Source of the DNA: Verrucomicrobiaceae bacterium
GTDB lineage: Bacteria; Verrucomicrobiota; Verrucomicrobiia; Verrucomicrobiales; Verrucomicrobiaceae
Assembly: GCA_027487315.1 (NCBI GenBank)
Contig: JAIYDW010000182.1
Location: 1 to 38,884, forward strand
Direction of reading: 5' to 3'
DNA length: 38,884 nt
The notes beneath the pieces are model-generated. The model worked only from the letters and a program-made list of their open reading frames with translations, ran no database searches and had not been told where the DNA came from. Both the position numbers and the translations under genes were made by a program. This document shows, one piece after another, positions 1 through 38,884 of the stretch (positions are counted from its first letter, which is position 1; each line of letters opens with the position of its first letter).

Positions 1-744
1 AATCACGACCCCGCCCAAGCCAAAGTCCCCGGCATGATCCTCTTCCACGGCGGCAGCTGGACCGGCGGCTCCCTCAGCCAGTTCCGCACCGCCTGCGCCT
101 ACTTCGCCTCACGCGGCCTCGTCTGCGCCACCGCCGAATACCAAATGCTCAGCAAAGCCGACGGCGCCAAACTCCCACCCGGTGAAACCCGCAAACGCGT
201 CTGCGTCACCGACGCCAAAAGCGCCATCCGCTGGTTCAAACAGCACGCCCCCGAACTCGGCATCGACCCCCAACGCATCATCACCGGTGGCGGCTCCGCC
301 GGCGGTCACATCAGCGCCCTCGCTACCCTCAACCCCGGCCTCAACGACCCTGCCGACCCCAAAGACATCGACACCTCCGTCGTCGCCTACCTCTGGTTCA
401 ACCCCGCCTTCGCTACCGACGACGACCAGGACCCCGAAATCGACATCCTCCGCCACCTCAAAAAAGACACCGCACCCGCCATCGCCTTCTTCGGCGATCA
501 GGATACCTGGAAAAAAGGCTGGGACATCGCTTACGCCAAATGGCAAACCCTCGGCAACATCACCATCGACCTCCAAATCGCCCCCGGTCAAGCCCACAGC
601 TTCTTCAACAAAGACCCCTGGCAAACCGTCACCCTCCTCGCCGCCGACCAGTTCCTCGTGAAACAAGGCCTCCTCTCCGGCGAACCCACCAAAACCCCAC
701 CCCCATCCGGCGAAAAACTCGTCCCCGCTTCCCAGCAGCCCTGA
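1..744 (+). CDS. Alpha/beta hydrolase (acetyl esterase/lipase type), 5' end outside window
   Basis: The reading frame is open from the first base, so the N-terminus lies outside the window. The visible part has the oxyanion-hole motif HGGSW (bases 46-60) and the nucleophile elbow GGGSAGGH near 286-309, as in the COG0657 acetyl esterase/BD-FAE group. The catalytic acid is probably in FFGDQDTW (about 487-510) and the histidine in GQAHSFF (about 586-606). Such enzymes remove acetyl or feruloyl groups from plant or algal polysaccharides. It resembles the esterase at 12376-13395 in fold and motifs. The tail after about base 660 is Pro/Lys-rich and probably disordered. The codons are strongly C-ending. 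It converges on the DUF218 gene with a 22-base gap. The family is secure; the substrate is not known. Confidence 0.9.
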   Translation, partial: NHDPAQAKVPGMILFHGGSWTGGSLSQFRTACAYFASRGLVCATAEYQMLSKADGAKLPPGETRKRVCVTDAKSAIRWFKQHAPELGIDPQRIITGGGSAGGHISALATLNPGLNDPADPKDIDTSVVAYLWFNPAFATDDDQDPEIDILRHLKKDTAPAIAFFGDQDTWKKGWDIAYAKWQTLGNITIDLQIAPGQAHSFFNKDPWQTVTLLAADQFLVKQGLLSGEPTKTPPPSGEKLVPASQQP

Positions 745-766
745 TCTCCAAAGATCGACGCCCCCT

Positions 767-1411
767 TCACGGAATCACCACAGGCGCACCCAAAAACCTC
801 GGCTGCGTTCCCAGCAACGTCACATCCAGCACCGCCTGCACGCGCGCCAGATACTCACGCAAGTGGGTCATCAGCCCGCCGCGTCCCCGCAGGTCTCCCG
901 CATCATACCCCACCGCCTTGAGCCCGCGCTGGCGCGCCAAAAACACCGCCCGCTCGTTGTGAAATCGCTGCGACACCACCACAAACGCCTCCTGGCCAAA
1001 GATCTCCTTCGCCCGCACCACCGAATCCAGCGTCCGAAACCCCGCAAAATCCAGGTAAACAGAAGCCGCAGGAATCCCCGCTTTCACCAGCGCTTCTTTC
1101 ATCGCCGTGGCCTCATCATACTCCTTCGACCCATTGTCTCCGCTCACAATAAGCGCATCGACTTTCCCCTTTTGATGCAACCTCACCGCCGCCTCCATCC
1201 GCTTCGTGAAGAACAAGTTCGGCCTCCCCTGAATCGTAGGCGCGCATCCCAGCACCACCGCCGCCTTCATCTTCGGCACTTGGGCCAAATCTCCATAACA
1301 AAACGGCCCCGCCACCGCCTCGACCCAATAGTGACAACCCACAACAAGCGCACCGCCGACCCCAAATCCCAAAACCAAATTCTTCCAACGAAACAAATCC
1401 CGCAGACGCAT
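767..1411 (-). CDS. SanA/YdcF-like DUF218 membrane-anchored protein
   Basis: A 214-residue protein starting at the ATG at 1411, which puts a positively charged segment (MRLRDLFRWKN) directly before one hydrophobic membrane helix (LVLGFGVGGALVVG). An upstream in-frame start at 1471 would only add a non-hydrophobic leader. The soluble part has the DUF218 pattern: AAVVLGCAP near residue 50, ALIVSGDNG near 85, then DEATAMKEAL, and VVSQRFHNERAVFLAR near 145. E. coli SanA (239 residues) has the same layout and is linked to envelope barrier function and vancomycin tolerance at high temperature. The biochemical role of the family is poorly defined. It is transcribed away from the Asp-box protein gene, so 1412-1640 should hold two divergent promoters. 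I could not pick out convincing boxes there. Confidence 0.85.
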   Translation of the reverse strand: MRLRDLFRWKNLVLGFGVGGALVVGCHYWVEAVAGPFCYGDLAQVPKMKAAVVLGCAPTIQGRPNLFFTKRMEAAVRLHQKGKVDALIVSGDNGSKEYDEATAMKEALVKAGIPAASVYLDFAGFRTLDSVVRAKEIFGQEAFVVVSQRFHNERAVFLARQRGLKAVGYDAGDLRGRGGLMTHLREYLARVQAVLDVTLLGTQPRFLGAPVVIP

Positions 1412-1640
1412 GGGTCGAAGATGCAATGAAACTCGCCCTCTGTCTACCGCTCCCGCCCAACCTGAACCCAATCAAAGCCTCCCAAAGTAGCCGCATTCGT
1501 CGGAATGTGCCATCCTCCGCACCGTCACGCTCACCCGCGCCCATTCTCCCAAAAAAATCTCGGACCGTAACAAAATAGTCACCCCCACTCTAAAAACGTT
1601 GCTTGCAATCACTCAGGAAACAATAGAACCTCTCATCGAG

Positions 1641-4600
1641 ATGATTAAGAACACTTTAACAAAACGTTTCGACAGCCTCTCCTTGCCGGTCCTCCTTGCC
1701 GGTTGGTTTTACGTAACGGGTGCGTCGGCTCAGAATGTCGCCACGGACTTCACTCCATCAGGCATCTCGGGCGGTGGTCGGATTTTGAGTGTTACGCTGA
1801 ATCCTGAAGTTCCTGAAAAAGCTCTTGCGGTTTGTGACATGATGGGAGTTTACCGAACCGAAGATGAAGGCCTCTCATGGCGCTTGATTCCCACGGATCG
1901 CTTCGCCGCCAGCGCTCGGACGCGCATGCAGTATGCCGGGTCGGGCACCAATCAACGAATCTACGGCATCAAACGCCGTGTTTGGGGCAGCAACAAGACG
2001 CGCCCAGCGATGAGTGCGGACGGTGGCATGACGTGGTCGGAGTTGGCAGAACCGCCAAACCCATCCGAAGTAGATCAATACTACAGCATGGTCGTCGATC
2101 CTGCGAGCACCAGCGCTGCAACGCAGCGCCTAGTGGTGGATAACTACACAAAGCTTTGGTTCTCGGCGACGGGGGGTGCCTCATGGACACAGATTCATCA
2201 GCGCTCGGGCAGTAACCCTGAGAGCGTGCGGCTGGCAGGGGTGGCTTGGGATGGCCAGACGATTTATGTGGCCACCAACGTGGGGATGTTCAGGTCCACC
2301 AATGGCGGCGTGAACTGGAATGCCTATTCTGTCCCAGGACTTCCAGGTGGATCTCAAATTGTGGAGTTTTGTGGGGCTAAGGCTGGGGTAGCAGGGGCAA
2401 TGACGTTGTTTGCTACGGTGATCGACAGCCTTGGTAGCTTCTCAAATGGTTCTGGAAAGGTTGAAGGCTGGATGAACCAGTACGAAGTTGACGAGGTTGA
2501 CCGCTATTTGGGATTGTTTACGGTCGAGGTAACCGGAGGTTCGCCAGCTTGGGTATCGAGACTGAGTCCAATAGGGCTTCCGTTTGCGCGAATCGATGTT
2601 CCACCGTTCAATAGTGCGCGGCCCTGGGCAGCAACCAGCCGAAACGTGTCCGGCAACAATCTCGGGGGAATCTACAAAGGCGAGGTGAGTGGAACCGCCT
2701 GGGCTTGGACTCGAAGTTTAGAAGGCGGGACTGCGAGTGGAGACAACGTCGCTGTCAGCACGGGGTATCAAGGCGACGGTGCCATTTTAAGTTGGGACTG
2801 GTCGTACCCGACGTTAGGCCTGGATGTCTCTGACTCGAACCCAGATCGCGTCATTGTCTCAGGGGACTTGCCGTACTTAACGGAGAACGGCGGCTCAAGC
2901 TGGATGCAAATGTTCGTCAACCCCGCCACCGAAAACGCTGCTGGCTTATCGATTCCGCGACCGAAAGCGTACCATCACAGTGGCCTCGGGGTAACCACTG
3001 GGCATTGGCTCCATTGGGTAAGCCCCGATGTCATGTTGGGGGCGAACACGGATGTGGGCTTACAGCGAAGTCCAGATGGTGGGGTCACATGGACGACGGA
3101 TTACACTCCAACGAATCCCAATGGTTTGGACACGGGAAATTGGTATGCGATGGCAAAACAGCCCGGGACGAACAGGATTTATGCCGCTTTGGCCAGCATC
3201 AACGACTTTTATGAAGTTGATCGATTGTCGGATTTGGAAGCTGTAACTGGCAAGAGCGGAGATTTGCGTTATTCGGATGACGGTGGCATCTCCTGGACTC
3301 CAATAGTGGGCACCTCCTCTGGGCTTCCAGGTGGAAAATTTCCCGGACCAGTGGTTAATGTTTCCGTGGACACTGCCAACCCAGCGCACATTTACGTGTC
3401 GTGCGCGCATGCTGAAAATGTGCCGTTGGGGCTGCCATGGGGTGGAATCTACCGTTCAACAAATGGAGGGGCATCGTGGATTAAGCTGCCCAACCCTACG
3501 GGCACGCAAGGTCGGCCTTTGTCGATTCACGTGATCGGAGCCAACGAGTTGGTGACGACTTTTTGTGCACGGCAGGATGCCAACGGGGCTCACACGGCGA
3601 GTTCAGGCGTTTTTCATAGCACCGACGGCGGGACTACGTGGGTTTCACGCTCAGCTTCAGGGCTAGCGATGGCCTACTACACCCGAGATTTGGTCGTGGA
3701 TCCGGCAAATTCCCAGCGGTGGTTTGTGGCGGTTCAAAGCACGCGGACCAATACGGACAACGCAAATCCAACTTATGACTTGCATGGCGGCGTTTACCGC
3801 ACCGATGACAAAGGGGCAACTTGGACGAAGATCTTTACAGACCTCAACGTGCAAACGGTCAACGGCACCGCTCAACCTGTCAACGTGGGCGTGCAGTCCG
3901 TGACTTATGTGCCAGGCCAAACCCCGCTTCTATATGTCACCACCTTTAATGCTGGTCTGTGGGTAAGCAGCAACCCAAATGTTGGAACTCCAACGTTCTC
4001 CAGGGTCACTAATTTTCCGTTTGCACGAACTCGCCGCGTGTTTGTCGATCCCTATCGAACCGACGGCACCATTTGGGTAACCACCCAAGGCGGCGGTCTG
4101 TGGCGCGGCACGGTGCGGCCCACCATGACCAGCTCCCTCCTGCGGAATGGGGTAACCATGGATTTCCGAGTCGATGTCAATGAACCTGTTGTCGCCGCTC
4201 CAACTCTGATGGGAATCCCCGAACTGCCAACCCCCAGTTTGGGAGGAGCCTGGACGAACCTTGGACTGGCCCCGACCGTCAGCACCCCAAGTGCAGGAAT
4301 CACCCGGTATACCTGGACAGGTGTTCAGAGCCACACACTCTTTGCTGGCCTGAATGGAGGTTTTGTACGGGCGATACGGACACGGGCGGATGGAACCAAC
4401 GAAACAGGTGAAACTGGCGGCTGGGTGCTGGAAAGCTTGGTGACCTCACAGACAGAGTCATGGGGCGTTCCATGGTTGAAGCCGTTGCTGCATCGTGCCC
4501 GAGCCGTCACGCTTGGGAACACCCTCAAACTGGACGTCCCCTACCCGAGCGTGTATGCTTCTGGACGCCAGTATTATGTCGAAATTGAGGAGGGCACTGC

Positions 4601-5366
4601 GGCGGGGCATCGAGTGGAAGTGGATGAGGCTCTCAGTGGCGCAAGCGGGGCGTGGGTCATTGATGTCGCTCACACACGCAACACCACTTCATCTCTGCCA
4701 ATGTTAAATGGCGAGCGAGTCGCTTTGAGAGAACACTGGACCCTGGGGGAGGCGTTTCCGACAGCACAATTCCAAGGAACCAACAGTCCTGCCACTGCGG
4801 ATACCATTCGCTGGTGGGACGGCGTCAACTTTTTGGGCTATTGGCGGTTTAAGGCGGGTAGCATTGAACGGTGGGTGACCGTGGGAGATAGCAGTTTCGC
4901 AGATCAAAGCACACGGATCGTTCCCCCAGGAGAAGGCTTTTTACTGGAACTTCGACCAGCTGGAGCATCGCGCACTCTTCCTGGGTTCGGCATGGTTCGG
5001 CAGGGTGTGTTTCGCCACCCAATGACTCTAGGTAAACAGTTTTATTCGTTGGGTTATCCCGTGGGCCTTTCATTCGCTAGCAACCATCTCATGCTTGCTG
5101 ACGGCTTTACAGCCACAAACAACTTCGCGACGGCTGATGGGGTGCAAATCTGGCAGGGTGATGGAACACCCTGGGTCACGGGCTATAAGGGCTACTGGTA
5201 TTTTGGCGTGCCGCCGTTCACTGTTCACTACTGGAGCGTTAACGGCGATAACTCGATCCCGAATGTAACCAATAATACCGTCTTCCCCAAACAGCGGGGT
5301 TTCTTCATCGAGGCTCGCACGGTGGCGAAGCCTTTCCGCCGGGTCCTACCGCCTTGGATCCCCTGA
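1641..5366 (+). CDS. Secreted Asp-box (BNR/GH74/sortilin-like) beta-propeller protein with C-terminal module
   Basis: The start at 1641 (MIKNTLTKRF) gives a signal peptide ending about ASAQ; a start 42 bases upstream only adds a polar leader. The 1241-residue product has ten Asp-box motifs of the form S-x-D/N-x-G-x-x-W, at bases about 1851, 2014, 2160, 2289, 2881, 3069, 3276, 3450, 3618 and 3798. This indicates one or two seven-bladed propellers over residues about 30-800. The N-terminal GGGRILSVTLNPEVP and NTDVGLQRSPDGGVTW resemble GH74 xyloglucanases and sortilin/VPS10 proteins, but I cannot assign catalytic acids. The last ~285 residues (from about 4506; YYVEIEEG, GYWRFKAG, GYWYFGVP) are a separate module that resembles the multi-copy TIGR02597 family of Verrucomicrobium. 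It probably acts at the cell surface or outside the cell. Codon third positions are more mixed than in the flanking genes. It lies 53 bases before the PEP-CTERM gene, so co-transcription is likely. Confidence 0.88.
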   Translation: MIKNTLTKRFDSLSLPVLLAGWFYVTGASAQNVATDFTPSGISGGGRILSVTLNPEVPEKALAVCDMMGVYRTEDEGLSWRLIPTDRFAASARTRMQYAGSGTNQRIYGIKRRVWGSNKTRPAMSADGGMTWSELAEPPNPSEVDQYYSMVVDPASTSAATQRLVVDNYTKLWFSATGGASWTQIHQRSGSNPESVRLAGVAWDGQTIYVATNVGMFRSTNGGVNWNAYSVPGLPGGSQIVEFCGAKAGVAGAMTLFATVIDSLGSFSNGSGKVEGWMNQYEVDEVDRYLGLFTVEVTGGSPAWVSRLSPIGLPFARIDVPPFNSARPWAATSRNVSGNNLGGIYKGEVSGTAWAWTRSLEGGTASGDNVAVSTGYQGDGAILSWDWSYPTLGLDVSDSNPDRVIVSGDLPYLTENGGSSWMQMFVNPATENAAGLSIPRPKAYHHSGLGVTTGHWLHWVSPDVMLGANTDVGLQRSPDGGVTWTTDYTPTNPNGLDTGNWYAMAKQPGTNRIYAALASINDFYEVDRLSDLEAVTGKSGDLRYSDDGGISWTPIVGTSSGLPGGKFPGPVVNVSVDTANPAHIYVSCAHAENVPLGLPWGGIYRSTNGGASWIKLPNPTGTQGRPLSIHVIGANELVTTFCARQDANGAHTASSGVFHSTDGGTTWVSRSASGLAMAYYTRDLVVDPANSQRWFVAVQSTRTNTDNANPTYDLHGGVYRTDDKGATWTKIFTDLNVQTVNGTAQPVNVGVQSVTYVPGQTPLLYVTTFNAGLWVSSNPNVGTPTFSRVTNFPFARTRRVFVDPYRTDGTIWVTTQGGGLWRGTVRPTMTSSLLRNGVTMDFRVDVNEPVVAAPTLMGIPELPTPSLGGAWTNLGLAPTVSTPSAGITRYTWTGVQSHTLFAGLNGGFVRAIRTRADGTNETGETGGWVLESLVTSQTESWGVPWLKPLLHRARAVTLGNTLKLDVPYPSVYASGRQYYVEIEEGTAAGHRVEVDEALSGASGAWVIDVAHTRNTTSSLPMLNGERVALREHWTLGEAFPTAQFQGTNSPATADTIRWWDGVNFLGYWRFKAGSIERWVTVGDSSFADQSTRIVPPGEGFLLELRPAGASRTLPGFGMVRQGVFRHPMTLGKQFYSLGYPVGLSFASNHLMLADGFTATNNFATADGVQIWQGDGTPWVTGYKGYWYFGVPPFTVHYWSVNGDNSIPNVTNNTVFPKQRGFFIEARTVAKPFRRVLPPWIP

Positions 5367-5419
5367 CCTACAACCCCCACTACTTAAGAACTCTCTTGAT
5401 AACCCCCTTCTTTTGATCT

Positions 5420-6124
5420 ATGAAACTCTCCTCTTTCACTTCGCTTGTTACCCTTGTTATTTCGTTCTGGATTACCTTTTGCATTGGACTCCTGGCGCCA
5501 ACCCCTGCTTCGGCGCAAGCACCGGTAGATTATTTTGCTGGGTTTGGATCGTTTGAGACCGGCGCGACGAGTCCCCCGCTTAGCTTTGCGGGGTCGTTTA
5601 GTTCATCCACGCAGATTGATGGTTGGAGAATGTCGGCCCAAGGCTCACTCCCGGCATGGCTGGAAAATGGCCAAGCGCAGGATGGTGACCGGCATGTCTT
5701 ACTTCGGTCGCGTGGGGGTTCAGGTCCAGGGAACAGCTCAGCAACATTCGACTTTACGATCAGTCCGACGCCGTTCACGGTGGGTGAGTTGTATGAGTTA
5801 GTGTTTTGGGCCGCAGGCGGCGTGGCGACTTCGGGGGTGAATCGGATTCAAACAACTCTAAGCTTTTCACCAATCGAGTTGCCAAGTTACACGCAACAAG
5901 AGTTTGAGGCCTTAGTTGCGTTGGAATGGCAGGAGATTGTGATTCCGTGGGTGTCACAGGGAGTGGGTGGCACGTTTAGTGTCTCCATTGATTCCATACC
6001 CGCAGGCGGCACGAGCACGGTGTATTTGGACAATTTTTCAGCGCGCCTTGTTCCAGAGCCAAGTGGCGTCCTGCTCCTGGGCGTCGCGGCGGGGGTGGGC
6101 GTGATGAGGAGGCGGCGCGGCTGA
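5420..6124 (+). CDS. PEP-CTERM sorted extracellular protein
   Basis: A 234-residue protein with an N-terminal signal peptide (hydrophobic core about residues 10-28, cleavage after PASAQA) and a complete C-terminal PEP-CTERM signal: VPEPSGVLLL, a short membrane helix, then VMRRRRG. Such tails are recognised by exosortase (EpsH/XrtA type), which anchors or releases proteins in exopolysaccharide-producing bacteria; no exosortase lies in this window. The body (residues about 35-210) is a beta-rich, Gly/Ser-rich domain ending in TSTVYLDNFSARLVPEP, as in jelly-roll PEP-CTERM proteins with a carbohydrate-binding look. It follows the Asp-box gene closely and shares its codon usage, so the two may be one extracellular unit. 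The specific ligand is unknown. Confidence 0.9.
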   Translation: MKLSSFTSLVTLVISFWITFCIGLLAPTPASAQAPVDYFAGFGSFETGATSPPLSFAGSFSSSTQIDGWRMSAQGSLPAWLENGQAQDGDRHVLLRSRGGSGPGNSSATFDFTISPTPFTVGELYELVFWAAGGVATSGVNRIQTTLSFSPIELPSYTQQEFEALVALEWQEIVIPWVSQGVGGTFSVSIDSIPAGGTSTVYLDNFSARLVPEPSGVLLLGVAAGVGVMRRRRG

Positions 6125-6612
6125 GACGAGCTTTTTAACTCTCTAACATAGGCGTGTTTCGGGGCGTAAGTGTCACTCCAACAAAAGAATGGTAATTTGC
6201 CTAAACTTGAAACCCTGAATACCATGATGTCCACTATTTTCAATACCTAAGACGCACACTCTCCACTCCCCACTACCCCACCATCCGAAACCCCGGCGGC
6301 ACCCGCCGCCATTTGGGACTCCCCTCATCCAGGCAATCGCCCAGCCAGCGAGTCATCCCTTGCAAACCCTCATACTTCTCGCGCAAACGCGAAAGCAGCG
6401 TCCAATTCAGCGTCCCCTTCACATGCGGCGGCGTCAACCTCCGCACCCACATACGTCCCTGCACCGCATCAAATCGCGCCTCATCCATCTGCCGAGTCTC
6501 ATCCGGCGATGGCAAACCATCCAACCCCGACTGATCCATCCACAAACGCTCCCCTCTCCAGCCAAATCCGACACAACCTTTGCCGATGGATGCCAACACC
6601 ATCCAACGTTAA
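6125..6612. other. 488-base stretch without a confidently assigned gene
   Basis: The first part (6125-6272) is relatively A/T-rich and non-coding in appearance; I see no GC-rich hairpin with a T-run that would count as a terminator. The rest holds the possible minus-strand gene at 6273-6602, listed separately, and must also contain the promoter for the DUF1549/DUF1553 gene at 6613. Confidence 0.5.
6273..6539 (-). CDS. Possible small protein of unknown function
   Basis: An 88-residue frame starting at the ATG at 6539. The bases before that ATG read AGAGGGGAG with nine bases of spacing, one of the better ribosome-binding sites in this window. A longer version would start at 6602, only ten bases from the divergent gene at 6613. 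The codon choice (GAT/GAG, CTG, TTG, CGG, few rare codons) looks like a coding strand rather than an antisense shadow, and there is no gene opposite it. The product is Trp- and Arg-rich (RLTPPHVKGTLNW, MTRWLGDCLDEG) with no signal peptide or membrane segment. I recognise no family. It could also be a relic of a larger gene. No function is proposed. Confidence 0.4.
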   Translation of the reverse strand: MDQSGLDGLPSPDETRQMDEARFDAVQGRMWVRRLTPPHVKGTLNWTLLSRLREKYEGLQGMTRWLGDCLDEGSPKWRRVPPGFRMVG

Positions 6613-9033
6613 ATGGACGTGAAGTTCCCCCTCAGCCTCGTCTTCCTCCTCATCACCTCCGCGTCCCTCCACGCAGGCGTTGACTTCAATCACCAAATCG
6701 TCCCCCTCATCCGCAAACACTGCGGCGAATGCCACACCGGCGACAAACTCAAAGGCGGCTTCTCCATGAACGACCGCGCCGCCCTCCTCCACGGCAGCGA
6801 AAACGGTCCCGTCGTCGAACCCGGCAAAACCGAAAAAAGCCTCCTGCTCGATGTCGTCACCACCACCGACGAAGACCTCCGCATGCCCCCAAAAGGCGCC
6901 GGCCTCTCCCCCGCCGAAGCCGACCTCCTCAAACAGTGGATCGCCGAAGGCCTCCCCTGGGAGTCCGGCTTCGCCTTCAAAGCCCCCGCCTACGAACCCC
7001 CTCTCAAGCCCCGCACCGTCACCCTGCCACCCGTCGTCGATGGCCGCGAAAATCCCGTCGACCGCCTCATCGACGCCTACTTCACCCAGCACAAACTCCC
7101 CCGCCCGCCACGCATCGACGACAGCACCTTCCTCCGCCGCGCCCACCTCGATCTAATCGGCCTCCTCCCCACCCCCGAAGAAGTCGCCGCCTTTACCGCC
7201 GACACCACCCCAGACAAACGCCAGCGCCTTGTCCGCAACCTCCTCGCCCGTGACGTCGACTACGCCGAACACTGGCTCACCTTCTGGAACGACCTCCTCC
7301 GCAACGACTACGGCGGCACCGGCTTCATCACCGGCGGTCGCAAACAAATCAGCAAATGGCTCTACGAATCCCTCGTCAATAACAAGCCCTTTGACCAGTT
7401 CACCCGCGAACTCATCGCCCCGCCCAGCGCCGAAAGCCGCGGCTTCATCGACGGCATCAAATGGCGCGGCACCGTCAGCGCAGGCCAAACCGTCGAAATC
7501 CAGTTCGCCCAAAGCCTCGGCCAGTCCTTCCTCGGCATCAACCTGAAGTGCGCCTCCTGTCACGACAGCTTCATCGACCGCTGGAAACTCGATGAAGCCT
7601 ACGGCCTCGCCGCCATCTACGCCGAATCACCCCTCGAAATCCATCGCTGTGACAAGCCCGTTGGCCGCACCGCCACCGCCTCCTGGCTCTTCCCCGAACT
7701 CGGCCAGGTCGACCCCAAAGCCCCCCGCACCGAACGCTTGACCCAACTCGCCGCCCTCATGACGCACCCCGAAAATGGCCGCGTCACCCGCACCATCGCC
7801 AACCGCCTCTGGCACCGCCTCATGGGCCACGGCATCGTCCATCCCCTCGACTCCATGCAGAGCGAACCCTGGAACAGCGACCTCCTCGACTTCCTCGCCA
7901 GCGACCTCCAAAAAAACGGCTACAACCTCAAACACACCCTCGAACGCATCGCCACCTCAGACCTCTACCAAGCCCGCGCCGAAATCGTCGCCGAAAACAC
8001 CGGTGACTTCCTCTTCAAAGCCCCCCGCGCCCGCCGCCTCACCGCCGAGCAATTCATCGACGCCGTCTGGCAGCTCACCGACACAGCACCCACCAAAATG
8101 GACGCCCCCGTCTTCCGTGGCAAACTCGATCCCAACACCGCCGACATCCCTCTCACCGGCCAATGGATCTGGGGCAGTTCCGCCGCCGAGGGCAAAGTCC
8201 CACCAGCCGGCGAAACCCTCCTCCTCCGCGCCACCTGGACCCTCGACGACGCCCCCGCCGCCGGTGCCGCCATCCTCACCTGCGACAACGAGTTCACCCT
8301 CTACATCAACGGTCGCAAAGTCATCGAGGGCGACAACTGGAACGTAGTCAGCGCCGTACCCCTCCACGACAAACTGCAAAAGGGCGCCAACCAAATCGTC
8401 GCAGTCGCCAAAAACGCCGGCAACGGCCCCAACGCCGCCGGCTTTTACTTTCAAGCCCAGGCCAAACTCGCCAACAACACTGTCGCCACCTTCAGTAGCG
8501 ACGCCACCTGGCAGTTCAGCCCCTCCGCTCCCGCCGGAAAGGAAGGCCGCCTCGGCACCCTGCCCAAAAACTTCAAGCCCGTCACCCTCGTCAAGGCCCC
8601 ACCCGTCTGGACCAAATCCCTCAACAAGCAAGGCCCCGCCCTCCTCGCCCAGGGCGCCACCGCCGGCTCCCGCATGGTCCGCGCCGCCCTCCTCAAAGGC
8701 GACTTCCTCATGCGCTCCCTAGGCCGCCCCAACCGCGACCAAATCGTCTCCATGCGCCCCAACGAAGTCACCACCCTCGAAGCCCTCGACCTCTCCAACG
8801 GCCAAACCCTCACCACCGCCCTCGATCAAGGCGCCACAAACCTCCTCAAACGCCCCTGGTCCTCCTCCACCGACCTCATCCACTCCCTCTACCTCGCCAC
8901 CCTCTCCCGCCCCCCCAACACCACCGAACTCAACGCCGCCCTCGAACTCCTCACCCAAACCCCCACCGCCCCCCCCACCGCCGACCTCCTCTGGGCCCTC
9001 CTCATGCAACCCGAATTCCAGTTCGTCCGCTAA
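6613..9033 (+). CDS. PSCyt1/DUF1549/DUF1553 cytochrome-like secreted protein
   Basis: An 806-residue protein with a signal peptide (cleavage near ASLHAG). Domains in order: PSCyt1 (planctomycete cytochrome c type, residues about 22-115) with haem-binding motif CGECH at 37-41; DUF1549 (about 145-350) with a second CxxCH, CASCH, at 313-317; and DUF1553 (from about 365). DUF1553 is interrupted by a ~125-residue beta-sandwich-like segment (about 513-640; GQWIWGSS, FTLYINGRKV, NQIVAVAKNAG) that resembles the jelly-roll carbohydrate-binding region of rhamnosidases and sialidase-linked modules. After it DUF1553 resumes and ends with the typical ALLMQPEFQF. These proteins are multi-copy in the Planctomycetes-Verrucomicrobia group and almost always precede a DUF1501 gene, as here (18-base gap). 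Their reaction is unknown. Nearly every third codon position is C. Confidence 0.93.
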   Translation: MDVKFPLSLVFLLITSASLHAGVDFNHQIVPLIRKHCGECHTGDKLKGGFSMNDRAALLHGSENGPVVEPGKTEKSLLLDVVTTTDEDLRMPPKGAGLSPAEADLLKQWIAEGLPWESGFAFKAPAYEPPLKPRTVTLPPVVDGRENPVDRLIDAYFTQHKLPRPPRIDDSTFLRRAHLDLIGLLPTPEEVAAFTADTTPDKRQRLVRNLLARDVDYAEHWLTFWNDLLRNDYGGTGFITGGRKQISKWLYESLVNNKPFDQFTRELIAPPSAESRGFIDGIKWRGTVSAGQTVEIQFAQSLGQSFLGINLKCASCHDSFIDRWKLDEAYGLAAIYAESPLEIHRCDKPVGRTATASWLFPELGQVDPKAPRTERLTQLAALMTHPENGRVTRTIANRLWHRLMGHGIVHPLDSMQSEPWNSDLLDFLASDLQKNGYNLKHTLERIATSDLYQARAEIVAENTGDFLFKAPRARRLTAEQFIDAVWQLTDTAPTKMDAPVFRGKLDPNTADIPLTGQWIWGSSAAEGKVPPAGETLLLRATWTLDDAPAAGAAILTCDNEFTLYINGRKVIEGDNWNVVSAVPLHDKLQKGANQIVAVAKNAGNGPNAAGFYFQAQAKLANNTVATFSSDATWQFSPSAPAGKEGRLGTLPKNFKPVTLVKAPPVWTKSLNKQGPALLAQGATAGSRMVRAALLKGDFLMRSLGRPNRDQIVSMRPNEVTTLEALDLSNGQTLTTALDQGATNLLKRPWSSSTDLIHSLYLATLSRPPNTTELNAALELLTQTPTAPPTADLLWALLMQPEFQFVR

Positions 9034-9051
9034 CCCTCGTAGCCCCCCGCC

Positions 9052-10500
9052 ATGAACCTCGACCCCTCCGCCCCCGAACCCATCGTCCGCCGCGACTTCC
9101 TCAAAAAACTCGCCGCCGCTAGCGCCGCTGCCTGGACCACCGGCGAACCCCAAACCCTCTGGGCCAACGGCAACAAAGTCACCCACCCTCCCGCCAAAGC
9201 CGACGCCTGCATCCTCCTCTGGATGGCCGGCGGCATGGCCGCTCCCGACACCTTCGACCCCAAACGCTATCACCCCTTCGAAAAGGGCCTCGAAATCTCG
9301 AAGATGCTCAGCACCTTCCCCGCCATCGACACCGCCGTCGACGGCCTCAAAATCTGCCAGGGCCTCGAAAACATCGCCCAGGTCATGGACCGCGCCACCC
9401 TCATCCGCAGCGCCGTCCAGCCCGACCTCGGCAGCATCCTGCACTCCCGCCACCAATACCACTGGCACACCGGCTACGTCCCCCCTCAAACCGTCGCCGC
9501 CCCCCACCTCGGCGCCTGGATGGCCAAAGTCCTCGGCCCACGCAACAAAGTCATGCCCGCCTTCATCAACATCGGCCAGCGACTCGAAGGCGTCGGTGAA
9601 AGCGAGGAATTAAAAGCCTTCACCACCGCCGGCTTCTTCGGCAGCGAGTTCGGCCCCATGAACCTCCCTTATCCGGAAGAAGCTGCCCAGTCCGTCCGCC
9701 CCCCCAAAGGCATGGACGCCAACCGCTTCGCCAACCGCGACAAACTCTTCCGCAAACTCGTCGACCAAAACCCCAACCGTGACCTCATGAGCGACTACCA
9801 GCAGCAGTCCCTCATCCGCAGCATGGACAACGCCTACCGCCTGCTCAGCTCCGAAGAACGCGAAGCCTTCGACATCACCCGCGAGCCCAAAGAAACCCTC
9901 GCCAAATACGACACCGGACGCTTCGGTCGCGGCTGCCTCCTCGCCCGCCGCCTCATCGAAGCCGGCGCCCGCTTCGTCGAAGTCACCACCGAATACGTCC
10001 CCTTCTTCCAGTGGGACACCCACAAAGACGGTCATCAAACCGTCGCTGGCCTGCACAAAGAAATCGACCTCCCCATCGCCACCCTCGTCCGCGACCTCGA
10101 AGAACGCGGCCTCCTCGAGCGTACCCTTATCATCGTCGCCAGCGAGTTCAGCCGCGACGCCATCATGGAAGGCAAACCCGGCTCCACCGCCAACGACCAA
10201 GCCACCTTCAAAGTCGACAAACTCCAGGAAATGGCCCACTACGGCCTCCACCGCCACTTCACCGGCGGCACCAGCGTCGTCATGTTCGGCGGAGGCACCA
10301 AAAAAGGCCACATCCACGGTCAAACCGCCGACGAACGCCCCCTCATCGCTATTGAGGATCCCGTCACCGTCATGGACCTCCACGCCACCATCATGACCGC
10401 CATGGGCATCAGCCCCAAAACCGAATACACCATCGAAGGCCGCCCCTTCTACGTCACCGAAGACGGCAAAGGCCAACCCGTCACCGACCTCTTCGCCTAG
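9052..10500 (+). CDS. DUF1501 family protein with twin-arginine-like signal
   Basis: A 482-residue protein. The N-terminal RRDFLKKLAAASAAAW (residues 13-28) matches a twin-arginine export signal, suggesting folded export to the periplasm. The body has DUF1501 landmarks: ADACILLWMAGGMAAPDTFDPK near residue 50 (the family usually has LxGGxSHxDxFDxKP), HxYHWHTGY near 135, and a C-terminal alkaline-phosphatase-superfamily-like section with IIVASEFSRD, then HYGLHRHFTGGTSVVMFGGG and MDLHATIMTAMGI. DUF1501 proteins are thought to be sulfatase/phosphatase-fold relatives and occur next to DUF1549/DUF1553 proteins, as in this pair. The enzymatic role is not established. The gene probably shares a promoter with the one ending at 9033. 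Confidence 0.93.
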   Translation: MNLDPSAPEPIVRRDFLKKLAAASAAAWTTGEPQTLWANGNKVTHPPAKADACILLWMAGGMAAPDTFDPKRYHPFEKGLEISKMLSTFPAIDTAVDGLKICQGLENIAQVMDRATLIRSAVQPDLGSILHSRHQYHWHTGYVPPQTVAAPHLGAWMAKVLGPRNKVMPAFINIGQRLEGVGESEELKAFTTAGFFGSEFGPMNLPYPEEAAQSVRPPKGMDANRFANRDKLFRKLVDQNPNRDLMSDYQQQSLIRSMDNAYRLLSSEEREAFDITREPKETLAKYDTGRFGRGCLLARRLIEAGARFVEVTTEYVPFFQWDTHKDGHQTVAGLHKEIDLPIATLVRDLEERGLLERTLIIVASEFSRDAIMEGKPGSTANDQATFKVDKLQEMAHYGLHRHFTGGTSVVMFGGGTKKGHIHGQTADERPLIAIEDPVTVMDLHATIMTAMGISPKTEYTIEGRPFYVTEDGKGQPVTDLFA

Positions 10501-10609
10501 CCAAGCCCGCTCGGCTCTAGCCCGTTTCTAGAACAAATTGTCGTTTGGATCCGGCGAGCGCAACGGCTTCAGTCGCAAGGTCACTAGGTTTTTGCGAACC
10601 GGCCTAACT

Positions 10610-11056
10610 TCATCCGCCTGCGATCGGACTCCACACCCTCTCAAACCCAAACCCCTCGAAGTCTTTCACATTTGCCGTCGCGAACTCGGTGACGCCAAAC
10701 GCGCGAAGGCAGAGAGCGGTGCGGGTGTCGTAAATCCGGCGACGGGCGATGCCCGCAGCTCCAGCTTGCCGCCAGAGTTCCGCGTGGAGTTCCCGGCTGG
10801 TGGGCGGAAAACCCAGGATTTTCCAGCGCGGATGCTGTCGGTAACTTTGCACGACTGCCACGGCTTCAGGCGCCGTAAGCGGCTGACTGAGGACGGCAGG
10901 ATTCCGCAGCAGCAAATAGAATTCGGTAAGCACGAATTCACTGAGAGCCACATCCTCACGGTGGGACACCGCTTCGACGAACTGACGGGCCGCAGCGTGG
11001 TGAGGCGAGGCTTCGCTATAGCAGTAAAGCAGGAGATTCGTGTCGATGGAGAGCAT
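10610..11056 (-). CDS. PIN-domain toxin (VapC type), module 1
   Basis: A 148-residue PIN-domain ribonuclease. The metal-binding acids expected of VapC toxins are visible: D5 in LSIDTN, the Glu in LSEFVLTE (about residues 39-46), the Asp in IYDTRTAL (about 108-115) and the Asp in NVKDF (about 129-133). VapC enzymes cut structured RNAs such as initiator tRNA or 23S rRNA until bound by their antitoxin. The start at 11056 lies 19 bases after the stop of its antitoxin gene. About half of its residues match the toxin at 11392-11835, including SEF, LLRNP, IGFPP and GVTEFAT, so the modules arose by duplication. It converges on the DUF1501 gene, with a 109-base gap holding nothing recognisable. Confidence 0.9.
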   Translation of the reverse strand: MLSIDTNLLLYCYSEASPHHAAARQFVEAVSHREDVALSEFVLTEFYLLLRNPAVLSQPLTAPEAVAVVQSYRQHPRWKILGFPPTSRELHAELWRQAGAAGIARRRIYDTRTALCLRAFGVTEFATANVKDFEGFGFERVWSPIAGG

Positions 11057-11075
11057 GGCCGGTCAGTTGGATGCT

Positions 11076-11330
11076 TCAGGCCAAGCGTGGCTCGGCATCA
11101 GCAAAGACAGCATCACGGAGTTCGTCAGCGCTGAGACCCTTCCATCCGGCCCGATTCGAAGTCGGTGGCGTCCAGGCTTCCGAAGCCTTTCCCGCTGTCT
11201 CAGGATAGACCTGTAGCAGCAACTCCGCCCCACGACGAAACGTCTCTGCTAAGGACCACTCACGCTGCTTGGCAAAGGTGCGGAGTTCCTGAAACAACTC
11301 CTCGGGGACTTGGATTTGCGTCTTTGTCAT
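11076..11330 (-). CDS. Ribbon-helix-helix antitoxin (VapB type), module 1
   Basis: An 84-residue protein from the ATG at 11330 (MTKTQIQVPEELFQEL). A TTG five codons upstream is a less likely start. The N-terminal TQIQVPEEL strand followed by two helices (LFQELRTFAKQREWSLAETFRRGAELLL) is the ribbon-helix-helix DNA-binding fold of CopG/VapB antitoxins. The C-terminal ~35 residues (WTPPTSNRAGWKGL...) would wrap the toxin. It heads the module, 19 bases before the PIN toxin. Such antitoxins repress their own operon; a strong palindrome at 11353-11370, just upstream of the start, is the obvious operator. It is paralogous to 11832-12089 (same TxTQIQ start and helix spacing). Confidence 0.87.
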   Translation of the reverse strand: MTKTQIQVPEELFQELRTFAKQREWSLAETFRRGAELLLQVYPETAGKASEAWTPPTSNRAGWKGLSADELRDAVFADAEPRLA

Positions 11331-11352
11331 GCTGGAAATTATCAATCACCAT

Positions 11353-11370
11353 CAAATTGATGTCAATTTG
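11353..11370. promoter_or_regulatory. Palindrome, candidate operator of toxin-antitoxin module 1
   Basis: CAAATTGA-TG-TCAATTTG is a perfect inverted repeat with 8-base arms and a 2-base centre, 22 bases upstream of the antitoxin ATG. A shorter palindrome, CATCAA-A-TTGATG (11350-11362), overlaps it. The spacing suits autoregulation by a ribbon-helix-helix dimer pair. The second module has a looser related sequence upstream of its start (about 12098-12111). The binding role is inferred from position only. Confidence 0.55.
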
Positions 11371-11372
11371 TA

Positions 11373-11392
11373 ATCTGGAGTGTATTCCAGAT
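11373..11392. other. Inverted repeat between the two toxin-antitoxin modules
   Basis: ATCTGGA and TCCAGAT form 7-base arms around a 6-base loop. The repeat reaches the stop codon of the module 2 toxin and stands 42 bases upstream of the module 1 antitoxin. It lacks a following T-run, so it is a weak hairpin or second operator rather than a classical terminator. Confidence 0.4.
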
Positions 11393-11835
11393 CAGATAGA
11401 CAACGGATTCCATACCCGCGTGAACCCAAAACCCTGAAAATCTTTCACATTCACCGTCGCAAATTCAGTGACTCCCTCCTGAATCAAACTAAGCCCGGCT
11501 CGCCAATCAAAGGCACGACGGCGGGCGAAGTCCCTGCCTCGGAGTCTCGGCCAGAACTGATCGTGGAAACTGCGGCTGTCCGGAGGGAAGCCAATCACTT
11601 GCCAGTTCGGGTGCTGTCGAAAAGCCTCACAGACATCGACCGCTGCCGAAGCGCTGAGTGGCCTGGCCAGCACAACGGGATTGCGGAGCAGGCTGTACAG
11701 TTCCACCAGCATGAACTCGCTGATAACGACATCATCGCGATCCTGGAGCGAGTCAATGAAGGCGTATGCCCTGCCGTGAAGATCATGGTCCGCGTCAATG
11801 GCGGCAAACAGGATGTTGGTGTCGATGGAGATCAT
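11392..11835 (-). CDS. PIN-domain toxin (VapC type), module 2
   Basis: A 147-residue PIN-domain ribonuclease. The acidic residues are in place: D5 of ISIDTN, the Glu of ISEFMLVE (about 39-46), the Asp of AFDWRAGL (about 108-115) and the Asp of NVKDF (about 128-132). It starts at the ATG at 11835, overlapping the antitoxin stop by four bases (ATGA), which implies translational coupling. It shares with the module 1 toxin the order SIDTN - SEF - LLRNP - HPxW - IGFPP - FARRR/IARRR - GVTEFAT - NVKDF - GFGF - RVW. The variable stretch between D5 and SEF and the helix around residues 80-105 differ most, as expected if toxin-antitoxin pairing has become specific. Confidence 0.9.
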   Translation of the reverse strand: MISIDTNILFAAIDADHDLHGRAYAFIDSLQDRDDVVISEFMLVELYSLLRNPVVLARPLSASAAVDVCEAFRQHPNWQVIGFPPDSRSFHDQFWPRLRGRDFARRRAFDWRAGLSLIQEGVTEFATVNVKDFQGFGFTRVWNPLSI

Positions 11836-12089
11836 CGCTTACCGAGGCTGCGGAATTCTTCATCTTCGGCCGCAATCCGGTGCAGATCCTCAAGCGGGAC
11901 CTTGAGGCCCCCACTCCGCACTTTGGGCAGTTTCCACGCCTGCTTTGGTGGGACTTCTTCTGGAAAGCGGGCAAGGAACAACTCCAACCCCCGGCGCGTC
12001 ATCTCCGCGAGAGAAATCTCACGCTTGGCGGCAAAGGTTTTGGCGCGCTGATAGAGCTCGTCGGGCAGTTGAATCTGGGTCCGTGTCAT
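11832..12089 (-). CDS. Ribbon-helix-helix antitoxin (VapB type), module 2
   Basis: An 85-residue protein starting at the ATG at 12089. The N-terminal MTRTQIQLPDELYQRAKTF and the helix EISLAEMTRRGLELFLARF form a ribbon-helix-helix DNA-binding domain. The basic, Pro-containing middle and acidic tail (HRIAAEDEEFRSLGKR) are probably the toxin-binding part. The stop codon overlaps the toxin start. Immediately upstream, 12098-12111 (ATTTACATCACTTG on the + strand) partly resembles the module 1 palindrome around a TGATGT core, so cross-regulation is possible but unproven. Confidence 0.87.
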   Translation of the reverse strand: MTRTQIQLPDELYQRAKTFAAKREISLAEMTRRGLELFLARFPEEVPPKQAWKLPKVRSGGLKVPLEDLHRIAAEDEEFRSLGKR

Positions 12090-12113
12090 GATGGAAGATT
12101 TACATCACTTGCC

Positions 12114-12314
12114 TCAAAACGTCAATCTTGGTCCCGGTGGATGATTGCTTCCTTGGGCTCCTTTCCGCAGATCAACTCCAAACCAACATCTGCTCCCTCC
12201 TTCCATGGCGGAGTGAAGGTTTTCGGGAAAGAGTTCCGCATCGGCCAACTCATCCTTCGTGAAGCCGTGCAACGGGTGATTCAGTTGCAACTCCCACATC
12301 TGCTCTCTCCCCAT
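12114..12314 (-). CDS. Doubtful small open frame upstream of toxin-antitoxin module 2
   Basis: A 66-residue frame beginning at the ATG at 12314, preceded by a purine-rich GGAGGGGAAAGG. The product (MWELQLNHPLHGFTKDELA, then FPENLHSAM) reads like protein, but I recognise no family and it has no signal peptide. The 286 bases between 12090 and 12375 otherwise contain nothing identifiable apart from whatever promotes the esterase gene at 12376. It could be a decayed gene. Confidence 0.22.
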   Translation of the reverse strand: MGREQMWELQLNHPLHGFTKDELADAELFPENLHSAMEGGSRCWFGVDLRKGAQGSNHPPGPRLTF

Positions 12315-12375
12315 CCCCTTTCCCCTCCGTTCCCGGAAAGAAGTCACCCCCAACTCAGGTTCTCTCGGCCAGCCC

Positions 12376-13395
12376 ATGAAACACCTGACCACCGCCCTAC
12401 TCGCGCTTGCCCTCATCCTAGGCTTCAGCCAAGCCCAAACCGCCGCCCCCAAGACCCCAGCCACCCCCAAACCCAAGTCGGCGGCAAAACCGAAAGCCCC
12501 GGCCAAACCCGCCGCTCCCGCCATCAAGCCCACGCTCGCCAACGTCCCCTACGGCAGCGATCCCAGCCAAGTCGTGGACTTCTACAAGTCCTCCTCCCAA
12601 ACACCCGCCCCCCTCATGCTCTTCATCCACGGCGGCGGTTGGAATGGCGGCTCCAAAGATCGTGTGATCGGCCTCAAAGAGTGCCTCGACGCCGGTCTCG
12701 CTGTCGTGTCCGTCGAATACCGTTTCGTTCCGAAGGCACACGCCGCCGGAATCAAGCCCCCCGTCAAATGGCCACTCGAAGATGCCGCCCGCGCCCTGCA
12801 GTTCGTCCGCAGCAAAGCCGCCGAGTGGAACATCGACCCCTCCCGCATCGGCGCCAGCGGCAGCAGCGCCGGCGCCTGCTCAAGCCTCTGGCTCGCCTTC
12901 CATGACGACATGGCCGACCCCAACAGCCCCGACCCCATCGCACGCCTGTCCACCCGCCTCACCTGCGCCGCCGTCATCGGTGCGCAAACCACACTCGACC
13001 CTCAGCAGATGAAGGAGTGGACCCCCAACAGCCGCTACGGCGGCCATGCCTTCGGCCTCGTTCGCGATCCCAAAAACAAGGACCCCCAGCACCAAAAAGA
13101 CAACTCCTTCGAAGCCTTCCTCGCCAAACGCGACGAGTTCATGCCCTGGATCAAGCAATACTCCCCCTACCACCTCGTCAGCGCAGGCGACTCACCAATC
13201 TACATGACCTACAATGCCGTTCCCGGCCTCGGTCAGGAGCAAAAAGACCCCACCCACACGTCCAACTTCGGCGTGAAATTGCAGGAACACTGCAAAGCCA
13301 ACGGCGTCCCCTGCGAACTCTGGTATCCCGGCTCTACCGAAACCAAAATCGCTACCGCCCACGAGTATCTCATCGCCACACTGAAGGCGAAGTGA
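12376..13395 (+). CDS. Secreted alpha/beta hydrolase (BD-FAE/acetyl esterase type)
   Basis: A 339-residue protein with a signal peptide (MKHLTTALLALALILGFSQAQ), a ~30-residue Pro/Ala/Lys linker, then a hydrolase domain. The oxyanion-hole motif HGGGWNGG is near residue 85, the nucleophile elbow GASGSSAG near 158-165, an Asp candidate in AGDSPIYM near 272, and the catalytic His in TAHEYL near 329. This architecture matches bifunctional feruloyl/acetylxylan esterases and lipase-like COG0657 enzymes. It opens a same-strand run with an SGNH hydrolase (45-base gap) and a sulfatase, suggesting removal of acyl groups from a sulfated polysaccharide. The 5' partial gene at 1-744 is a relative. Confidence 0.92.
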   Translation: MKHLTTALLALALILGFSQAQTAAPKTPATPKPKSAAKPKAPAKPAAPAIKPTLANVPYGSDPSQVVDFYKSSSQTPAPLMLFIHGGGWNGGSKDRVIGLKECLDAGLAVVSVEYRFVPKAHAAGIKPPVKWPLEDAARALQFVRSKAAEWNIDPSRIGASGSSAGACSSLWLAFHDDMADPNSPDPIARLSTRLTCAAVIGAQTTLDPQQMKEWTPNSRYGGHAFGLVRDPKNKDPQHQKDNSFEAFLAKRDEFMPWIKQYSPYHLVSAGDSPIYMTYNAVPGLGQEQKDPTHTSNFGVKLQEHCKANGVPCELWYPGSTETKIATAHEYLIATLKAK

Positions 13396-13440
13396 GTTGT
13401 CAGATTCGCCAGCACACCGCGTTTGAGCATCAGCCATCCC

Positions 13441-14112
13441 ATGAACTTTCGACTCCTCTTCGCCACCGCTCTCTGCCTGTCCACCGTCGCCATCGCTGAA
13501 ACCCCCAAGCCCAAACGTGCACCAAGCCCCGTCACCGCCCCCATCCAGGATGTGGCAGGCCTGCCGCGCGTGCTTCTGATCGGCGATTCCATCTCCATGG
13601 GCTACACCCTACCCACCAGGACCCTCTTGACCGGCAAAGCCAATCTGCACCGCATCCCCCAAAATGGCGGCCCAACCAAAAATGGCCTCGCCCACATCGA
13701 CAAATGGCTCGGCACAGGAAAATGGGACGTCATCCATTTCAATTGGGGCATCCACGACCTCAAATACATGCCTAATGGCAAACGCCAGGTCGAAGCCGCC
13801 GACTATGAAAAGAACCTCCGCACCCTCGTCGCCCGGATGAAACAAACGGGCGCCAAGCTCATCTGGGCCAGCACCACCCCCATCCCAGAGGGCGAACTGA
13901 GTCCCTCGCGCCGCTTCGGGAGCGTTCAGGAATACAACGCCATCGCCGCTCGCGTCATGACCGAGAACGGCATTGCCATCGACGATCTCAACGCGCACAT
14001 CGCCCCGCAGTTCGATCGCCTGCACAATCCCAAAGACCTGCACTACGGCACCGAGGGCTATCAGTTTCTCGCCCAAAAAGTCGCCGAGGAAATCGCCAAA
14101 GCCCTGCCGTGA
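13441..14112 (+). CDS. Secreted SGNH/GDSL hydrolase
   Basis: A 223-residue protein from the ATG at 13441 (MNFRLLFATALCLSTVAIAE gives a clean signal peptide; an in-frame start at 13423 would add a few polar residues). The SGNH blocks are visible: block I VLLIGDSISMGY near residues 44-55 with the catalytic Ser, a block III-like FNWGIHDLK near 101 where NWG replaces the usual GxND, and block V DLHYGTEGY near 200-208 with the Asp-x-x-His pair. This is an esterase, probably a carbohydrate O-acetylesterase given its neighbours. The stop codon overlaps a possible GTG of the next frame, but the sulfatase start at 14169 is better. Confidence 0.92.
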   Translation: MNFRLLFATALCLSTVAIAETPKPKRAPSPVTAPIQDVAGLPRVLLIGDSISMGYTLPTRTLLTGKANLHRIPQNGGPTKNGLAHIDKWLGTGKWDVIHFNWGIHDLKYMPNGKRQVEAADYEKNLRTLVARMKQTGAKLIWASTTPIPEGELSPSRRFGSVQEYNAIAARVMTENGIAIDDLNAHIAPQFDRLHNPKDLHYGTEGYQFLAQKVAEEIAKALP

Positions 14113-14168
14113 GCGGCGCCAATCAGCTTCCCAAAACGGCGGCCTTCGAAAACCTAACCTCTCCGATC

Positions 14169-15752
14169 ATGATCAAACACCTCTTCATCCCCCTTCTCAG
14201 CCTCCTCAGTTTTCAGCTGACCTCCGCAGCGGAATCAAAACCTAACATCGTCATCATCTACGCCGACGACCTCGGCTATGGCGATGTGCAATGCTACAAC
14301 CCCGAACGCGGCAAAATCCCCACGCCGCATATCGACAAGCTCGCCTCACAAGGCATGCGCTTCACAGACGGACACTCGTCCTCCGGTGTTTGCACCCCTT
14401 CCCGCTACACACTTCTCACAGGACGCTACCACTGGCGCACCGAATTGCAGAGCGGCATTGTTGGGGTGTTCGGCCCCCCCTTGATCGCGCCAGATCGCAT
14501 GACCATCGGCACCCTGGCCAAACAACACGGCTACCACACCGCCATCGTCGGCAAATGGCATCTCGGCTGGGACTGGCCCATTCCGGACGATCAAAAGAGG
14601 TTCTTCCAGTTCGCAGGCAAGAAGGGCAAAAACGATGAAGCCCCTGTTCCCACAGGCGAGCACCTCGCCGCCTGGCGTCAGGTCTTCACTCAACCCATCG
14701 CCGGAGGACCCACCACGCGCGGGTTTGATAGCTACTTCGGCACCGATATTCCCAATTGGCCGCCGTTCTGCTTCATTGAGAATGATCGCACCATCGGCGT
14801 GCCCAGCGTTTTCCTGCCTCCCGCAGATTTGGAAAACAACCGCGCCAGCAAGCAGGGTCCAGCCCTTGAGAATTGGAAACTCGAAGGCATCCTGCCCGCC
14901 CTCGGCGATCACGCGGTCGCCTTCATCGAACAGAAAGCCAAAACGCCCGAACCCTTCCTGCTCTTCCTGCCACTCACCACACCGCACACACCATTGGCGA
15001 TCAATGACGCCTGGAAAGGCAAGAGCGGTCTCAATCCCTTCGCCGATCTGGTGATGGAAACAGACGCCGTCATCGGTCGTGTGCTTGAGGCTCTCGACAA
15101 AAGCGGCGCAGCGGACAACACGCTCGTCGTGCTCACCTCCGACAACGGCTGCGCTCCTTACATCGGCGTGCAGGATCTGGAGCAGATGGGCCACTTCCCC
15201 AGCGGACCGCTGCGCGGTTACAAGGCCGACGCTTGGGAGGGCGGCCATCGCGTGCCTTTCATCATTCGCTGGACCAGCCAAGTAAAACCCGGCAGCACCT
15301 GCAGCCAACTGGTTCATCAGGCAGATCTCATTCGCACCTTTGCCGAAATTCTCGGATCCAACTTGCCCGACACCGCCGGTGAAGACAGCCACAGCCTGAT
15401 GCCTTTGCTCAAAGGTGAAGACAAACCCATCCGCGAAAACGCCATCAGCACCTCCATCGGCGGCACACCCGCCCTTCGGCTCGGCACTTGGAAATACATC
15501 GCCGCACCAGGTTCCGGTGGCTGGGGCAAAGGTGGCAATCAAATCCAGCCCATCCAGCTTTACGATCTGGCTGGTGACATCGGCGAAACCAACAACCTCG
15601 CCGCCGCACAACCCGACCGCGTCGCCCAGATGCAAGCTCTACTCGAAAAACTCATCACCAACGGCCGCAGCACCCCCGGCGCACCCCAAAAGAACGATGT
15701 CCAAGTGAAGCGCTACCCCGTCACCCCCAAAAAGCCCAAGGCAAAGGAGTAA
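14169..15752 (+). CDS. Secreted sulfatase, type I (formylglycine-dependent)
   Basis: A 527-residue protein. The ATG at 14169 gives the signal peptide MIKHLFIPLLSLLSFQLTSA; an in-frame GTG at 14109 overlapping the previous stop would bury that signal. The active-site signature is SSGVCTPSRYTLLTGR, where C75 would be converted to formylglycine. Metal ligands are expected in NIVIIYADDLGYGD near 26-39 and LTSDNG near residue 325. The GKWHLGW motif is near 135. The C-terminus ends with GRSTPGAPQKND followed by a Lys-rich tail. It hydrolyses sulfate esters, probably on a polysaccharide, in the periplasm or outside. It needs a formylglycine-generating or anaerobic maturase enzyme that is not in this window. 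It converges on the FAD oxidoreductase gene with a 56-base gap. Confidence 0.95.
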   Translation: MIKHLFIPLLSLLSFQLTSAAESKPNIVIIYADDLGYGDVQCYNPERGKIPTPHIDKLASQGMRFTDGHSSSGVCTPSRYTLLTGRYHWRTELQSGIVGVFGPPLIAPDRMTIGTLAKQHGYHTAIVGKWHLGWDWPIPDDQKRFFQFAGKKGKNDEAPVPTGEHLAAWRQVFTQPIAGGPTTRGFDSYFGTDIPNWPPFCFIENDRTIGVPSVFLPPADLENNRASKQGPALENWKLEGILPALGDHAVAFIEQKAKTPEPFLLFLPLTTPHTPLAINDAWKGKSGLNPFADLVMETDAVIGRVLEALDKSGAADNTLVVLTSDNGCAPYIGVQDLEQMGHFPSGPLRGYKADAWEGGHRVPFIIRWTSQVKPGSTCSQLVHQADLIRTFAEILGSNLPDTAGEDSHSLMPLLKGEDKPIRENAISTSIGGTPALRLGTWKYIAAPGSGGWGKGGNQIQPIQLYDLAGDIGETNNLAAAQPDRVAQMQALLEKLITNGRSTPGAPQKNDVQVKRYPVTPKKPKAKE

Positions 15753-15808
15753 GGTAGCAAAAATTGAGCCCGAACTCTGAAGCGTGAGGTGCTTTTGAAC
15801 CCATTCAC

Positions 15809-17431
15809 TCACTTCACCGGCACTTCCAGCACCTGCTTATCCGCCAGCAAACGCTCCCGCAGTTTCGCATAACTCACGCTTTGCACGGAGGTGGCAGCTT
15901 CCATCGACATCACGGCGGCGGTGGCTGCGGATTGCGCGGCGGCCATGAAAGTGAACTCGATGCGATAGGCACCGTAGGCCACGTAGCTCGATGACGGGCA
16001 GGTGGGACTGAGGAGATTGGTGCATTCGGAGGCCTTGGGAATGAGGCAGCGATACGGGATGCCGCAGGGGATCCAGTCGGGCTCTTTGGAGACATTGAAG
16101 ACCGCGCCTTCATTCCACACGCGGCCGTCCTTCACGAGGCAACGAGCGCTGTGAAAGTCCGGCGGCCACCAGATCATGCCGACGCTGTCGTTCACGGGCT
16201 CGGGGTTGGTATTGCGAAGCTGCGCCTCGGTCAAAACGAAGTCACCGATCATGCGGCGGCCGTTGCGGACGTAAAAGGCACGCGGCCAGCCGCCGTTGTC
16301 GGTGAACTCATCTTTGCACAATCCCCACGCGGTCCAGGCCTCGCACTGCTTCGCGGGCACGGACTCGTCATGCGCCATGAACCAATACAAGCCCTGCATG
16401 TAATCGCGGCTCTCACGCAGCATCGCGTCGCGCTTGGCGTAGCTGGCGATGGGGTAGCGATGGTTCCATCCAGTAAAATTCGACGCCAGTGAGTGCCAGG
16501 TGCCGGGGTCGGTCTTGCCATTCGGCACCGCAGCATGCGGCGGACTGATGACGCCGCCCACGGCGAGGTAGCGCCGCTGCATCTCGTAGTGCGCCGGATT
16601 GTAGCTCGCGGGTTTTTCGAAGGGGAGTCGGTTCTTCGGGTCCTTTGTGAGGCAAAGGCGGAAGCAGTAGCCCTGGATGCTTTCGTCCGCCGCGCCGTGC
16701 TCGCCGAGCGGCGTGTCCTGCACGCCAAAGATCAGGCCGCTCTTCGCATCGCCCTGCGTCACATAGGGATCGATGGGTTTGTCGTGCTGCTTGTGCGTGG
16801 TGTCCGTGCGGATGCCGTTGTTCGTCTCGCCATACTTCGCATTGCCCTCGCGCCCCACGGCAAAGCTCAGGCCCGCGAACGCCAGCAGATCGCCCTCATA
16901 GGTCGCGTCGATGAACATCTTGGCCTTCACCTCGGCCCCACTTTCAAAATGCAGCGCCATGATGCGCGTGCCGTCCTTGGTCACGCCGTTCGTTTCCTTC
17001 AAACGATGCCCGCGCAGCACGGTGACGCCCGCTTCTTTCACCCACGCCTCCCAAACCGCCTCCGCCACATGCGGCTCAAAGCGCCACAGCGACGTGTTCT
17101 TGCCCTTGGCCGCCAGCATCGCCTCAAACGCCTCCGAGCGACCATACTGCGCACTCACGCGACGATAAAACTCCAACGCCAGCCCACCCACCGCCGGGCT
17201 GTTCTGAAACGGCTGGTTGTCGATGTCCGTGCCGCCCAGTCCCTCGACGCTCATACCCCCCAGATGCCGCCCCGCCTCCACCAGCACCACCTTCTTCCCC
17301 ATCTTCACCCCCTGCACCGCCGCAATGACTCCCGCGCTGGTGCCGCCGTAGATGCAGAGATCGGTTTCAGCCGGCGCTGCGGAGACCGAAAACGTGAAAC
17401 AAGCGAAAAAAGCGAGAAAGAGGGACTTCAT
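15809..17431 (-). CDS. Secreted FAD-dependent oxidoreductase
   Basis: A 540-residue protein from the ATG at 17431, giving the signal peptide MKSLFLAFFACFTFSVSAA. An upstream frame extension to 17530 lacks a signal and is probably untranslated. A Rossmann nucleotide-binding segment follows at once: CIYGGTSAGVIAAVQG (26-41) and VVLVEAG, then LGGMSVEGLGGTDID near 57-71. FIDATYEGDLLAFAG near 180 is the conserved FAD-contact block of the FAD_oxidored (PF12831) family. The family is frequent in polysaccharide-degrading members of the Planctomycetes-Verrucomicrobia group and may oxidise sugars or uronates; the substrate cannot be read from sequence. It is the last gene of the minus-strand glycan cluster, 108 bases after the SGNH gene. 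Confidence 0.92.
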   Translation of the reverse strand: MKSLFLAFFACFTFSVSAAPAETDLCIYGGTSAGVIAAVQGVKMGKKVVLVEAGRHLGGMSVEGLGGTDIDNQPFQNSPAVGGLALEFYRRVSAQYGRSEAFEAMLAAKGKNTSLWRFEPHVAEAVWEAWVKEAGVTVLRGHRLKETNGVTKDGTRIMALHFESGAEVKAKMFIDATYEGDLLAFAGLSFAVGREGNAKYGETNNGIRTDTTHKQHDKPIDPYVTQGDAKSGLIFGVQDTPLGEHGAADESIQGYCFRLCLTKDPKNRLPFEKPASYNPAHYEMQRRYLAVGGVISPPHAAVPNGKTDPGTWHSLASNFTGWNHRYPIASYAKRDAMLRESRDYMQGLYWFMAHDESVPAKQCEAWTAWGLCKDEFTDNGGWPRAFYVRNGRRMIGDFVLTEAQLRNTNPEPVNDSVGMIWWPPDFHSARCLVKDGRVWNEGAVFNVSKEPDWIPCGIPYRCLIPKASECTNLLSPTCPSSSYVAYGAYRIEFTFMAAAQSAATAAVMSMEAATSVQSVSYAKLRERLLADKQVLEVPVK

Positions 17432-17539
17432 GAGGTTTCTTGAATAGGTGCCCCAAAGCCCGATTTGGACAACGAAATTGCCGCGCATGCCCGGCGAGAC
17501 CTCCCAGCGATTCGAGCCGACGTTTGGCACACGAAGCGA

Positions 17540-18313
17540 TCAGCGCTGCCCCTCGGCCTTGTTCATCATCTCATGCAACTTGTCCGCGAAAAGCCGCCCC
17601 AGATCGACTTGGCCCTGCGCGGTAAAGTGGACCTCGTCGTCACCGACTTGGAGGGTATCGCAATCGACGAACTCCGCGCTGGTTTCCTGCGCTTGGCGAA
17701 CCAAAGGGGCGAAGGGAAACTTGTCCTTCGGCTGGCCGGCACGCAGACGGCTGCATGCGAAGAGCAGATTGGGCGTTTGCAGATCTTTCCGCGCGGCTTG
17801 GATGAAGGCTTGTAGATTGGCGGCATACGCCTCGGCCTTCTTCGAGTCCTTCGAATCACCGGAGCCTTGCACCATGATCAGACCGATGATCAGGATCGGA
17901 CGCACCTTGCGAGCGGCTTCCACTTTGCGAATGAGTTCCCAGTAAAGCGAATCCGGCGTCGCGGGCGACCACACGGTATCGAGGCTGGTGCCATGCGACG
18001 AATGCTTGATGATGCCGATCTGCCGCTTGAGCTTCTCGCTCATGCTCGCAGCAAAAGACACCTCGGAGCCGAAGCCTCGCTTGTTCACCTTCTCCGGCGA
18101 CACCGGCAGCCACTGCGTCCCATCAAAGAACAACGCGTTGGTTTGCTCAGCCTTCAGATCCTGGGGCAGTGCCTCCAACTTCGAGCGACCACCGCTCATG
18201 TTGCTGCCACCAGCGAAGATGAAGACGGGCAAAGGATCGTCCGTAGCGAGTAGTGACGTCTGAATGCCGAGGATCGAAAGCAGTAGAGAGAGGAGTTTGG
18301 AAATTCGGTTCAT
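17540..18313 (-). CDS. Secreted sialate O-acetylesterase-like SGNH protein
   Basis: A 257-residue protein with a signal peptide (hydrophobic residues about 6-22, cleavage near LLAT). Block I is PVFIFAGGSNMSGG (about 29-42), related to the usual GQSNMxG of the SASA/CE6 carbohydrate esterases, with Gly in place of Gln. The GFGSEVSFA segment (about 80-88) and the Ser/His-rich IKHSSHGTSLDTVW (about 101-114) are typical of the family. The motif normally written W-x-Q-G-E-x-D appears as MVQGSGDS, lacking the Glu. The C-terminal catalytic pair is DEVHFTAQGQ. It would remove acetyl groups from sugars, but the altered motifs leave activity uncertain. Its ATG overlaps the stop of the gene remnant upstream (TGATG), showing inherited translational coupling. 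Confidence 0.87.
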   Translation of the reverse strand: MNRISKLLSLLLSILGIQTSLLATDDPLPVFIFAGGSNMSGGRSKLEALPQDLKAEQTNALFFDGTQWLPVSPEKVNKRGFGSEVSFAASMSEKLKRQIGIIKHSSHGTSLDTVWSPATPDSLYWELIRKVEAARKVRPILIIGLIMVQGSGDSKDSKKAEAYAANLQAFIQAARKDLQTPNLLFACSRLRAGQPKDKFPFAPLVRQAQETSAEFVDCDTLQVGDDEVHFTAQGQVDLGRLFADKLHEMMNKAEGQR

Positions 18314-18456
18314 CAGGGTTGGGTTGTTGTAGCGATCACATGGACGTCATCAATCTCGATGCCTTTCTCGTCGCCGTTTTGCATCCTCAGCAGCTTGCGC
18401 TTGCCTGCGTTGAATTTCGCCCGGCTGAACGCGGGTATGGAATCAACGACTCCGTC
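18313..18456 (-). pseudogene. Orphan C-terminal remnant of a lost secreted protein
   Basis: In the frame ending with the TGA at 18313-18315, about 48 residues read as normal protein: VDGVVDSIPAFSRAKF..., then KRKLLRMQNGDEKG and IEIDDVHVIATTTQP. There is no start codon or upstream body; the frame runs straight into the 3' end of the sulfatase gene, shifted by one base. The IDDVHV ending resembles the close of LamG-like beta-sandwich domains, but this is too short to assign. Its stop overlaps the ATG of the SGNH gene, so a complete gene once stood here in the operon. A deletion that also removed the sulfatase tail explains the arrangement. Confidence 0.6.
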
Positions 18457-19993
18457 CACGCGCAATGTCCGCCTTCAGCGCGGCGAAGAGTTCCTTCGCT
18501 TTGTCGGGCTCTTGCGTGAAGACGTTCGTGGCTTCGCCGGGATCGGTGCGGAGGTTGTAGAGTTGGAACTTTTCAGTGGGGCCTTTGCCGGTGGTTTCGA
18601 CGATGGCGTCAGGCGTGATTGTGCCGTCCTTCACGGTATAGATCCAGGAGGGCAGAATGAGTTTCCAGTCGCCATCGCGGATGGCGAGCGTGTAGGAGCC
18701 GTAGTTCACGTGGACTATGCCGTTGCGAATGGGTTGCGCGGGTTTCTCGCCGCGCAGCAGCGGTGAGATGTCGAAGCTGTCCTCGCCGGCATCGTTCGGG
18801 AGTTTTTCACCGAGCAGCGCCGCGATGGTGGCCATCATGTCGCTGAAGCAGATCAACTCGTCGCATGAGCTGCCTGCTTGGATCTGCCCCGGCCAGCTCG
18901 CGATGAAGGGCATGCGATGTCCGGCTTCGGTGAGTGCGCCTTTCATGCCATTCCACGGACCGGCGGCGCGGTGGCCGAACTTCTCGATGTCTTGCGGATA
19001 CCAGACGGGACCGTTGTCGCTGGAGAAGACGATGAGCGTGTTGTCCCGCAGCTTCAGCTTGTCCAAAGTGGTCATCACCTGGCCGATCATGGCGTCCACG
19101 TTCATCACATAGTCGCCATATTGACCCGCGCTGCTCTTGCCTTTGAACTCGCTCGCAGTCGCCCACGGCGCATGAGGCGCGGGGATGGCGTAGTAGAGGA
19201 AGAAGGGGGCACTGTTCTTGGTTCCCTGTTCTTGGTTCTTGGTTCTTTTCTCGAGCCAGGCATCCGCCTTGCCGGCGATGGTGGAGAGATAGCCTTCGAA
19301 CTTCCATCCTGGTGCCGCGAGGCCTTTGCGCCAGTGTGCGCCTTGCGTCTCGGGATTCGTCACGCCTTCGCCGGGATGGTCTTCGATGGTCTCCGTCGGT
19401 GCGACGACGAAACGTTTGTTCTCGATGAACGCATACGGTGCCTGTTCCGGTGCATCGAAGCCGAAGTAGTCATCGAAGCCAAAGTCCACGGGCGACATCT
19501 TCAGCGTGCCATCCGCCTGAGCGGTCGTGGACATGCCCTGATGCCACTTGCCGACGCAAGCCGTCGCATAGCCCTGCCGCTTCATCAGCGTGGCGAGGTT
19601 CAAGCGCTGCGGCTCCGACTGGAGCATCGGCAGCGGGAAATGCAGCACCTCGTGACCGTTGCGGGTCGTTTTTTTGGCGTCCTTGGAGTTCCATGTGCGA
19701 TACGGCATCCGTCCCGTGAGCAGGCTATACCGGCTCGGCACACAAATGGACGCCCCCGCATGAGCATTCGTGAACTTCATGCCCTCCCCCGCGAGCTTGT
19801 CGATGTTCGGCGTCGCGATCTTCGACTGCGGATTGAAGCACTGCGGATCGCCCCAGCCCATATCATCGACGAGGATGATGAGGACGTTGGGCCGTGACGC
19901 AGGCACTCCTGCCTGCGGTGTTCCTGAAGCGCCATGCAGAACGGCCAGCGGCGCGAGAAGCAGAGCCGTGATGAGTGAGAGGATGTGTTTCAT
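18443..19993 (-). CDS. Secreted sulfatase, type I, with shortened C-terminus
   Basis: A 516-residue protein with a signal peptide (MKHILSLITALLLAPLAVLHGA). Sulfatase features: VLIILVDDMGWGDP near 38-50, the formylglycine motif ICVPSRYSLLTGR with C84, GKWHQGM near 150, and IVFSSDNGPVW near 320. It stops at ADIARGRSR, whereas the sulfatase at 14169-15752 continues from its GRS with TPGAPQKND and a tail. The missing end coincides with the gene remnant at 18313-18456. A Gln/Lys/Asn insert (RTKNQEQGTKNS) in the middle is encoded by five tandem heptanucleotides (19214-19248). Its start overlaps the stop of the beta-helix gene upstream by four bases (ATGA). It probably desulfates the same glycan attacked by the beta-helix proteins. 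Confidence 0.93.
   Translation of the reverse strand: MKHILSLITALLLAPLAVLHGASGTPQAGVPASRPNVLIILVDDMGWGDPQCFNPQSKIATPNIDKLAGEGMKFTNAHAGASICVPSRYSLLTGRMPYRTWNSKDAKKTTRNGHEVLHFPLPMLQSEPQRLNLATLMKRQGYATACVGKWHQGMSTTAQADGTLKMSPVDFGFDDYFGFDAPEQAPYAFIENKRFVVAPTETIEDHPGEGVTNPETQGAHWRKGLAAPGWKFEGYLSTIAGKADAWLEKRTKNQEQGTKNSAPFFLYYAIPAPHAPWATASEFKGKSSAGQYGDYVMNVDAMIGQVMTTLDKLKLRDNTLIVFSSDNGPVWYPQDIEKFGHRAAGPWNGMKGALTEAGHRMPFIASWPGQIQAGSSCDELICFSDMMATIAALLGEKLPNDAGEDSFDISPLLRGEKPAQPIRNGIVHVNYGSYTLAIRDGDWKLILPSWIYTVKDGTITPDAIVETTGKGPTEKFQLYNLRTDPGEATNVFTQEPDKAKELFAALKADIARGRSR
19214..19248. repeat. Five-unit heptanucleotide tandem repeat inside the sulfatase gene
   Basis: On the + strand the units are GTTCTTG, GTTCCCT, GTTCTTG, GTTCTTG, GTTCTTT. 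Seven is not a multiple of three, so gain or loss of one unit would shift the reading frame of the sulfatase. The encoded residues fall between the ADAWLEK helix and the FFLYYAIPAPHAPW strand, apparently a surface loop. Confidence 0.85.
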
Positions 19994-21942
19994 TTCGCTT
20001 TTGAGTTTGTCTTTGGCACATCTTGGAGCTGGTTGCCATCCAGCGTGATCTCTTTCGTTGCTTCCAGACCGACTACGCGGCTTTTACTCGTGGAATCGAG
20101 CTGAGTGTGGTTTTCGGGATCGGTGAGGGTGTTGCCTTTTAAGGTCACACGGGTGCTGTGGCGGAGGAGGATGGCTTGGCGGTCGGTTTCGTCGTCGGGT
20201 CGGGCGAGGAGGGTGGCGCGGACGGGGGAGTCGATGACGTTGTTTTCGATGCGAGAGTCTTGGATGCCGATGAGGTTCATGGCGGGGCCGCCGCTACGGG
20301 TGATCGTGTTGCCGGTGATGATGAGGCGCTCGATGGGTGGGGTGCCGAAGCCGCCTTGCGCATTGTGCGCGTGCGCCTCGATGGCGGGCTGATGGGGGCG
20401 TGAGCTGACATCAATAAAAGTGTTGTCGGTGATGGTGATGTCGCTGGGGATGCCGCCGACGAGGCCCATGCCGGTGTTGAGGCTGATGTTGCTACCCATG
20501 CGGGTGAAGGTGCAGCCACGCACGAGGCCGGGGCCGGACATGATGAGCAGGCGCTGGAAGTTGTCCTCCCAGCGGCAGTTTTGCACCACCCAGCCCGCGC
20601 ATTCGTGGTCGAGCCACTCGGCCTGCGCTTCGGCAAAGGGCGTGGCGTCTTGATCGAGGGTGAGTTGGTAATCGTGGTGCGAGATGAGCTTCGCCTCGCC
20701 GAGCAAAGCCCCGTTTTTGCGATGGATGAAGCGCAAGCGGTCGCCAGCACGGGCGTTGCGCAGCGTGGGAAGCAGCGCGCCATTGATCTCCAGAGTGACC
20801 TGTTTGCCGGACACGGATTTCACCTTGCCCCAGATGCCGTGGAAGTTCTGCAAATCATCGGCGGTGTGGCGGATGGTGACGTTGTCCATCACGCAGCCGT
20901 AGCGCGTGGAACGGCACAGGAAGCCGTCCGCGCCTTTCCATTGGCTGGTGCCGGGTCGCGGGCCGAAGTAGCAGTCTTTCCACAGATGCGCACCATCGCC
21001 GCCGCTCTCGCTGGGGCCGCCTTTGGCCACATAAACGCTGACGCCGTGCAGGGTGATGTTCGCTGAATCATCCAGCACGATGGCCCCCGCGCCGGTGTAG
21101 AGGCAGGAAAGGCCGTCGCCCACGCGCACCACGCCGAGGTCGCCATAGGCACGCTCCCAGTTCGCATCGTGAAGGCGCTCCATGAGCTGCGGTTCGAGCA
21201 TGTTCACCCAGTAACGCCCGCCATCGGAAGGTGTGATGTCTTTGTAGCGCAGCTTCCGCACACCGGCCTGCATGTCGTAGAGCGGCACGCAGAAGCGGCC
21301 GTCGCTCTTGAAGGGAAACAAGCGTTGCTCATCGGCCCCTTTGTAGCTCGTGGGCACCACCACACCGGGCGAGGGCTGGATCTCAAAGCGATTGCCCTCG
21401 CGGTCGATGCGCGTGATGCGGCCCTCGATGCAGCCGCGTGTGCCGCGATCAATGATCGCACCACGAAGGACGATGTTGCGGCAGTTGCGAAAGCCCACGC
21501 AGCGATGCCCCGGCGGCATTTGCTTGTCATCCAGGTCGAACCAAAACGTCGCGCCCGTAGCATCGATCACAAAGGGATGCTCGGCATCGCGCTGCAGGTT
21601 CTCAAAGCCGAGCGGGTAAATCACCTTCGCCCCCTGCCAGCGCTCCTGGCCGAAGCGATAGTCCCCCGGCGGGATGCGCACACTCTCCGCACCGCTTTCA
21701 AACGCCTTCATCACCATCGGCATCACGCCTTTTCCCAGCTCCCGCTGCGCCTCCTTCTCCGCCTCGGTGAACTGCGGCCCGGCGGGCAGGTCAAAACCGA
21801 AGCGATACTCCGCCGGCGGTGGTGACTTGGATTCCAAGATCACGCGTTGATGCGGCGAGAGGTGATCGCGAGCATCGGCTCCAAAAAGCGAAACCGGAGA
21901 CGCGAGAAAAAATGAGCCAAAGAGGATCAGCAAAGGTTTCAT
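19990..21942 (-). CDS. Secreted right-handed beta-helix protein, paralog A
   Basis: A 650-residue protein starting at the ATG at 21942 (MKPLLILFGSFFLASPVSLFGA, a good signal peptide; the in-frame ATG at 21954 is possible). The N-terminal block PPAEYRFGFDLPAGPQFTEAEK and the segment AGAESVRIPPGDYRFGQE, here with SGAESV, open the helix. Repeated coils with Asn/Val/Ile ladders follow, for example ITITDNTFID, LIITGNTITR and SRIENNVIDS (residues about 470-560), typical of parallel beta-helix polysaccharide lyases and glycosidases (Beta_helix/NosD-like). Catalytic residues cannot be named. It is clearly paralogous to 24050-25849. It is translationally coupled to the sulfatase by a 4-base overlap and follows the second beta-helix gene by 24 bases. 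Confidence 0.9.
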   Translation of the reverse strand: MKPLLILFGSFFLASPVSLFGADARDHLSPHQRVILESKSPPPAEYRFGFDLPAGPQFTEAEKEAQRELGKGVMPMVMKAFESGAESVRIPPGDYRFGQERWQGAKVIYPLGFENLQRDAEHPFVIDATGATFWFDLDDKQMPPGHRCVGFRNCRNIVLRGAIIDRGTRGCIEGRITRIDREGNRFEIQPSPGVVVPTSYKGADEQRLFPFKSDGRFCVPLYDMQAGVRKLRYKDITPSDGGRYWVNMLEPQLMERLHDANWERAYGDLGVVRVGDGLSCLYTGAGAIVLDDSANITLHGVSVYVAKGGPSESGGDGAHLWKDCYFGPRPGTSQWKGADGFLCRSTRYGCVMDNVTIRHTADDLQNFHGIWGKVKSVSGKQVTLEINGALLPTLRNARAGDRLRFIHRKNGALLGEAKLISHHDYQLTLDQDATPFAEAQAEWLDHECAGWVVQNCRWEDNFQRLLIMSGPGLVRGCTFTRMGSNISLNTGMGLVGGIPSDITITDNTFIDVSSRPHQPAIEAHAHNAQGGFGTPPIERLIITGNTITRSGGPAMNLIGIQDSRIENNVIDSPVRATLLARPDDETDRQAILLRHSTRVTLKGNTLTDPENHTQLDSTSKSRVVGLEATKEITLDGNQLQDVPKTNSKAK

Positions 21943-21966
21943 GGGGGGATTCATTTCAGTGGGAAG

Positions 21967-23907
21967 TTACGGGTTGGCTTTCACGCGATTGTCTTTGAGC
22001 ACTTCTCCAGACACCCGGACATCGGTGCAGTCCTTCAGGATCAGAGAGCGATAGCTTTCTCTCGGCTCAAAAAAGCCAGTGATGGATTCGAAGGTGTTTC
22101 CGCGCACCAACGCGCCGTGAACGTTGATCAGGGAGATGCCGGCATCTTTGGAATCGCGGATCACGTTGTCTTCGATGCGAAGGCGCTCGGAGCGGGCGGC
22201 TGGTTGTCCGGCTTCGATGCTGTGCCAGCCGCAGAGAGTGACGGTGTTTCGCCGCACGGTCACCATGTCCGCCGAGCGGGCTATCGTCTGAGGGCCTTCG
22301 GGACAGCCGAGATAGATGCCGATGCCTGCGATGTTCTCGAACGTGTTGTTCTCGATGAGCGCGCCGTAGCCTTTGAATTTCAAACCGTGCCCGCGACCAC
22401 CATTCTGCCGGTTGTTCCGATAGACGTAGCGCTGCGTGCCCTGATTGTTGCTCGCGATGGTGCTGGCTGGCAACGACGGCAGCGGTCGGTCGAGCGTGAC
22501 TTTGACTTCGTCCTTCACGCTAGTGTCCACGGTCACCGCGATGGCTTCGCCGACGGCTCGATTGGTTTTTTGATCGGCAAAACGCAAGCGGTCACCGGGA
22601 AAGATCAGCTCGTCCCAGGGCTGGATTTTCATGGTCAGCGTCGGCTCATCGTGCTGGTGCAGCAGCTCGTAGTCGAAGAAGTAGCCGGCGTTGTAGTTGT
22701 CATCGCCGAGGAGGTGAAAATCACACTGCTCGATCCACGCGGCGATGCGTCCGCCCTCCGAGGAGGCGTGACCCGCGAGCCGACAATCCGGGAAACGCGT
22801 GTCAGGCACCACATCCACATTCAGATACGCGACCTTGTCATTGCGTCCGCCATTGCCGGAAATCGCCCCCGGAGTATCGACGAGCGTGATGTCTTTGAGC
22901 ACGAGCTTGTCGTTGTTTTGGTTTTGAATGAAGCCCGGCCGGTAATGCGTGGCCGCGATCCGATCTCCGACCTGCCAATGACTGCGCTCCCAGTCGCCGC
23001 GGTCCTTTTCATCGGCCGAGCCGATGCGATACACGCCCTCGCTCAGCTTTGTCCTCGCGGTTCCTGCTCGGAAGCCTCCCGCATACTTGCCGGGGAACTT
23101 GGGATGCACCTTGATCAGGAAGGTGTTGTTCCCGCTCTCGGGCCAGTAAGTTTCCAAATCCTTCACCGGATACGACGACGGGATCGCCACCTCGATCTCG
23201 CGCGTCTCCGGCAGGACCTTCGTCACCTCCATCATGATATGGCCAGGCGTGGCCCATTTCATCGTGAGCTGCCGGAACTCGACGTTCTGACTCCCCGAGA
23301 CCTCGGAAAACAGCGTCGCGCTCACCATCGTAATGGAGGAGCCATTGCCCTCGACGCGGAATCCCGGCGCGTGATCGATTCGGAAAGCCACGCGGTCCTC
23401 CATCGGCCCCAGCGTGTAGTCACCCTTCTCAAAAGCCACCTCCACCGTGTGCCCAGCCTTGGCCGTCGCCGCAGCCTTGCGCAGCGTCTCCAGCACCATG
23501 GTGCTGTCACTGCCCTTCGCGATGGTGAACCGCTTCTCCGGCGCGACGATGGTGAAGCGAAACGTCGCCGACCACGGCCCGGCCGCGGGCTTCTGAATGC
23601 GCACCCGCCAGAAATACTCCCGCGGCTCCGTGAGGCTGACCATGGAGTAGAAACGATTCATTCCGCCACCGATCACATCCGTGGCGAGCACCCTCCGAAA
23701 ATCCGAATCCGCCGCAATCTGAATCTCACACTCCGGCTGATCATCGAGCGTCATCTCCGGGCCGCGCCATTGGAAATGCGGATGGTAGTTGATGAGCTTC
23801 TCGCCATTCGCAGGCTCGAAGGGTTCGAGATGACTGCCTCCGCCAGCAGCGTGGAGTGTGGCCAACGGTGCGATGATGAGGGCGATAACGAGGAGGTGTC
23901 TGAGCAT
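21967..23907 (-). CDS. Secreted beta-helix protein with N-terminal fibronectin-like domain
   Basis: A 646-residue protein from the ATG at 23907 (MLRHLLVIALIIAPLATLHAA). The open frame reaches 24048 but the extra part is encoded by a palindromic repeat and is probably untranslated. Residues about 25-130 form an Ig/FnIII-like domain (PANGEKLINYHPHFQWRG, CEIQIAADSDFRRVL, YFWRVRIQ, PWSATFRFTI), as at the N-terminus of several polysaccharide lyases. Residues about 140-640 are a parallel beta-helix with coils such as GALIENNTFENIAGIGIYLG and LRIEDNVIRDSKDAGISLIN. Overall layout suggests a polysaccharide lyase or glycosidase of the Beta_helix superfamily. It is diverged from the other two but stands between them in the operon. 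Confidence 0.9.
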   Translation of the reverse strand: MLRHLLVIALIIAPLATLHAAGGGSHLEPFEPANGEKLINYHPHFQWRGPEMTLDDQPECEIQIAADSDFRRVLATDVIGGGMNRFYSMVSLTEPREYFWRVRIQKPAAGPWSATFRFTIVAPEKRFTIAKGSDSTMVLETLRKAAATAKAGHTVEVAFEKGDYTLGPMEDRVAFRIDHAPGFRVEGNGSSITMVSATLFSEVSGSQNVEFRQLTMKWATPGHIMMEVTKVLPETREIEVAIPSSYPVKDLETYWPESGNNTFLIKVHPKFPGKYAGGFRAGTARTKLSEGVYRIGSADEKDRGDWERSHWQVGDRIAATHYRPGFIQNQNNDKLVLKDITLVDTPGAISGNGGRNDKVAYLNVDVVPDTRFPDCRLAGHASSEGGRIAAWIEQCDFHLLGDDNYNAGYFFDYELLHQHDEPTLTMKIQPWDELIFPGDRLRFADQKTNRAVGEAIAVTVDTSVKDEVKVTLDRPLPSLPASTIASNNQGTQRYVYRNNRQNGGRGHGLKFKGYGALIENNTFENIAGIGIYLGCPEGPQTIARSADMVTVRRNTVTLCGWHSIEAGQPAARSERLRIEDNVIRDSKDAGISLINVHGALVRGNTFESITGFFEPRESYRSLILKDCTDVRVSGEVLKDNRVKANP

Positions 23908-23970
23908 GCTTAGTAAACGGACAAGCAGGAACAAACTATGGCAACAAAATGCGAACGAAAGGCCGAAAGG

Positions 23971-24051
23971 AAAGTGGCTGTGGGTTCGCTTCGCGGCTTC
24001 GCAGTAGCCGCATCTGATGGCGAATGATTCGGCTAAAGCCGAAGCCACTTT
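23971..24051. repeat. REP/BIME-like palindromic element, copy A
   Basis: The element runs from AAAGTGGCT to AGCCACTTT. The right hairpin TTCGGCT-AA-AGCCGAA is at 24028-24043. The left hairpin is longer and different, GCGGCT-TCGCAGT-AGCCGC at 23993-24011, making this copy 81 bases instead of about 62. Its last bases supply the TAA stop of the beta-helix gene at 24050. It separates that gene from the next one, so it could mark an RNA processing or attenuation point in the operon. Confidence 0.85.
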
Positions 24052-25849
24052 ATGGGTCCGTGAGCGGTCGGTTATCTTTGACGACGATGTCCCGGCACTG
24101 TTTCAGCAGCACCGGTTGCGAGTCGTCCTGGGGCGATGCTTTGCCGGTGAGCGCACGAGGCTTGCCGGAGTTTTCAAAAGTGTTGCCCGTGATGCTGCCG
24201 CCGGACACGAGGCTGAACTCAATGGCACGTCGGCCTGAGTTGATGAAGCGGTTGCCTTGCACGGTGAGGTCGCTCAGCAACGGCGTGCTGGCGGCGTAAT
24301 TCAACGACTGAAAGCCGGCCGACAGCGCCACGCCATCGGGATGGATAGCGACGTCTTCGAAGACGTTGTCGAGGATGCGGATGCCGTGACAGAGGCCGCC
24401 TTCGTTGCGGGTGAAGAAATTGCTCGCCAACTCGATCCCAGAGCCGATGCGGGTGAAGCGGCAGTTGCGCAGCGTGCCTCCGCGGCTGCCTTGAATGAGA
24501 AACCGCTGGTAGCAATCGCGGAAATCGCAGTCGCGGACTTCCCAGCCGTTGTTTTGCCAGCGCGGATTCTCCGCCACGGCCCGGGCCAGAGGCGCGGCAT
24601 CGCGGTCGAGCGTCAGTTCCAGATGCTTCGCTGACTCGACGACGGCGCTTCCCAGCGGTGCGCCGGTTTGCGAGTCATAGAACTGCAGCCGATCGCCGGG
24701 ATGGGCGGGCATCTCGGAATCGCGATGCAGCGTGATCGTGCGGCCTGAGACCTTCTCGATGTAACCCCAGAGGCCGTTGAAATTGATCAGGTCGTCGGTG
24801 GTGTGCAGCATGGTGCAGCCAACGAGCGTGCTGCCACGCTCCATTCCGCCGCTGAGGAAGCCATCGGAGCCCTGCCAGTGACAGGTGCCCGGTCGCGGGC
24901 CGAAGAAGCAGTCGTTCCAAAGATGCCCGCCGCCGCCACGCGCTTCGAGCAGGCCGCCTTTGGTGATGTAGTTGCGCACGCCGACGAACGTCATGCCGGT
25001 GCAGCCGATGACGCCAATCGCCGTGGTGGAGGTGCGGATCAGGCACAAGCCATCGCCCACTTGCAGCGTGCCGCTGGTGCCATAAGCACGCATCCACGCG
25101 GGATCGCTGTTGGCCTTCAGCAGTTCGGACTTCGCATCCAGCACGACCCAAAAGCGTCCGTGCGCCGTGCCTGGTTCCACGCGGCTAAAGTTCAGCCCGG
25201 CCTGGCTGGTGACCTGAAAGGAATAGAAAGCAGCGCAGAACGTGCCGTCGCCATTGAAAGGCACCAGCCGCCCACTCGTGGTTCCACCGGCCTTCGTGAG
25301 ATCGAGCGTGCCTTGCGTCGCCTCGATCTCGATGCGGTTTCCCTCCGTGTCGATCTGCGTGATGCGGCCCTCCATGCAGCCACGCGGATCACGATCCAGC
25401 GTGGCCCCCTCCAGCGTCACATGGCTGCAATCGACAAAGCCAAGCGCGAAGTGATTGCTGGGCCATGCGTCCGGCGGCAGATCGAACCAAAACGTGACCC
25501 CATGCGCGACGATGCGAAACGGCTTCGCGGAGTCGCGCTTCAGGCCGCGAAAATCCAGCGCATACACCGGGCCGTCCTTATCCCAGGTCTCCTGACCAAA
25601 GCGATAGTCCCCCGGAGCCAGCGTCACCGACTCCGCCCCCGCCTCAAACGCCTTCCGCACCATCGGCACGACCTGCGCCCCCTTCGCCCGCTGCTCCACT
25701 TTCTCCGCCTCAGTGAACACCGGCCCGGCAGGCAGATCAAAGCTGAACCGATACTCCGCAGCCGGTGACGGCGAGACAGGATCGCGAGCATAGGCGGCGT
25801 GGAGCGAAGTCAGCGACAGAGCGGCGAGGAATAGAAGCGTGGATCTCAT
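24050..25849 (-). CDS. Secreted right-handed beta-helix protein, paralog B
   Basis: A 599-residue protein from the ATG at 25849 (MRSTLLFLAALSLTSLHAAYA, a signal peptide). An in-frame extension to 25909 is encoded by a repeat and is unlikely to be real. It matches paralog A (19990-21942) over its whole length: AEYRFSFDLPAGPVFTEAEK, GAESVTLAPGDYRFGQETW, VTFWFDL, GCMEGRITQIDTEGNRIEI, FGPRPGT, TTDDLINFNGLWG. Late coils (LRNCRFTRIGSGIEL, IRILDNVFEDVAI) show the beta-helix ladder. It is the first gene of the minus-strand glycan operon. There is no Shine-Dalgarno sequence, because the palindromic element sits one base from the start codon. Probably a polysaccharide lyase or glycosidase; not proven. 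Confidence 0.9.
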   Translation of the reverse strand: MRSTLLFLAALSLTSLHAAYARDPVSPSPAAEYRFSFDLPAGPVFTEAEKVEQRAKGAQVVPMVRKAFEAGAESVTLAPGDYRFGQETWDKDGPVYALDFRGLKRDSAKPFRIVAHGVTFWFDLPPDAWPSNHFALGFVDCSHVTLEGATLDRDPRGCMEGRITQIDTEGNRIEIEATQGTLDLTKAGGTTSGRLVPFNGDGTFCAAFYSFQVTSQAGLNFSRVEPGTAHGRFWVVLDAKSELLKANSDPAWMRAYGTSGTLQVGDGLCLIRTSTTAIGVIGCTGMTFVGVRNYITKGGLLEARGGGGHLWNDCFFGPRPGTCHWQGSDGFLSGGMERGSTLVGCTMLHTTDDLINFNGLWGYIEKVSGRTITLHRDSEMPAHPGDRLQFYDSQTGAPLGSAVVESAKHLELTLDRDAAPLARAVAENPRWQNNGWEVRDCDFRDCYQRFLIQGSRGGTLRNCRFTRIGSGIELASNFFTRNEGGLCHGIRILDNVFEDVAIHPDGVALSAGFQSLNYAASTPLLSDLTVQGNRFINSGRRAIEFSLVSGGSITGNTFENSGKPRALTGKASPQDDSQPVLLKQCRDIVVKDNRPLTDP

Positions 25850-25850
25850 G

Positions 25851-25912
25851 AAAGTAGCTGCGGCTTTAGCCGCATTCAATGCATACACGTCGGCTGAAGC
25901 CGAAGCCACTTT
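25851..25912. repeat. REP/BIME-like palindromic element, copy B
   Basis: A 62-base element with ends AAAGTAGCT and AGCCACTTT. The hairpins are TGCGGCT-TT-AGCCGCA (left) and TCGGCT-GA-AGCCGA (right). It lies one base upstream of the start codon of the beta-helix gene, in its mRNA leader, where a ribosome-binding site would normally be. Two stable hairpins at that spot could reduce or gate translation. Confidence 0.87.
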
Positions 25913-25964
25913 ATCGAATCTCCGCCAACATCTGCAACTCTTCAGTGCAGAGTGGCCGATGGTG

Positions 25965-25978
25965 AATCGTGCACGATT
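25965..25978. promoter_or_regulatory. Perfect 14-base palindrome, candidate operator of the glycan operon
   Basis: AATCGTG-CACGATT is fully self-complementary and lies about 115 bases upstream of the first beta-helix gene, in the 140-base gap after the HxlR gene. A looser inverted repeat CTGCA/TGCAG lies next to it at 25932-25950. Nothing else in the gap looks functional, so this is the best candidate for transcriptional control of the operon. The regulator is unknown. Confidence 0.45.
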
Positions 25979-26053
25979 GGTTTGCCGGGTGAACTGTTTT
26001 TCATGCGAGACGAAGGATAAGTCGTTGGCAGAAGATGGCGGATTAAAAGTTCT

Positions 26054-26419
26054 CTATTTTTCCGATGTAGGGATCGTCCCCGGCACCCATGTGAGGCCCC
26101 ACTCCTGAAGGGCGCTCAGGATGGGCAAGAGAGCTTTGCCTTTGGAGGTGAGCTGGTAGGCGAGCCTCTTTGAGCCTTCGGAGATGGGAACTTGAACAAC
26201 GAGTTGTTCCTCTGTGAGACGCTCGAGTCTGTCGCTGAGAATATTGGTCGGGATACGCTCTGGAGAGGCAGCAAAGTCTTTGAACCGGGTGCTGCCGCTG
26301 GCGAGGTCGCGGATGAGCAACAAGGTCCACCGGTCTCCGATGATGTCCAAGGCGCACGCCAAGGGGCAGGAAGACCGGTGGGCCTGTGGTTTGGCACTTT
26401 TAATGAGGCTGGGCTTCAC
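26054..26419 (-). CDS. HxlR family transcriptional regulator
   Basis: A 121-residue winged-helix protein beginning at a GTG at 26419, overlapping the 3' end of the RND pump gene by 20 bases. The signature CPLACALDIIGDRWTLLLIR near residues 18-37, with the Cys conserved in this family, is followed by FKDF and ERIPTNILSDRLERLTEEQLV, the HTH and wing. HxlR proteins are dimeric and often sense aldehydes, quinones or oxidative stress through that cysteine. As the last gene of the efflux operon it may modulate the operon or a separate target. Its stop is followed by the intergenic palindrome at 25965-25978, a possible target. Confidence 0.9.
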   Translation of the reverse strand: MKPSLIKSAKPQAHRSSCPLACALDIIGDRWTLLLIRDLASGSTRFKDFAASPERIPTNILSDRLERLTEEQLVVQVPISEGSKRLAYQLTSKGKALLPILSALQEWGLTWVPGTIPTSEK

Positions 26420-29400
26420 CTTGCGGGTTGGGATGGTTGTATTCCCCTGGGTCCACGCGGAACCAGATGGCGTAGAGGGCAGGCAGGAAGGCCAGCGTCA
26501 GCACCGTGCCGACGGCGGTGCCGCCGATGAGCACGTAAGCCATGGAACCCCAGAAGACGGAATGCGTCAGCGGCATGAACGCCAGCACGGCCGCGAGGGC
26601 GGTGAGAATGACCGGGCGTGATCTTTGCACGGTGGCCTCGATGATGGCTTGATAGGGAGTGTGCCCTTCTTGCTGATTGGTGTGGATTTGGCCGATCAAA
26701 ATGAGGGTATTCCGCATGAGGATGCCCGAGAGACCAATCAAGCCGAGGATGGCATTGAATCCAAAGGGTTGCTGGAAAAGCAGCAATGCCGGAACGGCTC
26801 CGATGAGCCCGAGCGGGCCCGTCAGCATGACCATCCACATGGCCGAGAAGGAGCGCACTTGGACGATGATGATCGCCAGCATGAACAGCAACATGACCGG
26901 GAACAGCGGAGCAAGAGCGACGTTGGCTTTGGATGACTCCTCGCTCGAACCTGCGACTTCAATGCGGTAGCCGTCGGCAAGCGATGCACGCAGGGGTTCA
27001 AGTTTGGCCCAGATGGCGGCGGAGACATCTGGCGGCTGGGTTGTTTCACTGTTGTCGCCACGGACGGTCACGGTTGGCTCACGGTCGCGACGTTTGATGA
27101 GCGGGGCTTCGGATTGAACTTCGATGCTCCCGATCTGAGTGAGCGGGATGGTTTTACCACTCCGATTCATGAGCGTGAAGTTCTCCAGCCTGGCTGGGTC
27201 GAGCCGATCTTCACCTGAGCTACGGACCATGAGGCTGACTGCACGGATGTCTTCACGGACCTGTGTGATCGTCATGCCGTTGAGGAGGAACTGAAGCTGC
27301 TGCGATACTTCCTGGGGTGAGAGGCCGATGAGCTGCAAACGCTCTTGATTCAAAACGATCTGCAGTCTGGGCACTCGCTCGCCCCAGTCCACGTTGACCG
27401 TGCGCATGTTTGGATCGCCACGCATGATCTCAGCCACGGAGTTGGCGATTTCACCAAGCTTTGACGGATCAGGCCCGCTGACACGAAAGGCGACGGGAAA
27501 TGGCGAGTAGGGGCCGAAAACCAACTGGCTGGCGCGTATCCGGGCTTCCACGGCCAAACCGTCAACGGCAGCCTGCCGAAGGCGTATCTTGAGGCTGTCT
27601 CTTGCCTCGGCATTCGGTGTTAGAACCACGATTTTAGCAAAGGATGGATCCGGCAATTCGGGATTGTAAGAGAAGAAGAAGCGGGGTGCTCCGGCTCCGA
27701 TATAGGCGGTGACGGTTTTGGCTTCAGGCTGCTTCGCCAGCCAGCTTTCGACTTTCTTAACCGCAGCGCTCGTTGTCTCGATGCTGGTGCCCAGTGGTAG
27801 CTGGACTTCCACCAATAGCTCAGGCCGGTCTGACTGAGGGAAGAACTGCTTCTTCACGGGCACCATGCCAGCGCCAGCGGTCACGAAGGCGACAAGGACA
27901 AGCGCGGCCACCGTGTATTTCCTCCGCACACACCAGACGACGAAACGCCGCAAGCGCTGGTAGCCAGGAGTGGAATAGAGTCCTGCATGGCCTTCTGCGG
28001 GCGGTTTGATATCCGGCAGGAGCTTCACGCCAAGGTAAGGGGTGAAAACCACGGCCACGATCCATGAGACGATCAGGGAGAATCCGACAATCCAGAAAAT
28101 GTTGCCGGCATACTCGCCTGCCGTGGATCGGGCGAAGCCCACGGGCACAAATCCGACCACCGTCACCAGTGTGCCCGAGAGCATGGGGCCAGCGGTGTGA
28201 CTCCACGCGTAGGCTGCGGCCTGGATGCGGTTCATGCCCTCTTCCATTTTCACCACCATGGACTCGATGGCGATGATGGCGTCATCCACCAGCAGCCCGA
28301 GGGAAATGATGAGTGCCCCGAGAGTGATACGATCAAACACACGGTCTGTGAGCTTCATGATGACAAACACCACGCCGAGCGTCAGCGGAATGGCTGCCAC
28401 CACGACGATCCCCACCCGCCATCCGAGGCTCAAGAGGCTAACCAGCATGACCACACCGACGGCCATCGCGAACTTGATCATGAACTCATTCACGGCAGAG
28501 CTGATGTTGACGGCTTGGTCGGTGATCTTTTTCAGACTCACGCCCAGAGGCAAATTGGATGCAATCTTGGTGCTCTCTGACTGAAGTGCATCTCCCAGCT
28601 CCAGCCCATTCCAACCGTCTCTCATGACCACGCTCAACAGCAGCGATGACTGCCCGTTGTGACGCACAAGGAAGGTGGCGGGGTCCTCGTAGCCACGTTT
28701 GACCTCAGCAATGTCTGACAGTTTGAAACTCCGCTGCCCGGCCACAATCGGGGTATCGCGCACCTTGTCGAGGGTGGTGTAAGCTCCGTCCAGCCGGACG
28801 AACACTTGCTTTCCATCGGTATCCACGGAACCGGCTGGAGTGACGGCGTTCAGTCGTGCCAGAGCGTTGAAGACATCGGCTGGCGAGATGTTCAACGAGG
28901 ACAACCGTGCGTTGGAGAACTCGACAAAGATCCGCTCCTGTTCCTCGCCGACGATGTCCACCTTCTTGACGCCCGGCACATGCAGAAACCGTTGCCGGAG
29001 ATCCTCGGCGGTGCGGGTGAGCTGGTTCATTGGCATTCCAGGTGCCTCGATTGAATAGAGAGCGAAGGAGACATCGGAATACTCATCGTTCACAAACGGC
29101 CCCATGGTGCCTTGCGGCAGTTTGCGAGCCTCATCCCCCAGCTTCTTCCTGGCTTGGTAGAACTGTTCCGCCACTTCCTTCGGCGGCGTTTTGTCGCTGA
29201 GCTGGAGGGTCATCAAGGCCAGGCCGGGACGTGTGATGGTCTCGACGCGGTCATACCAGCTTAGCTCTTGGAGTCGCTTTTCCATCGGCTCTGCCACGAG
29301 GTCCTGCATCTCCTGGGCAGTGGCTCCGGGCCACACGGCAGACACGGTGAGCACTTTGATCGTGAAAGATGGATCCTCTGCGCGTCCCAGGTGAAAGTAG

Positions 29401-29492
29401 GCGTAGATGCCTGCAAACGCTGAGGCGATGATGAGGAAGAGGGTGATGGCGCGTTCCCGCACCGCCAGTGCGGAGAGATTAAAGGCTTGCAT
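26400..29492 (-). CDS. RND efflux pump permease (AcrB/HAE1-like)
   Basis: A 1030-residue inner-membrane permease, the usual RND length. TM1 is at about 14-34 (ITLFLIIASAFAGIYAYFHL), followed by the first large periplasmic loop (AVWPGATAQEMQDLVAEPMEKRL). TM4 carries the proton-relay pair in LGLLVDDAIIAIES. TM10 has LSGILMRNTLILIGQI, with Arg at the position of the AcrB relay Lys, a variant shared by a subgroup of RND pumps. The sequence is complete with no frameshift. The gene overlaps the adaptor gene upstream by 14 bases and the HxlR gene downstream by 20. With the adaptor (29479-30594) and outer-membrane protein (30621-32051) it forms a complete tripartite exporter. The substrate is unknown; the SDR and two regulators hint at an electrophile or drug. 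Confidence 0.95.
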   Translation of the reverse strand: MQAFNLSALAVRERAITLFLIIASAFAGIYAYFHLGRAEDPSFTIKVLTVSAVWPGATAQEMQDLVAEPMEKRLQELSWYDRVETITRPGLALMTLQLSDKTPPKEVAEQFYQARKKLGDEARKLPQGTMGPFVNDEYSDVSFALYSIEAPGMPMNQLTRTAEDLRQRFLHVPGVKKVDIVGEEQERIFVEFSNARLSSLNISPADVFNALARLNAVTPAGSVDTDGKQVFVRLDGAYTTLDKVRDTPIVAGQRSFKLSDIAEVKRGYEDPATFLVRHNGQSSLLLSVVMRDGWNGLELGDALQSESTKIASNLPLGVSLKKITDQAVNISSAVNEFMIKFAMAVGVVMLVSLLSLGWRVGIVVVAAIPLTLGVVFVIMKLTDRVFDRITLGALIISLGLLVDDAIIAIESMVVKMEEGMNRIQAAAYAWSHTAGPMLSGTLVTVVGFVPVGFARSTAGEYAGNIFWIVGFSLIVSWIVAVVFTPYLGVKLLPDIKPPAEGHAGLYSTPGYQRLRRFVVWCVRRKYTVAALVLVAFVTAGAGMVPVKKQFFPQSDRPELLVEVQLPLGTSIETTSAAVKKVESWLAKQPEAKTVTAYIGAGAPRFFFSYNPELPDPSFAKIVVLTPNAEARDSLKIRLRQAAVDGLAVEARIRASQLVFGPYSPFPVAFRVSGPDPSKLGEIANSVAEIMRGDPNMRTVNVDWGERVPRLQIVLNQERLQLIGLSPQEVSQQLQFLLNGMTITQVREDIRAVSLMVRSSGEDRLDPARLENFTLMNRSGKTIPLTQIGSIEVQSEAPLIKRRDREPTVTVRGDNSETTQPPDVSAAIWAKLEPLRASLADGYRIEVAGSSEESSKANVALAPLFPVMLLFMLAIIIVQVRSFSAMWMVMLTGPLGLIGAVPALLLFQQPFGFNAILGLIGLSGILMRNTLILIGQIHTNQQEGHTPYQAIIEATVQRSRPVILTALAAVLAFMPLTHSVFWGSMAYVLIGGTAVGTVLTLAFLPALYAIWFRVDPGEYNHPNPQGEAQPH

Positions 29493-30594
29493 CGGAGAAA
29501 TTTGGCTGGGTTGTGATTCGGATGGTTTGGCCCTCGTGCAGCATGTGTGCTCCGAGCGCGATGACGGTCTCTTCGGGCTTCACTCCGCTGGAGAGAACCG
29601 CTTCGTCTTTGCCAATGCGGTCCACTTTCACCGCGCGAAACTTCACGGATGAAGATTCATCCACGATCCAGACGCCGGGGCCTGTGCCGCTGTCATGGAC
29701 GGCACCGATGGGTAGCGAAAGAGCGAGGCTTCCAGGGGCTTGAGGCGATGTGATCGTCACCACCACCGTCGAACCCAAGGGTGCTTGTGCAGCGGCACCC
29801 TCCAGCACATAGCGTGCTTCAAACGTTCGGCTCATCGGGTCCGCTGCATCGGAAAGCTCGCGTAGCTTGGCTCCATAGACAGGTGTCTTTTGACCATACA
29901 ACTGCGCTGTGGCCGCACTGCCCAAAGCTGGGCGCAGACCTTCCGGAAGATGAATCAAGGCCTCTCGCGGGCCATCTTGTGCCAACTGAATCACCATCTG
30001 CCCGGCTGACACCACCTGTCCGGGTTCACCCGTGGTCTTCACAATCACGCCATCGGCATCCGCCAGCAGCTCGGCATAAGTGCTCGCGTTGTTGGTGACC
30101 TTTGCCTGTGCTTCGGCTGCTTCAAGGAGCGCCTTCGAGCTGTCGAGTGAGGCCCGAGCCAAGTCATACTCCTGGTTTGAAATGGCACCTGTTTTGACCA
30201 GCCCTGCCACTCTGGCTTCATCTGCTTTTGTCTGGATGTATCTTGCCCGGGCGGCTGCCACATTCGCCTGCTGTGCTGCGACAGAGAGTTGAAGGTCCAC
30301 CGCATCCAGCTTCATGAGAAGCTGGCCCTTTTTGACGTGCTGCCCGACGCTGACAAAGCGCTCCAGCACTTTCCCACCGACTCGGAAGCCGAGGGCACTG
30401 ACGACTCGTGCATCTACGACTCCGGTGAAGGTGCGTTGCGTTGCTTGAGCAGGTTTCGCATGGCAGACAGCCACCGTCGGAGGTTGAAGCCGGGGATCTT
30501 CAACCGAAGGCTTGGAGCATCCGGTGATCAGCAGCGCCGCTGTTAGGCCGCTCGCCAGCAAGCGAACGTGTGAATGTTGTTTGGGTGTAGTCAT
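29479..30594 (-). CDS. RND periplasmic adaptor (membrane fusion) lipoprotein
   Basis: A 371-residue protein from the ATG at 30594 (MTTPKQHSHVRLLASGLTAALLITGCSKP). LITGC is a lipobox, so it is a lipid-anchored periplasmic adaptor. Features in order: N-terminal strand TFTGVVDARVVSALGFRVGGKV, lipoyl half-motif FVSVGQHVKKGQLLMKLD, alpha-helical hairpin from about 90 to 165 (AAQQANVAAARARYIQTKADEARV...), second lipoyl half (ADGVIVKTTGEPGQVVSAGQMVI), then beta-barrel and membrane-proximal domains to the end. It links the RND permease to the NodT-type channel. It lies 26 bases downstream of the outer-membrane gene. Confidence 0.93.
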   Translation of the reverse strand: MTTPKQHSHVRLLASGLTAALLITGCSKPSVEDPRLQPPTVAVCHAKPAQATQRTFTGVVDARVVSALGFRVGGKVLERFVSVGQHVKKGQLLMKLDAVDLQLSVAAQQANVAAARARYIQTKADEARVAGLVKTGAISNQEYDLARASLDSSKALLEAAEAQAKVTNNASTYAELLADADGVIVKTTGEPGQVVSAGQMVIQLAQDGPREALIHLPEGLRPALGSAATAQLYGQKTPVYGAKLRELSDAADPMSRTFEARYVLEGAAAQAPLGSTVVVTITSPQAPGSLALSLPIGAVHDSGTGPGVWIVDESSSVKFRAVKVDRIGKDEAVLSSGVKPEETVIALGAHMLHEGQTIRITTQPNFSDASL

Positions 30595-30620
30595 AGTCGT
30601 GGGGTGTTGTGAAAGGTTGA

Positions 30621-32051
30621 TTAGTGAGTGGCGGCCCAACTTCCGCCGAGTGCCTTGACGAGTTGGACGGACGCAATGAGGCGCTGGCCTGTCAGTTGAA
30701 CCCTGGCTCGTTGAGCTTGCAGAGCCTCCCGGTCGGCATCCACGACCTCCAGGTAGCTCACGACGCCTGCTTCATATCTCTGGCTGGCCAGTTCAGCGCC
30801 ACGGCTGCTGCTGGTGACGACGCGGTCGAGAGCAGCGGACTGCTCGGCCAGAAATCGGATGCCTGCGAGACTGCTCTCCACATCGCCAAAGGCCACGAGA
30901 ACACTCTGGCGATAACGTGCGACCGCCTCCTGGTAGCCGGACTTTGATCTGCGGTAGTTGGCAAGATTTCGACCACCCGCGAAAATAGGCAGCGAGACAC
31001 TCGGACCGATGGACCATGCCCGGCTGTCCCAACTGAACACGTCCTGAAAGTCAGCGCTGACGCTGCCCCCCGAGCCGGTGAGGCTTACCGCCGGAAAGAA
31101 GGAGGCCTTGGCCACACCGATGCGAGCGTTTGCGGAAGCCAACTGGCGCTCAGCTTCGGCCACATCGGGGCGTCGTTCGAGCAGATCCGAGGGAAGCCCG
31201 GAAGGGATGCTTGGCGGTGTCGGTTTCCAGTCCTGACCTTTGCCACCTGAGGCAGCGGGAAAGGAAAAGGTGGAAGGATTGGCTCCGACGAGAATCGCCA
31301 GAGCATTCTCCAACTCTGCCCGCCTCTTGCTGAGGCCTGCCTTTTCGGCCTCGGTGCTCGCCAAGGCTGTTTCTGCCCGGGTAACGTCGAGTTCATTGCC
31401 CGCACCGCCTTTCGATTTGTTCACTACCAGCTCTAGCTGCTTCTTTCTCAACTGCACCGTGTCTGCGAGCGTCAGGAGTTCCGCATCGAGTGCCCGCAGG
31501 GAGAAGTAATGCTGCGCCACATCCGCATGAAGAATGAGCAACACGCCGTGGAACGCTGCCAGCGAAGCTTCCGCATCAGCACGAGCACTCTCGGCACTGC
31601 GGCGGACGCGGCCCCACAGGTCAATCTCATAGCTCAAGTCCAACGGCACCCGGAACTGGTTTGCCGTGATGCCGCCGAAGCTAGGCACTTGATTCGCAGA
31701 GAACTTCATCCGCGAAAAACTCGAGCCTGAGGCAATCTGCGGCAGCAGTTCACCGCTCGCCACTCTGGCCGCACTCCTGGCCTGATCCACGCGGGCGATG
31801 GCTGCCTGCACTTGCTGGTTCGCCTCAGCAGCCCTGCTCTGAAGGCTGTTGAGTGCCTGGTCATTGAAAACGGTCCACCAGTTGCCTTTGGGCAGGTTAT
31901 CCGTTGGCTGTCCTTTCTTCCACGAGCCAGCATCGGCACCCTTAAACTCAGATGGAACCGCATCGGCAGGCCGCTTGTAGTCCGGGCCAACGACACAAGC
32001 CGACAGCGTAAGCAGGATCACCGAGGTAGATGCAATAAGTCGAGCCTTCAT
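30621..32051 (-). CDS. NodT-type outer-membrane efflux lipoprotein
   Basis: A 476-residue TolC-superfamily protein with signal and lipobox LTLSAC (residues about 14-19), then VVGPDYKRPADAVP, the standard opening of the NodT family. NWWTVFNDQALNSLQSRAAEAN (about 57-78) starts the first helical hairpin. LDLSYEIDLWGRVRRSAESARAD (about 137-159) and LPSDLLERRPDVAEAERQLASANARIGVAKASFFP (about 284-318, the canonical mid-motif) are diagnostic. The repeat half ends with RYEAGVVSYLEVVDADREAL. It supplies the outer-membrane channel of the RND exporter. Its ATG overlaps the SDR stop by four bases, so the two are coupled. Confidence 0.94.
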   Translation of the reverse strand: MKARLIASTSVILLTLSACVVGPDYKRPADAVPSEFKGADAGSWKKGQPTDNLPKGNWWTVFNDQALNSLQSRAAEANQQVQAAIARVDQARSAARVASGELLPQIASGSSFSRMKFSANQVPSFGGITANQFRVPLDLSYEIDLWGRVRRSAESARADAEASLAAFHGVLLILHADVAQHYFSLRALDAELLTLADTVQLRKKQLELVVNKSKGGAGNELDVTRAETALASTEAEKAGLSKRRAELENALAILVGANPSTFSFPAASGGKGQDWKPTPPSIPSGLPSDLLERRPDVAEAERQLASANARIGVAKASFFPAVSLTGSGGSVSADFQDVFSWDSRAWSIGPSVSLPIFAGGRNLANYRRSKSGYQEAVARYRQSVLVAFGDVESSLAGIRFLAEQSAALDRVVTSSSRGAELASQRYEAGVVSYLEVVDADREALQAQRARVQLTGQRLIASVQLVKALGGSWAATH

Positions 32052-32875
32052 GATGCCTTACCTCCTTGGATCTTGGAGATTGGCTTCGGGCTCATCACCT
32101 GGGCGAACACGGCCTGGTGCAGCCACCGTGGACTCGCCCAGATAAACAAAGCCATGAACTTGTTTGGCAAACCCGGCACCACGCTGATGCGTCCGGCATT
32201 CAGAGCGCGAATCCCTGCTTTCACCACTGGCTGTGGCTTCATCATGAGGAGCTTCAACAGAGGCGTAACGTGCATCTGAGCCGCCGCGGCAAAACCCGTG
32301 TCTGACAATCCAGGACAGAGCGTGGTGACCGTGATGCCATCCTTCTTCATTTCCCGATGAAGCGCCTCTCCAAGCCGCAAAACGTAGGCCTTGGCAGCTG
32401 CATAGACCGCAAAACTCTCCACAGCCACATGAGCGAGCAAACTCGACACGAGCAGGATTTTGCCGCTCCCCTTTGCTCGCATGTCAGCCGCAAACAGATG
32501 AGTGACGGCGGTAAGGCTTTCAATGTCCAACTGCACCATGCCCAGCGCGTCGTTCAGATTGGCGTCCTGGAAACCTCCTTGCAGCCCATAGCCGGCGTTG
32601 TTGATCAGCACGTCAATCGTGATGCCACGCTCCTGCACACGCTGATGCAGTTGCCGCACACTCTCCAGATCAGAAAGGTCCACACCCTCCACGATCACCT
32701 CCACCTGATAGTTGGAGCGCAGAGACTCAGCCAGCGACTCAAGCCGATCCTTTCTGCGGGCCACAAGGACCAGCGAGTGGCCCTGTGCGGCATATTGACG
32801 TGCGAACTCCTCACCGAAGCCGCTAGATGCACCCGTGATGAGTGCCCAATTGTTGTTTTTTGTTTTAGTGTGCAT
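32048..32875 (-). CDS. Short-chain dehydrogenase/reductase (SDR)
   Basis: A 275-residue protein starting at the ATG at 32875 (MHTKTKNNNWALITGASSGFG; a GTG two codons upstream is also open). Classic SDR motifs: TGASSGFG for the nucleotide, VARRKDR for the adenosine side (Arg/Lys-rich, suggesting NADPH), NNAG near 90, the catalytic Ser in LLVSSLLAHVA, and YAAAK (YxxxK) near 155. The substrate is probably a carbonyl compound; the family does not define it. An SDR between the regulator and pump genes of an RND operon is unusual. A near-palindrome shared with the marR leader overlaps its start codon, so it is probably the first gene controlled by that MarR protein. Confidence 0.93.
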   Translation of the reverse strand: MHTKTKNNNWALITGASSGFGEEFARQYAAQGHSLVLVARRKDRLESLAESLRSNYQVEVIVEGVDLSDLESVRQLHQRVQERGITIDVLINNAGYGLQGGFQDANLNDALGMVQLDIESLTAVTHLFAADMRAKGSGKILLVSSLLAHVAVESFAVYAAAKAYVLRLGEALHREMKKDGITVTTLCPGLSDTGFAAAAQMHVTPLLKLLMMKPQPVVKAGIRALNAGRISVVPGLPNKFMALFIWASPRWLHQAVFAQVMSPKPISKIQGGKAS

Positions 32876-32881
32876 ATACAC
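32868..32881. promoter_or_regulatory. Operator-like site at the SDR start codon
   Basis: GTGTGCATATACAC on the + strand (GTGTATATGCACAC on the coding strand) overlaps the ATG of the SDR gene. It matches 13 of 14 bases of the sequence in front of marR (33375-33388). Binding here would block transcription or initiation of the efflux operon. Confidence 0.6.
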
Positions 32882-32929
32882 AGTTTTGAGTTATTGCCGT
32901 GCTGGCGTTCTGATTCTTGTTTTATGGTG

Positions 32930-33373
32930 TTACTTGCTAAGAGCCATCGTGGCCTTTTCCAGGTCAGCGAAAATGGCTGACCAACGATCTTTACCGAGAG
33001 TTTCGACAATGGCCTGCTGGGCAGCGAGCCAAGCCGGGTGTGCTTCCTGGACTTTTTTCCTCCCCAGGGGAGTGATAGACACTTCAATGCGGCCACCATG
33101 CCCAATGGCCTCCGTCAGCAGAAGCCCATCGCGCTGAAGTGGACGAAGATTCCGAATGAGCGTCGTGCGCTCCATACCCAAAAAGTCACTCAAATCCGCC
33201 ATACTCCAACTGTCCTTCCCGGTCACCGCCGCGAGAATCGAACACTGGTTGGGCCGGATTCCATGCCTCCGCATCTCCGCATCATAAAACTGAGTCACCG
33301 CCCGCGTCACGCTCCGCAGGTTGAAGCAAACGCAGTTCTCTTGTGACTCCATGTCTTTGGCTTTTTCTTTCAT
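32930..33373 (-). CDS. MarR family transcriptional regulator
   Basis: A 147-residue protein from the ATG at 33373 (MKEKAKDMESQENCVCFNLRS); the longer open frame to 33478 adds an unlikely leader. Family features: helix 1 NLRSVTRAVTQFYDAEMRRHGIRPNQCSIL, HTH DSWSMADLSDFLGMERTTLIRNLRPLQRDGLL near 60-91, and wing GHGGRIEVSITPLGRKKV near 95-112. Cys14 and Cys16 near the N-terminus (ENCVCF) are candidates for redox sensing. The gene lies 54 bases upstream of the SDR gene in the same direction. A perfect 12-base palindrome sits in its leader, so it probably represses itself and the downstream SDR/RND genes. Confidence 0.92.
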   Translation of the reverse strand: MKEKAKDMESQENCVCFNLRSVTRAVTQFYDAEMRRHGIRPNQCSILAAVTGKDSWSMADLSDFLGMERTTLIRNLRPLQRDGLLLTEAIGHGGRIEVSITPLGRKKVQEAHPAWLAAQQAIVETLGKDRWSAIFADLEKATMALSK

Positions 33374-33374
33374 G

Positions 33375-33388
33375 GTGTGTATATACAC
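33375..33388. promoter_or_regulatory. Operator-like palindrome in the marR leader
   Basis: GTGTATATACAC (33377-33388) is a perfect 12-base palindrome ending three bases from the marR start codon. With the two further bases it matches 13 of 14 bases of the site at the SDR start (32868-32881). Its position fits autoregulation by MarR. Confidence 0.65.
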
Positions 33389-33577
33389 TCTTGCAGCGAC
33401 AGAATCAAAAGGTTTTTCGAAAAAAACGTCCACACCCGTCAAACTTGCCGCCATGAAGCTTTTGAGTGAGGCATCCATCAGGGATCACCCCAAGACTGAC
33501 ATCACAGCCCCGTTTGGTGGCGTGCTTCACGATTGGCGCCCCTTTGGAAGGGGGTAGGTTCGCGTTTGGAGGGGCCG

Positions 33578-33640
33578 AAAGTGGCTGCGGCTTTAGCCGC
33601 ATCAATGAGCGAACGATTCGGCTAAAGCCGAAGCCACTTT
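33578..33640. repeat. REP/BIME-like palindromic element, copy C (clearest copy)
   Basis: A 63-base element with matching ends AAAGTGGCT and AGCCACTTT. It holds two hairpins, TGCGGCT-TT-AGCCGCA (33586-33601) and TTCGGCT-AA-AGCCGAA (33617-33632), i.e. two inverted copies of one ~25-base unit. It sits six bases after the stop of the large secreted protein gene and about 200 bases before marR. The remaining gap (33374-33577) holds the marR leader and nothing else recognisable. Confidence 0.9.
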
Positions 33641-33646
33641 GGGGAC

Positions 33647-36136
33647 TCACCGATACTCAAGCTGCGCCGAGGCGGTGCAGTCCGCGCTGGCCTTCACACG
33701 GAGCCAGTGGGCGGCGTAGCCTGGGGGGAATTCGTGCACGAGGGGCTTGCCGGGCTCGACGGTGAGTTGCTGGTAGGCGTGCCATTGGCCGTCGGCGTAG
33801 AAGTCCACTTCGAGGGTGAACTCGACGGGGTGTTGGGCGTCGTGCGAGAGGGTGAGGGTCTTCTTGTCGTAGCCGGTGAGGAGATAGGGATCGCTGGGGG
33901 CGTGGGCTTTTACGGCGGTGTCGCGCCATGGGCCGCCGGTGCCGCGCGGTTTGCCCATTTTCCAGAGGTCGTCGATGGCTCCGAACCAGAGTTTGGCATC
34001 GGTGCTGCCGAAAATGTGGCCGTCGTTGGCGGCATCGGCTTTCACACCGCTGAGGACGAGCATGCCGCGCCAGACGCAGAAGTCGGTGATGGGTTTGTGG
34101 TGCGTGGCGACGGGTTTCATGCGCTGGAAGTCGGGCATGTTGCGCTGGCCGGAGGGTGAGGTGCCGCCGCGCGGGACTTCGTAAAAGGTGCCGTGGTAGT
34201 TGGCGAGGTAGCGCTCTTGAATGCACTCGCGGATGCTGCGGGAAGCGGGTGCGCTGCTGAGGGCGGCATCGCCTTTCGGCAAACGGAAGCGCTGGCCGTC
34301 GTAGCGTGTCACGATGATCGACGCGGCGTCTTCGGCGAACTCGTTCTTCAAGGCATGCGTGTCTTGCAGCTTGGCGACTTCGGCTGGCGCTTCGGTGGCG
34401 TGGAAGGCGAGCTTTTCATCCACCTCGAAGTAGCGACCATCGCGGGTGAGGAACTGTAAGTTTGTCGTCGGGAATCCGGCGCGGACGATGCCGCCGATGC
34501 TGGTCGCGGATTTGGAGGCCATGGAGAGACCGTCGAAGAGGCAAGCTTCATCGGGCGAGGAACGGCGCGGAGTCGAGACGTGCAGGAAGGCGGTGGCGAT
34601 GCCGTCGGCGTTCGCCTTCACGCGTAACCATGGAGCCTTGAGGTCGCTCGGGAGGATCAGGGGCGAGTAGCCTTTGGTCGGTAGGTCGCGGGTGATGAGT
34701 TCTTTCCACTGACCGCTGCCATCGGCATCGGTCTCGATGGTGAAACTCACCGCGGCATCGCCATGATTCACGAGATGCAGGCAGCGCAGCTCGTAGCCGC
34801 CGATGAGGATGGCATCGCTCGGCGTGTTCGCTTTCACCGCATCTTCCACCCACACGCCGCCTCGTGCTTCGGCGGGGCCCCACGATGGCAGGTCATCGCG
34901 TTGAAGGAACTGCATGTTTGAGTGCGGCTGGCCGGGCACCGTGAAAGGAATGCCGTGCACCGAGGTCGCCTGCTGACTGAAGACGAGTTGTTTGTTCCAT
35001 TTCGTCATGTCGGTGACGGTGACGAGCGTGGACGCGATGTGTCGCAAGCCAGCGCAATGGCCGTGGCGAAAGCCAATGGGCAGCTCGTAGAGGCCGTTGT
35101 GCAGGAACATCAAACGCGGGCCATCGCCCACGTCGCAGATGCGCGGCCATTCGGTGTTCGAGCCATGCATGCCATCGGCGGTGTAGCTCGATTTGGGCAG
35201 GCGATAAGTCGTCCACGTGCCAGACTTCTCGCGCACCTTGATGAAGGCCGAGCGCAAGTCCCAGCCGAGCGCCCAGACCGGTTCGTCATCGCTCGTCGCG
35301 CCCGTGAGTCCACCGGGGCCGGTGATATCGAGATGCTGACGCCGCGAGAGAATGCGCCACATTTTGCCATCCCACTCGCCGAGGTTGCCGATGTCCTCGC
35401 TGATGCCGCGCCACATCGTCTGCCCCGTCTGGCGCGGCGTGGCGAGCGGTTGACACGGCGTTTGCAGATACGGCCACGTCAGCTTCTCCGTCTCGAACTT
35501 CGTCGCCGCGCTGGTGTAGTCCACTTTCCAAAAGGGCGACGGCGCTGGGTCTTCACCATTCGCTGCGATGAAGAAGCGTCCCTGAGCTGTCCACGCGCCT
35601 TTGTAGTGCCAGCCGGGCAGCGGTTTCTTGAAAAGCTCCGTCACCGCCAGCGAATGCACATCCACTTCATAGACCGCACCTTCCTGCGTGAGGTAGAGCA
35701 CCTTGTGCTCCGGGTCGGTGAGATGCCGCGCCAAAGCGGTGAGCCGTCCAGGCAGCTTATCACGTGGGATGACGCGCACCTTGCCCGCTTCATCAATGGC
35801 ATACGAAGCGATGAACAACTGCCGCGACTCGCGATGAATCATCCGGCAGGCACTCGTGCCGCCCACACTCTCCGTCCGGATCTCCAGCGACATGTCAGGC
35901 AGGATGGCGAAGAGCTTGTCATTGCCGCGCCCGAGGTCGTGAGACGTGTAAGTCGTGCTCCACAGCTTCCCCGCCCACGGCACCGCCGCGCCGAGTCCGC
36001 ATTCCATGGCCGACCTCTCGCGCTTTGGGTCGGAATTGAACACCGTGAGATGCGGATAGATGCCGGAGACGCTGAGCGGATCAGCGGCGTGGGAGCAAAC
36101 GGCGAGCAGAAGAGTGGCGGCCAACGTGGTTTTCAT
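33647..36136 (-). CDS. Large secreted protein, unknown, with duplicated C-terminal module
   Basis: An 829-residue protein from the ATG at 36136 (MKTTLAATLLLAVCSHAADPLSV, signal peptide). The frame extends to 36364 but overlaps the AraC gene there, so the extra part is not credible. I do not recognise a named domain. The first ~400 residues have short beta-strand-rich repeats with WDG, LYxLT and GxFxxA patterns that suggest a propeller. Residues about 423-523 and 731-828 are clear copies of one ~95-residue module: W-x-x-x-A-V-K-A, PSD, GY, then a V-x-F-T-x-E strand, GQW and a WLRVKA-x-AD ending, probably a beta-sandwich. It follows the PocR/AraC regulator by 79 bases and may be its target. The function is unknown; perhaps it binds or acts on extracellular glycans. 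Confidence 0.82.
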   Translation of the reverse strand: MKTTLAATLLLAVCSHAADPLSVSGIYPHLTVFNSDPKRERSAMECGLGAAVPWAGKLWSTTYTSHDLGRGNDKLFAILPDMSLEIRTESVGGTSACRMIHRESRQLFIASYAIDEAGKVRVIPRDKLPGRLTALARHLTDPEHKVLYLTQEGAVYEVDVHSLAVTELFKKPLPGWHYKGAWTAQGRFFIAANGEDPAPSPFWKVDYTSAATKFETEKLTWPYLQTPCQPLATPRQTGQTMWRGISEDIGNLGEWDGKMWRILSRRQHLDITGPGGLTGATSDDEPVWALGWDLRSAFIKVREKSGTWTTYRLPKSSYTADGMHGSNTEWPRICDVGDGPRLMFLHNGLYELPIGFRHGHCAGLRHIASTLVTVTDMTKWNKQLVFSQQATSVHGIPFTVPGQPHSNMQFLQRDDLPSWGPAEARGGVWVEDAVKANTPSDAILIGGYELRCLHLVNHGDAAVSFTIETDADGSGQWKELITRDLPTKGYSPLILPSDLKAPWLRVKANADGIATAFLHVSTPRRSSPDEACLFDGLSMASKSATSIGGIVRAGFPTTNLQFLTRDGRYFEVDEKLAFHATEAPAEVAKLQDTHALKNEFAEDAASIIVTRYDGQRFRLPKGDAALSSAPASRSIRECIQERYLANYHGTFYEVPRGGTSPSGQRNMPDFQRMKPVATHHKPITDFCVWRGMLVLSGVKADAANDGHIFGSTDAKLWFGAIDDLWKMGKPRGTGGPWRDTAVKAHAPSDPYLLTGYDKKTLTLSHDAQHPVEFTLEVDFYADGQWHAYQQLTVEPGKPLVHEFPPGYAAHWLRVKASADCTASAQLEYR

Positions 36137-36215
36137 CGAACGATGATCTTGCCGAGCGACCGGCTTTTTTCCATGTCTCCAGACGACTGATCTTTGGTCT
36201 GGATCCGACACAGCG

Positions 36216-37121
36216 TCAGGCGGTGGCACGCGCCGCATACTCGCCCGGTGTGCTTTGCATGAGGCGCTTGAAGACCTTACCAAAATGAGCCGCGTCCGCA
36301 AAACCCACGCGCAAAGCGATCTCGCCCACGGAGTAGCGACCGCTCTCCAGCATCCTGCAGGCATGATTCACCCGCACACGACCGAGAAAATCCGCCAGCG
36401 TGCCCTTTGTGTGGTGGCGGAAAAGCCGGCCCAGATGATCCGCATTCACCTTCAGTGACTCGGCCACGCCAGCCAGCGTCATCGGTTCGGCATAATGATG
36501 GTGAACAAGCTCCATCGCACGCCGCAGCATCACCGGAAACTCCATCGCGGAAATCCACGGCAGCCCACCACGTCGAGGCAGGTCATTCTCCAGAGGCACG
36601 CCCCAGGCCTCCGCCAATCGCGCGGCCATCTGCGCCACCAGGCGCAACCTCGCACGACGCGGCTCGATCTCCGCCGCCTCAACGTGCGCCGTCTTCATCA
36701 TCTGCTGCAACAACGGCTCCGCAGGCACTCCGCGACGCTGCGCATACCGCCGGATGCGCCGCTCCGCCTCCGCCTCGGTCCCACGAACGATCACCGATCC
36801 ATAATAGAAAGCCCCCAGCACACGCCCCTTCACCACCAGCGGCTCCACCATGTCCGTGAGCCCAAGATGGCACTGACCGACAAAGCCCACGCCACGCCGG
36901 ATCAGCACCCGATTGACTGCATGCTTGTTGTTCAGACATCCGCGCAGCGTCGCTCCCGTCTTCGCCAACACACAAAACTCACAGCGATGAATCTTCCACT
37001 GCTCCGGCAAAGCCAAGTCCGGCACCCGTCGCGCCAACCCTGCCAAATCCGAAAAGCTGATGCGCCACGGCCCCTCATCTTCGACCAGGGTGAGGAGTTG
37101 TTCGAGGAGGGAGGGTGGCAT
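36216..37121 (-). CDS. AraC family regulator with PocR-type sensor domain
   Basis: A 301-residue protein from the ATG at 37121, preceded by AGGTG with seven bases of spacing, better than the GTG at 37130. The N-terminal ~170 residues are PocR-like (IHRCEFCVLAKT near 44-55, RGCLNNKHAVNRV, GFVGQCHLGLTDMVEPLVV, GRVLGAFYYGSVI). The Cys-x-x-Cys and further Cys residues are typical of PocR sensors, which bind small metabolites or metals. The C-terminal ~100 residues are a double HTH AraC domain: MTLAGVAESLKVNADHLGRLFRHHTKGT, then YSVGEIALRVGFADAAHFGKVFKRLMQSTPGEYA. It probably activates the adjacent genes. It lies between the cyclase gene (24-base gap) and the large secreted protein gene. Confidence 0.92.
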   Translation of the reverse strand: MPPSLLEQLLTLVEDEGPWRISFSDLAGLARRVPDLALPEQWKIHRCEFCVLAKTGATLRGCLNNKHAVNRVLIRRGVGFVGQCHLGLTDMVEPLVVKGRVLGAFYYGSVIVRGTEAEAERRIRRYAQRRGVPAEPLLQQMMKTAHVEAAEIEPRRARLRLVAQMAARLAEAWGVPLENDLPRRGGLPWISAMEFPVMLRRAMELVHHHYAEPMTLAGVAESLKVNADHLGRLFRHHTKGTLADFLGRVRVNHACRMLESGRYSVGEIALRVGFADAAHFGKVFKRLMQSTPGEYAARATA

Positions 37122-37145
37122 GTGAATCACCTGTGGTTTTGCCCC

Positions 37146-37790
37146 TCACACCATCGCAAAGGCTCGGACCGGAAAGGTGCCGAAGGCTTTGACCTTCGGC
37201 GGCACGGCGAAGAAGCGAAAACCGGCTTCGGGAAGCTGATCCAGGCCCGTCATGTGCTCGACGATGGGGATCTCCGCACCCAGAAGCGTGCTGTGCACGG
37301 GACGTGCTTTGCCGCGCGTGTCGTCGATGTTGTAGGAGTCGATGCCGACGAGCTTCACGCCGCTTTGTTTGAGAAACAGCGCCGCCTCCTCGGTGAGGAA
37401 TGGGTTTCCCTCGAAATAGGCATCCGTGCGCCAGTGCCGATCCCAACCGGTTTGCACGAGCACGGCCTTGTTTTGCAAATCGAGACCTTCAAACGCCTCC
37501 CGAGTGACTGCCATGGCATCACAACGCACCACCACACCGTCCAAGCCCGCGAGCGAGGTCAGCGGCAGCTCGGACAAGTCCTTCCCATCGGCATAACGAT
37601 GAAACGGCGAGTCCAGATACGTGCCCGTGTTCGCTACCATGTCGATGCGGCCAATGTGAAACTCCGTTCCTTCCGCATAAAGCCCACGCGAGGCTTCGCG
37701 ACTGAGATAATCACAGATCAACGGCGCTGGCAGACCACGGTAAGTGATCATGCCGTGCTCGATGGTGTGGCTGAGGTCGATGGGGATCAT
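37146..37790 (-). CDS. Cyclase-family (kynurenine formamidase-like) metal-dependent hydrolase
   Basis: A 214-residue protein. N-terminal IDLSHTIEHGMITYRGLP matches the cyclase family. The metal motif is normally HxGTHxDxPxH; here it reads NTGTYLDSPFH (about residues 54-64), with Asn and Tyr in place of two His, a form known in a subgroup of the family. The Asp and final His are kept. The IVEHMTGLDQLP segment near 175-186 supplies another conserved His. Such enzymes hydrolyse amide or lactam bonds, for example formylkynurenine or isatin. The start is 3 bases after the PhzF-like stop, so the two are co-translated. It may act on a product of the partner isomerase. Confidence 0.9.
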   Translation of the reverse strand: MIPIDLSHTIEHGMITYRGLPAPLICDYLSREASRGLYAEGTEFHIGRIDMVANTGTYLDSPFHRYADGKDLSELPLTSLAGLDGVVVRCDAMAVTREAFEGLDLQNKAVLVQTGWDRHWRTDAYFEGNPFLTEEAALFLKQSGVKLVGIDSYNIDDTRGKARPVHSTLLGAEIPIVEHMTGLDQLPEAGFRFFAVPPKVKAFGTFPVRAFAMV

Positions 37791-37793
37791 ACT

Positions 37794-38585
37794 TCAGTGC
37801 ATCAATTCCACCTTGCTCATCATCACGGCCTGTCCACGCAATAACACTTGATCATCTCGCACGCTAAGTTTCACGAGTCCGCCGCGTTCGCTGGCTTGAA
37901 AGGCGGTGAAATCGGATTGGCCGAGTTTACCCTGCCAATAAGGTCCGAGCGCACAGTGGGCGGAGCCCGTGACTGGGTCTTCATTCACGCCTGCAGCCGG
38001 AGCAAAGAATCGAGAGAGGAAATCATGTTCGGCCATTTCGCCGCGACAGGTCACGATGACGCCTCGAACGGGGAAGGCGGACAAGGCCGCGAGATTCGGC
38101 TTCAAGCCGCGAAGCACTTTTTCACTGGCCACTTCGACGAGGTAATCCATGCCGTTGAACCCGCAGGCAATCAGTTCGCAGCCCAAAGCCTGCTCCATAC
38201 CCGCAGGGACGTCACAGGGGTCACAAGCCACCGCCGGGAAATCCATTTCGATCCAGTCACCTTCTCGGCGACAGGTCAGCCAGCCACTCAAGGTATGAAA
38301 TCGCGCTTCCTGATCCGCTGAAAGCACGCCTGTCTCCCACAGCGCAAAGGCTGCCGCCAGTGTGGCGTGACCACAGAGCTTTACCTCCACAGTCGGCGTC
38401 AGCCACCGAAGCGCGAATCCTCCTTCCATCGGATGCAGGAATGCCGTCTCGGAAAGATTCATCTCACGAGCGACAAACTTCATCCATGTATCTTCCGCAG
38501 GTTGATCCAGGATACAAATAGCTGCCGGATTGCCGGCGAAGGGTTGGCCCGTGAAAGCGTCGATGATGTGAAGAGTTTTTGACAT
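37794..38585 (-). CDS. PhzF family isomerase-like protein
   Basis: A 263-residue protein. The N-terminal IIDAFTGQPFAGNPAAICIL is the PhzF signature. The conserved Glu is in MNLSETAFL (about 42-50), the second motif is LCGHATLAAAFAL near 70-82, and the C-terminal half has NEDPVTGSAHCALGPYW near 200-216. The fold is a diaminopimelate-epimerase-like double barrel. PhzF itself isomerises dihydro-3-hydroxyanthranilate in phenazine synthesis. Most relatives, including this one outside a phenazine cluster, act on unknown small molecules. It is upstream of the cyclase gene with a 3-base gap and starts 16 bases from palindromic element D. Confidence 0.93.
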   Translation of the reverse strand: MSKTLHIIDAFTGQPFAGNPAAICILDQPAEDTWMKFVAREMNLSETAFLHPMEGGFALRWLTPTVEVKLCGHATLAAAFALWETGVLSADQEARFHTLSGWLTCRREGDWIEMDFPAVACDPCDVPAGMEQALGCELIACGFNGMDYLVEVASEKVLRGLKPNLAALSAFPVRGVIVTCRGEMAEHDFLSRFFAPAAGVNEDPVTGSAHCALGPYWQGKLGQSDFTAFQASERGGLVKLSVRDDQVLLRGQAVMMSKVELMH

Positions 38586-38600
38586 TTTTTGGAGAGAACA

Positions 38601-38625
38601 ATTCGGCTAAAGCCGAAACCACTTT
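38601..38625. repeat. REP-like palindromic element, copy D (half element)
   Basis: One unit only: TTCGGCT-AA-AGCCGAA (38602-38617) followed by ACCACTTT. It lies between the PhzF-like gene and the stop of the secretin-like gene, ending one base before that stop. It has one change from copy C (GCCAC to ACCAC). Confidence 0.8.
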
Positions 38626-38626
38626 G

Positions 38627-38884
38627 TCATTGCTGTCGTTGAAAATCGAGGCTGAGATCGTAGCCGCCATCATCGGCGACAGGATCGGCCTGGAGGCCGA
38701 GGGAGAGCATGGAGTCGTTCGAGTTGCCGATGGAGATGCGGGCTTGCTGGCCGGGATGGCTCACCACAGTGGGCATGGAGAGCATATCGACTCCGCGAGT
38801 GTTTTGCAGAGAGCTTTGCAGCTCACTCAATCGTTGCTGGCCGATGGCACTGTAGTTCTCGAAGTCAAAGATATCGGGGAACAG
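38627..38884 (-). CDS. Secretin-like protein, C-terminal part (gene continues outside window)
   Basis: The open frame enters from the right end of the window without a start and ends with the TGA at 38627. The last 85 residues contain LQNTRGVDMLSMPTVV, PGQQARISIGNSN and DDGGYDLSLDF. The pattern of a VDxLSxPxVxxxxGQxAxIxIG stretch followed by a D-G-x-x-L-x-L strand is typical of the C-terminus of secretin (GspD/PilQ) domains and related proteins common in Verrucomicrobiota. Whether it forms a channel or is one of the soluble relatives cannot be decided from this fragment. Confidence 0.65.
   Translation of the reverse strand: MFPDIFDFENYSAIGQQRLSELQSSLQNTRGVDMLSMPTVVSHPGQQARISIGNSNDSMLSLGLQADPVADDGGYDLSLDFQRQQ

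Follow-up and report, generated by a model that had tools for sequence, protein, structure and literature searches.

Secreted beta-helix proteins related to the GH110 superfamily beside sulfatase and esterase genes in a freshwater-type Verrucomicrobia genome

The nearest described counterparts of the locus reported here come from three settings. The lambda-carrageenan polysaccharide utilization locus (PUL) of Pseudoalteromonas distincta U2A has GH110A/B together with S1_8, S1_15, GH2 and GH150 enzymes (PMC12549532). In freshwater Verrucomicrobia, loci have been described with sulfatases beside extracellular "pectin lyase"-type proteins and with PSCyt genes (He et al., 2017, PMC5615132), in a paper whose text makes no mention of GH110. 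Fucose- and rhamnose-related (FCSP) loci of Verrucomicrobiota possess GH29, GH95 and GH141 enzymes as well as sulfatases (PMC8857213, PMC13174399).

The stretch of DNA analyzed (the window, 38,884 nucleotides) is from a host described as a lake-type or freshwater-type Verrucomicrobia bacterium. Like the U2A PUL, it appears to pair S1 sulfatases with multiple enzymes of GH110 type, but it differs in the additional presence of acyl esterases and an FAD oxidoreductase and in its freshwater-type host. With the loci of He et al. (2017) it shares PSCyt genes (positions 6613-10500) not far from sulfatases that adjoin extracellular proteins of beta-helix type. The likeness to FCSP loci is limited to GH29, GH95 or GH141-like neighbors of some relatives of two of the beta-helix proteins.

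Organization of the locus

Pfam scanning and ORF inspection gave a run of six genes on the minus strand (15809-25849), coding for three beta-helix proteins (A, B, and C), a sulfatase, a SASA-family esterase and an FAD-dependent enzyme, with a convergent group of two hydrolases and a second sulfatase on the plus strand (Table 1). An earlier note made from the sequence alone had read both groups in this way and Pfam bears it out. The likely starts are at 25849 for A, near 23907 for B and at 21942 or 21954 for C; with the likely starts used, all six minus-strand products show Sec-like N-termini on inspection, in agreement with the signal peptides already proposed for them. No SusC/SusD domain was found among the 20 window proteins scanned, as had been anticipated. 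Three efflux genes, named by inspection and lying outside the domain scan, are located at 26400-32051.

Table 1. Predicted features of the locus, with the evidence for each.
Feature	Coordinates	Strand	Evidence
Beta-helix A	24050..25849	-	Pfam Beta_helix only; ~599 aa from ATG at 25849
Beta-helix B	21967..23907	-	phmmer and narrow-profile GH110 matches; weak N-terminal Ig_Rha78A_N-like match
Beta-helix C	19990..21954	-	phmmer, narrow profile and AlphaFold model point to GH110 superfamily, A/C clade
S1 sulfatase, formylglycine motif CVPSR	18443..19993	-	PF00884, E=3.2e-48, 165 bits
PF06439-like gene, putative 3' remnant	18316..18468	-	69-73% identity to C-termini of L028/L037 proteins (51 aa, E 4e-16 to 7e-18)
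SASA-family carbohydrate esterase	17540..18313	-	PF03629, E=1.9e-36
Secreted FAD-dependent oxidoreductase (FAD_oxidored)	15809..17431	-	PF12831, E=1.2e-89; likely start near 17431
BD-FAE-type alpha/beta-hydrolase esterase (convergent group)	12376..13395	+	PF20434, E=7.4e-22
SGNH/GDSL hydrolase	13423..14112	+	PF13472, E=4.2e-12
S1 sulfatase, formylglycine motif CTPSR	14109..15752	+	PF00884, E=3.8e-52, 178 bits

Two translational couplings had been suggested. That at 19990-19993 stands, the stop of beta-helix C overlapping the start of the sulfatase in the sequence ATGA. The second, a TGATG at 18313 taken to couple esterase and sulfatase, does not, the sulfatase stop (18443) being 130 bp away. 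Judging from sequence comparison, this TGATG is instead the relic of a stop/start overlap with a deleted PF06439-like gene, of which 50 codons are left at the 3' end and which is intact in the related loci L028 and L037. The intact protein of these relatives matches PF06439 (3-keto-disaccharide hydrolase/DUF1080) with an E-value of 2.6e-5, just under the curated cut-off.

Both sulfatases are of the S1 formylglycine type, scoring over the PF00884 cut-off (25 bits) and possessing the C-x-P-S-R motif. The closest solved relative of the minus-strand sulfatase is 6s20 (GalNAc-6-sulfatase) and those of the plus-strand sulfatase are 6s20 and 7oze, with S1_15A/B of the U2A PUL within the best seven matches of each. 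The FAD oxidoreductase has no solved relative at E<=1e-5.

Relationship of the beta-helix proteins to GH110

The earlier note saw no known polysaccharide lyase (PL) or glycoside hydrolase (GH) family at this locus. This holds for Pfam, which reports only the generic Beta_helix model on A, B, and C (an NCBIfam scan gave nothing useful), but not for profile and fold comparison, both of which link the proteins to GH110. A and C are 42-43% identical. With phmmer against the PDB, C matches 7jw4 (E=0.0044) and B matches 8pvs (E=2.6e-6), both GH110. Inverting alpha-1,3-galactosidases of GH110 are the top PDB match of A/C and B profiles, broad and narrow alike (narrow A/C-clade profile E=2.1e-11; narrow B-clade profile E=4.1e-22), and HHalign against Akkermansia GH110 gives 98.6% for A/C and 99.5% for B. 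These comparisons indicate homology to GH110 for A and B, as they do for C, at just 15-18% identity to the GH110 structures.

The AlphaFold model of C (pLDDT 82.5, pTM 0.85) extends this to the fold. Foldseek places GH110 at an E-value of ~1e-21 vs. 1e-6 for the next fold, and structure comparison with GH110 gives VIA Z 28.3 over 512 residues at 3.2 Å. Across the GH110 structures (among them PdGH110A/B, Akkermansia 8pvs and AgaBb) Z is 27-28 over 503-517 residues, whereas bare-helix enzymes align over only ~300-350. The modeled C thus shows the GH110 architecture over its full length, that is a parallel beta-helix with two added beta-barrel domains. The model of B (pLDDT 50.5), built on a shallow alignment, is too poor to use.

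Alignment also matched catalytic residues. Using PdGH110B as the numbering reference (catalytic D321, D344, D345; catalytic and subsite residues from PMC7939477), residues D343, D366, D367, N370, and R468 of C align with D321, D344, D345, N348, and R453. The catalytic DD pair is invariant in both groups (18/18 A/C-type and 13/13 B-type rows). A/C-type rows, A included, also conserve the third carboxylate as D/E343 (18/18), along with N370 (18/18) and R468 (17 of 18). Protein B keeps the pair as D449/D450, but in the sequence alignment A428 takes the place of D321, a position which is A/S/G in the narrow B subclade, and the wider B alignment is variable at N348. Among the -1/+1 subsite residues R265, N348, R451, R453, E480, W486, and E488, only N348, R453, and partly E488 are retained in A/C; equivalents of R265, R451, E480, and W486 are not conserved, the R451 position being F/Y, and E488 is lost in the C subclade. 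As most subsite residues are not kept, specificity is likely to differ from that of GH110, and loss of activity is possible.

In a 55-row tree, the A/C clade (100/100) and B clade (100/100) lie apart from the PF23763-bearing GH110 clade (100/100), the GH110 reference being Akkermansia and PF23763-bearing sequences, with Bacteroidota and marine GH110 left out. The GLAA-B barrel I model (PF23763) is absent from the window's own genome at E<=1e-5; it is present in 17 genomes of one related genus and one other. Barrel II (PF23764) gives a sub-threshold match on B only (E=0.02). With the galactose-recognizing residues mostly missing, the barrel model absent and the tree separate, the most fitting interpretation is that A/C and B represent two divergent, uncharacterized lineages within the GH110 superfamily, outside GH110 proper. 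Viral contigs scanned with profiles of both clades yielded no relatives and hence no sign of a link to phages.

Proposed function and alternatives

Relatives of C occur patchily in Verrucomicrobiota MAGs. The flanks of A/C members hold 25 sulfatase genes in 346 kb vs. 6-9 expected (~3-4 fold enrichment), the expectation resting on at-least counts mainly from one genome and the loci not being independent; the comparison was made with genome density as sulfatase-rich genomes could partly explain the excess. Some A/C relatives have GH29, GH95, GH97, GH78, or GH141-like genes in their vicinity. Neighborhoods are shuffled and genomes differ in gene order, which leaves little support for a joint function of all six genes. 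For this reason, and since comparable freshwater loci have been known since 2017 (PMC5615132), describing it as a new locus, as was done earlier, is an overstatement; what does stand is that its beta-helix enzymes are uncharacterized.

The preferred reading, to which we assign a probability of roughly 0.6, is that the three beta-helix proteins belong to the GH110 superfamily, A and C to one lineage and B to another, and act as exo-glycosidases, either secreted or periplasmic, together with the sulfatases and esterases beside which their genes lie. Their target would probably be a sulfated, acylated polysaccharide from which sugars are stripped one by one. Such a target had been proposed before and is supported by the glycosidase-type catalytic center and by the sulfatase- and GH-rich neighborhoods of relatives, though fucoidan, carrageenan or ulvan as substrate is not established. 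Sulfate and acyl groups that obstruct the pocket would come off first, through the action of the S1 sulfatases and of the esterases of SASA, GDSL and BD-FAE type; in lambda-carrageenan breakdown, too, sulfatases must act before GH110A/B (PMC12549532). The beta-helix enzymes could then cut terminal sugars, be they galactose-type, fucose-type or other, by single-displacement (inverting) hydrolysis. In C, D366, which corresponds to D344 of PdGH110B, would be the putative general acid, with D367 and D/E343 activating water. We infer the hydrolytic activity, the exo mode and the division of labor among these predicted enzymes.

The earlier suggestion of "lyases or glycosidases" can be narrowed in favor of glycosidases, as GH110 hydrolases come closest in both sequence and fold and the catalytic aspartates are kept. 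After GH110, the helix core of C is matched by the AlgE4/AlgE6 epimerases, the RbmB lyase and a PL6 alginate lyase (Z 20-25), and the fucoidan lyase FdlA appears in its Foldseek list (E ~7e-6). Against these, GH110 is far ahead in the sequence profile and covers ~190 more residues, and its aspartate pair is invariant, so that a polysaccharide lyase or epimerase-like activity of the three proteins is quite improbable. They might also be ordinary GH110 alpha-1,3-galactosidases with a sulfated galactan as substrate, given the shared superfamily, the lambda-carrageenan precedent (PMC12549532) and S1_15 galactose-6-sulfatases of that pathway among the best solved relatives of the window sulfatases. 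The missing galactose-recognizing residues, the barrel results and the fully supported separation from Akkermansia GH110 argue otherwise. No GH150, GH2 or S1_8 partner was identified in the window either, and we regard this reading as rather unlikely. A loss of catalysis in some of the three beta-helix proteins or in all of them, leaving for example surface binders or remnants, has a similarly low likelihood. B would be the likeliest case, having no D321 equivalent and a variable N348 position, and the loci are shuffled and partly decayed, as with the PF06439-like remnant; nevertheless, the DD pair is invariant across deep divergence in both clades and A/C retain all three carboxylates.

The GH29, GH95, and GH141-like genes adjoining some A/C relatives raised the idea of a reading specific to fucoidan. 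It was not adopted, a Pfam search of the window's own genome finding no GH29, GH95 or bacterial microcompartment (BMC) shell gene and one GH141_M match, on another contig. Neither was GH141 adopted as the family of A/C: in the Foldseek list, 5mqp, a structure of GH141 type, reaches no better than E=4e-5, with low TM, and no GH141-type chain is among the A/C profile matches in the PDB, although absence from that list is compatible with a relation. An unlikely extension of the preferred glycosidase reading is that the A/C and B clades form two new GH families of the superfamily, acting on non-galactose sugars of a freshwater sulfated glycan, beside a secreted FAD enzyme whose 3-keto sugar product would be cleaved by the PF06439-like protein that relatives keep intact.

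Implications

Verrucomicrobia possess large sets of sulfatases. The GH110 link ties generic "Beta_helix" proteins of such sulfatase loci to a mechanism with a testable catalytic pair (D366/D367) and also suggests an order for assays, namely desulfation, deacylation and then exo-cleavage. Should the specificity prove not to be for galactose, the superfamily, which now serves in blood-group conversion and in carrageenan breakdown, would gain a further glycosidase family.

Relation of the beta-helix proteins to GH110

For the three secreted beta-helix proteins A, B and C, Pfam gives only Beta_helix/NosD-type matches above cut-off. In single-sequence searches of the PDB, GH110 (alpha-1,3-galactosidases) was the sole match to C (E-value 0.0044) and the top match to B (E-value 2.6e-6), and A had no match. 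Broad family profiles gave GH110 at 1.7e-27 and 3.9e-65; as such alignments could include near-GH110 members, narrow profiles were also run, and GH110 ranked first with both the A/C-only (E-value 2.1e-11) and the B-like-only profile (E-value 4.1e-22). Profile-profile comparison with Akkermansia-type GH110 gave 98.6% and 99.5%. A and C share 42-43% identity, B and A about 25%, and a 55-row maximum-likelihood tree resolves A/C, B and the GH110 sequences bearing PF23763 as distinct clades, each fully supported. The GLAA-B barrel I model had no match in the window's own genome at E ≤ 1e-5.

The AlphaFold model of C, built with 18 relatives, has a pLDDT of 82.5 and a pTM of 0.85. Its first 15 chains in Foldseek are all GH110 (best E-value 1.5e-21), the next dropping to 1.9e-6. 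With VIA-align, 503-517 residues align to GH110 (Z about 25-28), against about 300-350, the helix alone, for epimerases, lyases and polygalacturonases. The model of B is poor (pLDDT 50.5), so its relation to GH110 rests on sequence.

In the enzyme PdGH110B, the general acid is D344, with water activated by D321 and/or D345 (PMC7939477). Profile alignment sets D366 and D367 of C on D344 and D345, and D343 on D321. Across 18 A/C-type sequences D366, D367 and N370 (N348) do not vary, the D343 position is D or E, and R468 (R453) is present in 17. D449 and D450 of B are invariant (13/13 B-type sequences), while the D321 equivalent is A in B and A, S or G in its near relatives. The galactose-subsite residues R265, R451, E480 and W486 are not conserved, the majority of this subsite being lost in a mapping taken from the profile alignment, not from superposition. 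With the catalytic aspartate pair kept, the galactose subsite mostly lost, the clades separate and barrel I unmatched at that cut-off, these proteins seem to act as GH110 enzymes do, yet fall outside GH110 as filed; they may belong to an existing recent family.

Gene order and a relic overlap

The window is one entire contig (38,884 bases) of a 5.87 Mb genome in 256 contigs, and its six-gene run has an efflux gene set on one side and, on the other, the convergent group of plus-strand genes.

Features of the window and of related loci (L numbers) in other genomes
Feature	Position	Strand	Remark
A, beta-helix	ATG 25849	-	First of six
B, beta-helix	likely ATG 23907	-	Second
C, beta-helix		-	Third
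S1 sulfatase (PF00884)		-	Fourth; start overlaps C stop (ATGA)
SASA esterase		-	Fifth
FAD_oxidored		-	Sixth, last
BD-FAE esterase, GDSL protein, second S1 sulfatase		+	Convergent group
PF06439-like remnant	18316-18468	-	Last ~50 codons
PIN-domain genes, tandem	10610-11056, 11392-11835	-	With the ORFs below (10610-12104), a VapBC-like pair in duplicate, at a distance of 779 bp
Short ORFs preceding PIN genes	11079-11345, 11835-12104	-	Ribbon-helix-helix antitoxin look
PSCyt1/PSCyt2/PSD1 and DUF1501 gene pair	6613-10500	+	"Planctomycete-specific cytochrome" type; likewise near C relatives in L036, L038, L041, L043
~905-residue protein	33647-36364	-	No Pfam family above cut-off; adjoins PocR/AraC-type regulator; relatives share loci with A/C-type genes in L043, L089
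FAD_oxidored-BNR_2 fusion	L029 9341-11968	-	Near B-like gene, BD-FAE esterase, GDSL gene
~575-630-residue protein	L021 12928-14655, L025 7605-9497	-	No Pfam match; adjoins A/C-type beta-helix genes in both genomes
A-/C-type genes in two frames per ORF calls	L049 6406-8361, L047 8167-9995, L044 810-2722		Possibly frameshifts or assembly errors

The TGATG at 18313, read in the earlier note as translational coupling, does not join the sulfatase to the SASA gene, the former ending 130 bp before it. Both L028 and L037 carry, between the two, a complete gene of 230 residues whose PF06439 match falls slightly below the Pfam cut-off and which overlaps SASA by an identical TGATG. The window retains just its 3' remnant (69-73% identity, E-value down to 7e-18), and the overlap is therefore a relic.

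Distribution and possible function

Scanning 84,980 species genomes turned up 17 loci with C relatives (70-95% identity), all with Verrucomicrobiota-type titles and some pond-named; within the phylum they are patchy (11 of 388 sampled genomes). Gene order around them varies, with C followed by a sulfatase (L041), SASA (L035, L040) or the FAD gene (L038); an A-C pair is again present in both L047 and L050. The sister locus L035 preserves the convergent group at 96-97% identity and has, a few genes upstream of C, a GH141-like beta-helix gene. This GH141-like module has a counterpart, at 76-95% identity, elsewhere in the window's own genome, on a different contig. Other A/C relatives lie near GH29 (L021, L024), GH95 and GH97 (L022) or GH78 (L026). 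Within 10 kb of A/C members 25 S1 sulfatases were observed, against 6-9 expected from the density in one genome, taken from a capped count, the loci being non-independent and including the window itself.

Sulfatases of freshwater Verrucomicrobia adjoining PSCyt genes and extracellular putative pectin lyases were reported by He et al. (PMC5615132), and fucose loci are already known from marine and aquatic Verrucomicrobiota (PMC8857213, PMC13174399); the link to GH110 and its catalytic residues is the new point. The FAD gene occurs together with the PF06439-like gene in L028 and L037, which makes an oxidative 3-keto route using both conceivable, though purely hypothetical. Among solved structures, both sulfatases of the window come nearest to 6s20 and enzymes related to it, and S1_15A/B rank within the best seven. 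In lambda-carrageenan breakdown, 2-desulfation by S1_8 must precede GH110A, and the 6-sulfate is removed by S1_15 (PMC12549532). By analogy, the sulfatases and esterases of the window would make blocked terminal residues accessible to the GH110-like enzymes.

Follow-up and report, generated by a model that had tools for sequence, protein, structure and literature searches.

A REPIN family linked to one clade of RAYT genes in Verrucomicrobiaceae, apparently orphaned in its own genome

The window analysed here, a stretch of 38,884 nucleotides that makes up the whole of contig C217 in a 5.87 Mb genome of a Verrucomicrobiaceae bacterium (G000; 256 contigs, 98.67% complete), raises the question of what the short hairpin-forming repeats scattered along it are and by what they could have been moved. 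It contains three REPIN-type elements of 62-81 nt and one half copy, all built from a 24-nt unit, AAAGTGGCT-NCGGCTTNAGCCGNA. Each full element consists of two inverted units with their heads outward, and each unit of an AAAGTGG tag followed by a hairpin whose loop is usually TTNA:

23971-24051: REPIN copy A; right unit at 24028-24051 (minus strand) intact, left unit with about 18 extra bases.
25851-25912: REPIN copy B; units at 25851-25874 (plus strand, AAAGTAG head) and 25889-25912 (minus strand).
33578-33640: REPIN copy C; units at 33578-33601 (plus strand, G:C type) and 33617-33640 (minus strand, T:A type), with a 15-nt spacer.
38602-38625: single unit D (minus strand) with a AAAGTGGTT head, the half copy at 38601-38625.

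The original prediction had placed all four where they are listed here and had given them shared ends; the places hold, and the end letters fail at the start of copy B, which begins with AAAGTAGCT and not AAAGTGGCT and has GTAG as its left tag, and at the end of unit D, which ends in AACCACTTT and has TT instead of CT ahead of the stem. The compensated base pair that it saw in copy C, G:C in the left unit and T:A in the right, proved exact. Copy A is enlarged in its left arm, where only a 6-bp stem is left and the loop is longer; it has in common with copy C a spacer that ends in GCGAAYGA, close forms of which are found in copies from other genomes. Within the window, GGCTNNAGCC occurs 8 times compared with 0.86 expected (0 of 100 shuffles reach 8), six of these within copies, and folding relative to shuffles gives z = -8.2 for copy C, -4.4 for B, -3.8 for A and -2.2 for D.

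Copy A overlaps the TAA stop codon of a minus-strand open reading frame (ORF) at 24050-25909 by its last two bases, and copy B lies upstream of the ATG of this ORF (25849, minus strand), one base away; copy C follows the stop of the minus-strand ORF at 33647-36364 by 6 nt, and unit D lies upstream of the minus-strand ORF at 37794-38585, 16 nt from its start. None of the window copies is certainly within a gene, and copy B could lengthen the start of one. An empty site was sought for copy C in three congeners and not found; only a 141-bp piece matched beyond the family elements. Several side observations concern the genes themselves. At 25847-25912, copy B adjoins the ATG so closely that a ribosome site would not fit outside the element, and a GTG at 25909 in its unit opens an in-frame N-terminal extension (MASASADVYALNAAKAAATF). 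The ORFs at 19990-21954 and 24050-25909 are related, probably through a duplication: segments of the two, always about 3.9 kb apart, are 70-76% identical in DNA, and two similar small ORFs, which we take to resemble PIN-domain proteins, are neighbours at 10610-11056 and 11392-11835.

Together with the window, 162 loci provided a non-redundant set of 289 units at up to 4 mismatches, from which loci repeating the window copies were excluded. In this set, stem pair 10:23 is T:A in 157 units, G:C in 105 and other in 27, and the adjacent pairs also swap as pairs (11:22 is G:C in 10, 12:21 is A:T in 7); tag column 6 holds G in 267 units and A in 16, so that the tag is mostly GTGG and in some units GTAG. 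The stem covariation expected of such a family is strong: among 92 distinct units from relatives, 47 changes affect both sides of a pair compared with 18.9 when shuffled, a count that 0 of 500 shuffles reach, and paired cells make up 90.0% compared with 80.8% in shuffles and 16-44% in slid controls. Two further measures, the number of pairs with a double change (4 compared with 2.8 shuffled; 123 of 500) and the number of pair types (12 compared with 10.3; 89 of 500), are not above shuffles, because most of the change falls at one pair.

Neighbouring units less than 150 nt apart are arranged heads-out in 105 of 118 cases, one of the 105 being an overlapping case, and the spacers of these pairs are mostly 4-18 nt long. 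Their arms combine a G:C with a T:A unit in 72 of the 105 pairs, and are T:A/T:A in 15 and G:C/G:C in one; the 79 single units include 44 of T:A and 27 of G:C type. The excess of mixed pairs arises from the common descent of a two-armed element. Mixed arms keep each unit hairpin and break the long fold at this position, so it is the small hairpins that are preserved. A tag 5' of a palindrome, a dispersed multi-copy family and a covarying hairpin are the marks of REPs in the GTAG superfamily, and two inverted units a short distance apart, dispersed as a unit, those of a REPIN.

The hairpin family is centred on Verrucomicrobiaceae, with few members outside. At one mismatch or less, the unit pattern matches in 39 of 68 genomes of the bacterial family, with up to 50 matches per genome, compared with no match in any of the 68 for the reversed pattern used as a control; in a class-wide sample of 384 genomes it matches six, two inside the family (G000 and G002) and four outside (G305, G309, G501 and G511). 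Named genomes, when scanned, yielded at least 109 stretches; among those listed, the titles are of Verrucomicrobiaceae, Prosthecobacter and other Verrucomicrobia, some of them labelled Opitutaceae or Akkermansia. Scanned with a covariance model, eight genomes hold 0-61 units each (61 in G001, none in G011 and G017). The many genome-wide copies that had been expected are present in relatives; the window's own genome partly falls short of this, with 14, six of them in the window contig. From the pattern scan of this genome only the 12 matches at 0-1 mismatch were used, before the covariance model gave 14; a scan at up to 3 mismatches was discarded, with 17 matches compared with 27 for the reversed control.

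The units of the own genome are clustered (on C217, C218, C222, C245 and C50), with six of the 14 on 0.66% of the genome. By tetranucleotide distances, 15 sampled contigs of the 256 fall into two loose groups, which fit the presence of units imperfectly: C50 is in the other group, and C27 and C103, with no units in the stretch read, group with the unit-bearing contigs. A mixed bin is a possible reason for the clustering. In the related genome G028, the model finds 22 units, and 12 of the 15 listed lie on one 158-kb contig (C15) together with the cognate RAYT, several of them less than 10 kb from it, as if spread were local.

A RAYT gene bracketed by window-type hairpins, as the original prediction foresaw, was found in seven related genomes, six of them with an intact gene; this is the arrangement of a REPtron. 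Such genes (in L057, L081, L114, L129 and L153) were found with the proteins of the own-genome PF01797 matches, among loci fetched by the unit alone. In L057, L114 and L153 the units overlap the RAYT coding region and encode both ends of the protein: the N terminus is ...SSAKAEATFF in L057 and L114 and ...SSAKAEATLAATFF in L153, and the C terminus ...KVASALAE in all three, with a variant in L129. The L153 gene is split by a frame break.

A search with the 201-residue RAYT core matched in 65 of the 68 genomes. At 69% core identity or more (G028, G043, G054, G049, G057, G001 and the split G051), the flanks carry CGGCT stems with GTGG/GTAG tags; at 59-62% (G023, G025) they carry TTGGGC stems, and at 48-51% (G026, G033, G041, G042) GTACTC-GAGCT stems. 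In a RAYT tree of 47 rows, built from 49 loci of which two were excluded, one as a repeat and one as split, the six intact RAYTs that lie between CGGCT stems form one clade (support 100/98; 0 of 500 shuffles), and four stem labels require 4 changes compared with 14.5 when shuffled, these labels coming from a simple stem search in which 32 rows are labelled 'none'. Between 7 and 50 units are present in each of the seven RAYT-bearing genomes (median 15), compared with a median of 1 in the remaining 61, a difference with a Mann-Whitney p of 1.4e-4 that is uncorrected for relatedness. Against this association, units are also present in G040 (36), G060 (28), G039 (27) and G061 (9), where those of the RAYT loci that were fetched have other flanks.

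The 201-residue core found no Pfam match at 0.001, and NCBIfam NF047646 gives the RAYT 76.8 bits (E 1.5e-21), below the curated cut-off of 80. PDB entry 4er8 (TnpArep) matches at E 1e-6, with MPNHLHAL aligned to its HMH stretch and YRRYIAENP to its VDYIYINP stretch, as candidates for the HUH motif and the catalytic tyrosine. We file the predicted gene as RAYT-like by position, relatedness and the 4er8 match rather than by NF047646.

A RAYT-linked copy can be compared with dispersed ones in G001, where all six dispersed pairs examined that have 43-46-nt spacers (three in L063 and one each in L141, L146 and L149) resemble the spacer of the REPIN 5' of the RAYT (L081), with 64-83% identity and scores that none of 300 shuffles reach in any of the six. 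The longer spacers of the RAYT-linked copies in L057, L114, L153 and L048 are not convincingly like that of L081.

In the window's own genome the situation is different. The statement that no RAYT lies in the window is correct: the seven PF01797 matches in the genome are all on other contigs, and none is flanked by the window hairpin. The best of them is 55% identical to the cognate RAYT and lies on C172 with other hairpins in its flanks. The own-genome copies are probably orphans of a lost or unassembled RAYT, or are served in trans by another. Three own-genome RAYTs have different hairpins of their own on both sides, namely AAAGTAGTGC-type GGGCTTCAGCCC units on C172 (L003), GACAGGT on C10 (L004) and GGCAAGCA on C129 (L005). 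Two shorter tyrosine-transposase genes (L001 on C27 and L002 on C103) are of another group; CCGGTGGT...ACCACCGG hairpins are found near L002, and a relative in L157 stands near a window-type REPIN.

The elements lie mostly outside genes. After the exclusion of 10 at locus ends, 175 of 185 elements were scored, and for 135 the score shows no read-through of a gene; the other 40, at 15 distinct sites, are read through in frame, and the sequence scores as coding on either side of them. The three richest sites, with 9, 8 and 6 of the 40, are in DUF1549/DUF1553 proteins, at the PSCyt1-PSCyt2 junction and in the PSD1 part, and in a segment of sulfatases. Further sites are found in the type I restriction methylase HsdM, in a type ISP restriction enzyme, in DUF7133 proteins, in a DUF1552 protein and, at the PSD5-PSD4 junction, in a DUF1592-type protein. 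In HsdM, three genomes carry a REPIN in frame (93-100% alike; SSI-VESGFGFSR...AATT-LLT), a 68% identical relative (G153) has a short segment instead (SI-ATAFKGDT-LLT) and represents the empty site, and a genome of the window's genus (G005; L223) has a different in-frame insert of about 40 residues at the same place, which suggests that this linker tolerates elements of several kinds. A local BLAST for empty sites showed a gap in 10 of the 40 by a loose rule, most at only 24-45% identity, and is given no weight here. The nine copies in the DUF1549 linker have a common place, orientation and frame; we do not claim repeated independent insertion into these paralogues, as inheritance explains the nine equally well.

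We are highly confident that the copies are REPINs, that is, non-autonomous mobile elements that would be moved by a RAYT/TnpA-REP HUH enzyme acting on the folded unit. What is observed is the family, its structure, its covariation and pairing geometry, its co-inheritance with one RAYT clade and the shared spacer in G001. Covariation and RAYT association support the REP/BIME-like family moved by a RAYT that was originally proposed; action on single-stranded DNA is carried over from known enzymes. The element would be an inverted REP pair, each REP being a 6-8 bp hairpin preceded on its 5' side by the tag GTGG or sometimes GTAG. By analogy with known RAYT enzymes, the RAYT would recognise the folded unit as single-stranded DNA, cleave beside the tag and insert the element without target duplication, mostly into gene junctions, and some copies would have become fixed, in reading frame, in loops or between the domains of proteins.

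Hairpins at gene ends could instead have been retained for a role in RNA, as terminators, mRNA stabilisers or processing sites, with the covariation reflecting RNA folding. The window copies do touch or stand near gene ends and starts, and stem covariation would appear identical in either case. Nevertheless, we consider this very unlikely: the units surround one RAYT clade, the dispersed spacers in G001 go back to the RAYT-linked copy, 40 of the 175 elements are inside reading frames, and an Rfam search of the window gave no match. A secondary RNA role may exist beside transposition. The perfect 9-bp inverted ends of copy C would also suit a MITE of a DDE transposon with AAAGTGGCT terminal inverted repeats. 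We give this still less credence, since the gene found between those ends is a RAYT-type HUH enzyme and not a DDE transposase, the inner hairpins covary, and a target duplication is not evident by eye in the flanks.

Within the preferred reading of the copies as RAYT-moved REPINs, the in-gene copies allow a further idea, which is tentative and, in our view, rather improbable. The units that encode the N-terminal (SSAKAEATFF) and C-terminal (KVASALAE) ends of the RAYT stay open in frame and might therefore be pre-adapted to enter host genes unbroken, so that a RAYT would time and again seed short alanine-rich linkers into domain junctions of a few large families, namely DUF1549/DUF1553 proteins, sulfatases and restriction enzymes. 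If true, this would provide a transposase-based model for the origin of Rickettsia-type in-gene palindromes. The in-frame copies and the one empty site offer a test of protein linkers from mobile DNA, and the series of RAYTs with CGGCT, GGGCT and GAGCT stems is useful for how these enzymes read hairpins.

The family with its RAYT clade is ordinary in kind, real and well supported, apparently orphaned in its own genome, and it adds a defined pair to a phylum with little study of such pairs. A search of the open-access literature did not find this hairpin family and its RAYT clade, and one for Prosthecobacter with REP elements returned none. Pseudomonas REPINs are reportedly also two inverted REP units that form one element linked to a RAYT; compared with them the present family is modest (0-61 units per genome in the eight scanned with the covariance model) and its two arms are usually of two stem types (72 of 105). 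The mechanism and the in-gene location are already in print, and the kind is known. Passages of PMC8266576 describe that RAYTs recognise the tag and hairpin, with strand-specific cleavage of single-stranded REPs for other RAYTs. Di Nocera et al. (2013, PMC3733652) distinguish GTAG and CGTC REP families, report RAYT genes with REPs flanking and overlapping them, and find in-gene GTAG repeats to be most numerous in O. terrae, a verrucomicrobium in which most GTAG-20 elements have GTGG. The present family is like O. terrae GTAG-17, -19 and -20 in its tag and hairpin, inverted dimers, RAYT-flanking position and in-gene copies; with GTAG-20 it is compared by description and not by consensus letters, and it differs in being centred on Verrucomicrobiaceae. 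Extracts of PMC10969869 and PMC3733652 also describe Rickettsia palindromic elements (RPEs) fixed in frame inside protein genes, a likeness to the in-gene copies found here; according to the extracts of the latter, RPEs carry a CGTC tag, whereas the present units have GTGG or GTAG and a linked RAYT, which places them outside the CGTC group.
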